A DNA stretch of 64,000 bases from Pempheris klunzingeri (lineage: Eukaryota > Chordata > Actinopteri > Acropomatiformes > Pempheridae): contig NC_092013.1 of the NCBI RefSeq assembly GCF_042242105.1, forward strand, positions 8,888,618 to 8,952,617. The letters are read 5' to 3'. Each line of letters opens with the position of its first letter. The first letter of the stretch is position 1. Below the pieces are notes generated by a model. That model saw only the letters and a list, made by a program, of their open reading frames with translations, was not told where the DNA came from and ran no database searches. Of this stretch, positions 1 through 64,000 are shown one piece after another. Both the position numbers and the translations under genes were made by a program.

Positions 1-210
1 TTTGCTTTCTTGCCAAAAGTTAAACGCAAAGATCAATGCAGCTCTCATATCTGTTTTTCATATATGAAGGTACAGCCAGCAGCTGTTAGCTTAGCATAAA
101 GACTGGAAACAAAGAGAACTAGCTAACCTGGTCCTGTCCAAAGGTTAAACATACTGTACTATGCTAACCAGCGCAGTAATGAACATGTTACATCTTCTTT
201 GTTTAGCCTG
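1..210 (+). repeat. Dispersed teleost repeat, family R1 (partial)
   Basis: The segment shares blocks with 14955-15090 and with the inverted copy at 29090-29280: a 'cttgccaaaagt' head, a 'ttagcataaagactgg' core and a tail around 'tgttacatcttctttgttta'. From memory this motif series is a high-copy non-autonomous repeat in percomorph genomes. Its class is not determined here. The 5' end is cut by the window edge. Confidence 0.6.
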
Positions 211-2933
211 TACAGGCTCCAGCCTCATATTTAAAAGACAAATATAGGAGTGTCCACTCTTCTTATTTAAAAAGCATTATTACCAAAATGTGGAGCTATC
301 CCTTTAAGTTAGCATGCTGTTGCAGATGTGCTGCTTGTATTGTGTTTACAGCCTCTTGGCAGCATCATGGACCCACTGAACTTTCCATCATGACTTAATA
401 CGTACCAAGCAGACTGCTGGCTGGTCGTCATTGGAACAGGCTCACTCAGAGTTTTATGGTAAACACTTGTCCCTCAAAGGAACTCTGTGTGAGTGACTCC
501 TGTCTCTGGTAAATGTGGGTCCAGACATAGAACAAGTCTGATCAGACCGCCGTATACACACTCAGCTTCTAAAAGACATGGTGTCACCTGGAAAATATGG
601 CAGTGGCTTTGGTGATGGTGCACTGAAAGGCACACACACTCAGGGACACACACATGCACATTCAGTAGTTGTTAGTTGAGTAGTTATTGGTAAGTTGTTG
701 AGTAGTTGAGCATCATTCTAGTGAAATACTGAAATACTGGATAGTATTACCACAAGTAGACATTGCTTTGTTTTAATGGCACAAAAGCCAAAAAAAATTC
801 AACTGTTTTAAGGAACAACCACAACACCTAAAAGGGGTTAACAATTGTTTTCTATTACCTAGAAAGTGAATTCAACCACCTAATAGCCTCAGGACCATCC
901 TGGTTACATATGTTATAGTTGATACGTGTTTTACACTGTAAAGAACAAAATATTCACATACATTTTCCTGTAATTACATATTTTATCAATCTGATTTTTC
1001 ATTCTGTAATTATGAGGAAACTGTGTCAGAGTTATATAATCTTTATCTTGTAACAACAGGAAAGCATTGTCACACCTCTGAGGTATTTATCTCATCATTA
1101 TTAGGAAGTATTGTCATTATGAGAAAAACAATCCCTCGTCATAACAATCTTCCATTTGAGTAAACAGGACCACAATGACTATTCCACTTCAGTGCTACGT
1201 CTGCATTGGTCTGTGGCATTTCTAAGAAATGTAGATGGAATTATTATTAGTCTGTCAGCATTTTGTAGGTATTTTATAATCATCTCTGGTTTTATAGATA
1301 AGAGCTCCAGCAAGTTCAATACATGAGATTCTAAGATAAATGAGGAGATATGGAAATTATAATGACATTTATTCAGCTGTCGGCTATTGGCGTCTGTTTA
1401 TCTTTAATGGCTTTGAATCAAATTCCCACACGTCAGCACTGAATGGTGTGGGTGACAGAATTCCATAAAAAGTGAATGAGATTCTGTTTGGAGGACAAAA
1501 ATATTTCAGTATTTCTGTTAGTGAAGCTACTATTAGCGACTCCTATCAGCACCTCAGTCACTTGGACGCTTCTGCAAACAGAATAAACATCTTGTCAAAA
1601 CGCAGGCTCAAGACAGAGTGCAGAAACATTATGCACAGATGGAGGTCAATCTAGGTACAAACCTTGTAATTTAAAAGCCAAATGTTAAGGTAACAAAAAC
1701 ATTAAAGTAATGAAATCTCTACAGAGTCATGGGTCTTTGCACCTATTGGGTTTATTATCTATATTCAACTATGACCCGCTTGTTTATTTTCAACATAATC
1801 TAGCTACATACTGTATAGAGACGTGTACATGGATGTTACTGTGATATCTACACTCGTACATTACATCCCTTCTTACATTAATAAACTCTAGTTTTACTGT
1901 CCATCAATTTTCTTTTTGATAAACTGCATTCTACTGGCACATATTGTATGGCAATAAAATGTAATCTAATAATCAATTCTAATTTTACCCAAAGATGTTT
2001 CAGGACTTTGGAATGATTGGAAGAAAATATATATGGAAATGTGTCACATCTCTCCTTAATTGAGGCTGATACGATATGTCAATTATTCTTGTTTCTGGTT
2101 ATAGATATTTACTAAATTGTATGATTACTATTGTTGCATTTGACATCATAACAAGGATGTCATTTTAATCAATGTTGTTTATAGACAAGTTCAAGTAGTG
2201 CAGTAGCTTTTTTTAAAACACAAAAGACAAGTACAAATTATTATGTTAGTGTCCATTTTATTTGTCTGCAGCTTAAACAAGTTCATTGAGGATAATGGAT
2301 GTAATGGACGGCTTCCAAATCAAAGTTTTCAAAATGAAACAATATTTTAAAAAAATAATAATAATTAAGGACCAGTGTAGCTGTTTAAGACTGTCCTGCT
2401 AACTGAGTCAGATTGTTTCATGGGAAAGCTACTGAATTTTGCCACTCATACATGTTTCCCTTGTCCCTAGGACAGCTCAGTTTAACCAGAGCACATTATT
2501 CTGTGCAGTCATAAGTGAGAGGGTTTGTCAGAGTTCCTGTTCAGTAATAACACACAGATGTACAAGCCTGCAGCTTGGAGAAGGAGGACTGTGAGCGAGA
2601 ACCTCATGGGAACACACTGGTGGTATGAAAAATGTTTTGATCAGGGTTTTTGGCATTGTGATAAAATAACACTGGTTTAGTGTACAAGTTCAAGCTTTGG
2701 CATCTTTTGAAGGTCAGTTTTCCCTCCAGAGCCTGCCAGTGTATCTATGTATTGAAGACACAATGAATCAAAGTCTTCTTCTCTGGTCTCTAGCTTCAAG
2801 GCTGAGTTTCACTCCTCAAGTGACGAGTTCGCTAACAAAACAAAAATCTTAAACTGGGTCATATTTTTTTCTTTATGGGGTTTGCCAGTCACATAGCGTC
2901 ATCCTATTTCTGATGCATGTTCAAAAGGTGGAG
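211..2933. other. Non-coding DNA downstream of the lumican-like gene
   Basis: The stretch is AT-rich with no reading frame that resembles a protein family; the short frames present have no domains. It should contain the 3' UTR of the minus-strand proteoglycan just below 2934, but no unambiguous polyadenylation signal was assigned. No RNA gene was recognised. Confidence 0.5.
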
Positions 2934-5900
2934 TCAGATGTAAATACGTTGAAGCACTCGCAGACAGAAGACCCAGTCAGGGGGAAGCTGATGATGCGAC
3001 ATCTTGTTTCCGTCTAGTCGTAATATCTTTATCCTGGAGTAGGACAGAGGTCCCACCTCTCTGCACAAACTAGTTATGTTGAACCCTGTGGTGATCAGAC
3101 AGAAAACAGACACATACAGACCATTTTTTATAATTAGACTCATTATTCAACAGAGTGGCAGCCATCTGCTTACTGCTGTGTTGTCAAAACATTGTAAATA
3201 CTAAAACAGTCCAGAGAGCTTTGATTTCACATCATGCATCATGTGCTCATCATCAGGTGCTTCATTTACATCATGAGATTCATCTATATGTAATAGGCTG
3301 CAAATGCTTTTCCTCTCAGAGAATCTGCATTTCTCATTAGATGTCTTGCAGGTGCTGTGGTAAAAACGGAGGATGAGGAAACCGCAACACCCTCTTTTGC
3401 TTTCTCACTTCATTTCAGTAGCAGAGCCCTCCTCGGCCCAGACTGTGGGCTTTGGCAGACAAGAACGCGCGGTAGCTGTCAGCCTGCTAGCTAGACGATG
3501 AGGTGTGTGTTTTTGTGGAAGTGTTTAGCTGTCGGTCTGTCTCACTGGTACACAGCCCCGCTGTCTGCTGCATCACAAATTGAGAAACAAGAAGACACGT
3601 TTGTTTGCCAAAGGCCTGTGAGTCAAAGCGGACATTGCTGCCGAACAGTCATGTGAGTCAAAATGTGGTGGTGTCCTGGTGACAAATCTTCTGGGTTGTG
3701 ATACAAATCCTATCTGTTCATAAAAGGTCAGTGTGACTGGGAGCAGACAGACAGAGAAGAGAAGGAGCAGACCATGAAGAGGGGAACAGCATGTGCTTCT
3801 GGCTCATCTGGCACTCTCACCTCTGAATCCATCACAGATGTTTTCATACCACTCTCCTCTCTTATTTGCTAGCCTACTTTTCCTATCCCACCACCCAATA
3901 ATCTCTCCCTGTTCTCTCCTCCACCCTCCTCTCACTTCTCTTTCCATGTCTCCGAGTCCCTCCCTTCCCTCTATTTTCTCTCTTCTTCCATCTCTGTCTT
4001 GCTTCGCCTGCTAGCTGCCCAATCCCAGCCCCTCCTGTGTACGTATGCAATGATGAGGGCCGGCTGTGTTCGTGGAGGCTGGGGCTCTACCGATTTCTTA
4101 CAGTTTTTGTCATATTTTCCACATTTCTCCCTCACAGCTGGCTTTGGATGTCAGACCCCCACCCCCCAGGTGGCTAGCCACATAATATGGTACTTTGCTG
4201 TCACAAGAATTGTTTCCATTGTTGAAGTTTAAACTGTATGAGTGTGTGCACATGTGTGGGATATCGCAGCATTTCACAGGGATGAAGTCAGCGACACCTC
4301 TATATTCCCAGTGTGAAAGGTGACTGCAGTTTGCATCTGTGTGTATGTGGGTGTTTTTCATGAGTTAATTCAACTCGCCTTGTATTTCATTGGCCTCCAG
4401 GTATAGGTACTGCAGGGTAGTGGGGACTGTGGGCACAGTAATCAGTTTGTTGTAAGATAGATCCAGTTCAACCAAGCTGGAGAAGTTGAAGACCTGCCGG
4501 TGGACTGCGTGGCTCTGGAGACCACAGTGACTTAAACGAAGATACTTAAGGTTGAGAAATCCCTCAAAACTGTCCTGATCCAGCCCAGAGAGAGTGTTAT
4601 TGGACAGATAGAGCTGCTGGACAGATGGGGGTAAATGCCTGGGAATGGACGAGAACAAATTCCCACTGAGGTCCAGCAGGTTCAGGCTCACTAGACCTGC
4701 AGGATGTGGGGAAGACATAGACATGCATGCACACATGGAAATTAATACTGACAAATTTGTGTAACAAACAGAATGAGTTTGATGATTGTCAGTGTTAAAT
4801 GCCAGTCTGCCATTTTCTGTTAATGAGTGTAGTCATGTTATTTTATGACCTCTTATTTCAGCACCTACAGTAAAGGGGTCAGATGCACCAAACAGGTATC
4901 ATAGACAATAGCAATCGTTGAGTTTGAGGTTGGAAGTATCTATGAGTTCATCACTACTTTCATTGAAGTATTCTTTGACAATATAATGATAGGAACAGGT
5001 GTTTAAGCTGTTTTACATCTTTGAAGTATGAAATGAAAATTATGGACAGAATGCGAGATTTTATGATGCATGACATATTTGCTGATAGACACGAATTCAA
5101 ATCCCTTATAACAATTACACAACCGCTATACTCCAGCCACCCTAATAGCCACCTGTTTAACATGGACATGTTTCATGTGTCCTTGTTTGACTGTTGTTTC
5201 CGTGTGAACAAAACACAAAACGGTGCCGTCTTCACTCTCTTTCAATTCCAAAGTAGACTCTGCATGTGTAAAGAAAGGAAATGACACATCACACTACCTT
5301 TGAGGTCTCCCTCTGTGATGGTTTGCAGTCTGTTTCCCTGCAGCAGCAGCAGCGTCAGGTTGTGCAGGTTCTGGAAAGCTCCGGGGCTGATGCTGCTGAT
5401 TTGGTTGTGGGCCAGTCGTAGCTGCTTGAGTCTAGCTGGCAGAGAGCTGGGAACTGATTTCAGGTTGTTGTGGTTGGCAAACAAGTAGCACAGCTGCGTC
5501 TGGTTCTGCAGGGCAGCCTGCTCTAGCATGTTGCTCTGCAGCTGGTTGTGGTCCAGAATGAGCCAGCGTAGATCAGTAATGTTGGCCAGAAAAGAAGAGG
5601 ACAGGGACGTGATGTTGTTGCCCTGGGAACAACAAAAGAGAAGGGAGTAAATGAAAAAAATGACAACTGACAGCTAATGTGGGAATGTGAATGGGAGCAG
5701 GAAATGATAAAACCACAGTGGGCTAGCGGTAGACCATTGTAATACAACACACGCTCAGCACCCGTGTCAGTGTTTTTTATACCTGTAGAAAAAGGTACTG
5801 AGTTCTGTTCGGCAGGCGGTCAGGGGTGTCTGCCAGGCCTCTGTGGTCACAGTAGAGCGCTGTGGGCCACTGGATGGGGCAGTCACATTGTTGAGGGCAG

Positions 5901-6088
5901 GCCTGGGGGTTGTTAGCTCGGAACCAGGCTCGGTCCATCCGTCCCTGGAGGCTCAGCACACTGGGCTCACCCAGCAGGCGATTGATCCACATAGGAACAC
6001 CTCCATAGTCCATGTCAACTATAACAGTGGCTGAGGTAGAGTCAAAAACACACAGCAGCACCAGCACGGCACAGCACAGGAGAGCCAT
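2934..6088 (-). CDS. Lumican-like class II small leucine-rich proteoglycan
   Basis: Coding exons on the minus strand are 6088-5783, 5622-5298, 4696-4379 and 3085-2934, giving 366 aa. The ATG at 6088 lies just inside an exon whose acceptor is at 6115-6116, so a non-coding first exon is expected further upstream. Residues 1-20 look like a signal peptide. The N-terminal cap has the class II spacing C-x3-C-x-C-x9-C (Cys64, 68, 70, 80). About ten leucine-rich repeats follow, and a C-terminal disulfide pair Cys324/Cys357 brackets the last repeats. Several Asn-x-Ser/Thr sites lie in the repeats, as in keratan-sulfate proteoglycans. The final exon carries 'GPLSYSRIK-LRLDGN', closest to lumican; the PRELP/keratocan insertion before this motif is absent. 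The family binds fibrillar collagen and regulates fibril assembly. It lies divergent to fmod, where PRELP sits in human, so a diverged PRELP or a lost-elsewhere paralogue is the alternative. The third coding intron begins with GC instead of GT. Confidence 0.88.
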
Positions 6089-6414
6089 GAAGACAGCTGG
6101 TGGGAAATGTAAACCTGCAAATTGCACATTAAGAGAAAAATGTTAAATAAATTGTCAGAGTCAGTTCATTAGTTATGTTAACAGTATTGTGAAAAAAAAG
6201 TGTAATTTTGCTCTATAAGAGCTTTGTTAAGTCTTGCCGGGATGAGAACTAGCCCACAAATGTTTAACAGACACCCTGCGGGGCAATCAGCTGCATTATG
6301 GGAAACAAAGTCTTCAGGTTATTTGAGCTTGACCCATACTACCTCTGCAGCATTAGCTTTGACCATTCATTTTTAGACAGATTTTTAGAGATTTTAGGGA
6401 TTTCTCTCATCCTG

Positions 6415-6505
6415 ACTTTCTGCTTAATGCTAATTAGCAAATATTAGCATGTTATCACGCAACACTACGGTGGTGAACAAGGTGAACGATGCCCACTGCA
6501 CACAT
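6415..6505 (+). repeat. Dispersed repeat family R2, left half
   Basis: The segment carries 'gctaattagcaaat', 'attagcatgtta' and a 'ggtgaaca' motif, which I recognise from memory as the left part of a very common teleost repeat. Its apparent continuation is at 6988-7130, so the element looks interrupted by about 480 bp. Confidence 0.5.
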
Positions 6506-6987
6506 ATGTACAAACACATGTGTGGGTTTGTTGAACACCAGACTGAAAATGGTGCCTATACAGTCAAATAATTTTTTTAATTAATAAATTTTTTTGCCAA
6601 AAGCATGCGCAAATGGTCTCTGCATTAAGTCGCAGGGTACACCACGTACTGACTATGCACATTCTATCATGCCTCTGGTGCTGGTGAGTGGCATGTACCA
6701 GAGCATTCAAAAAAAGAAAAAAAACTTTCTGGGTTTTGTAAAACATTTTATAAAGATTAAATCCCTATGGCCTATGATGAATATACAAGACAAAGAGTAA
6801 TAATGGACTATTTTTATAGCTGGATGTATCCTGTTGTTTTTACAGACGTCTCTTTTACAGTGGTGGTCAATGAAGAAAATGCTTTTCCGGCTGCAGGGGA
6901 TTTTTCGTTGCAATACTTCAAGTTACCGCTGGGAAAAAGTGAACGTAAGGCTGAGCGACTGTCCGGTATCCAGTTGTAATAATACAT

Positions 6988-7130
6988 CCATGGCTGAACA
7001 TCAACCAGTTAGCATTCTTTCAATAGCATTTACATTTTGTTCAAAGCACCACTGTGTCTGAGCCACTGTGGCTGCCACTGTACAGCCTCACAGAGCTCCT
7101 AGTGTGGCTGTAGACTGTTAATCTTGTTTA
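6988..7130 (+). repeat. Dispersed repeat family R2, right half
   Basis: The segment contains 'caaagcaccactgtg', 'cagcctcacagagct' and 'ggctgtagact' in the order found in other R2 pieces of this window (inverted at 28880-29075, related at 47460-47870). It continues the fragment at 6415-6505. Confidence 0.6.
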
Positions 7131-7896
7131 ATCTGTCTCTTGCAAATCCTCCAATTTAATGGATTACTATCACAAGTTGTTGGAGAATAGCTTTAAAAAG
7201 TGATGCAACACCTGGACTTGAAGTAAAAGTGATATACTGTTATTCATTTGATGCTTCGAAAATCAAGATAAAAACAGTTTCAAAGCGAGGTCATACAAGG
7301 TCACCCTTTTATGGCAGCCTCTCTGTATGTGTGAATGAATTAGAATTAAATTAATATAAATTGAAGGGCATTGATTGAATATGAGATGGCTGCTTTTGAA
7401 TGCTCACTTCTCTGCACTCAAACTTCTATGTATGAGAGGAAAGAAAAGTTTTCTTCCCTGCATGCAAAGCTGTACATAGTTACAGTAAATCCCATAAGGC
7501 TGATATGATCAAAGGTACACACACACACACTCTCAGTTACTGTATGAGACAGCAGTTTGTAAGAAAGGTTTGCATCATCAGGAAGTTTGACTTGATCAGC
7601 ACTGTTGCATTTTGCCTCTCTCACTTACAGCACGGTCTTACAGTAAAACACATGCTCAAAAAGTTGCCAAGAGATTAGCTACATTACGCAATCATGCTTC
7701 ATCAAGCCAATTATAATCAACCAGATGCACATTGTAGATTTGGGCATTTCCAGTTTTTCCTGCTTTTCAGAAAGAAGAATTGGAAACAGACAAGAAACCA
7801 ACAACAGACTGACACTTACCTGTTTGATCAGGAGCTACAGAACAAACGCCAACAGGTTCTCTTAAATTCCCAGTGAAAACCTCAGGAGCCGTATGG

Positions 7897-7899
<3 letters not shown>

Positions 7900-7942
<43 letters not shown>
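7900..7942. repeat. (GT)n microsatellite
   Basis: About 21 perfect GT units; a shorter GT run follows near 7956-7968. Confidence 0.95.
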
Positions 7943-7944
<2 letters not shown>

Positions 7945-8323
7945 ATGCATCTGCATGTGTGTGTGTGTTTTCAAGCTACCAGCGACGTTTACCCACTGTC
8001 TGCAACATTCCTCTTCTTCAAACGCTGCCCACATCCCAGACCCCAAACCTCCTCCATAATCTTCCCTCACTCACTTCTTCCTTCTCCTGTCTCTCAGCCT
8101 TCGGTAATGCACACGGTAACGTGGTAACCCAGAACATTTGGTGGAAACATGTTTGCTTGTGCCATGGAGACACAAAAAACACACAAAAAGAGAAGAACTG
8201 CTACAGCAGGGAACAAAGAGAGAAATCAAATAAGGGCAAACGATCACTTGGATGGATTCTGATGGTGTAGGGCTTGTTTAATCAGCAGTCAAGTATATCT
8301 TTTTGCGTACATCTGCGTCCATC

Positions 8324-8362
8324 TGTGTGTGTGTGTGTGTGTATGTGTGTGTGTGTGTGTGT
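8324..8362. repeat. (GT)n microsatellite, first of a duplicated pair
   Basis: GT run with one TA interruption. It is preceded by 'catctgcgtccatctgtg', the same flank that precedes the run at 8495. Confidence 0.9.
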
Positions 8363-8493
8363 TGGAGTGGGTCTGCAGTATGTGTTCTGCTTGCAGGCAT
8401 TCACGCCACAAAGTACCTGGGGAGCCAAAGAGACCATTCTGTGTGTGTAAATGTGTATCCTTGTGTGTGCCCAAGTATGTGCATCTGCGTCCA

Positions 8494-8494
<1 letters not shown>

Positions 8495-8533
<39 letters not shown>

Positions 8534-8535
8534 TG
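8495..8535. repeat. (GT)n microsatellite, second of a duplicated pair
   Basis: GT run with the same left flank as the run at 8324, about 175 bp away, suggesting a small local duplication. Confidence 0.9.
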
Positions 8536-11500
8536 AACTCCTTGCAGGCTTCTGAGGAGAGCAGACGAGAGAAAAACGATTCCAGATTCCACCCTGCAAC
8601 CTCCCTCCCAAATTTTAGGGGAGCGCTGTGAGAAAAGAGGCAAGGTGGGAAAAAGTGGGGACTGTAGTTCCTGTTCAGAGGATCTTTAAAAGAGCGCCCT
8701 CTAGGAAAACTGCATGGAACGACACCCACAGTGGAGTTCAGCTACATTTTTGACACAATGAGTAGAATGTTTTTTTGAGGGGAAAGCTTTTTTTTTAAAA
8801 CCATGAACCATTGAAAAAGCATGATTTTTTATGCCACTCTTTCTCTTTGTGGGGTATATTTTTTCATACAGTTTAGAATAAGTAGGTTAATTAAGAGAAG
8901 AGTACAAAGGAATATGTGTGTGCAGTTCAGGTACATGCGTCGGTGACACTAAATGAAGCTCAACCAGGAAAACTCTATTTATTGCTCATTCATTAATCAT
9001 TCTCTCTCCCTCTCTCTCTCAGTGAGTCACTCTCTTCCTCGCTTCAAACTCATCAGCTGACTTTCAGGTAAACCAATCATATTCTTGCCTCAGTCAGCCA
9101 ATCAACAGCTCCGTGGTACTTTTGGGGGGAACCAAGTTGTACTTGAGAGCTGGTTCTTTTTATCGTTCGTACCCTTTCACGTGAAGGCAAATTTATTTAC
9201 ACATTTTATACTGCAGGTTAATTCAAAGCAGTAAACTCACTGACAAAGCAGAGGGTGTTGGTGTCACCTTGTGTGATGTTTACAATGCAGATCACTGACA
9301 TTAGGTCTGACAATACAAGCGGTTTAGTGCAGCTAAAACTAGTTCAAACATGCAAAATTAATTATGCTGATGGGATGTCTAAGTTTGAATCAGATCCAAA
9401 CAGATCACATACGTAGATAAATCTTGGCCCCTTAAAAAAAGAAAAAAGAATAATGAGCCAATCTTTTGACCAGATTTCAGAAAGGAACACAGCCATAAGA
9501 TCAGGCTTCGCTAAAAGAGATGTAATTCCCCTCATTAGTGTGGGCATCATGAATATAGGCTATATACAATTATATAAATAGGATTATATTAAAATAATTT
9601 TTATTCTGTTTGACTGTATCACATCTCTCAATTCTTTTTGTTTCATTATAAGTAAGATTTCTTGTCAAACAGTTTTTGTAAGTGGTCTCTGACTGGTTGA
9701 GTGAGGGTTACTGGAAACATGAAGGAGAGTTGGCACATAGTGTGTCAACAGCAGCCGGTTGGCAGCTTCTCACCACCCTACACACTCTGTGCTCTGCTCC
9801 GTCTCCGGCTGGTTTGGTCATAAACAGGAGGAGGAAATGGAAAAGGCCTCCTAGCATCCTCCATTGGCTGTCATCCCTCCGCTCCAGAATAACACCTTTC
9901 ACTGAAACATTATATTCACTGCACATAAACACGTGTTGTATTTACCTCACTCACACATGCTGTCAGTGCTACGTGGAATTCATGTATGAATTATGAATAC
10001 TAATATATACACATTATATACAGATTTTTCCAATTACTGTCAAATTATTAGTTTTTAAGGTGGTGGTGCAAATGGGTGTAATTATTAATATAGTAATACA
10101 TTTCTTTTTTTCAATTCCTTCTTATCCTCAGTGTGTGCATGGGACAAACTCCAAACTTTCAAATCTGCACAGGATAAGTGGGTATAGACACTGAATGTAT
10201 GGGAAGATAAATAGAGAAAATCTCATTTTACTGATGTCAAATGGGGAGGAGGAAGAAAGAGGATTGAAATTTCAATGTGGTGCCGCAACACAACAATGAA
10301 GTTACTGAATGAGGTCAGGCGCCTTCAGCTGCCCACAAGCGACAGTTGTCTGGTAGTTGGAATCACTTTCCACGGGGAGGTCTGTGGTCAGTGATACAGA
10401 TGGCAGTGCTGGAGCTGGTGGAACTGAGGGAAGCCCACATCTTTTCTAGACATCAAAGACAGGATGGGAGCACTTTGCAATGCTTTTATCATTTCGTATC
10501 ACTTCTTATAAAGACCAACAATGCAGAAAACTGCTTTCTTCAGGGTCCAACAGTTACCTGACTGGCATTTATATGAGCAAGGAAGGTGTTTCAAATCAGA
10601 AGGAAATAGAGGAATAGGAAATAGTCCCTAGAAACACCAGCACAAGAAGAACCACATCTGACAACCAACAAGCAGAAAATCCAAACAGAAAACCTCTCAG
10701 TTTTTACATTCGAATTAAGCAGTAAATTACCAAAACAAATCTATATCTACACAGTGTTTCAATTCAGTATTTAAGGCCAAATAAAGACAGATCAAAATGA
10801 ATTCTTTCAGGTTAATGTGTGAAATATTGGGGTTTGGTTTAGGATCCGCTAATTTAACAAAAGTCAACTGATTGAAAATACTGTATAATAGACCACATTT
10901 CACTTGAAGTATATATCTCTTGTTCAAGGGATTGTAATTGCTAAATCTAAGGCACGTTAAAGAAACTATGAACACCACTCTTGTATATGGAAAAATTATC
11001 AATAGTAATAGTCTTTACAAGTCTTACAAGTCTTTTTATCGTTATAGTTGCTCATTTTATGTAAAGAAAAGAAAAGTCCAACCCCCTGTTAAATCACAGG
11101 GAATCAATATCATAATTAAAATCATAGAAAATACAAAAGAAGCAACGTCAGAAATGAAGTGAAAACATTTGTGTCAGTGCATGTCACCGTTTATTGTCAC
11201 CCACTGTTACTAACGGCTCTGTGTTAAACTAAACTGATGAAGTAATCGTAATCTGTGTACAAAAAAAATAAATCTTCTGTTGCAACTTGAGTTTGAACAG
11301 TTTGACCGAGAAGATCCTCGTCCAGTGTGACAGCCGGTGACAGTTTCAGTTATCTCTGCTGCACACCAACAACGTGACGTCAACTCTGGCTTACATTCTG
11401 GGAAAAAGTAACACACCACAAACATAAATACATCCTTTTATGTGAGTATAAATTGAATATGATTTCTTGTTAATGAATCATCATCTTATCACAACAGTTC

Positions 11501-13004
11501 CCAAAGCTGAAGTTGCCCACAGGCGGTTTCCTGTCTGAGGGCTGGCAGGTACAGCAGATCCTTTAGCAGATTGTCAGATATTGTGAGAACACACCTAACG
11601 CTGATCCCTTTTAATTACAGATACTGTTTCAGTGCGCTGCACTTCACACATCTCAACAGTAAGGTTTAAAGTCTTGTATTTGTTTGGCAAGTGACTGAAG
11701 ACATTTGGAGGAAACACTGCTCATGTTACATGTTATCATTAATTACTAATGAGGCCAAATGTGCTGTCCAAACACTGTCATGTGATAAAGTGGAAATAAT
11801 GTGTATGTACACACCAGTTAGCATGTACTGTAACTTAATGTAATGTAATGTAGCTAGCAGCACCGTGGAGCTTTTGTTTGTCTCCTCATACATGCACACA
11901 CTGAATGTAAACACAGCTTTTGTTTGTTTACAAAAAAACTCTACAGGGCGTCTTTAAGTCTGAAAGCTGGATTTTGACCTTGGAAACAACAGTTGACAAA
12001 AAAAGTGACACTGAAAGTGGCCGATGAGAGCGGTGAGAATGGTTCGTAAAACCAAAACAGTGAGCCGAAAGACTCTAAAACGCTGTCGGGTGATGATTAT
12101 CTTTTGTAAAAATATTGATTATGGCTTCCTTAAGGTGTGTGTATGTGATTTTTTTGTAAGATTCTTTTAGTAATTGATACCTGATGTTTATCTTACATAT
12201 ATTTAAGAAAACATAATTATGAATATTAAATTACATTTCTGACAATAAGTTCCTCTGAATGCTGCACAGTGCACCTTTAAGTCTCCAACTTAACGTCAGT
12301 CTAAATTAGTCTTTAAGTCTGTTTCTTCTTCCACCTCTTGTTCTTCTTCCTCTCATAGCTTCAAGTGCCTCTCACTGACACTAGAGGGCGCCATTTTATC
12401 TGTAATCAGCAACACACACAAGCTCCGTTGAGGCCGGGATAAGCTAACGGAAAGGTCTACTTTGAAATGTTTATTGCACAATTACAAGCAGCACATTAAT
12501 GCCAATGAATAATATACATCCATTTGAGAGACGGGACGTATTTATGCAAAGGAAAATAACCACTGCACACACTGAAGAAGAGGAAGACACACAAAACACA
12601 TACAAAACTCTCATTATTATTTTTAGATGGGTTATTTTTCCTAACTCAGTAGTTTCTCATGGGGTCAAAGTCATTTTCACACTGACTGAGTTTCACTTCT
12701 GCTATACAACAGATGGTGCTTGGCGTGGTGTTTAACTGGAGACGGTGCAGTTATGTGCATCTGAGACCACTTGGACACCAGGATATCCTTGAGGGTATTC
12801 TCAAAATCTCCTTTTTTCAAGTGTCTCACAACAAATTTAACATTGGTCAAAACATAAATTTTGCAAAGACAACTCCAAATTTTAGATTAGACCTGTAATT
12901 AAGCTGTTACCAACATACATACATAAAAATATGCTGCTTTTATCTGTATGAGAAAAAGATGAGAAGCTTGACGTGGTGTAATCATGAACATCTGTGCGTG
13001 ATTT

Positions 13005-13031
13005 ATGTGTGTGTGTGTGTGTGTGTGTGTG
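13005..13031. repeat. (GT)n microsatellite
   Basis: About 13 GT units. Reading frames across it on both strands are simple-sequence artefacts. Confidence 0.9.
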
Positions 13032-14954
13032 CATGGACATCTGCTTTCTATTGTATGGTTTGTGATGCCCCCTGTGCCCTGGGCTGCCATGGTTCAAGTT
13101 ACCTCAAGGAGACACATTGTCCGAGGACTACTAAGACCAAATCTCCATCATTTCTAGATCTCATTAATGTATAATATCAAGAGTGTCTTTTCTTTGTTAT
13201 TAAACCACTTTATGTAATTCAGTATATTTTCTTTGGCAGGCAATAAGTGGAGAGGCTTGCTGTCAAGGAAACTTCAAAAGGGCCCACGGCTGTGACTTGG
13301 TAGTTGCAAATCACATTGTGGAGACAATAATCTGGTTCCCTCAAGGTTAACCATTAAATTGCAGGGTCCAGACTTGTTTTGTTCGTTAAGGTTAGTTTTA
13401 GAATAAGGGAGTTTAAGGGTTAGGCTTGTAATGCTTATGGTTAAGATAAAAGATTGGGTCTTGGAAATGAATATAATAAGTCAATACAGTATCCTGTGAC
13501 AAAACAGCAAGTTTTTTCTGTGAGTGCGTTTGAGAGAGAGAGAGAGAGACATGGACAAACTACACTGTAAAAGATAAACTGCCACAGATTGCATCATTAA
13601 CAGATAATGACTAAGAAGACAGTAAATTATTATTTTGCTCAGGGTTTATATTCTGCATTTGTTGTTGTCTTTGTTGGCTCTTCCTTCTACAGTCAATTTT
13701 CAGCTCCCTTTGGGACAAGAACCAAATCGTACAGTATTTCCAGCATCTTACTTATGAAAAGAAACACTGCATTGCTTTATCCCAAATTTATTAAGGCCAT
13801 GTGGATCTGTAGAGCAGCCAGATGAAAGAACATCTGAAGGCCATACATACATAATAAGACCATTCAGTCCTTTCAAGCAAAACAATGGCCACCAAACAAA
13901 ATGAATTTCCTCTCACTGACCTGCTTTCATTCTGGAAATTAGTACATTTTTGAAGGGCTGAAGGATGAGTAGATGTTTCGTATAGTTTTAATATTTTATA
14001 ATAGCTTTTTTTTCTGCAGTTGAGTGACCTGAGAAGCAATCTTTAGAATGAAAATTCCTCTGACATTCCTATGAAGGGTTCATGGCCTCAGTGGAAAGGT
14101 CTTGGTCCTCTGATCTTCTGATCTCTGCTCAGCAATGCTCATGACCCAGACGGGAGGCGGGAGGGGTCACTGTTGGGGGCTCAGTGTGTCGGGGGCTATA
14201 CGGAGTCGACCTGGGCCCCTCACTTTGAAGTCCTGGTCAGCAGAGAATCAATTTTCTCTTTCGCTAAATGATAACTGCTGCACCTTTTGTTCTTTGCCCT
14301 TTCACATTTCTTTATATTGTGTGTTTAAGTGGATACATACATACTTTCTGTCTCACCACATCATATAAACAGCTCTATAAACAGATGCTTCTCCGATCAG
14401 CTCCTTTGACCTATTTAGATACAAAGATGTGTTGAGAAGTCAGTTCATTACTCAAACTCACTAACAAGTCTGTTCTGCTGCATCTGCTGTCCATAGACGC
14501 CTGCAGACACACAGAAAAGAAAAAAGGGTTTCCTGATGCTGCAGTAACAAACCGCAGAGCAGCAAGGATACACTGGTTCATGTATCTATTTCTCCCTCCT
14601 CCTTAGGACTTATGAAAGTGTTCAATCATTCAAGCTCATTCCAAGCTTCAACAATCACACACTTTTGGCCCAGTAAATTCCTCATTGCCGTTCTCAAGCT
14701 CAGCTGTAATGCAAGTGTGGCCATCTGGTTGTTCCTTTCTTCCCATTTTTGATGTATAAAGCCTTTTATTGTCAGACATCGGACATAATGGCTACACTAA
14801 ATAACAACCAACTTAAATGACATATGTAAGGCACTAAGCCAGTTTGCATAGCGGGCTGCTTTAGTTATGACAAGTGTTGGCAGGACTGCTCTTTGATCAC
14901 TCACAGAGATGATGCATCATCTTGGACAAATGTTAAAAGCAATATAACAGCCTT

Positions 14955-15090
14955 AAAGGAATATTTTGGCATTTGGGGATCTAAGCTTGCTTGCTCTCTT
15001 GCCAAAAGTGAAACTAAAAGATTGATGGCACTCTCATAAATGTCTGTGGAATATGAAGCTACAAGCAGTTAGCATAAAGACTAGGAAAAT
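14955..15090 (+). repeat. Dispersed repeat family R1 (head portion)
   Basis: Starts 'taaaggaatattttggcat', then 'ttgctctcttgccaaaagt', 'ctctcataaatgtctgt', and ends near 'ttagcataaagacta'. It aligns with the window start (1-210) and with the copies in an SLC6 intron (28764-28866 and 29090-29280, inverted). Confidence 0.65.
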
Positions 15091-17089
15091 AAACACTGAC
15101 ACTACAAAGTCACTGCACACATCCAAGAAACAGTCTAGCAAAGAGCCCCCTATCTAACCATAATGAGTTTTTCCTTGCCCTAATTTTTATATGGAATAAA
15201 CAAATGAAATTTTACATTATTATTAAGTTACATGAGCTTTAGAAGTGCTAAAAGGTGTTTTTTTTACCTGTAGACACTGGGTGAGCCTGGCTTTCTCAAA
15301 TTTTATTCTAAGCCAAGGGACTATCCAATAATGAGGGGAAGAGAGTTCAGACAAGGGGAAGGGTATTGGAATTTTTCTTCTGGCTGCAGGTACGGTTGTC
15401 TTGGGAGACCAGGAAAGGTTTAAATTGGAGTACACAATTAAACAAATTGTACACCTTTAACGCTGTTATGTGTTCTTACTTATACTGTTCTTATTCGCTG
15501 TAGGGAGGGCGTAGCAGTCAAGAGGAGGGCTCACTGAAAACCTTAACAACCCAGTGACAGACCTTGAGTTTTTCACAAAGTGAAACAAAAGGTTCAGCCC
15601 ACCTCGCCACCCAATAACTTTCATACGGCCCCTGACTGTCTCCTGGCTCGTGCTTCCTAATTAGTGGACAGACATGAGGGTGACATAACCATTATATCAC
15701 TGGCTATGTTTGTTTACACTTTGGTGGGCCTTTTCCTTTTTTATTTCACTACAGGATGAAACATGCAGAAGATGTAATGATGGGAAAAATATCATACATG
15801 TAAGAGAAAATACAATCCAGTTGGTTTGCCTGCCAACATGAGATGGCACATCAAAAGGAAACATTATCAGTGCTGCTTTCACACTGAATATTTGCATGTG
15901 TTGAATATTTGAAAGGAATGGATTTCAATTTATTTCTCCAAACAAATAACGCCCAGACACATCATGACATATCATGTTCAATTATCTATTCAACAATCAC
16001 ACTACCCTTTCCTTGTCATAGTAGAAAACAGTGTACCATGATAACAAGAAACAGAGGAGATGGAGAGAGGAAAAAGGGAATGAAATAGTACTGAGAGTCT
16101 GTGGCTCTTTAAGATGAAAGATAAAAGAGGGTGATTCAGATGGAGCTCGTGTCGGAGGAAAGATACAGAGCAGGAAGAGGCCCACATTAAGACCAGACAG
16201 ACAACATGAGAGGACTGTCACACATGTTTTCATTTAACCCTTTACAAGATGTAAGGTTGCTGGAGAGAGTTGGAGCCACCCCTGCTATGAAACTTTGTCT
16301 CTGGCACAGAGATCTTTGCTAAATGGGCTGAGGAGCAAGTGAACACTAAGGCAGTTTTTGTTATTCATTATCAGTCTATCTGTCTAAATAATGTTTGAAA
16401 GCAAAACCTATAATCTTTGTACAGTATTGTCCCTTACATTAATAGCAGCAGGAGAGTATTACTTTGGTCAACTGCTGAAATCACCTTTACCAATGACAGG
16501 ATAGATGTCTTTCACACTGTCAACTTTAGTAGGCAGGAAATTCATTGGCAAGAATACAGACTCATCAATCAATTTAATTATTGCTGTGATAATGCACAGT
16601 AACATTACTACACTTGTATCACATAAACTATCACATAACTAAATTGCACGCTCACACACACACCCTCTCAGTATTGCCACTGATGGTGCTGTAACAACAA
16701 TAGAGGGGGTCTTTACCCCTGCGTGACAGCATATTGCACTGTTCAGAAAAGACAAGTGATTCAGCATTAACGATCCAGTGAGCCCAAAGGGTCAAATGCG
16801 AAGGTGCAAAGGTCTGATCATTGAAGGAGTATAGTGGGGTTCAGCTGAAAAGGACTGTGCTACACACAGATGGGAACAATCCCTCACAGCCACTGCATCT
16901 CACATCATTCACATCAGTGGAAAAAGAGGCTCAAGGGTGGGGGGCGGGAGGGGTTGAGCGAACAAAATGGGGTGCAGGCGGGTGGATAAGGGGGTGGAAG
17001 GAACCAAGAGTGTAGGAACAGAAAGAGAGAGAGGGGTGGAGAGGGGGGATGGCAGAACGGAAAGGAGAGTAGGGAGGGGAGGAAAGTTT

Positions 17090-17172
17090 ACAAGTGTTTG
17101 TCAGAGTCCCCTCCAGATCTTAGTACACTCTGAGTGAGAGAGGGGACAAGGAGGGTCAGTCTCTCTGATCAG
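17090..17172 (+). other. fmod: Possible untranslated first exon of fmod
   Basis: A strong donor 'gatcag|gtaggt' ends at 17172. The acceptor of fmod coding exon 1 (pyrimidine-rich, 'ctgttag') ends at 17827, giving a 655 bp intron. Small leucine-rich proteoglycan genes usually begin with a non-coding exon, so the sequence before this donor is the natural candidate. Its 5' end is a guess, and no TATA box was identified. Confidence 0.35.
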
Positions 17173-17851
17173 GTAGGTGTGTGTGTGTGTGTGTTTGTAT
17201 GTACATGCATGTGTGTGAACATGTGTCTTTCTGTCTGCCTGCCTGTCTGTCTGTCCATCTGTCTGTCTCAGTGGCATTTGTCTATGAAACCTTATAGGAC
17301 ACGAATAAACACATGATGATAGAGTCATATTTTTGCTTGTCTTCTACAAATCAAAGGGTAATTATTGGATATTTTCCCACAATTTTGGAGCAGCAGTGAG
17401 AACCATTGACAAAGCTGGCTTTCATGGTTAGGTTTTTTTCTTTCTTCTCAATGCTTCCTCTCTGGATTCCCTGTGGATTAAGAACCCTAAGAATGTACCT
17501 CTCTGTGGGTAGTTACATTTCTAAAACAGTGAGAGGAGTTGTGTTTGTGCAAAGTTTCTTTTTTGACTTTTTGGTGGCTTATTGAACATTTTGTTCATCT
17601 ATTTTTGCAAATCCTGTACCTCTATGTTATATAACAGAGTCACTTGCCAATAGTGGATACCAAGGGTCTGCACAAAGACACATTGTTTCAGCTCTGAGCT
17701 GTATCTGTTTCAAAATTTAAAATAAGTCAATGTAGCTCCATTAATATAATAGTTCTGTCAATTTGTGAATAACTATGTTTGCATTTTGAATTTTATTCCT
17801 TTGTCTCTCTGTCTGTGTCTCTGTTAGATTACAGTGAAGACTTGTGTGACT

Positions 17852-20800
17852 ATGGCCATGCGTGTGGTGATTGTCTTCCTCTTGTCTGCCCTGCTTCCAT
17901 TCTCTCTCTCCCATCGATGGGACCCCCTCGCTTGGGTATATGGCCGGCGGAGCCAAGGACATGAGTTTGCCTCTCTGCAGGCAGGCCCCACAGGACTGGA
18001 GTGTCCAGATGAGTGTGACTGTCCCCCCTCCTTCCCAGTCGCTATGTACTGTGATGGGCGGGGCCTGACAGCCATGCCAGCCATTCCCTCCCGTGTGAAA
18101 TACTTGTACCTCCAAAACAATGCCATCACAGCAGTGCCCGACTCAGGTCTAGTCAATGCAACCAATCTGGTGTGGCTCATGATGCATCACAACCAGCTGA
18201 CATCTGATGCCATTGGCAAGAAGGTAAACCTACATCTGGTCACAGTCAGATGTGGCCAAACATGCGAGCTCGGAGCATAAAGCAAAGATGCTGGTATAAA
18301 TGGTTGTCAGGTGGCTGGCAAGCTGTGTAATTAGGAAAAAGTAATTGTTTTATTGCTGCAAATGTGAGTGAATGAAAGTTGGATTTTTATGCATTCGGAC
18401 ATGGTGAAATTATGTATAAAAAAGCTTCCTGTCTGCTACAGCATACACATCTGTGAAGTAAATCACTCTCCTTTGGGAAAAATTGAGAAACCAAAAAGGA
18501 AACATTTATATTTTTGAGTTGTATTATGTCACTTCTTGTCTTTGCATTAATCCATTGGAATACAGTTAGTTCTCATTTTACATAGATGGAGAACTTGTTT
18601 CCATGCAGCCAATACATTTTTCCATAAAACAAAAAAAAAAAACAGTAACGGCACTGTTCTAAAACAGATTTATGGTTTTAAGTGTCTGTGTCCAAAATCA
18701 CTCCCTATTTACTATATAGTGAAGTAGATTTACTGTCCACCATTTTACTTGAGTGTCTTAATGGTTGAATTTGTCCGCAACATACTGCCCTCAAATATTC
18801 CAAAGTGGAATGAAAAAAGTAGAGTCTGTCTGTGGCGTATACACTAGACTCTGTTAACAATACCATAATGCAATGCTCCCTTTTTTAAGATGAAAAAGAT
18901 TTCCTATTGTCGCATGATATGAAATGATAATGATTACTTTTCGAAATCTCAATTCACTGCACGCTGTTGCGTAAAGTATTGAGTGTCCATTACAAAGAGT
19001 TCATGAATGTTCTTTGTTCATGAATGAATGAACAAAGAAAGTGATTTCAGAGGCAGCCACTGACCCAACACCGCAAGAACCAGAGACACAAACAATCCTG
19101 CTCCTAGCGTCTAATTCCTATCTAACTTACAAACATGTACAAACATCTTGCGCAACACCAAACATTGACATCTAACCTCTCCATTTTGCAGGCTAGATAG
19201 CTAGTTAGCTGGTCGGCTGCAGCACATTAAACAGCATTTAAACATACCATTCTCTCTTCAGTCAGTTTTGATGATGGTGTGGTCCTTTCTCCTCAGTGCC
19301 ATCACTAACATCATACTGTTTGTCCAGAACTTGTAGCTGGATTAATGGACAGTGAGAGTTTGTTTACTTTGGAAACTTGTCATTTCCCTGCTGGTGCTCA
19401 GCCTCAGCTGTCAATCAAACAGTCGAGTGAAAGGAAAAACCATTTTCCTTTCCCTTAAACTTATTTTGTTGGCAACCCTAAACCTAAAACAGTATTAATA
19501 ATACATTTGAATTAATAATGGCATCTTTTTTGACAGCAAATAGAGATAACTTAACCTGTACTTTTTCATGCTGTTAACATAACTATTATTCTTACTATTC
19601 TCCACATCGTTTTTGTAGGCATTCCTGAAGATGGAGGCATTAGAGCGTTTGTATCTACAACACAATAATCTGACCAGCATTCCATCTAACCTGCCTCGCG
19701 CCCTACGAGACCTGAGACTTAACCACAACAGGATTGAGAAGGTAAAGTTTTGCATAGTTGCAATGTTTACGCAGAGCCCCTCTCTTATCTCGTGAACACT
19801 TTTGGCCACACATCTGAAACACCAGACTTTAAAATGGTTCTTGTTGCCCAGGCAACAGCTGCAGATCTAGAGGGAATGGATAACCTCACTATCCTGTACC
19901 TCCATGACAACTCTGTCACTGACATGGGCACATCCCTGAAGGCACTGAAATCCCTCACACTGCTGGACATCAGCGGCAACAAGTTGACAAAGGTAATTGT
20001 GTGTGTCTAAATGTTCGCAATTGTCCTTTAAAGTCAATGATTAATCTCCAATCCTCACACAATATTGTCATTAATTGATTCCAGGTCCCAGAGGCACTCC
20101 CCGAACATCTGCACCAACTCTACCTGGAGTCCAACTCCATTGATTCTCTACCAGAGGGCTTCCTGGGCCGTTTCACTCAGCTGCAGTACGTCAGACTGGC
20201 CCACAACCAGCTAACAGATAAGGGTATCCCTTCCAACACCTTCAACGTGACTGGACTGGTGGAGCTGGACCTGAGCTTCAATAAACTGGAGCGAATCCCT
20301 CCAGTGAGCACCACATTACAGCATCTCTATCTGCAAGCCAACCAGATCAAAGGTAAAATGCATACACGTATAAGTTATCATTTGTGGACGTGCATCTTTT
20401 CAGAAAACCTGTTGAAAATGCTATTCTAAAAAGCTGTGAAAGAGCCTGAAAACATTTTCTACGAGCGATGCGGTTTGGACACAACACATTATATTCTGCC
20501 AAGTTTTCAGTTAGAAAAGATTTAGCAACATTTTAATCAAAATCAGATATCTGTGGTGTTGTTGGCTGATGTTTCCAGGCCGCTGTCAATCAAATCAGAC
20601 CAAATCACACCCACACAGTCTAGATGAAGCAGCATTTTTTTTTGTGTAGAACATTATTTACGGAGGTTTCCTTCCACACTTTAAAGTTGGTTGTTGCTCA
20701 TTTAGGTGTGAATATTAAACGCCATAGAAAGATATCATACCACTACTTTACTACTACTGCTACTACTATAGCAGCAGATTCATTTTCCTCCATAATATAC

Positions 20801-21078
20801 AGACCAGGTGCTGAGATGTCAGGTGTTTTAAATAGTGTTACTAAAGAAGTTTGGGAAGAGATATTGCAGTGCCGCTGTGTGTGTACAGGACTAAATTGTG
20901 AACCACCTCTCCATCCGTCCCTGTAGAGTTCACTCTGGGTAGTTTCTGCAGTGCTGTGGATGTGACCAACTTCTCCAAACTGCGGACACTGCGACTGGAT
21001 GGGAATGACATTAGTCGCCAGGACGTCCCCTCAGAGTCGTCCCTCTGCTTGCGGCTGGCTTCCACCATTGAGGTCTAA
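17852..21078 (+). CDS. fmod: Fibromodulin
   Basis: Coding exons are 17852-18223, 19619-19741, 19852-19992, 20085-20352 and 20927-21078, giving 351 aa. Translation begins at ATG 17852 (a second ATG lies two codons on), and residues 1-20 form a signal peptide. The class II N-terminal cysteine cluster is Cys51, 55, 57 and 67 ('CPDECDCPP'). The leucine-rich repeats follow, with motifs such as 'LERLYLQHNNL' and 'LLDISGNKL' that match mammalian fibromodulin closely. The C-terminus 'LRLDGN...CLRLAS-IE' is diagnostic, with Cys309/Cys342 forming the terminal disulfide. Fibromodulin binds collagen I/II and controls fibril thickness in tendon, cartilage and cornea. Two things are odd. The N-terminal extension has only one tyrosine (Tyr30), where mammals have a run of sulfated tyrosines. 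The repeat region is also split by three introns absent from human FMOD as I remember it. The last intron (phase 1) and the 152 bp last exon match the neighbouring lumican-like gene exactly. Confidence 0.96.
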
Positions 21079-21969
21079 TTAATGTGTGTGTGATACAATG
21101 TGTGGCTCTCTGCTCACAAACGCAGCTCAGATTACAGCGTGTATCAACAGTGTGACACTTTGTTGGTGTGACGTGCCAAAACCAAAGCACGGCAGGAGCG
21201 ATGATAAGCTATGATTCAGCATTGTCAGCAGGTGGCAGCAGTTTGTACTGTAATATCCACATACACATCACCGTGAAAAGCAAAAGATATGTACTTGTTT
21301 ACATGGCAATGGTTTTACAGATTTTGTTTATCCTTTCATGGATATTTGATATTTCACAAGGCATTTTCTGTGGAAAATGTTAACTAGAAAATCTCAAACA
21401 TAAAGGGTTTCCCTAACAAATCTGGACATATTGCCACGTCTGGTTTTATTTGATTAAACAAAGCTCTTTACTATGTAGAAGAAACTTTTTCTTTTTTACA
21501 TACTGAAAATGATGTGAGCCTGATCCTCCTTATATGTTGCTGCGAGGATTAATGATCTTTCTTTCTATATATCTTTCTTTCTGCCTTCCTTCAAAGCATG
21601 CCTTCCATTTTTTTGTGTTTGTGTGTGTATCATGTATGATTTGGATTGTTTAATTTCAAATCATTAGTTGTCGTAGAAGCATGACAATATCTTCATCATT
21701 TCTCTGACGACCTTGTCCCAAAGTGATATCTTATTGCAGATGGGTACATTATTTTCTCCAAAAATGCTGGCACTTGTTTTCGAAGAGGTTGCTCTTTCCA
21801 CAGTGAAATCATCTGTCCTTAGAGACATAGATCGATATCTATGTACCATGTGAAAAATATCTTCATACTGTACTGTAGTGAATCACACATTCAGAGGCCT
21901 TTGGATGTATGAATTATAAACCTTGAGTTACTGACAAAGGTTTTAAGTTCATGAGCCTATTGCGAACTA

Positions 21970-21975
21970 AATAAA
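21970..21975 (+). terminator. fmod: Polyadenylation signal of fmod
   Basis: A canonical AATAAA lies about 890 bp after the fmod stop codon. No strong earlier AATAAA was noticed in the 3' UTR. Confidence 0.6.
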
Positions 21976-24900
21976 AGTTTGAATTTTAAAACAGGCCATC
22001 GTCCTTTTTGTATTTTTTTTAGTGTCAGTGTTTTTAGTGCACTGTGTTTGACTTCCTTTGTGTGTATGTGTGTGATGTGGGTTTGATTCAGTCATTTAAT
22101 GGACCGGGGGAGGGGATTGAGAGGAAACACAGGAACACTGTCCTTTGTTCATGCTGAACTGAAGTAATAAATCAGCTATCTTTTCAATCAAGGCTCATGT
22201 AGACACTCTCCTTCTCACTCTTAAATACACACGTTACCTGAAGCATATGAGAAATTGAATGAGAGTTCCTCTCAAACACATTGACACTCATACAGAGTGC
22301 AAGTATTTTCAGAGACTATAGATCTTCATCTGCTCACTGTAGAGTGTGTCAGTAAGTTTCTGCTGCACATCCAAGTTGCTTGTGAGCTGGAATGTCAACA
22401 ATTTCATGAAGGATACTTGACCTTTTAGACTCTGCAGAGGATTTAGAGGGTGACTCCAGCTAAATAGATGTTTACTCTGTAAATTTGAAATGAAGAAATC
22501 GGAAAGAGTCAAAGGGTTATATCTGATGGTATGCTTTTCAGCAATGCCACAAAGGCAAACTGTGATATTTGAATGAACTACAAGTGCTGAATCTCTGTCA
22601 AGATATCAGACATCAGACAAATGTAAATATTTGAAAGATACCAACTGTGTGAAATAATCTGGCTCTTCATTGTCCTCTATTCTTGAATCTATTCCCACAA
22701 TCTCATTTTTCATCTCATTTTTAGTTCCCTCTGAATGGCTCGCTAAATGGAGGGAACTGCCACTGTAGACAGCAGCTGCACCTTCTTCTTGGATTCTTCT
22801 GGCCTACCACACTGTTTTCTAATATGAACCAGGTTCTTCTGAGGTTGTTGATTTGGTTGTTGTTGAGTGTCTGACTCTGACAGTGTGATAACTGATGAAT
22901 GAGTGATGAGCTGTTGCATCAAGGCCAAACCCTATGTATCAGCTGGCCTATGGTGGGACAGTCAGAGGACACAGGATGCCTATATTTATAATATTCATCT
23001 CTGTCACTGTGTTTTGTAATCTGTGGCCACACCAGCAGATGCCGTCATTACAGCTAATATATGTTATAAGTTTACAGCTGTTAGGCTGTGGCCACACATC
23101 ACTGACCAAAATGGCACAGAAACCAAAAGAGCATCAAGCAGAGTACATTACACACAGGCACAATGAAGACACTGAGCAGAGATATAACTACATCCCGTCT
23201 CTTTAACTGTGAAGATGTCAGTGATAACTGTTGTTACTATTCACTTACAAGCCTGTTTTATCTGCATTTGAATCTCATGCATCTGCATCTGTCATTAATG
23301 CATGCACTACATCAGAGTGCATGCTCTTTTGAATATTTCCTGCTCACCTGTTTTGAACCTGTGATTCACCCATAATCCAACCATGAAATGTGTAAGTTTT
23401 GAATTGTTAATAGAAAAGTTTTGAATCTTTTCTGAACCAGCAGACTACCTGAAAATCAAGAGGATTTCTCTGTAGAACACGAAAATCCTCTGGAACAGCC
23501 GTAACAAAATATATCCCCAAGAAATGTCTCCAACATAATGAGGACTGGGTCACACACAGTAAATGGATTAAGCAGTGGTTTTGATAAAGATTATTAGACT
23601 CCGTTTACTGATTTCTGTTACTGAATTCAGTATTTAAAAGGATGATTTGTGTATCTGATGTAGGGTTTTGATCATTATCAAGCAAAGTACTGCAGACATG
23701 TGACTCACCTCCTTGTTTTATACTTAAAAAAAAAAGTAAAAAAGTTAAACTTAGGCTTGTTTTGTAAATGTGCACATGGGTGCAGTGGAGCTGCATTACT
23801 ACATTATTCTACTAATAGCAACCATCACCATCACAATGGTCATTAATGTTTGCAAGTACTGTTGCACTGAAATGCTGGAAGTAATACGGACCTCTCAGAA
23901 CAACCACAGGCAACTTGTCAGTGACGATATGTGAGAGGCAGATGTGTATTCAACAGCAGTTCAAGACACCGTGGCCCATTATTAGGCACACTTAAGTCAA
24001 TGTGAATGATCTACAGAGTTAATAATTGCACAGCTGAACCATCTGGGCACATGAAAGGCCATTTTAAAGGCTTTTAAAAGAGCAATGAAATATCTGATGT
24101 TACTGCAATGCCTCTGAAATAAAGATAATTAACTCATAATCTACTAAAGTATTTTTAAACCATTGTCACTGGCAACTATAATCAACATTTTCATATTAAT
24201 AATGGATCAAATGGCAATGTGAAACCTATTTCAAAACTGTTATCTAACTCTGCAGTGCCTTGTAGCTCTATGTCATATGTTGGCAAGTGGAACATTTAGC
24301 TGCTAAAAGCCAGATATTTAATTTAGGAGGTGGTGGAGACCAAAACAGAGGTAAAGAGAGAGTTAGTACTGGACTTAAATTTGCTTGGTGGCAAGAAACG
24401 TGACTCCACATGAATGCCAATGTTGCTGTATCTGATGTAATGTTGTTTGTTAGTGAGTTCGCCATAGCAACTGAGGGGCTGAATGCACTCGTAAATAGAT
24501 CATACCCCATAAGAAACCAATTACACACACACACACTTTTTGAGATCTGCATGTCTGTTCATCCATGACTGTTACCATAAGTGTAATAGATGTTACAATA
24601 ATCTGTTGATTAATGGGTCATGCAGGACTTTGTCAGTTATCTCTCCATGTCACCAGTCGTGTCATCTCACATGGTTGTGGTCACATTCACAGGTTGTGTT
24701 TAAGGGTGACATAGATGCTCGTATGTTAACAGTACAGTGATTATGTGTGGATGTCACTGACCAAAATGAGACCTCTGGATCATTAGTCACAGCAGCAGAT
24801 TTAAGGTTGTTGTTAAGACACGGTTAGTCAGCTGAGTCACACACACACACACACATCCAGCAGTCACTGCTGCAGTGTTTTGTCTTTTTATCAATACAGT

Positions 24901-25285
24901 GGATGTAACATTTTTATCACTCCAGTCTGAGGTGAGGAGTCATGTAGGATGTATTGACATTGTAGAGTATTGTAGGAGAGACCAGGGTTAGAAATACTGA
25001 CATAATACAGAAACACTGTCCTGTGCTCTACAGATTGAGATTGAGTTGGTGTACAGTAGGTGAGGCACTAATAAGTTCCTTCAGTAGTAAATCGTGATTC
25101 CAGTTAGAAAAAAAGGTTAACTGCACACCCCAAAGCTGCTTTGTGGTGTCATGGGGGAGGGTCTGTGCAGGTGATTGGTTGAAAAACGTCACTCCCTTGG
25201 CTGCTGAAGGTGGGGAACTTTAAAACAGACCTACCTGAGTGGTTTGAATTTCTTGCACAGACTATTAACAAGCAGGTGGCAGGAC
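21976..25285. other. Intergenic region fmod to SLC6 copy 1
   Basis: About 3.3 kb of AT-rich DNA with no convincing exon, RNA gene or family match. A short (CA)n run is near 24840-24855. The proximal promoter of SLC6 copy 1 should occupy the right end. Confidence 0.5.
25219..25225 (+). promoter_or_regulatory. TATA-like element upstream of SLC6 copy 1
   Basis: TTTAAAA lies about 60 bp before the inferred start codon at 25286. The spacing would give a short 5' UTR. This is weak evidence from sequence alone. Confidence 0.3.
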
Positions 25286-28200
25286 ATGAGGAAATACGGC
25301 TGGAACAGTTTTAAGGATTTAATTTTCAGAAATCCTGCTGTTGTCGACCAGGTAGGAATGTAAACCCGTTTGACCAGACTTTCACTTGATAGTTTAGCAC
25401 ACAATAGTTACATTGAATGACACTGAGGACCTGAGTGTTTGTCTGTACTTCTGATTTTTTTAAAGATACAAAAAAACAATGTAAATCCAAAGAGGAGCAC
25501 AAAACAAAACACATTATTTTATTATTATTATTATTATTATTTTATTTTATTTAGAAAAATGGAAGTGGTCACGCAAGTGAAAATTGTCTTTGGGTGATGA
25601 TGAAGCCTTTTTTCTCCCACAATCTTAATGTGACACAATAGTGGAAATAATCAGATTTCCCAATAAAGACTTACTGTATTTACTTTTCTTAAACATGACA
25701 TACTGTATTTGTATTTAGACGTAACAAGTAGTGACTCTTCAGTTTCAGCACACACTATCCTATGATATCTACATATTTTAGTCAGATATTATTAGATATC
25801 ATCATTCTACTTTTTCTTTTCTTCCTGTAGTTGTTTTTGTTAACATGTTACAGGTACAATATACAACATCTGACACATTTTACACCTTTTATCATAAGTC
25901 TTGAAATGTTTCAATGAGCAGGACCCACATGTGGATGATGGCGAAGAGAACACTGAGCGTGGAAACTGGGCCAGCAAGAAGGAATACATCCTCTCTACGA
26001 TCGGCTACGCTGTTGGACTGGGAAATATCTGGAGATTTCCATACTTGGCCTACAAGAATGGAGGAGGCAAATATTTGGTGTCTAATCCATCAGTGTTGGA
26101 AGTCATGTTTGATAGCATCAGTGTTAATATTGTATTTATTTTATTCCTGTACCACCCAATCTGCCAATTTGAGCAGGTGCTTTTCTCATCCCCTATTTTG
26201 TGATGCTGATGGTGGCTGGAATTCCTCTTTTCTTCCTGGAAAGTGCTTTTGGTCAGTTTTGCAGCCAAGGTCCAATCAATGTGTGGAGAGCAGTGCCAAT
26301 CCTGCAGGGTAAGACTCCCATTCAAGTCTTATGAAAGATGAGTCAGGTACATCTGAAGGTGAGGATGTCAAACACTTTATGAGGATTTGGTTCATTATTA
26401 ACTGCAGAACCAAAAATATGTCTTTTTTAATTACATTTAGGACTTTTTTTATGTGTCCAGACTCACACAGAGCTGCAGTGATTATTGTTCTTTTGCTTTA
26501 CCTTTATAGCCGATGCATAATCATTCAAATCAAAGGTACAAGCTGGATTACAACCTCACAGCAAGAAAATTTAATGGATGCTTTCACAGTTTTTCAAGTC
26601 TGTCACTTGTCAGGTGCCCATATGAACTTGAAATAGGTTTTTCTCACAGTAATTGTTCCTCCTGTTCACACTGGGCATTAAAAGATCCATTCCTTATGTG
26701 CTTTCAATGTAAGTGATGGGGGACAAAATCCACAGTTATCTTTTATTCAAAAATATAATCCAGAGTTTATCCAAAGCTAATATGAGGCCTGGGCAGTCAG
26801 AGTAAAGTGGAGGCCAATGGTTATCTTCCAAAGTTCCAGTCTTTTTAGTACAAAATTCATTCTTTTGGTTGATATCCCTCCACTGTAGCTCAACAGGGAA
26901 ACACTGTGTATAGAAAGACAGAAGAGGGAAGTTCATACTAAAAAGACTTGGGAGGATATTAACTTAATTTGCTGAGGTCTCACATTAACCTTCTGAATAT
27001 TTTTTCACAGAGCAAGGACTGTGGGAATTTGTTCTTCATCACTCACATTGAAAGATCTTTAGGAAGTATGAACAGGATAACAGCAAGCAAAACCTGTTTC
27101 AGTGTTTATATGGGCACCTGATGAATGGTTTCAGACAGACTTGGAAAAACTGTCAACCCACTCTTCATATTTATCTTAAGTTAAACTGAAATGATAAGAA
27201 AAAAACTCAACAGAATACCTGTAGAACTGAATTTGGAATGTTTGGTAGGTTTGTGTAGGTACAGTACAACTAAAAATCACATTTGAGGCAATGAAATCAA
27301 GTGACACTTAAGGATGTAATACTAAGTACAGTTAACATTACAAATACATGATTAACAAAACATTAATCGGTGCAACAAAAGGCTATAATGACACCGGAGG
27401 TCAATACTGTCTTGAGAACTGAAAAGAAATGTCGACTCTCAGACGCTTTTTTTAAAACAAACATCTTTATGAAGGGAAATGTCAGGACAGTTAAAAATAC
27501 ATGCACATTAACTGATAAAGAAAAGTTCAATAAAAAGTAAATTTTTTTTTTATTTCAAAGAGGTTTCTTACAATAAAACTTGATAAAAGCAACAGTGTTG
27601 TATAACCTCTCTCTCTTCCTCCCCAGGTGTTGGCATTGCCATGGTTATCGTGACTCTTATAGTATCAGTTTACTATAACGTCATCATCGCCTACAGCCTG
27701 TACTACATGTTCGCCTCCTTCCAGTCTCCTCTGCCGTGGTCCACCTGCCTCAGCTGGGCCGACAGTAACTGCAGCAACACGCCTATGGGTGCTTTTTTTA
27801 ATCTCCAATTCTTGTGAAGGGGTGTTGATTGAATCTGCTGCTTGATGGATGCTGGTATCAGTGTCTTAGGGTGGGAGTAGCAAATAAAGGATAAATAAAA
27901 GATTGAAAACTATACTAAAAACAGGAACTGCAGGTCAGAGGTGTTTAGTATCAGTGCTTAAAAGTGTTCTCTTGCAATATAAAAGCAGGTTAAAACTACT
28001 TCAGGTAAAGCTTAATAATAAAATGATTCTTCCATTCTGACAAGTTATTGATTGTGGGCCTATATACTCATTACACAGACCCATATTTGTATATATATTT
28101 ACTTTTCTAGTGTACTGCAATGTCAGTGGGGTTTTAGTGGCCAACTGGACTCAGGAAAACAGCACTTGTCCTTCATCCAACATGATCACAGTTCCAGTGC

Positions 28201-31200
28201 AGAGCCCGAGTGAGCAGTACTGGGAGTAAGAATCACACACTCACGCAAACATACATGAATACACACACTTGTTATACTGCTGTGGCTGTACAGTCAGACG
28301 TCTCTCCTCCTCAGTCGTGTGGCTCTGCAGAGATCCAGTGGTCTGGATGAAACAGGACCAGTAGTTTGGCACTTGGCCCTCTGTCTGCTGCTGAGCTCCA
28401 TGCTCGTTGCTGCGGCACTGATCAGAGGCATCAAGTCCTCAGGAAAAGTAAGTAAGTTCTTCCTCACAGCGAATCTTTGCCCACAGGCCAACGTCAGGGC
28501 CAATGCATATTCTAAGCCCACTGCAAAAATCAACAGCAGAATGTCCCGTGATTTTTGTCTAAAGGGTTTTTTGCAATGTGAAAAAAGCAAACTTCTCACG
28601 TGGCTACATGCCAAAAAAGACTCGTTCCATGGAGCTAAAATCCGTGCATTTCACTCAGAGTTTAAAAACATGGGCTTTTGAACATATCTGGTATCATATC
28701 TTAGCTGCCATGAGACAGGACAGGGAGTCCATTGTTTCCAACCACTATCTGTATTTCCCATGTCAAAGGAAATTCCACATTTTGGGATATACGCTTATAA
28801 GCTTTCGTGTTGAGAGGAAACTAAGACCTGATAACACTGTCATGTCTGTACAGTAGCAAGACAAGACAAGAGCCTTTATCCATGCTGTCTGCTCTGTGAG
28901 GCAGCGCTGAGGCAAAGTGGTGCTTTGAGCTAAATACAACCATCAACATATACAGTACAACATATTCACAATGCTTACATACATGTTTAGCAGGTATGTT
29001 TGTCATGTTTATTATTTTAGTTTAATATTTGCTCAGCACTTAACACAAAGTACCATCGAGGCTAATAAGTTTTAGTTTTGTCACAAACCAAAAGTTTTAG
29101 AGACGCTTATAGGTGGATTTGTTGACTCTAGTTAGCTGTTACCCACTTTTCGTCCATGAGTTTTTGTGCTAAGCTAAGCTAACCAGATGCTGACTGTAGC
29201 TTTAAATATTCTCTTTTTAACTCTCATTTTAACAAAAAAAAAGAGCAAGTAAGTTTTAAAGTGTTAAATGCCCAATGGTTCCATAAAAATCTACTCATTT
29301 ATGTGCAGATTTTAGCTAAAACTAGCCTGAGATTACGGTTGTGTGTGAAATGTTAGATGTATATTTACCTTTACATCTGCAGGGCCTGATATTAGAATTT
29401 ATGTTTGAAAGTCAACAGTAACAATGCAAAAAGATATAAATGATTTAATGACTTTTTTCACAGTTTTTACTCTTGGCTTTTGTTTCTCCAGGTCGTGTAT
29501 TTCACAGCTACATTTCCTTACGTGGTGATCGTGATCCTGCTGATCAGAGGTGTGACACTAGAGGGAGCTCGAGATGGGATAGAGTTCTACATTGGCTCTC
29601 AGTCGAATTTGACTAAACTGACAGAAGCACAGGTTGGGACTCAACTATCCCTGCTGAGATGCGCCACAGTACAGTAATCTAAGATTGAGAAATATAACTC
29701 TCCTTTGATTTAAAGCATGTCTGTGTTTTTTTTTTTTAGGTCTGGAACGATGCAGCAACTCAGACCTTCTACTCTCTTTCCATTGGCTGGGGTGGAGTCA
29801 TGACTCTGGCTTCCTACAACAACTTCCACAACAATATGTTCAAGGACGCATTTGTTGTAACACTTACCAATGCTGGTGGGAGCACAGCTACTCTGACTGC
29901 ATTATTTAAATAAAGTTTAAATAATGTATATGTGTATCTTGTTAATCTTTCATCTCCTTCTAGGTACCAGCGTGTTTGCAGGCTTTGCCATATTTTCAGT
30001 TTTGGGTCACATGGCTCACGTCTACAAAATGCCAGTTGGAGAAGTGGTGAAGGAAGGTCAGACGGACACACCATGTGGGCACCAATTAATACGAATTTGT
30101 AAAAATCTCTAGGTGGCCTCTGATGTACTTGTGTCTTTGTCTTTGTACAGGATTTGGCCTGGCATTCATTGCATATCCGGATGCTCTGTCTAAGCTTCCT
30201 ATTTCCCCTCTGTGGTCCATTTTGTTCTTCTTCATGCTCTTGACTGTTGGTCTGGACTCTCAGTTTGCAGGAATAGGTGAGATCTTCAGTTGCCACATTC
30301 AGACCTTTGCTGTTTCCATAGATTGATGTAAATCTCTCTTCCTTTTCATTAGAGGTGATCATCACCTGCCTGATCGATGCCTTCCCCACAATCTTCAAAT
30401 CCAAACGTGCTTTATTGACCATAACAGCATGTTCCGCCCTCTACCTCGTGGGCCTGCCATGTGTCACAAGGGTAGGTCTGACTTAGTGAAACTTAATGTG
30501 ACTGTTGTGTGAGATAGGCCTAGTTACAGTAACTAACTCAGCTTGTGTGTGTGTCTCTGTTAGGCAGGAATATACTGGGTAACTCTAATTGACCAGTTTG
30601 TTGCCACCTGGGTGCTGCTTTTTTTGGCTTTCTTCGAGATCATTGGTGTCTGCTACATATATGGTAAATATGATCAATGTATATCTGCACAGATAAAAGC
30701 TTTAAAGTCCAGCTACAAATGTATGTGTATTCTTCTCAATCTTTCCAGGAGGGAACCGCTTCATCAAAGACATTGAGATGATGCTTGGAAATAAGAGTTT
30801 CATTTTCTGGCTGTGGTGGAGGGCGTGTTGGTTCTTCATCAGCCCCTCCGTCATTGTGGTGAGTCCAGCATCATAAAACATTTGGACATGCCACATGTTG
30901 ATGTGTCCCATCATAGGACACATACACAAGAGCAACATAAAAGAAATAGAAAAAGGTGGCTGTCTGTCTCTGCCAGCTGCCACTGAACTTGTGTTTCAAG
31001 ATCTAAAACTGAATGATGGCAAATCAAATGAATTATATTCAGATTTCATGTTTCAGCTACTTTTGAGCAAATTTAAAAGTGAACATATAAAACTGACCTA
31101 TGTTCAAACAGGCTCTATAAATAAATCTTCAATCTTCTTACACATATACACAACATTAGTTTGGATCATGTTTGATGGATGAAAGTGTCTGACTTTGTTG

Positions 31201-31684
31201 TCTAGGTGATCCTGATCTGGTCTCTGATGACGATCAGGCCCCCCTCCTATGGAGAAGTGCAGTTCCCAGACTGGGGTTTGTCTCTGGGCCAGTGCATGGC
31301 TGTGTTCATCCTCCTCTGGATCCCTGCCGTCGCTGTGTATAAACTGATGAGGGCAGAGGGAAGCATCTGGAAGGTGTGTATGTGTGTTACGATAGCTGAC
31401 AAAATATGGTGGTTCTGAACACCACCTCTTTTACCATTTTTCCTATCATTGCATGTTGAGATTTCTTAATTTCATGAATTCAAAGAAGGAAAAAAATGAC
31501 ACCAACCTCTTAATCTCCACAGCGTCTGAAGTCATTGTGCTCTCCAGCTGAAGAATGGCATCCCTACCTGGACATCCATCGAGGACAACGCTACTCAGAA
31601 GAACGCTGCCGTCGCAGGACAACCCGTGGAAACAGACCAGAAATGAATGTAAATGTGAATGTAATCTCTAGCTCTTGGCTCTGA
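25286..31684 (+). CDS. slc6a14: SLC6A14-like Na+/Cl- amino-acid transporter, copy 1
   Basis: Fifteen exons: 25286-25351, 25922-26066, 26177-26308, 27627-27788, 28111-28225, 28315-28447, 29492-29632, 29740-29875, 29964-30056, 30151-30276, 30353-30471, 30564-30663, 30749-30858, 31206-31373, 31523-31684. They give 635 aa, close to mammalian ATB0,+. TM1 has '[14 protein letters not shown]' (residues 50-63), the Na+ and substrate-binding unwound helix. The large extracellular loop 2 (exon 5) has three N-glycosylation sites. 'VALQRSSG', '[13 protein letters not shown]' and 'HRG-RYSEE' near the C-terminus are close to SLC6A14. Unwound TM6 reads 'YSLSIGWGG' with Trp315. The family carries neutral and cationic amino acids into cells with 2-3 Na+ and Cl-. 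Intron 2 begins with GC (26067-26068); the sister copy has GT there. Intron 6 (1.04 kb) is filled by dispersed repeats; intron 3 (1.3 kb) shows nothing recognisable. An SLC6 glycine-transporter relative is the alternative identity. Confidence 0.93.
25517..25553. repeat. (TTA)n-rich simple repeat
   Basis: AT-only tract of TTA and TTTTA units inside intron 1 of SLC6 copy 1. Confidence 0.85.
28764..28866 (+). repeat. Dispersed repeat family R1 (head), in SLC6 copy 1 intron 6
   Basis: Begins 'aaggaaattccacattttgg' and continues to 'gtcatgtctgtacagtag'. It matches the head of the R1 copy at 14955 in the same orientation. Confidence 0.6.
28880..29075 (-). repeat. Dispersed repeat family R2, inverted
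   Basis: In reverse orientation it shows the R2 order: 'ctctgtgaggcagcgctgag', 'gtgctttgagctaaat', 'tgtttagcaggtat'. It lies between two R1 pieces in the same intron. Confidence 0.6.
29090..29280 (-). repeat. Dispersed repeat family R1, inverted
   Basis: Contains 'gctaagctaagctaaccag' and 'gctgactgtagcttta', the reverse complement of the R1 core, with the R1 head at its right end. It is oriented opposite to the R1 fragment at 28764. Confidence 0.65.
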
Positions 31685-32325
31685 TGTGTGTTTTTGTGTG
31701 TTTACCTGTCGGTTTTCCTCTGTGAACACTTTGAACTGAAAGTTAAAGCTTCATTAAGTGATTTTTGACACTGATTTTCACAGCAGATTCTCAGTATCTA
31801 ATATGTTAGCTAATATGTTAAAACAGATAAATCTTGGCAGAAAAAAAAGTAACATGGGCATCCAAGTCAAGTCTAACACACACTTGTTTTAGTTGTGGTT
31901 TCACCAGCCACTTTTATGTTTCCTGTCCACTGTTTCCTGCAGCAGCAGGCAGCATTCAACAAGCTTGTGTGAGTTCATGTATTTACAGGAAATGAAACAG
32001 AGCCATGTAGGACTCAACCAGACAGACCAACAACAGAAAATAGTAATTAAAAGTGGATAAAAGATACTAGAATAATCATAGTAATGCTTTCATGCTAAAG
32101 AAGGTCATTTAATTTGATGTATATATTTAAAATGCTGTTTAATGGGGCTTAAGAATCACAAAGTGTGTCTGTGGACTTTTTATTTATTTCACTGTCTTTC
32201 ATCCTAAATGTTTAAATGCTCTGTCAGGAGAGACTGTTTCTGTGTCAGTGATGATGCTTGTCTGTTGTCAGTACAGCTCCTGTTCACCACTGCACATCCT
32301 CTGCTCCTCACCTCTGATATTCAAC
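31685..32325 (+). other. slc6a14: 3' UTR of SLC6 copy 1
   Basis: Sequence from the stop codon to the polyadenylation signal at 32326. It has no other recognisable feature. Confidence 0.5.
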
Positions 32326-32331
32326 AATAAA
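32326..32331 (+). terminator. slc6a14: Polyadenylation signal of SLC6 copy 1
   Basis: AATAAA about 640 bp after the stop codon at 31684, in AT-rich sequence. Confidence 0.6.
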
Positions 32332-35300
32332 TGAATTCTTTCTGCATCTGTGGCATGCGATGAAATTATTCAGCCAAGCTAGTGATGCAGCACGAATGAG
32401 GCAGAGGTCAAACTGATTTAAATGCCATATTTATGTAGATCAGATATTTAAAGGCTGATCTGACATTGCTTCAGTGGCAAGGTCTTGCAAAAATCAATCT
32501 CCCAACGTTGACCTGAACTCTTTAAGCTCGTCTTATTATCCAGGTAAGAATTGCATCATGTAGTGTCGTGCCTGTGACTCACCATCAGGTTGCTGTGCTC
32601 TCTGCAATCTCTTTTTTGACAGAACCACTTGGGGGCGCTAAAGTCATAAATAGTGTTAGAGCCCAAAACAATGACACACACACTAAGTTTATTATTTCTT
32701 ATGTGCACCACGCTAAAATGATCCTGATTTACTGCAGCTCTGCAATAAATCCAGCAGGTTATAATGTTCAAACTGTTCTAGAGAGGAGTAGATCAAGTTA
32801 ATTCCTCATAGTGGGCCAGTCTGATATCTGAACTCACCACATGTTACATTTGGACCTAAAATGGATGCCTCTGACTCTTTGTTCACTGGAGAAAGTTCCT
32901 TACAGATGGCAGGGACATGACCAGATTACAGCAGCACCATGAGTGCAAAACCAAGTGTTTGGTGGCTCAAAACGTCATCATGATCCAGTCAAACTGGTCA
33001 CTTTTATTGATCATTCTGCTGCATCTTTACTCTCTTAACACCAAAGACCACAAAGGAAATAAGTCTTGGGTGTCATTGTCTCATCTGTGTCATGTTGTAG
33101 GCGTGTGTCTTTTACTGTGATGTTTCCATTCTTGGAAAAAGTCAAGTAAACTAAATGAAAACTAAAAATGCATCATCCACTGCAGCAACATTATTCACTG
33201 CTGTGGGGAGAGGTCTCAATTCTAGCAAAACCAGATAAACCGAAGATGTGTGTGTGTGTGTGTGAGAGTGTGTGCGTGTTAGAGACATTTGTTATCCAGT
33301 ATTTGCTGATGTGTCACTTCATATTTACAAAAGAACTTCTCAGTATGTGTGAACAGCAAAATAATATTTGATTAAGCCTATGGGCTAATAATAGCTGTCA
33401 GAGCAAACGTCTGTGTGTGTGCGCGCGTGTGTGTGTGTGTGTGTGTGTGTGTGGTGCTTCATAACATCACATATTCACTGGCGTGTTCATGTAAGAGTGT
33501 GTTGTATGGGTGTATTTCTTCATATAATATGCTTTTTATTGCATTTAAAGTGTGTTTAAGATTAGGATTAAAACCTCCCCTGTTTTTTCTTTTTATTTCC
33601 ATCTCATCTAATGCTTAGCATTAGCATTTCCCAAACTCAATTCTTTGTACTTCAGAACCGAACAAAGCAAGAGGAGGTACATCTGAGAAGAAGAAGAGAC
33701 CCAGTAGAATAAAACAAAATATATTGTGGTGAAAGATGAATGAATGCAGGATTCAGACTTCTTCCTAAAGTAAAAGAAGCAACACCACACTACAAAAATA
33801 CTGCATCACTAGTAAAAGCCTGCAATCTAAGGATTATATAATAATCTAAACTTCAATATAGAATTTATGTTAATTATGCAGAATAGTACCATCTGTTAGC
33901 ATATACTTGCACAATATATCGTACTTAATCATAAAAGCGATCATTAATCTGAAATATCCCCTTACCTGAATTTAAGATAATTTGATTGGTTAGTAATCTA
34001 ATCAACAGAAAGTGAACAAAAAGTGTCTTCAATAATTTCAGGTCAAAGCTGCGATCATGAGAAATGTTTGAACACACACACGTCGGCACTCTGAGGCATT
34101 CACTGGTCCTCTCTCCTTCTCTATTGTATTAATGTAACTGGTGCAATTATTTGCTCATTCGCTTCAACTTTTTTATTAACATGTGTTTTTGGTAGTTTAT
34201 TTTTACAACAGACAAAAAAACACAGATTGTTAATAACCATTATTGCTGTCTTTCTTAAGATGAATAAAATCATGGAGTAACCATTATTGTAATGTTTAGA
34301 CGGTACTTAATACATATGTTTGAGTTAATTTATCAAAAATATATCTACAATGTTGTCACAGCTAACAATTCATACACTTATGCGTTTAAAATTTCAGCAT
34401 CAGCATCTTTAAAACTTTTTCTCCTGAATCTACCTCTGTAGTTTTTCTCACATTTACCTGTCTGAGTCTTTCTGGCCTCTGATTGGTTAGTTCAGTCACA
34501 TGTGCGTTAAAAACCAGGAAGTGTTAATGTTGTGAAGCTGATGAAGAAACTTTCATGAGAAAGTTACGTGTCTCCATCCTGCTGTTTCCTCTCAATAAAA
34601 ATTATGATCCAACCACATATTACTTTTGAATATTTATTTTCAGCCAATGACCTCAGTTCACAGTTTTCTGTCAAATAAAAACACCTTAACAGGTGTTCAC
34701 CTTTCAGTGAGCGATGCCATCAGCTTTGTTTGTCACCACTGAGTGTTTACCAGTGTGTCTTGTTTGTTAAACCTCCCAGTGTGTGAACAATACAGAGAGT
34801 ATTTGATCAAGCTGAGGGGCTCATTGTCTCAGCAGCTGACCCTGTGTGTGTCTTCGCTCTAATCAGCTGCAGAATAGAAGTTGTTAATAAGTAGTAGTTA
34901 CTAATCCACCAGTTACTAATATAGTTACTTTTCAGTTCAAGATTTTATAGGTAAAACGAATGATTACTTTAACAAAATTGAATTGTTGTAGATTAAACTA
35001 TACCCGGCAGTTTAACAAGTCTCATTTTTTAACTTTAAAAAACAAAAAATATTTTAACAAAAGATTCTGCTATTATATTCAAGTGGTGAATATTTAACTC
35101 TAAATCAAAATCAGAGCTAATTAGACCAGTGGACGAAGAAGACGTCTTCATATTACATTTCAGTGCTGCATCTATTTTATGTATACTTCTTTTTTTTCGA
35201 TAATTTCGATAAGATAATTAGCTAGATGGTCCCCGTCAGCCTCCAGTGGTTCCTGGCAGTGAGCTGACTGCCCTCCTGCTGCCCACACCAGGCCAAACTG

Positions 35301-35543
35301 AGGACAAAGAGGTCGCTGGGAGTGAATAATGTCTGCAGAATCACCGCCTTAAAACTCACTTCAAAGCTTGAACCTTGAAGCGTTAAACTGACAGACAGAC
35401 TTTTGCAGGCAGATCCACCTGCAGATGAACGGCAGCCTGTCTCTCTGAAGGTGTTTGCAGGAATCCAGTTTGGTCGGTGTAACCTGACAGTTTTTTTCAA
35501 TTTTAATTTTATTCTGTAGACCATCAGAAGCAGCTGAAACGAA
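32332..35543. other. Spacer between the tandem transporter genes
   Basis: No coding exon recognised. It includes (GT)n runs at about 33248-33266 and 33412-33452. A pyrimidine-rich acceptor-like site ('tattctgtag') ends about 15 bp before the copy 2 ATG, so copy 2 may have an untranslated first exon in this spacer. Confidence 0.5.
33412..33452. repeat. (GT)n microsatellite
   Basis: GT run with a GCGCGC interruption near its left end. Confidence 0.9.
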
Positions 35544-36080
35544 ATGTGGAAGTATGGCTGGAACACTTCCAAGGATCCTGCTATTCTTGCTGATCAGGTA
35601 AGAGGATTGTTCGACATCTATATATTAGTAACAAACTGTAGCCTGGTTTCTTCTATTATTTATCACAGTGTTTAAAATATGCATTATTCACATCGCTGAT
35701 TGAAGTGACAGCCAAGTATTGGCTAGTTTGTTAGACAGATGGTTCAGTTTGCTACAAACACAACAAAAGATGGAGAAATATATACAGCAATATACAGCAG
35801 CCTTGCATGCCACCATTTATGTCCTATATTTAATATGATAACATTAGGATGATTTATCTACCTTCTGCTACAGCGGTCGTGTGATGGATAAATGCACAGA
35901 TGTGTTTCCCCTCAGAGGTTGAGTTTGAACATTTGCTTGATCCATTAAACTTCTTATTCAACATGATGATGGTAGCAGGTGTCATTCAAAGGGCTGTTAA
36001 CAGACCAAAAGGGAATTTCTCTGTTTTTATGATGATTCCAAGTGGGAGGTGACAAGTGCGTTTTATACACCACCATGTGT

Positions 36081-36130
<50 letters not shown>

Positions 36131-39100
36131 TATAGATAGATAGATTCATTTAGGTCAAAGCCACCAGACAAAAACGATAATTTTACCTTGCAGAAATAGA
36201 AGGTTGTTGGTGTAGTTGCTGTTACTGAGAGGTAAAATGACTGTTACATCTAGTGATGTAACGTCTGTTTCTGGTTGAACAAAAAGTATCTTACAGGTCT
36301 GTCTTTGTAAGGATGCTTTCTGTAATCATTATCAGACATTTGACACTTTGCATTAGAAAACACAAAGGTCTGGTTTGTTTGGTTCTTACATTGTTTATAC
36401 CATCAATTTATACCATAGATAATATCTAACTTAAAAAATGTTTTTTTTCACTCTGCTTTCAGCAGGACTCTCATGTGGATGATGGTGATGAGAATCCTGA
36501 GCGTGGAAACTGGACCAACAAGGCCGAGTACATGCTCTCTATGATAGGCTTAGCTATTGGCCTGGGGAACATCTGGAGATTTCCATATGTAGCCTATAGG
36601 AATGGAGGGGGTAATTATTTGGCTTCAGTGTTTAGAAAATTACTAACTGTATGATGACACTGTTGTGAGTATTATGAACATTATGAAAACATGCTTTTAT
36701 CCCTGCGAGCAGGTGCCTTTCTGGTTCCCTTCTTCCTGATGCTGGTTTTGTGTGGACTTCCTCTTTTCTTTCTGGAAAGCGCCATCAGTCAGTTTTGCAG
36801 CCAAGGCCCGATCAACGTGTGGAGGGCAGTGCCGATCATGCAGGGTGAGTCTGAGAGGGCAGAAGAAAACTTCTGCAGCTCAAGGCCGACATATTAAATG
36901 TGACTTATTTGCTGTCAGTAAACAGTAACACCCAGTTTAACTATTTGATAAAAATTTAAATCTCAGTGAGACAGATCCTCCAAAAATATATTATAATTAT
37001 TGAAAGAGCGGCCACTCTTAATTGCTACAACAATTAAACCTGAACAAAAAACAACAATTAGAACTAAATAGTAGATAAAAGTACATAATAGTGGATAAAA
37101 CAGAATACAAGGTAACAAAATCTGATCCGGTCCCAAACATTTACTCACATTGCAACTAATTAAAAAGTTACAAATGTCCTTATGGGTTGCATATAAGGAA
37201 AGCACATAGTTATCCACATTGTACTATACATGGATAAAGCAGCAGAGAAAAGGTTAAAGGGCTCAGTTGGGTCAGATAGTAGATTTTTCCATTTAGAAAT
37301 GCTATATTTCCATAACACTTATTATACATGTATTATTGCCTGTTGTCTTCTCCAGGTGTTGGCTTCTCCATGGTTATAGTGAACGCATTGGTGTCAGTTT
37401 ACTATGGCGTCATCATCGCCTACAGCCTGTACTACATGTTTGCCTCCTTCCAGTCTCCTCTGCCGTGGTCCACCTGCCTCAGTTGGGCCGACAGTAAATG
37501 CAGCAACACGCCTCTAGGTGCCTTTCCACTCCATCACCTTTACTGATGATGACATTAATATAACTGAAATAGCACACAGGATGGAAAAGTTCAACAAAGT
37601 ATCCTCAAAGCTATTGAAGGGCAGTTCAGTGTCGTTCATCAGAATCAAGCACCATAGATCCATGTAATGCAAACACTGCTTCTTGGGAACTATTTATATT
37701 TGTTTGACACAGACTGACATTTTCTCCTTTTCTAGTGTACTGCAATGTCAGTGGTGTTTTAGTGGCCAACTGGACTCAGAAAAACAGCACTTGTCCTTCA
37801 TCCAACATGATCACAGTTCCAGTGCAGAGCCCGAGTGAGCTGTACTGGGAGTAAGAATCACACACTCACGCAAACACACATGAATACACACACTTGTTAT
37901 ACTGCTGTGGCTGTACAGTCAGACGTCTCTCCTCCTCAGTCGTGTGGCTCTGCAGAGATCCAGTGGTCTGGATGAAACAGGACCAGTAGTTTGGCACTTG
38001 GCCCTCTGTCTGCTGCTGAGCAACATGTTTGTTGCTGCGGCGCTGATCAGAGGCATCAAGTCCTCAGGAAAAGTAAGTAATTCTTCCTCACAGCGAATCT
38101 TTGCCCACAGGCCAACGTCAGGGCCAATAGTCCATAGTTTGTGAAAATCAACTTCTCCCTCCAGTGCATGAAAACAAGAGTGTTTGTTGAAGGGTAATTC
38201 CAGCATTTTTAAACCTAAGCCCCATTTTTACAAATTTTGGGTACAAAATTACTGTTTTTGTCAATGGAGTCTGGTGGCTTTAAACTAAGTGATATAGTGG
38301 TTGTTTCTTGTTAAGCAAAAAGGTCTTACATGTCTTTCTCTGTAAGGATGCTTTCTGTAATCTTATCAATTTGAACTATAAACTGAGCCTGTCATAGGCG
38401 AAAACAAGCACTTTTATGGATGTACTTTGACGGGCATGGTTGCCCTAAAGGATGACATTACAGCCACTGTAGCCTGTTTGTGGGTCCCAGCTGAGGAGAT
38501 CTACTGGACCAGTTGAATCTTTTTGTACCTATCAGTCACTTTAAACTCAAAATATATAAAAATAGGGTCCAGGTTTAAAAATTAAAGTTAATTAATTAAA
38601 TTATTAGTTATCCCTTAAGGAAGGATTATATGATAAAACCATATTCATAGATGAACACATCACACGTAATTTTACATCTCTTCCAAATGAGACATTTGCA
38701 TTTCTCTGCGGTCATCTCACACTTGAGGCTTTTGTTTTTCCAGGTTGTGTATTTCACAGCTACTTTTCCGTATGTGGTGATTGTGATCCTGCTGATCAGA
38801 GGTGTGACACTAGAGGGAGCTCGAGATGGGATAGAGTTCTTCATTGGTTCCAAATCCAATTGGACTAAACTGACTGAAGTACAGGTAAGAAGCCAGCTGT
38901 TTACAACACAGCAGGGCCTTAGTCGGCTCCAGCCACAGCAGCAACTCTGTGTGCCATTAATATTGCAGGCTTTTGTTCATTAACTAAAGTATTGGGGAAA
39001 AAAACTAAATTTTTACCTGATGATGATGCTAGATGGAAAGTTAAAGGATCACAAAAGTTGTTAAATTTTTTCTGAGGATCCACTGAAAATCACAAATGTT

Positions 39101-40770
39101 GCCCTCATTGCTTACTTTGTGTTTTTACCTGTAAAACATTCTGCAGCTGCCTTTACAAAGTGTGCACTTTTGCATGTAGAATGTATACAACTGGAACATG
39201 CTACTTTAACACAACATTGTGGCTCGAACTTTGACCCTCATGCTCATACATCCACCGCAGTCCTACCGTGCCCAGTCATCTCTCTATGCTCAGTCACTGT
39301 GATGCATCAGAGTAGCCACAAGAGCAGGCTGGCCTGCAAACTGCAAAATGCGATGGTTGTATGAGGACATCCTGGCATTTGTGGCATACTGCATGTGACA
39401 TACTACATACTTGGACAGACTAAAACTTTTTCTGGCATGCTAAATAGTATGGTAGCAAGGGCATTGGAACTAGAGGTGCTAGAGGAAGGGCAAGATATAA
39501 GGTACAACATTTCAAAGCAATCCACCCAATAGTTTTTGTGATATTTTCAGCCTGGGCCTACTGACAGACACCCCCATAGTCACACCACCAGCAGGGCTAA
39601 AAATTGTTTGTAAAATATGTCCTATATCACTGTTTTAAAACATGTTGGTGTGTTTTAGGTCTGGAAGGATGCAGCGACTCAGACGATTTTTTCCCTATCC
39701 ATCGCTGCGGGTGGAGTTTTGACTCTCGCTTCCTATAGTAACTTCCACAACAACATGCTCATGGATTCATTTGTTGTAACTTTCTGTAACCACGGTAGGA
39801 AAACAACTATTTCATTTGAAGCACTGTTTCTAATAAAGTTTATCTATTTTTGTATCTTTAATACTGAGAAAAAAATCCTCAGTGCTAAGTAAAGCTAAAA
39901 TAATTTCATGTTATAAGTACGTAATTTAGTAATTTTATTAAAACCACGATTTTGAAAATTGGTGAGCTGGCGAAGAGCAATCCAGAGGGACCACTCAGTC
40001 CTTGGACTCATCCATATTAGTTGTTGAATTCAATTTCTGTGGCCAAATATAAGTGATGTGACCATTTTCATCTCCTCTTAGGTACCAGCGTGTTTGCAGG
40101 GTTTGCAATCTTTTCCATTTTGGGTCATATGGCTCACATCTATGGAAAGCCAATTGGAGAGGTGGTGAAGGATGGTCAGTCACTTAGAGGATACTACATT
40201 ACTTTTCAGAAAATGTCAAAAAGCCGCTCTGTGTTCTCTGATGTTCTGTTTCTCCATCTGTGTGCAGGATTCGGCCTGGCATTCATTGCGTATCCAGACG
40301 CTTTGGCTAAACTTCCCATTTCCTCTCTCTGGTCTGTCCTGTTTTTTTTTATGCTTTTCATCATCGGCCTGGACTCTCAGTTTATACAAATAGGTGAGAG
40401 TGTCATTTAACAGTGGCTCAGGGGTCATTCCTCTCTGACTTTCATGCATTTATATTTAAAACTAATCTAACCAAAGCAACAGTCCTGATCCATGTTGAAG
40501 CAGAAAATCACTGTTTACCACTCAGCCTAAAGTAGTTCAGTTGGCTGAGTTGGATGAGTGAATTCTCATCTCTCCTTCTGTCATTAGAGGTGATCATCAC
40601 CTGCCTGCTCGATGCCTTCCCAGAAATCTTCAAATCCAGACGTGCTTTATTGACTGTAACAACATGTTCCATCATCTACCTCCTGGGCCTGCTATGTGTC
40701 ACAAGGGTATTGTAGATCTGCCGACAGTGACTTTAATAACATTGTCTGATATTATTACCCTGCTCACCTG

Positions 40771-40823
<53 letters not shown>

Positions 40824-42461
40824 ACAGGCAGGAATATACTGGGTAACTCTAATTGACCAGTTTATTTCCAACTGGGTGCTGCTCATTTTGGCGCTAATGG
40901 AGGTCATTGGCTACTTCTACATATATGGTAAATATAAATGACAGCTGTATAAACTGTATGTGTGTGCACATATACCGACTGTATGTGAATCTCAGTAATG
41001 AATTAGTCTCGTTGCTTCTCAGTACTTTCAGACTTCCTTATCCTCTCATGTCAGTCTGGACCGAAGTGGCTCACCAATCGACTTTCATAGCCTTCCCTAG
41101 AGCCAGACCACTAGAAGGGTTACATTTTTTCGTAAAATAGGCAGGCACTATAACTTTAGCGAATGCTAACACAAACTGTTTCTGCTGTAGAGTATTATGA
41201 GGAGTATTTTGTGCAGTATTAATCATTTTTGGACAGAAATGCCCAAACATCTTTTACATAAAGGAATACGCTATATGCAAACCATTTTTTAGTAGAAAGA
41301 ATTAATTGTTGGTTTTGGTCTTTTGGCTGGATTTGTTAACAATAAGTACAACATAGAATGCCCCCAAACTTAACAGAATAATAGTCCTCTTCACAGTAAT
41401 CTATTATCTGTGATTCATCCCTCCTCTGGAGACATGGCCATGAGTACTGATGTATGTACATGTATTTGTCATGTGTTACAGGTGGGGACCATATTATTAA
41501 AGACATTGAGATGATGATTGGAAAAAAGAGCTTTTGCTTCTGGCTGTGCTGGAGAGTATGTTGGTTCTTCATCAGCCCCTGCATCATACTGGTGCGTATA
41601 ACCACTCTTGGCTTCTTTTCCTTTATATTTTACCACCTTTAACAAACACTATGCCTATTTTCACTTTCAATTCCCTCTTCACAAAGCACTTTTTGAAGGC
41701 TTTATGACAACATAAGCCTGCATAATGCAAGTTTAAGATTGGTCTGCTTTCTCTCTTTTCTCTCTTTTGTTTCTCTTTGTGACTGTTGTTTTGCAAAACG
41801 CTCCACACATTAGATTTATTTACTTAACGTTATGTTTACTTGAAGAAGTATCCTGGTTTAAGATTAGTTACATCTGTGAGTTTATTAAAATTGTAATTAG
41901 AGACAGTGATTCAGAGGCTAATCCTCAGCATAACAACACAGAGAAAGCTCCTTGACATGAGGGCTTTGGGTCATAAAGGCCGGTGTGATACTTACAGGAT
42001 GTTCTGCTCACCAAAAACTTTTCTGCCTAGGTGGTCCTGCTCTGGTCTCTCGTAACCTTTGTGCCTCCCTCCTATGGAAAGGTCCAGTACCCAGTCTGGG
42101 GCTTGGCTCTGGGCTGGTGCATGGTTGCGTTCGTCCTCCTCTGGATCCCTGTCGTCGCCGTGTATAAGCTGATGAGAGCAGAGGGAAGCTGCTGGATGGT
42201 GTGTATTTTATTGTGTATAATACAGGAAGCACTTAAAGCACATTGAAATTTTCTTCTATAAATTTTAAGCAATCATGTAATTTTAAGAGTGAACCCATAT
42301 TCGTGATCCTGATCGTACCATACTTTCTGCAGCGTCTGAGGTCATTGTGTTGTCCCTCTGAGGAATGGCATCCCTACTTAGAGGTTCATCGAGGAGAACG
42401 CTACTCAGAAGAGCGCTGTCGTCAAAGAAGAGCAGAGTCAACAAACAATAGGAAAATGTAA
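35544..42461 (+). CDS. slc6a14: SLC6A14-like Na+/Cl- amino-acid transporter, copy 2
   Basis: Fifteen exons: 35544-35597, 36466-36610, 36713-36844, 37356-37517, 37736-37850, 37940-38072, 38744-38884, 39659-39794, 40082-40174, 40268-40393, 40588-40706, 40828-40927, 41482-41591, 42031-42198, 42333-42461. They give 620 aa. Thirteen of fifteen exon lengths equal those of copy 1 (only the first and last differ), so this is a tandem duplicate. TM1 reads '[14 protein letters not shown]' (46-59). Unwound TM6 reads 'FSLSIAAGG', with Ala311 where copy 1 and human have Trp. The extracellular loop 2 glycosylation sites are kept. Exon 2 has a tandem acceptor (CAGCAG-type), so one Gln may be included or skipped. 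The exon 12 acceptor follows directly on a (GT)n tract. The frame is intact throughout, so this looks functional, with possibly altered substrate choice. Introns 6, 7, 12 and 13 hold repeat fragments or nothing recognisable. Confidence 0.93.
36079..36145. repeat. (TAGA)n microsatellite
   Basis: About 16 GATA/TAGA units with one interruption, in intron 1 of SLC6 copy 2. The minus-strand 'YLSI' frame across it is an artefact. Confidence 0.95.
36275..36345 (+). repeat. Unnamed repeat shared by two introns (copy a)
   Basis: Carries 'gtaaggatgctttctgtaat' preceded by a 'cttacaggtctgt' motif. A near-identical block occurs at 38315-38375 in intron 6 of the same gene. Confidence 0.65.
38315..38375 (+). 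repeat. Unnamed repeat shared by two introns (copy b)
   Basis: Carries 'gtaaggatgctttctgtaat' and a 'cttacatgtctt' motif matching the block at 36275-36345. Flanking sequence 38200-38580 may belong to the same element. Confidence 0.65.
39475..39600 (+). repeat. Dispersed repeat fragment, R2-type 3' portion
   Basis: In intron 7 of SLC6 copy 2: 'caatccacccaatagttttt' followed by a 'gatattttcagcctgg' motif. This resembles the 3' part of R2 as I remember it and the related segment at 47800-47860. Confidence 0.45.
40775..40821. repeat. (GT)n microsatellite abutting a 3' splice site
   Basis: About 23 perfect GT units end only 6 bp before the exon 12 acceptor AG (40826-40827) of SLC6 copy 2. They occupy the place of the polypyrimidine tract. 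Confidence 0.95.
41045..41105 (+). repeat. Dispersed repeat fragment, R2-type end
   Basis: 'cagtctggaccgaagtggct' followed by 'ccttccctagagcca', in intron 12 of SLC6 copy 2. It is recognised from memory as the terminal part of a common teleost repeat. Confidence 0.4.
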
Positions 42462-43143
42462 CAAATGTAACATCTAGTTTATGGGTACAGTGACCAGCTG
42501 TCCCGCTTCATGCAGGACTGCTCAGCATTTTTACCTCTTGTCCCAAGTCCCACATGTTGAGAAGATGTTGGCTGACTGTAGTCTAGATTCTAGACGCTTT
42601 CGTAAAATCTGGCTTTCATCCAATGGCTGTGAAGACATCAGGGAAGGCTGTCACTAACAACTGTACCATAGCTGTCATCACAGATCTTGACAGTGAATAT
42701 GTACTCAACACTATGTACATATGTAGTCTATACATTGTGAACATTGCCAAAACAATCTCTATTGTTGCATTTGTCTTTCTGGTACAATATATGTAATGCT
42801 TTTAAACAAAACTTTGTTTAGGTTTTCTTTACTTGTTATATACACAGTCTACATCCGTGCTGTGTTGCACTGTGAAATACATAAAGAGAGTAAATAGATG
42901 AATACACATTTTTTGTTGTAATGGAAAACCTTGCTAATTTGTGATGTTACTGATTAGAAACATACATGAGGCACACAAAATTATCAGAGAAGTGAAGTTG
43001 CTTTAAATGCAGTATTTATTTGGGTTAAATCATTGACAGGAGCTGTTCTTGAATGGGCCTTATTGGGATGGTCTTATGATACATGATAGTTGACCCAGCT
43101 CCTGATTTAAAAACAACCAGTATGAAGTACAAACACAGGATGT
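42462..43143. other. Convergent 3' UTR region, SLC6 copy 2 and chitinase
   Basis: Only about 680 bp separates the two stop codons of these tail-to-tail genes. No canonical AATAAA was found for the plus-strand gene; an AATACA/CATAAA-like stretch near 42872-42884 could serve. The chitinase signal is at 43015. Confidence 0.5.
43015..43020 (-). terminator. chia: Polyadenylation signal of the chitinase gene
   Basis: TTTATT on the plus strand, AATAAA on the minus, about 125 bp past the chitinase stop codon. Confidence 0.65.
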
Positions 43144-45750
43144 TTAAGCCCAGTTGCAGCACATGCAGCTGGTATCGAACACCAGGCCAGAAGCACAGTT
43201 CTGACTGTAGGTGCGTCCCTGGCTGCAATCGTAGAAGTGGTTCTTGTTGGTTGGGTCAGGGTAGAGACCGTCAGCCTTGCCAGCGCAGAAACCAGATCCA
43301 CCGCTGCTGCTGCCGCCGCCGCTGCTGCTGCCACCGCCGCTGCTGCTGCCGCCGCCGCTGCTGCTGCCACCACCGCCAGGCTGGGGCTGGGGCTGAGCGT
43401 GCTTTGTTGGTGTGACTGGAGGCAGGGGCTCAGGGCGAACTTTGCAGGCTGGGAGAGAAATCAAAGTAATTAAAAGATGGAAAGCTTTATCGTGTTTATT
43501 ACCAGTTGATATGTGGTTCATGCTTACAAGTTCCAGTTCCCAGTCCACTCTTGAGGGTGCTGATCAGGGGGTATTTTCCCTGGCCACAGAAAGTGCCACT
43601 GAAGTCGTCCAGATCCAAGCTCCACACCATGGCTCCACCGTAGCCGCTCTTCTTCAACCAGTCAATCTGTAGAGTGGACGAAAGGTGAAACCAAGGGTTA
43701 GATAACCTTAAGACATAAACATTTGTGACCAGAAGTTAAATGATCAAATAAAACTTCATGCCTTAATATTGAAGCTCTTAACATCATCATATCCAACCCA
43801 GGTTCCCTGTTTGTAGGCGTATGGCACATCCTGGGGGGCATTCCATTCCTGAGTGGCTCCCTGCTTCAGGAAAGTGCAGATCTGATGGGAAGTAGAGATT
43901 TATGGTTAGGGATCTATACAATGTATGTGCATACAGTATGTTGCCTTAAAGCATATGCGTGCACACACAGATTCAGAAAAAAAAAGAACAAACCTCATAG
44001 TAGGCCCAGAAGCCAGCCTGACGAGTGAAAGGTCCAGCAGGTCCAGGTCCATTGGCGGGAGCTCCCACAGCGGTGTTAGAGGAAGCCAGGCGGAAGGTGT
44101 GGCCGTAGGTGGGGAAACCAACCAGCAGCTTCTCAGCTGGGGCACCATTGCTCTTCCAGTAGCCCATAGCATAGTCCTACACATGAGAGAGTACAGGCTG
44201 GTCTGAATATCTGTTCCTTAATTTGATTATCTTCAGTTGGCAGAAAGAGCGCTCACTCACCACATTGAAGTAGATCATGGCTCCCTGGTCAGCGGGGCCC
44301 CTGTACAGAGGGCTGTTCTCTCCGACAGTGTGCTCCCAAGGACCGTTGAAGTCATAGGTCATGACGTGGAAGTAGTCCAGGACACTGGCAAACAGGCATG
44401 AGGATTAAAGTTTAGCAAAGGCTGTCTTCTGTACAACAAATGCAAAGGTATGTAATGTTTGCATATGTACTTACGCTCCAATCGCGGCAATCTGGTATCC
44501 AGTCTCAATGGTTCCCTTTCCAGCAGACACAGCAGCAGTCAGCAACAGGCGAGGACGGTTTGTCTTCTTGCCCTCCTCCACAAAGGCGCTCATCAGCTCC
44601 TACAGACAGGCCAGGAGAGAGAAACGGTTACAGAGGCTGTATGATTGAATTTTTGTAAAACTGGCACTTGATGACTGTATTTTTCCTCTTGAATTTAACA
44701 GTGTATGCAGTGTATATTTGAGCACCACTGCAGTTACGGGTGTTTGGCTACTTCTGCCTACAACCTGGATTCAGAAATTGAACATCAATATGACCAACCT
44801 GGACCAGGACGGTATAGCGCGCCTTATCCTCAGGTGGAGAGCCACGAGAGCCAGGGTACTCCCAGTCGATATCCAGACCATCAAACTCGTACTGACGCAG
44901 GAACTTGATCACACTGCTGATGAAGGTCTGACGATTGGCAGCAGAGGAAACCATAGCTGTGAACCTGGAGACAGGAAGACAGAGTGTTTCTACCTGTGCT
45001 ACAAGTTTCTCTTTGGTGGGAGTATTGATCCTCATCTCATTACGACTTACTTCTGAGTGCCAAAGTTCCATCCTCCAATGGCCAACAGGGTCTTCAGATC
45101 GCTGTTCCTGCAAGCAGCAACAACATCCACTTTAACCTCTCACTCCTGATCTTATACATATTATAAGATATATAGATATTATAACATTAATGAGTGTTTT
45201 CATGTGTGCTGGAGTCACACTATCACAATGAGCGTGTGTGTACTAACTGGTTCTTCAGGGCCTGGAACTCTCCGTAGAGTTTCACATCGTCCCACTCGTA
45301 GGTCTTGATCATGTTGCTGTCCATTCCAGCAAAGGCATATATGAGGTGGTCACAGAGACATGGGTCCACATTGGTTGGGAAATACTTGCCTGCTCCAGGA
45401 CGGTACTGTCCCCAGTTAGTGAAATAACAGGAGAGGATGTAGGATGATCCTGCAACATATGGAACACTTGCATTTACATTCAGTTCCCAACTTAAATACG
45501 TCCGCATATATCCCACTGAATGGATAAAGGGTATGATTACCTAGCTGCACGTGCAGCAGGAGAGCCAGTCCTGCAGAGAGAGGAGTCAGAGTTAGAGAGG
45601 GTCAGAAGGAGGCTGGTTAAGTAGTTAATGAGAATCAGTCGGCATTATGCACAAGATTAAGTTAAAATTTGTACAAAACAACAATAAAGCTGCAAAAGCT
45701 TCAGTGAACAAAGAGCTCAGCTTACCGACGCAGATAAGTAGCTTGCCCAT
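43144..45750 (-). CDS. chia: Secreted GH18 chitinase, acidic-chitinase type with CBM14 tail
   Basis: Eleven minus-strand exons: 45750-45726, 45570-45541, 45449-45248, 45107-45051, 44964-44799, 44599-44475, 44384-44261, 44176-43994, 43881-43762, 43666-43528, 43448-43144. They give 491 aa. Residues 1-21 form a signal peptide, and the mature protein begins near '[10 protein letters not shown]'. The GH18 barrel contains the catalytic 'DGLDIDWE' with Asp136, Asp138 and the acid/base Glu140, so it should be an active endochitinase. '[10 protein letters not shown]' and '[13 protein letters not shown]' are further GH18 motifs. The C-terminus is a CBM14 chitin-binding domain with six cysteines ('[11 protein letters not shown]' to 'CCNWA'), joined by a Pro/Gln stretch and a Gly-Ser repeat linker. 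Fish chitinases digest dietary chitin and act in defence. Sequence is closest to CHIA, but location near fmod recalls human CHIT1, so orthology is open. Intron 9 begins with GC (43760-43761). The first two exons are tiny (25 and 30 bp). Confidence 0.95.
43300..43378 (-). repeat. chia: Coding minisatellite for the Gly-Ser linker
   Basis: About four 18 bp units, each encoding Gly3-Ser3 on the minus strand, between the catalytic and chitin-binding domains. On the plus strand it gives an alanine-rich spurious frame. Confidence 0.9.
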
Positions 45751-45786
45751 GTTGGTTCTGTACAACGAACTGAGGACCTGCAGACT

Positions 45787-45794
45787 CTTTTATA
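45787..45794 (-). promoter_or_regulatory. chia: TATA box of the chitinase gene
   Basis: TATAAAAG on the minus strand lies 37 bp before the ATG at 45750. Initiation 25-30 bp downstream would leave a 5' UTR of only about 10-15 nt. This agrees with a compact, tissue-restricted TATA promoter. Confidence 0.75.
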
Positions 45795-47089
45795 CTCCTG
45801 GATTGTTCCTCATATCTGCGATATCTGTATGATATGTTTGATGTGGTTTGACCACTCAGCAAAACTCAAAGATCAAAGGCATTTATGTGTTTGGTCAAGT
45901 GTCGCACTCACTTTACAGAAAGCAGTGATAACCTTCAACTGCCTTTTGATAATAATTTGATATGACATGATTACATGAGATATATTCAAGGTTATTGTTG
46001 TTCAGCAAAAAGTGCAGTACACATAATTTTCCAGGTTTACACTTTACTTGGCATTTCCACCACGTTTGTCAGTGTTGTGAATGTATTACTGGTTAGTGAA
46101 TGTTTTTAATATTTAAAAGTAGCTAATGTTTGTGAATGTCCTCACAGTGAAAGTTAAAATTTCACTAAAACTTTTTCACTAATTTTCACTAAACCCCTAA
46201 AAGTTCTTAGGCAGCAAAATTTCCATTGCACCATTTTCCACTTACATAAGTTGTTTGATACTGATGTTTATTCAGTTGTCCTTATGTCCCCTATTACATG
46301 CCTTATCGCCCTTAGATATTGTTTAATATCAGTTATTACTGTTAGTCTGTCACCTGAAATGAGCAGCACTGTTCGTCATATGGCAATGGTAATGGCTTTT
46401 GTCCTCTCCTGTCCTTGAATGAGGTTCAGCAGTTTGACGATTACAATGCACTATGGATTGTCTTACACTAGCTGTGTCATCTCTCTAAATCTTCATTAAC
46501 ATACACTGACTGACAATGGTTGACACTCAAAGCTGGGATTTATGCTCCATCTGTGAACATCCAGTTTTAGTTTGTTCATTCTCTGTTTAAAACTTTAATT
46601 GTAAACTGAGAACAGAAAAAGTCCCTTATAGATAAAATTAACAACCAAACAAATGTGTGTAGTAATGGCAATGGGGCTAGAAACAAATAGCAACAAATCA
46701 TCGGCATAAAGAAAAACATGCTAGAATTTGACTAGAAAAGGACTTTAGAATATAATCACTCTACCTATTCAGTCTGACATTTGAAGTTTGTCTCACACAG
46801 AGAGGCTACACGTCTTTGATAACATCTGAAAGAAAACAACTACTAACAAAAGCAGCAAGAAGCAACTTTCAGATGAAGCATATATAGCCAGTGATGTCAA
46901 AATCGAAAAGTGACTGATGGTATGCCAATAGTGGTTCAGGGACACATGCTTATTCCTGTAGTGGTAATGGCATTCGTGTTCCACCCACACACACCGTATT
47001 GGCAGGCACCACTCTCAGACTTTCACACAGCCTGAATGACCTAGAATTATAATGAGCATGCAGTAAATGTGTATTTTCCATCTGTCCAT

Positions 47090-47215
47090 TCATTGTCTAT
47101 ACAGGGGGGGGGGTACACAGGGTACACCCTGGCCAGTCAATCAGGGGGCTGACACGCAGAGACAGACAACCATTCACACTCACATTCAGAGTCACCAGTG
47201 AACCTAACCTGTTTT
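47090..47215 (+). repeat. Dispersed teleost repeat (truncated)
   Basis: 'ggtacaccctggccagtcaa', 'gagacagacaaccattcaca' and 'agagtcaccag' occur in the order I remember from a very common fish repeat. The central part looks shortened. It starts with a run of G. Confidence 0.6.
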
Positions 47216-47459
47216 ACTGTAGTTTTACTACATCCCAGTCATTTACTAGTGACCACTGAATAGCTGGATTTACAGATTGATTGTACATAAAATGGACACC
47301 ACCTCTGTTGGTGTGTAATAGTGTATAATTTATCTCATTTTCCAACCAGGGCACAGATTCAAACTTGCATCCCTCCAGTCACATGTACACTCCAGGTATT
47401 TAGGTCAAGTAAATATCTCAGGTATTTGGTATGAGATGGAATAGGCCTGATACATAAGT

Positions 47460-47870
47460 GCCTAAATGCTTAACAATCGCACGTCAGCTTGTTAGCATGC
47501 TGATGTGAGCTTGTTAACATGTTAACTTTGGCTACTGGAGATGTCATTTAGCTTTACAGGTATTTGGTCAACATATTGGGCAAAATTTGATCTAGTGTAC
47601 AGTAGATGAAAAGGCAGGGGATCATTAACACTCATTCTCTGTGGATCATGAAAGTCTTTTTTTGGCAACCCATCTTATTGGGACATTTCACTAAAAAAAC
47701 AAATACATCAATTATATGGTGAGATTGATGGAAAAGCCACTGGATTTCATTGGATAAATGAAAGTCATTATTAATCCCTGGGACACCATGGATACCAGAT
47801 CCAAATTTCACTGTCTGATGTTGTTGAGATATTTCAGGACTAAAGTGGTGAACCCACCCACATTTTTATC
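47460..47870 (+). repeat. Dispersed repeat related to R2
   Basis: 'gttagcatgctgatgtgagc', then 'gaaaaggcaggggatcatta', then 'gttgttgagatatttcagga' and 'aaagtggtgaacc'. This is the order of the long form of R2; it is diverged. Confidence 0.55.
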
Positions 47871-50472
47871 CCCAGTGCTGCACTGCTAGCATGAATGGAA
47901 AAAAAACACAAGGCATCAACACTGAGCCAGTATCTCCAACATGGATATTCTACAGGTTTCCATACAATGCCTTGAAATGGCATTTCCATTATCCATTTAT
48001 CGCCTCTGTGCAGCTCAGGCAGTCCTTGCTCCTAATTGTTTTTGCCTCTACATATGATTTGAGTGTCAACAGCAAAGTGTTATCCCTGCTCACAACAGCT
48101 CAGTGCTAAACTATTGATAAACACAGTGTGAAAAGTGCCAACCTATTGCATGGGAGTTTCACCATACTGCAGCTCATGCAACCCATACTGAAGTTTATAT
48201 TGTCATTGTTTTATGCAGCTACATCACTGTTGCATCATTACTCATATGGCAGTGCTGTAGGCCTTTGGGTCCATTTTAAAAAGATTTCTCTCAGATTTTT
48301 TTTTCCAACTTCTACTGTATCACACCTACTTTAAATGAGGAGGACGTCTCTGGTAGGATTTCAGTTTTAAAGTCAGCAGAAGTGATTTTAAGGCAGTTGG
48401 ACAGAGGACGTAACTGAGTGAATGTTGAATAATGATATAATATGATAATACACATTATGTGCGTGGTTGTTTTGTGAGTGTGTGGCCATAGAGTGAGACG
48501 CACTACCAAATCTTACCACCAGAGAGAGGAAATGAGCCGTGTAGAGTCCATTTTGTAAAAGGTGGTGAAGATGATGGGATTATTCTTGTATACTTTTCCC
48601 TTCAACGATGGCATCTGCTCCTAGAAATGGTCAAAACTTTCAGGTACGCGTGACACAAAACAGGTGTCAAACACTGAAACAACAGATCTTGTTCTTTTTT
48701 TTGCCACAGAGACACAATTACATTGAACTTATTGAACCACAAACCAAACTCTTTCACCATGGCAACAAAGCACAGGAAACATGCAGATAAACACAGACCT
48801 GTTGCACCCCTCCCACGCAATACACACAGCTGCATAACACACACACACACATGCACGCATGCACACATTATGATTAACCACAATTAATCACATTGTCTTT
48901 GCATTGTCTGTTCAGTAGGAGAGACTGGATGAAGCCACTGAAATACCAAATACTGCGTCCATCTGTTCTTGTGTATAAAACCTCACTCTACAGAATAATA
49001 GTGAAGCTCTATGATTATAATACATTCATTTCTATATTCATAGTCTCTCCCAGCAGGGGAGCAGGTGTGATTAAGTTGTACAATTAGCAGTCGCTCGCTA
49101 CAGTATGTGTGACTTTTCTTGATTCTGTGAACTTCTTCAGAGATGTAGGAGTGAATATTTAAAGCACAACAAACCTCCTTATTCTTCTGAGCATTGAACT
49201 GTATATACAGTATGATGTCACCCGGTACACTCTGTAAAAATAAAACAACTTGATCAAAATGTACTGTGAAAAAAACACAGAGCAAAATCTGATTAGCTCT
49301 TGATGTTCAGATTCTTCCATCTATATCTGTCCTTCTGCTCTATCCCCCCTCCTCCTCCCCACACCGCCCTCCCGCAAAAGGCAGCCTCCTCAACAGCCCG
49401 TCGCTATTAGATACTGCTGGGTTTGTCACCATGGCAGCAAATTCTCAATCATTTTCTCCCTGACATGTCTCTATGTGCACATACGCTCACACTCTTGCAT
49501 ACATGTACAGCTGTGATGTGGGAGGGTTGTCCTTGAGTCCTTGAGTGTTCGCGGGTCCAGCTCGGGAGCGGTCCACCTGTGAACAGAATTCAAATGCTGT
49601 GGCAGGGGAGGGATGCTATGCTGCGCAATATCATACCACCTTTCCAACATTTTCACATGCAACCTGTTATAGAGCAATCTTCCGCCATTATGTGCTATCA
49701 TGCACAGAGTGGCAGATTTTTGCACTCTGTGTGTGTGTGTGTTGCTTTTTCTGACAAATGAGTCACATTCCTAAAGTTGACTTGCATCTGTTTAAATGGA
49801 AAGAGTCAATTAATTAATAATATCAGTGAATGTGATTTTGAACCTTGACTCACTGACTGCTGAAAACACACATGGAGACAGAGGACTATCTGTCTGTATA
49901 TCACTGTAACTGCAAATATCACATACTTAAATTCTACTTCTTTTCCTTAAAATGTGAAGAACGCAGTCATTTCTCTGCACAGATTTACACTGACAACCCT
50001 TTTGTTTATGCAGCAGAACTATTAAAAAAAAACACATTTTAAGAACAGCATTATATATGATTCTGTATCTTCAGCTTCAGAAAGCGCTAACGAGAAAATA
50101 ATTTAACACCAGACGTGACTTGAATTATCCCGTCTCCTGTAGATGTCCCAGGCAGTTGACGTCAGCCCGGGGAAGATGAAATGAACACACAAAGAAAAAG
50201 AAAGGTGAGACAGAGAGAGAGGAGAATTGAAAGAGTGAGGAGAGAGAGATAAGAGGATAGGCAGAGCTGATTTTCTTTCTCCAATAAAAGCGACAACCCC
50301 CCAGTGTTGCTATGGCGACCTCCTCTCTCTCCCTTCCTTTCAGCGAGCTACCACTTATCCTTGCTGCCTTTCAGTCAGCAGGGCATGTGGGTGTGTGTGC
50401 TTTTGTGTGTTGGCTCCTGAATGAATCAAGCAAATGAAGGGGAAAGCCATTAGAGAGCCAAGTCAGACTGTT

Positions 50473-50520
50473 TCACACACACACACACACACAAGGACAT
50501 GTATATACACACACACACAC
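50473..50520. repeat. (CA)n microsatellite, two runs
   Basis: Two short perfect CA runs separated by about 15 bp. Confidence 0.85.
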
Positions 50521-53500
50521 ATGTACATTAATACACATTAATATGAGCCCTCAAGCTGCAAAAACTGCTTCATACTTTGATAGTTTACTGACTTCTCTGT
50601 TCTTTTCTGTGCTTTTCATTCTCAGTATATCCTGCAGTAGCTCCTCTCTATCCTCTTTTTTTTTTCAGTTACCGCACACCCACTCAAATACACACATGTC
50701 CTCTCCACCACTACTTTCTGCACATGAAAATAAAAACGATGAGGATAAACAGGGAGCTCTGTGAGTATGTTTGTCATTTTTTCCACATTAGCAAAAGGCC
50801 AGTGTTCATAAAAACTAAAAGGTGAAACAGTATCACCGCAAACAGTCGCAGGACCCAGAACATCACAGTATGCAATGTCTTTAAATTACCCCTTTTGTTG
50901 GAAATATAAAAATGTAGAACTTGCAATGCAAGTATTAGATCACATTACAGAAAAAGGCAGCTTTACTATAGTTACTCTGGTCTCAACTGTTCTTCACATT
51001 GTCTCAAGCAAAAATACAAGAGCACACAAACATGGCTACATAGATGCATTTGGGTCTAATACAGAGCCCTTGTTTGCATACTGCTCAAAGTCTGTGTGAT
51101 TCAGCATCAGCGCTGGTGTATTTTTCATCACTGTCCAGAGGCTGTGTTTCTGCATGTATTCACTTCTCTTCACTCCTCACAAGTTCTTCATTTATTAACC
51201 TCTCTGAGTGCTAAAATAAAAAATGTATGTCCTCATGCAAGTTTCCAGCACCGTTTGACCCAGGAAAGACTCTGGATGTCACAAATAATATTCATACAGA
51301 CACTGATATACATATCTGGTGATCCAAAGATGGGATTTGACGTACGCCGACTCAGAATCTACTGATGGCAAAATACAGTTTTTAGGCATTTGTGCTCTGA
51401 TGCTGCGGTTCTGTCACTACAGACAGAATACTTTGCTTGCATCAGGATTGAGTTGTAAAAGTCAGAATTTTTAGAGGTGTTCTGCAGTAACACAGACAAA
51501 GACGAGGAACTGGAGATGTTGTATGCAGGTATCTCCGCTCTGCTTTGTAGAGTCAACTCAGTTAATGTGGTTAATTTGCATCATTGCAATAGCAAGAGTC
51601 AGAGGGGGCCTTCATTACCGTTTTTTTTTTTTTGCCACTTGTGGGCAGCAAAACCAAGCTGTAAGCATAACTTTGAAATGTTTTTGCTGTATGAAGTTTA
51701 AATGGACAGAGCAAAATTAGCATTCATTTACAGTTGTGTTTTTGTCTACTTAGTGACTGTAAATCCTTTTCTAACTTTTAGCTCTTTTAGCTCAGTTTTT
51801 GGTCTCCACCAAGTCCTGTGGTAAATATGTGGCTCTACAGTGGCTAAATGTTCCACTTTGTTAACCAGCTAGTCGATACCTTTTTAGGTCTGCAGTTTGG
51901 CCCTGAACAGGTTTTGTACTGTGGGTTATTAGAACTTTTTCTCTGGACTCATCAGTCTGTTGAGAATAGTAAATTTGAACCAAATCAGAGAGCTGAAAGA
52001 TGCTAAAAGACGCTGAGGGGAGTTGGACTCTTTTCACATCTCTCATAGTCATTTGATCCACTGATTAAAAAAAAAACGATTAGAGCACAAATCACATTCG
52101 GTAGTAGCAAAAATAGAACCAAACGAGAGCTGAAAACTCAACACAACAAAACAGATCCAAAGCCTGATTCATCATTGGACGCACTAAAAATAGATATGGT
52201 CACCAATAGGAAACACACCTCAGTCATGTTATGCTGCTTGAGCTGCCCATCCATCCTACCCATCATCACATTTCACTGCACTAATTCAACGGTCTGCTTC
52301 AGGTTTTCATATTACCTTTTCTCCAAACACTCTCATGTTCTTCACTCCTTCATCTGCAGCTGTTATTTGCAAAAACTTCCTTCCTGCATTAAAGCTTTTT
52401 TATGAAGCGTCTTTTACTTTCAACGTAATTCCCACAGTGGATTACTTACAGTGCAGCATACATACTATTTATCATGTCACTCCTGTATTACTGCAGCCAG
52501 GAGTAGAGTTACACCTCCATTCTAGCACAGTCAAACTGCATCGCTTTCGCCATTTTCTGATATATAGCCAAAATAATGGCATAAGTCACTCCTTATAGAG
52601 CTATGGTGATGTTATTGAAAATATATGCATGCCGCAGTAAGTCTGAGAAGCTCTCAACAACTGCACACATACTGGATTAAATTTCTGTTCTTTCATACAT
52701 AAATTACCACCAGTAGCCACCACCTGTCAGTTTGGCATTATACAGTGGAGGAGCTGTTGGGAGAGAGCATAAAAACTTCAGAATGAGAAAACACTATTGG
52801 AATCAGAGAGAGAAATGGAAGAAACAATTAAAACACGAAGTCAAATCACACTCTCAGAATCTAAACAACAGTATCTTTGTATCTTTTTTTAGTATCTCTT
52901 TTGTGTTGGCTATTTTCTATGTCTTATTAATTCAATGATACACACACCTTTAGGCACACCTTGCACCTGCACAGTGTGTATGAGAGCTTTGGAATATGGC
53001 TCATTAAAACCTCACTGAAACCTGAAGTTGTCTAAGCTTGCAAAATTATCTAACATCACACAGTGAAAAATCGAGATCTGAAAACATGCTCTGCAGTGTG
53101 CTCTGAACACTGAACACTGAAAACCTAACAGGCATGAAATTGTTCAACAAGTCTGTTTAATGAAGACATGAGACACAGCCTCAGCTCTGGAAAAAGTTTA
53201 GTCTGGTTGAATTTTGAAACCATCTGCAATATACAGATGCTGTAATAAAGATGCTGGAATCCAGATACAATGATTTTCATATTTGAAACGGTGTCTCTCC
53301 TGCTGCTTTGGAACCTGCCATCTATGGTGTGGCATTATAAGCAGGTCTTTAATCTGCAGACGACGGCAGAAAACTAAAATGCCACCAGGAGCCAAAGAAA
53401 ACTTCTCATCAGAAAAAGTAACACACTGTAACTAACGCAAGTGGTTTTCCTTCGGCTTGTGACACGGGAAAAGAGAAAGAGGGAGAGAGTGAGTGAGGGA

Positions 53501-53588
53501 GGGAGGCAATACAGGGAGAGGAGGAGAGAAGAGAGGGACAGAAGCTCTGCTGCAGAACACACCTCATCTCCATTTTAGCTGGAGGGAG

Positions 53589-53620
53589 GGAGAGAAAGAG
53601 AGAGAGAGAGAGAGAGAGAC
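53589..53620. repeat. (GA)n tract
   Basis: GA repeat within a longer purine-rich region (53463-53620). Confidence 0.9.
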
Positions 53621-54657
53621 TCAGTCTGTGCCAATTTGCTCATCAGCTTCAGTGACAGAGAGGGGAGAGCTAGGGAAGTGATATTTCAGGAATCCTAAGA
53701 GATCCACAAATGTGTAAGTGAGAGGGAAGAGAAGCATTAACATCCCGGCATGTGAAGCATTTGCAACAACAAAAAAAAGAAAAGCCTGACAGCAAATGAA
53801 GAAAGGAAGAAACGGCAGAGTGAGATGTAGTCGGTGCGTCAGATGCGGTAAGAAATCTGAAATATGTTGATAGAATTTTCAAACAAACAGGACATTGCAG
53901 CACTCACACAGACAAGCAGCCTCTCATGCACCCATGTAGCTGTGGATGCATGCACATTCACTCTGAGTGAAAGCAGTATTGATTCAAAGGTGTTGGCAGT
54001 AGGTGTGTGTGTGTTGGAAATTGAGACACTCAGAGTCCTCTTATGGCAAATACATAATAAGTTTGTGTGTCTGTGTTTATGCTGGGACAGATTCAGCTGC
54101 AGGGCAATGCATCTCTGTGTGTTTTTTGTTATTGTTGTTATTATTATTATCAGGATCTGCATCCAGCACCTTTATCTCTGTCATTCATCCCTCTCTCCTG
54201 CGCTCTACATCCTCCCTTCTCTCTATTCCGCCCTGTTGCAGTGTCTCTCTGTGTCGTAGCTGCACAGCACAAACAAACCTTATGCAATGAACCGTTTCAT
54301 GCAAGCACGTATTTCTACTCCACATCTATTTTCTGTCTCATGTCTGTTTGAAAATGTAGGTCTTAAAAGCTTTGCTCCAGCTCTCTCTCGCTCTCTCTTT
54401 CTGCTCGATTGGAAAAAGGAAAGTAAAATGGAGCCAAAAGAGAGGCATGTTTGACTTTAACTTCTGCAGTAACATTAGTGTAAATGGTCTGTAGGAACAG
54501 ACTTTTAATTCATGTAGGTTTTTTTTTTAACCTCCATAGAGGATCTGCAAACTTTTAAGCCATTGACTTCCTGATAGTTCTACATTTAATCAGTGTCTGA
54601 ATCAAATCTAGATTTGCATGGCACAAGATAGTTGGTTTGTTAGTGTGAGTCAGTGTC

Positions 54658-54658
<1 letters not shown>

Positions 54659-54694
<36 letters not shown>
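54659..54694. repeat. (GT)n microsatellite
   Basis: About 18 perfect GT units. Confidence 0.95.
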
Positions 54695-54696
<2 letters not shown>

Positions 54697-57600
54697 GGCT
54701 TTCATGGATGCTTTTAAGCCTCCTCACTGTATCATTGTATTGGTTCATTTTCCTCTCTTGGAGCAAATGTCAAACATTTGTTATATCGATCATTAAAGTA
54801 TCAGACAGGCTTGAATGTAAACGGGGACTCTGATTTGTTCTATATGTGTCATGAGTCAGGAAAGTCTAACAGAGGTGTTCAAACCAATTTTTATTATTGG
54901 CTGTCAGTGTACATGTAGGCACAATAAGTGGACTATATACTGTAGGCTAAATAAAATCGAGTTGTCAAGTGGAGGTTTAGTAAGTATGCATAGGGACTGG
55001 GTCTGTGGGTGAGTGTGTGGGTGGCAAATAGATCTATTTATGTGTATGAGAGAATAAATTGTTCAATATTGATTAAAATGAACAAGAAACAAGAAAAACC
55101 TGTCAAACGGATACATGTGAATAGATGGGATATTGATCCAGGAACTTTCACTGCATCTGTTGGGTTCAGGACGGATCCAAACAATCCAAAAACATGCACA
55201 AAAGTCTGGTATGCTAAGGATTACAGCATGTTTTGAAAGATAGATTTGGGAGACTGTTACATTAAAGGGATACGTCGCAGATTTTGTGGTACAATGTGTA
55301 GTGAGAGTTCCCTGTTGCTCCCCGTTCTCTGAGCTCTCCTGGTGATGTGAGATGCGTCATCCAGCGGACCTTTGCCGGCTCTATGGCTCTATTGAATAAC
55401 TGACATAACAGTAAAATAACATAAACAATTTTATTGTTAAGTCAGCTATTGAATCGAACAGCAGCCCCTACAGCGGGGAGCTCCAGGGAGCTCTCACTGC
55501 AGGCGACATGGAGGAAAGTTAAACATTGTTCATTTGCATATACTACGCACACTGGAATAGTAAAATGTTGGTTGAAAATCTCTAAAGTTTCCCTTTAAAA
55601 GTACAGAATAATGCAAAAATACACATCTCCAAAGGGCTTCAGCTTGGCTATAAAGACCATCAGCTTGGGGTGAAGACTACTAGTTTGAAAATGAAAAAAG
55701 AACTGAGTTCATCAGATCTCTGAAGCCTGCTCCTCATCTCTGCTCGAGGCTAACGACTCGAGGCTGCATTAGCCACTGCCTGCATAATCCACACGATAGA
55801 ACTAGAGTTGCATTGTGGGTAATATGGGCACCGAGTTGACAAGGAAGAAGAGTGAGTGGAATAAGAAAGACAATATCTTATTACTTACTATATGTTTTTA
55901 TAAGCTGTTCATTGATAGTCAAACAGTATCGTGATGCTAAACCTTTCAAGAGTCCTCACAAAATGGATGCACTGGTGGGAAAGGATTGGCTTTATGTTAA
56001 TGTTAGTGCATGTACATATAAATCTCTACATCAAACTGTGTTTGATTAACTCTTTAAAGGTTTCCCATTAGTACTTTAAGAAGGAGGAGTATTATCAAAG
56101 CTACAGAGAGGGGCACACAACATATTCACTGTGGGATTAGCAGAAACATGAGATCAACAAGCATCTGCAGCTTCCTATGAAACGTTGGCATGCTGTGATG
56201 ATTTCTGGCAACAGGAGCGAAAAACCAAAACTATAACAAAATTATGAATATTAGCTCTTCTAACTCAGGGTTTGTGTAAATTGAGTTCACAAAGATTGTA
56301 TTTAAACTATTTCTATTTAGACCAATACTTTCCATCTGCGACTGTTTACGAATAGATTCTTCCTAAATAGTATTTTTTTCTTCCTCAGTTGACTTTAGGG
56401 TCACGTCAGGTATTGGAATAAGGTCAGTGCTGCTTCATCTTGTTGTGTTATTACTCATTCTTATTTGGCTGAGGTTACTGTTGTGGAGAATCTGTGAAAC
56501 GTGAAATCTGAGTCAGATTCAGGGGAGTAATAATGGTCTCTAAGAACAACAATGTTACCTATTTATCCAGAGGACAAGGAGATTGCGGAGAGCTGGGAGG
56601 AGACCGAGTTATGAAAGTAACCACTGAGTCATACAGATCTATTTTACACTCTTTCTCTGAGTAGTTCAAATTACAAAGCAGCACAAATCCTTTGAATACA
56701 CACACCAGCACGCAGCTCTGCTTTCCTGAAACGGACAAAAAAAAAACACACTGCAAGCTTTTGAGAGCAAAATGACAAAAACGGGGGACATCAAAATTAA
56801 ATGATGAATACATTATTGAGCAGGTTGCATATGAAAAGATGAGAGAAGAGAGGAGAGGGGAGATGAAAGTAAAAGGCTGATAGAAGAGTAAGAAGAGCCC
56901 CAGGAGGTAAGACCCGCTCCTGTGTTTTCACTGTTACAGCTCAGAGCTTGGCAAACACACTGCATTCAGCACACCCAGAGCCCCGCTCACTTTACACTGC
57001 CCATACAATTAAACTACGTGGTGTTTGAATGGTAATAGCTTCTCTCTTCATCTCAATAATTATGCTAAATGGAATCTGTCACTTCTCTCTCCTTCTTGTT
57101 TGTGGAAAGAACTTGGAAAGCATCTCTTCACGCTCTCTCCTCATCTGCCAACAGACGTTCAAGCCTGCAGTGTCGCAAATTACTTCCTGTTAGTCATGTC
57201 GATTGCAGAGTTTCATCACAACAGCTGCCAGGACGGAAAGACTTTGCAAGTGAAAGGGAAGGTTAGAAGTTCATCTAATGGCTACTTTATTTATAATCAT
57301 ACAGAGCTTTATCACAGTAAAATGACTGATTTGTGGAGCAAATGGGGATTGATCAAAGAGAAAATGCCGTTTAGCAGCTTCATGATGAGCGTTTCCTAAG
57401 TCCAGTCAGTGCTGTTTCATCTATGATCTTATAAACTGATGAACAGATTGGACCAAAACAAATTCCTAAGTAAATCTCAAAACACAGAGACAGAGTGAGG
57501 CTCGAAGATTTGTTTCCATGGCAACTATGCAGTAAGCCTCACATGGCTCCTGCGTGTGATACCAATATCAGAGAACACAAGTGTAGTGTGTCCCACAGAA

Positions 57601-60290
57601 TATTGTTTTTCTTATCAGGGTGGAAAAAAAGCATCATTATGAAGACAGAAGCCAGTAAAACGTCTCTTCTCTACTCGGTTACAAGTAAACCTAAATAACT
57701 ATGTAGCAATAATCAGATCAAAGTGTTGGTGTAGAATTCACATCAAATCCCTCTCACTGCAAACCAGTTTTGTTGTCCATGAGACAATAATAATGTAATT
57801 TAACCCTTTAACAAGAAATTACATAACCAGAATCTAAATAAAACAGTAGCGTTGTTGTTAATTACAGTCAAATTGAAGCTTGATCTTCTCAAAATTGAAC
57901 CCTCTCTCTGACGGATTCGTAAATTTCTGACTTTGGCGAATACATAACTGCATTCATTTTGCTCAACGTGCCGCATGTTGTTAATATCAAAGGTGGATGC
58001 CCTAATGATAAAACTGCTGTAATCCATATTATTATATGAACAATCAATCAAATGACCATGTGAGGTGATGGTGGAAGTTTCAAACATATAAAAATAATAT
58101 CACTTGACTTCCTGTATCATAGATAACTTTGATGTTTTGACCCTTAAAACGAAATACTATCTAAACGATACCACACAGCAGACAGTAAAACATCATCAAC
58201 TAGCTATCAAACATAGTGGAGCATTTAGCAGCTGACAAGCCAGATATTTGTCTTTAGCAAAAGAATCATTGTTGCACAAAACTGAATGAGCTCTTGATTG
58301 GCTGAAGTAGGGCTAGTCTGACATGAATTATGGCTAAATTGAGACATTTATTTAAAACTATAAAATACGGCTGACTGAGAAACCGTGGCAAACCACTCAG
58401 CTGTGTCCATAAATGTTTGCCTCCTGGAAAAATGCATTTTTACAACTGTAACTACAAATTGCATGTGTTCAGACCTGGGGCAGAGCTCAGATGCTTCTGC
58501 TAACTCATCAGTCAGACTCCAGATAGTTTCTTTGGACAAATGAAACTAACGTCCTCACTGCTTTATATTCCCAACACGCTACTGACATCTGTTAAAAACC
58601 TCTCTCTCTTCTTATTACCTGCCCCACAACAGTTTTTCTGTCATTTGGTGCCACTGGTCAGCATCTGTGACTCATCGTTACCACGGAAACGTGAGTCTTA
58701 ACTCTAAGTTAGCCAGTAGGTAGGATGAAAAAATCTTTATTTTTGTTAAACTGTCTAACTTGCATCAGCCTGATCAAAGAGCAAAGTTAAGACTGGCTTA
58801 ACGTTACAGACCAGTCTAAAATGTCTTTGTGAGGCCGACAGTTTCAGAATGACTCCACGTGAATGATAACAATGTTCTGAGTCTGCTGGATGTGCAAATA
58901 AGCAACGGTTTGCCAACAAATTTGCCATAAAAACTTTACAAGGTGATAATATGTCAATGATTGTTTGCACTGCTCTCAAATGACCAACAGACCAGTAAAT
59001 GCACGTTTAAACCCTCTTTATTGAATTAAACCTGATATTCAATAATTAGTATGTGACCTTTTGTGAAATATATGATGACAGGTTTTTAGTACGATACATA
59101 AAATCTCCCTGTGGAGAGTTTTTGAGCAACTGGTCAACTAATTAGTGGGATGATCTGATTGGTGCCAAATGTCTGTGATCCGTTGATGTGTAGGTGTTGT
59201 GGGAATACTGAGGAGTGCTGTCAGTCACTCTGGATTACACAGACTGCCAAATGTTGTAAATGCAATAATTTTTAATAGGATTTTTAACTAATAAAAAGGA
59301 GAAAAGGTTGAAAAAATAAAGTAAATCTAAATACTGATGTAACTGGTGTGTTTTGGTCTCGTGTGAGTGTGTGTGTGTGTACAGTATTTGTTCCAGCAGC
59401 AGATACAATCATGCTGTCTGTCCCATTAAAGCTTTAAGTACAGACGGCTGATAATATAAAAGATCCTTGGGGTCTATTTTACTGTTACATAATAAATACC
59501 ATTTGTGGGACTAAGCGTGAAGTACCTACATGAAATATTTAAGTGCAATGTGATTGCATCACTCCTGCATATTCACCTATTCTCCTGTAGGCTGAAAGAA
59601 ACAGCAGAGCACCGTTTTTCTTGCATTTTCTTCCTCTCGTGCTTACGTACTTTTTTTTTCAGCCTTTTCTACCCATGCTCATCCATCTCCTCCTCTTCAC
59701 CTCTCCCTTGTGCTTCTTGGCTGCAGAGCGTTTCTGCTTTTATGATTCTGTAAAATACATCCTTGCAAACTTCACACAGATTTGGTTTAGAGTGGGCTTG
59801 ATGAAGTATAACTCTCAAAAATGTGTTTGTATTCAAGTGGCACATTCGGTTTTAAATGCTGGTATCTGTTTGTCTTAGTTTGTCTCTGAATCTCCTTCCT
59901 TCTCTTCTCTTGTTTCTCACAAAACAGTGAGCCGCCACGTTGCGAGCCATGAGTCCTCTTCCTGTGGCCGGGATGTGAAATCGTTGGTGTGACAACAGAG
60001 GCCGTCATCGAGCTACAGCCACTGCAAAGTCCTACTACTGCAATCAGAGTTACACATTAAAACACTCTTGTCATAACTTCTTGGCTACAGAGGGAGCATA
60101 GCTTTTAGTTGAGATTTTATAAACAATAATACTGAACCATCTGGCCTACCTTTTACAGTTTGCAGGCACACCTTGAACCTGTTAATAATACAACTTCACA
60201 CGCATTTCTGGTTCAAATGATTCATCTCACATCCTCTTTACAAACTCTTCCTCACCTTATCTGAATCAGCTATTGTGACCTGTGAGGATT

Positions 60291-62660
60291 ATGAGGCCGA
60301 CTTTAGTGTTTCTACAGACACAGTGTCTTCTGTGTGTGTTTGTTGGTCTGTGTGTGCCCGGCGTGGTGGGCTCACTCCCTCACACACTGCCATGGCACGT
60401 CTCCTGCCCAGTGAGGTGTGTGTGTCAGATCAAGCCATGGTTCTCCCCTGATTCTGTCTACCATGAAGCTCCCACAGTGGACTGCAACGACCTGCTGTTG
60501 ACCAAGCTCCCTTCACCGATACCCCTGAACGCACACACCCTGCGCCTGCAGAGTAACCTTCTGTCTGAGCTCGACACCGCAGTGCTGCACGGACTCCCCA
60601 ACCTCACCGACCTCGACCTTTCCCAGAATCGCTTCAGCCGTGTCAGGACAATAACTCAGAGCTCATCCCTGCCCTCTCTGCTGTCTCTACACCTGGAGGA
60701 AAACCATCTTAGTCACCTCCCCGAGGCCTCCTTCTCATCACTGCCAAAACTGCAGGAACTCTTTCTCAGCCACAACAACTTGCACTCAATAGCACCTGGA
60801 GCCTTCACAGGTCTGGACTCCCTGCTGCGACTGCATATCAACAACAACAGACTCACCACAGTTGACCCTCGGTGGTTCAGAGCTTTGCCTCACCTGGAAG
60901 TTCTCATGCTTGGTGGAAACCCCGTGGAGGCACTGCCTGAGCGGGGCTTCCTGGCCCTGAAATCCCTGCAGAGTCTTGTCCTTGGCGGTATGGGTCTGCG
61001 GGGCTTGGCTGAAAGAGCACTGGAAGGGTTGGAGGGTCTGGAGAGCCTCTCCTTCTATGATAACCTGCTGACAAAGGTCCCCACTCAGGCCCTGAAGAGA
61101 GTTCCAGGACTGAAGTTCCTCGACCTCAACAAGAACCGCATCAAACTGATTGAGACAGGAGACTTCCGAGACATGATCCACCTGAAGGAGCTCGGCCTGA
61201 ACAACATGGAGGAGCTGGTGTCCATTGAGAGAGCCGCCCTGGAGAACCTTCCAGAGCTCACCAAGCTTGAGATCACCAACAACCCGCGACTGTCCTACAT
61301 TCATCCACAGGCGTTCCTGCAGCTGAGCAGACTGGAGAGTCTAATGCTCAACTCCAACTCTCTGAGCGCTCTGCACCAGCACATCATGCTCTCCCTGCCG
61401 AGTCTTCAGGAGGTCAGCTTACACTCTAACCCACTGCGATGTGACTGTCTGTTTCACTGGGCCGCTGAGGAGGCCTCTCACCCTCGCATTGAGGACCTGC
61501 AAACAGACACTCAAACACATCGGATGGTGCGTTTCATCCAACCCCAGGCCACGCTGTGCTCCGAGCCCCCGGAGCTGAGAGCTCGCAAGGTGAGAGAGGT
61601 GTCCTCCAGGGAGATGTCAGCCTCATGCCTCCCCATGATCCCCACCAGCTCCCTCCCCTCCTATGTTGGGGTAAGAGAAGGAGGAAAACTGGTCTTGCAC
61701 TGCCGGGCTCTCGCAGATCCACAGCCTGAACTGTACTGGGTGACTCCCTCTGGGCTGAGAGTTGGACCTGCACCAAGCAATGAATCCAAAGGTTTACTAG
61801 CTCCCGCTCCCTGCCACAGCCTAAAAGCCTCTGAGCAATTCAACCACACATCCGCCTCCAGCACCTCTCCCCACCAGGCTCAAGATGATACTCCCTGTAA
61901 CCCCTCAAAACACTACCGGCTACTGCCAGAGGGAACTCTGGAGGTGAACAAGGTCACCTACAGCGAGGCAGGATTGTATACCTGTGTAGCTGAGAATGCA
62001 CTAGGAGCAGATACCCGCAGTGTTACCGTGGGTGTGCATGGCAGAGAAAAGAAAAGAAAGAAAGAGATGGCTGCTGATATGAAAGGATATCCATTATTCA
62101 TAGCAGACACCAGGTTGGAAGTGAGGGAGGTCGGAAAACATTACGCTATCCTGTCGTGGCAGAGCGGGCGCAACCTCCTTTCAACTCGTCTATCCTGGCA
62201 GGCCATATACTCAAACGCCCACACGCCCACTTACACCACACGCATCCTGGCTGGTACACAGAGCTTCAACCTGACCCACCTGCAGGCAGAGACATTTTAC
62301 AGAGTGTGCCTACATTTAGGGATCAGTGAGGGCGCCAAGCATGCCAGGAGGAGATCAAGAGAGAGCAGAAAGCCTCAATGTGTTTCATTCAGGACCAAGG
62401 ATGTCCCAGAGCCTCAGCCCAGCCTGCAGCTAAGCCCAGAGCTGACCTCCACAACGGTCACACTACTGCTCCTCGCATTCATTCTGCTCTTGCTGGCGGG
62501 CCAGGGCTGGGAGTCCGGCAAGGGGGCAGGAAAGCACCACAGTAACATCCTCCAGGAAATCAAAAGTCCAGAGGATCTGATCATCAAGCAAAAAACAAAA
62601 GGGAGCAACAAACATCAGCCAAAGAAGAGCGAGAAGCTACTATTACATCAGGACTGCTGA
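60291..62660 (+). CDS. lrrn2: Leucine-rich repeat neuronal protein 2
   Basis: One uninterrupted frame of 789 aa from the ATG at 60291; the frame also opens upstream at a GTG, which is not a likely start. Residues 1-28 are a signal peptide. An LRRNT cap follows ('CPVRCVCQIKPWF'), then about 12 leucine-rich repeats and an LRRCT cap ('NPLRCDCLFHW'). Next are an Ig domain ('LHCRALADPQPELYWVTP' to 'GLYTCVAENALGADT') and a fibronectin type III-like domain. A transmembrane helix lies near 715-736, with a basic cytoplasmic tail of about 53 residues. 'LKELGLNNMEELVSI' and 'PELTKLEITNNPRLSYIH' match LRRN2 better than LRRN1 or LRRN3. A single-exon coding region is normal for LRRN genes. The family acts in neuronal adhesion or signalling; the ligand of LRRN2 is not well established. 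The Ig domain and LRRCT carry insertions relative to the human protein as I recall it. Confidence 0.95.
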   Translation: MRPTLVFLQTQCLLCVFVGLCVPGVVGSLPHTLPWHVSCPVRCVCQIKPWFSPDSVYHEAPTVDCNDLLLTKLPSPIPLNAHTLRLQSNLLSELDTAVLHGLPNLTDLDLSQNRFSRVRTITQSSSLPSLLSLHLEENHLSHLPEASFSSLPKLQELFLSHNNLHSIAPGAFTGLDSLLRLHINNNRLTTVDPRWFRALPHLEVLMLGGNPVEALPERGFLALKSLQSLVLGGMGLRGLAERALEGLEGLESLSFYDNLLTKVPTQALKRVPGLKFLDLNKNRIKLIETGDFRDMIHLKELGLNNMEELVSIERAALENLPELTKLEITNNPRLSYIHPQAFLQLSRLESLMLNSNSLSALHQHIMLSLPSLQEVSLHSNPLRCDCLFHWAAEEASHPRIEDLQTDTQTHRMVRFIQPQATLCSEPPELRARKVREVSSREMSASCLPMIPTSSLPSYVGVREGGKLVLHCRALADPQPELYWVTPSGLRVGPAPSNESKGLLAPAPCHSLKASEQFNHTSASSTSPHQAQDDTPCNPSKHYRLLPEGTLEVNKVTYSEAGLYTCVAENALGADTRSVTVGVHGREKKRKKEMAADMKGYPLFIADTRLEVREVGKHYAILSWQSGRNLLSTRLSWQAIYSNAHTPTYTTRILAGTQSFNLTHLQAETFYRVCLHLGISEGAKHARRRSRESRKPQCVSFRTKDVPEPQPSLQLSPELTSTTVTLLLLAFILLLLAGQGWESGKGAGKHHSNILQEIKSPEDLIIKQKTKGSNKHQPKKSEKLLLHQDC

Positions 62661-63315
62661 GATAATTATGTTTGTACACATTCAAATCCAGACAGAAAAC
62701 ACACACACACGCATAAACAAAATATCAAATATACACTTTGTGAATCATAACTAGATGAGAGGAATCATAGATCAGAGCAGTGGTGTAGAGAGAGATTTGT
62801 ATTTATTTTATATACCATATAAAATATATATTGACATTGTTTCTGTGTTAAGATGTATTGTAAAGAATGCCTAAACCCTAACCAGGGAAATAAAACTGGA
62901 CAATCACGCTCCTGCAGCACACTGAGTGAACGCAGGAGAAAGAAATGAGCTGCCGATGAAAAACTGGACTAAAACTAAAGAAAACCTGATCCACTCCAGG
63001 GACAGGTATTTACAGAGGAGAGCGGCTCAGACCTCCAGGGTATTTGTCATGTTTTCTCTTCACACGTTCTACAGACTGAATCATACTTTTCTCTGAGCAG
63101 ACAAAACTCTGTCTTGAGACTGATACTGAATGAAACTCCTGCATTGATGTAAACAACCTTCTTGCTTAGCTTTCAGTACCTTGGACTGGGTTGTCCATCT
63201 TGCAGTACATATACAGTATACTCATCCAGATTCCCCGCCTAACGTCCCACATCCCCTTTCAGCATAAAAGTGATCTAAAAGTGATTGTGTTAAATTCTAT
63301 TTTGAGCTATTATAC
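62661..63315 (+). other. lrrn2: 3' UTR of lrrn2
   Basis: AT-rich sequence after the stop codon. It contains an internal AATAAA at 62889-62894 and a stronger candidate signal at 63316, so alternative 3' ends are possible. Confidence 0.55.
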
Positions 63316-63321
63316 AATAAA
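63316..63321 (+). terminator. lrrn2: Polyadenylation signal of lrrn2
   Basis: AATAAA about 655 bp after the stop codon, followed by a T-rich stretch. Confidence 0.6.
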
Positions 63322-64000
63322 AATCTTTTTAATTTACACAATTTTACTGTTTATCTTATTCTTTCTATAAAACGGAGTTTAGATTATATAGAAAATGTAA
63401 TAGTTCTGCAGCACATCACATTAATAGAGAGGCGTAAACACGGCATGACAGATTAGAGACCTTAAACCGCCCTCTCTACATTAAAGTCAGATATTAGGGA
63501 TTCATCTGCAGCAAATCCTTGCTGATCTGTATGCAGTTGCCGTCCTTGCGCAGTAAGAATAAGTATGATAATAGCTCAGGACATCTGACACCTACTCAGT
63601 AAACACAAGACACAGTGTGTCCCCTGCTGGATCAGACCTGGAACTAAGTAGAGGCCTTCAGCCACATTAACACAGAGGTTAACATTTACTCAGTCTGTTT
63701 AACACAATACTCTCATGCCCATTTTGTGCTTTGAGTTACTGGTCTCTGCAATCATTGCTCTTCTTTATACTGGATGTGAATCAAAACCTTCCTCGCAGGA
63801 CTCCAGTGAAAGAGATGGGGGACTAAATCCATTGTCCTCATTTTGTGAAGAAGTGGCCTCCAAAGATCAACCAAAGGTAACAGCAGCTGAGTTATCTTCA
63901 CAGAAAGTTTGGCCATGAAACACAATTACAGCAGCCAATAGCTCTCTCAGTGTACACATGGCATGTAGGTACTGTGTTAAGAAAGATACAGAAAAATGTG
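63322..64000. other. Intergenic DNA at the right edge
   Basis: No recognised exon or repeat. A 67-residue frame at 63715-63918 has a hydrophobic start but no family resemblance and no visible splice context; it is not called as a gene. Confidence 0.4.

Follow-up and report, generated by a model that had tools for sequence, protein, structure and literature searches.

Conversion between duplicated genes is a process already well known, and the tandem pair of SLC6 transporter genes described here is very probably one further case. In teleost duplicates, interlocus conversion accounts for a median of 7–8% of the post-duplication codon substitutions in 164 duplicated genes, according to PMC10503786. 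The present pair is like those genes in that fish paralogs appear to have been homogenised by interlocus conversion; however, the pairs treated there are whole-genome-duplication paralogs approached by statistical modelling, whereas here one tandem pair carries a discrete, visible tract. In mammalian CYP1A1 and CYP1A2, conversion is placed in the first 500 bp of exon 2 and in exon 5 by PMC3199271. The likeness to that system lies in the tandem arrangement of the paralogs and in the conversion of only parts of the gene; according to that paper, the converted parts of CYP1A1 and CYP1A2 include substrate recognition sites, whereas the putative substrate-site residues of the present pair are mostly found outside the homogenised patches. 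For duplicates of C. elegans, PMC3966223 gives tracts in the range of 12–2958 bp (mean 117), into which the 402-bp tract reported here fits, and introns form part of some tracts of Caenorhabditis paralogs (15% of the detectable events of a study cited there). The two systems are alike in having tracts that measure tens to thousands of bp and occasionally take in introns, but the animals are different and most surviving tracts in Caenorhabditis are 50–200 bp long, shorter than the tract here. Among the papers found on slc6a14 and gene conversion, none deals with conversion between fish SLC6A14 copies, as judged by titles and the beginnings of abstracts.

Results

The window analysed is a stretch of 64,000 nucleotides from Pempheris klunzingeri, located on contig C2 of a genome of 645.9 Mb in 439 contigs that was also used for all genome searches. 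It contains two SLC6 genes in the same orientation, about 10 kb apart (Table 1), both of which we take to be SLC6A14-like. The two proteins share 79% identity over 618 aligned residues, and each copy covers 523 of the 524 positions of the Pfam SNF profile PF00209 (E 1.8e-194 for copy 1 and 1.7e-181 for copy 2). The introns in the exon model of copy 1 are GT-AG except for intron 2, which is GC-AG; at the end of exon 2 (26066–26068) intron 2 starts with GC in copy 1 and with GT in copy 2. The best matches in a search of solved structures were glycine transporter 2 chains, and no SLC6A14 chain was present among the best 60 of 76 matches. The protein of copy 1 gave 87 matches in the genome; among the best 69 of 366 candidates scored, the nearest relative of each copy is the other copy, near matches are confined to these two, no third near copy was found, and the next paralog loci, at about 60%, are situated on C15 and C1.

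Table 1. Positions within the window of the SLC6 genes, their homogenised segments and the repeats of intron 6.
Feature	Position	Strand	Counterpart in the other copy	Description
Copy 1	25286–31684	+		Intact SLC6 (SNF family) gene; 15 exons; 635 aa; open frame
Copy 2	35544–42461	+		Intact tandem paralog of copy 1; 15 exons; 620 aa; open frame
Main tract, copy 1	28102–28504	+	37727–38128	97.5% identity over 403 columns (window self-comparison)
Main tract, copy 2	37727–38128	+	28102–28504	97.5% identity over 403 columns
Substitution island, exon 6	28397–28417	+	38022–38042	5 of the tract's 9 substitutions within 21 bp
Second homogenised patch, 3' part of exon 4	27679–27784	+	37408–37513	3 differences in 106, with exons 5–6 masked
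Third homogenised patch, exon 7 core	29531–29588	+	38783–38840	0 differences in 58, with exons 5–6 masked
Interspersed repeat with inverted ends, intron 6 of copy 2	38205–38582	+		Arms 38205–38254 and 38533–38582, 78% complementary
Other repeat-derived pieces, intron 6 of copy 1	28769–29218 (28769–29021 and 29133–29218)	+		Genome matches

Other coding features were also seen in the window. Pieces of a chitinase-like gene with glycosyl hydrolase 18 and chitin-binding CBM_14 domains adjoin the transporter pair on the minus strand (43147–45540). A single-exon open frame of 793 residues with leucine-rich repeats and an immunoglobulin domain occupies 60279–62657 of the plus strand, and further leucine-rich-repeat coding pieces were observed at 4368–6142 (minus strand) and 17828–18277 (plus strand).

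Self-comparison of the window demonstrated one segment in which the two genes are nearly identical, the remaining exon matches of the pair having 71–91% identity. A sequence-only reading had placed this segment at 28111–28503 in copy 1 and 37736–38127 in copy 2; the place was right, but the measured edges lie 9 bp further out on the left and 1 bp on the right. In copy 1 the tract starts 9 bp before the end of intron 4, takes in exon 5 (28111–28225), intron 5 and exon 6 (28315–28447), and ends 57 bp into intron 6. Aligned base by base, the two copies of the tract differ at 10 places, in agreement with the rough count made from the letters, namely nine substitutions (three in exon 5, one in intron 5 and five in exon 6) and a single 1-bp indel in the 57 bp of intron 6 common to both copies. 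Intron 5, described earlier as nearly identical over its full length, indeed differs at only 1 of 89 bases (99% identity). The edges at 28102 and 28504 are abrupt and the adjoining intron sequence is unaligned, just as that reading had it. The GC content of exons 5 and 6 (0.49–0.55) is within the range of the other exons (0.39–0.58), and that of intron 5 (0.45–0.46) is equal to or slightly above that of the other introns (highest 0.46). That the near-identity was produced during assembly or polishing, the reads of one copy having been assigned to the other and overwriting it, is very improbable, given the nine substitutions and the indel that separate the copies, both with open frames, the fixed edges and the length of the assembly (31.3-Mb contig).

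The tract corresponds to residues 169–251 of copy 1 and, going by SLC6 topology, presumably encodes extracellular loop 2 from its middle onwards, the whole of TM4 and the first part of the loop that follows, and not merely the start of TM4 named in the earlier reading. At the differing residues of the tract neither of the two outgroups (about 60% identity) matches either copy (exon 5, 0 and 0 of 2; exon 6, 0 and 0 of 2). When the tract DNA was searched against the 646-Mb genome, it was found at two places only and nowhere else, and a third gene copy as donor was rejected on this ground and for lack of a third near copy among the 69 of 366 protein candidates scored.

Divergence along the coding sequence was estimated as NG86 dS. 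Exons 5–6 have a value of 0.053, based on 3 differences in 58.5 sites; exons 4 and 7 together reach 0.298, and the value rises to 0.562 for exons 1–3 and 8–15. The longest identical run of the coding alignment, 91 nt across exons 5–6, was reached in 0 of 10000 column shuffles (largest 80), and so was the run of 56 degenerate codons for the same residue in both copies (0 of 10000; largest 51). The observed best segment was likewise reached in 0 of 10000 shuffles with three mismatch penalties, for nucleotides and synonymous codons alike, which excludes chance clustering of the differences. Synonymous differences number 2 of 73 in exons 5–6 versus 85 of 297 in exons 1–3 and 8–15 (Fisher 1e-7). 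Column shuffles ignore the variation of amino-acid constraint along the gene, but the synonymous and intron results are independent of it; since the homogenisation extends to synonymous sites and intron 5, purifying selection on the protein alone was rejected.

Outside the tract dS is also uneven (0.067 in exon 11, 0.255 in exon 12 and 0.33 in exon 14), so that a low dS is not diagnostic of the tract by itself, whereas the introns are. A sensitive blastn comparison of the 14 intron pairs, with the three best pieces taken per pair, gave no match with E below 1e-4 for introns 1–4, 7, 8 and 10–14. Intron 9 could be aligned weakly over 57 columns (68%, E 7e-6), marginal pieces in introns 7, 8, 10 and 11 are mostly close to the 3' splice site, and beyond the tract the only match in intron 6 is in its final 17 bp (E 0.04). 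Uniform identity along all introns, which the earlier reading had named as speaking against conversion, is therefore not what is seen. It is clear that outside the tract the two genes are old duplicates whose intron sequences have drifted past recognition. In exon 11 (30353–30471 in copy 1, 40588–40706 in copy 2), dN (0.141) exceeds dS, the reverse of the usual ratio; 2 of 30 synonymous sites differ, and the run test gave P 0.02 only with exons 4–7 left out, against 0.21 with all exons. This exon has perhaps undergone an older conversion followed by protein change, or the numbers are simply small.

Near-identity of two exons, one whole intron and part of another, amid introns that cannot be aligned, together with an about tenfold higher dS elsewhere, is what interlocus gene conversion typically leaves behind. 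Local identity is far above that of the rest of the pair at neutral and coding sites alike, and the abrupt edges have older divergence on either side. From the single genome examined, the tract is thus with high confidence the footprint of interlocus gene conversion between the tandem SLC6 genes, and the recent conversion proposed from the letters is upheld by the unalignable introns, the dS contrast and the shuffles. An unusually constrained element, for example one for splicing or regulation, kept identical by purifying selection rather than exchange, is a highly unlikely source of the same pattern: two paralogous copies alone do not separate constraint from exchange at a single site, but intron 5, the 57 bp of intron 6 and the synonymous sites are all nearly identical while the other introns are unalignable, and the segment is present at no other place in the genome, so that no relative shows its conservation.

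The sequences of intron 6 beyond the tract contain repeats that differ between the copies and are old (Table 1). The repeat of copy 2, itself old, matches 39 other places in the genome at 73–78% (best 40 of 1919 candidates scored) and is absent from intron 6 of copy 1, where the repeat-derived pieces have short matches elsewhere at 71–95% (best 40 of 180 candidates scored). Insertion of a repeat exactly at the tract edge was not seen, the copy 2 repeat starting 77 bp beyond it. If the 22–27% divergence between repeat copies is taken as age, the insertions would be older than the tract and the heterology on its right side would already have been present. Introns 1 and 6 of copy 2 (36252–36343 and 38288–38374) have a stretch of 92 columns in common with 82% identity; since its intron 6 part sits inside the interspersed repeat, fragments of that repeat may be present in both of these introns.

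An older or weaker form of the signal had been suspected in most of exons 4 and 7. Significant patches were found in both, although they cover only parts of these exons and are weaker when judged by synonymous sites. With exons 5–6 masked, the exon 4 patch has P 0.0007 at one mismatch penalty and 0.024 at a laxer one (then spanning 27665–27784), and its longest exact run has P 0.078. For the exon 7 core, the same masking gave P 0.003 and 0.0055; its synonymous run of 20 is not significant alone (P 0.49), and the laxest penalty placed the best right-hand segment at 30272–30619 (P 0.08) instead of in exon 7. In windows chosen post hoc, synonymous differences are 2 of 32 in the exon 4 patch and 0 of 19 in the exon 7 core versus 85 of 297 (Fisher 0.003 and 0.002, respectively). 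The flanks are diverged: 14 of 52 positions differ ahead of the exon 4 patch, and the exon 7 core has differences at 5 of 39 positions on its left and 9 of 44 on its right. Compared with the whole tract, the patches show no difference in divergence (Fisher 0.19 and 0.61); the exon 4 patch, however, does differ from the tract without its island (P 0.03), which leans towards more than one event. Further conversion is thus probable, though not certain, for the patches of exons 4 and 7, the outcome being sensitive to the test used.

A conversion templated by RNA or cDNA would explain why the patches of exon 4, exons 5–6 and exon 7 form a nearly unbroken series once the introns are spliced out (27679 to 29588), although the copies differ in introns 4 and 6; the top-scoring segment of the coding alignment likewise runs from the middle of exon 4 to the middle of exon 7. 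Such a conversion is nevertheless hardly credible, since the tract includes all of intron 5 and 57 bp of intron 6, and the 39 bp with which exon 7 begins, a stretch separating the patches, have 5 differing sites.

One feature counts against a simple picture of conversion, namely the island of substitutions that interrupts an otherwise clean tract in exon 6 and alters two residues of TM4 (S/N and L/F); the earlier reading had made no mention of it. Random placement of the nine substitutions reproduced such clustering in 248 of 100000 trials, or in 2188 of 100000 when the adjacent pair was treated as one event. The island may have escaped the conversion, may have arisen by clustered mutation or may reflect selection for a difference.

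Discussion

Interlocus gene conversion fits all the observations and nothing unusual is needed. The pair goes back to a duplication long ago, after which the introns drifted apart; a later break in one copy would have been repaired with the other as template, and about 400 bp from exon 5 into intron 6 would have been copied across, as the pattern of identity suggests. Copying would have stopped there for want of homology in intron 4 and the remainder of intron 6. The patches of exons 4 and 7 would probably represent further or partly overwritten events, since they are separated from the main tract by the unrelated intron 4 and the repeat-filled intron 6, and the number of conversion events was probably more than one. 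The divergence of the tract at intron and synonymous sites, 4 differences in 203.5 sites or 0.020 (0.005–0.050), equals 3.5% (1–9%) of the dS of exons 1–3 and 8–15, and is best explained by a fairly recent conversion, at about that fraction of the synonymous divergence reached elsewhere in the gene.

The two transporters differ at positions in TM1 (Y in copy 1 to L in copy 2), TM3 (N to G), TM6 (GW to AA) and TM8 (AG to IQ) that, from the LeuT fold, we assume to be near or lining the substrate site. All these putative substrate-site differences are outside the patches or at a patch edge, the TM3 site being outside the main tract and abutting the exon 4 patch. Where the copies differ, the residue shared by the outgroup is kept by copy 1 at 31 sites versus 14 for copy 2 with the C1 locus, and at 24 versus 13 with the C15 locus, counts that are biased to copy 1, which served as the query in aligning the outgroup letters, and that include some outgroup stretches running into introns (visible at TM10). 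Copy 2 has nevertheless changed at motifs on which copy 1 and both outgroups agree, examples being W to A in TM6 and Y to L in TM1, and judged by its residues copy 2 looks the more derived copy.

It is conceivable, although rather doubtful, that selection filters the conversion, so that the scaffold of loop 2, TM4 and TM5 is homogenised while alleles erasing the putative substrate-site changes of copy 2 are lost, and a new specificity would be kept in a refreshed frame; the five-substitution island of TM4 would then be another protected spot. Phylogenies or duplication dates derived from exons 5–6 of this pair would mislead. The pair represents a compact case of two intact transporters with a converted scaffold and a diverged putative pocket, and may serve as a test bed for how selection shapes the conversion that survives.
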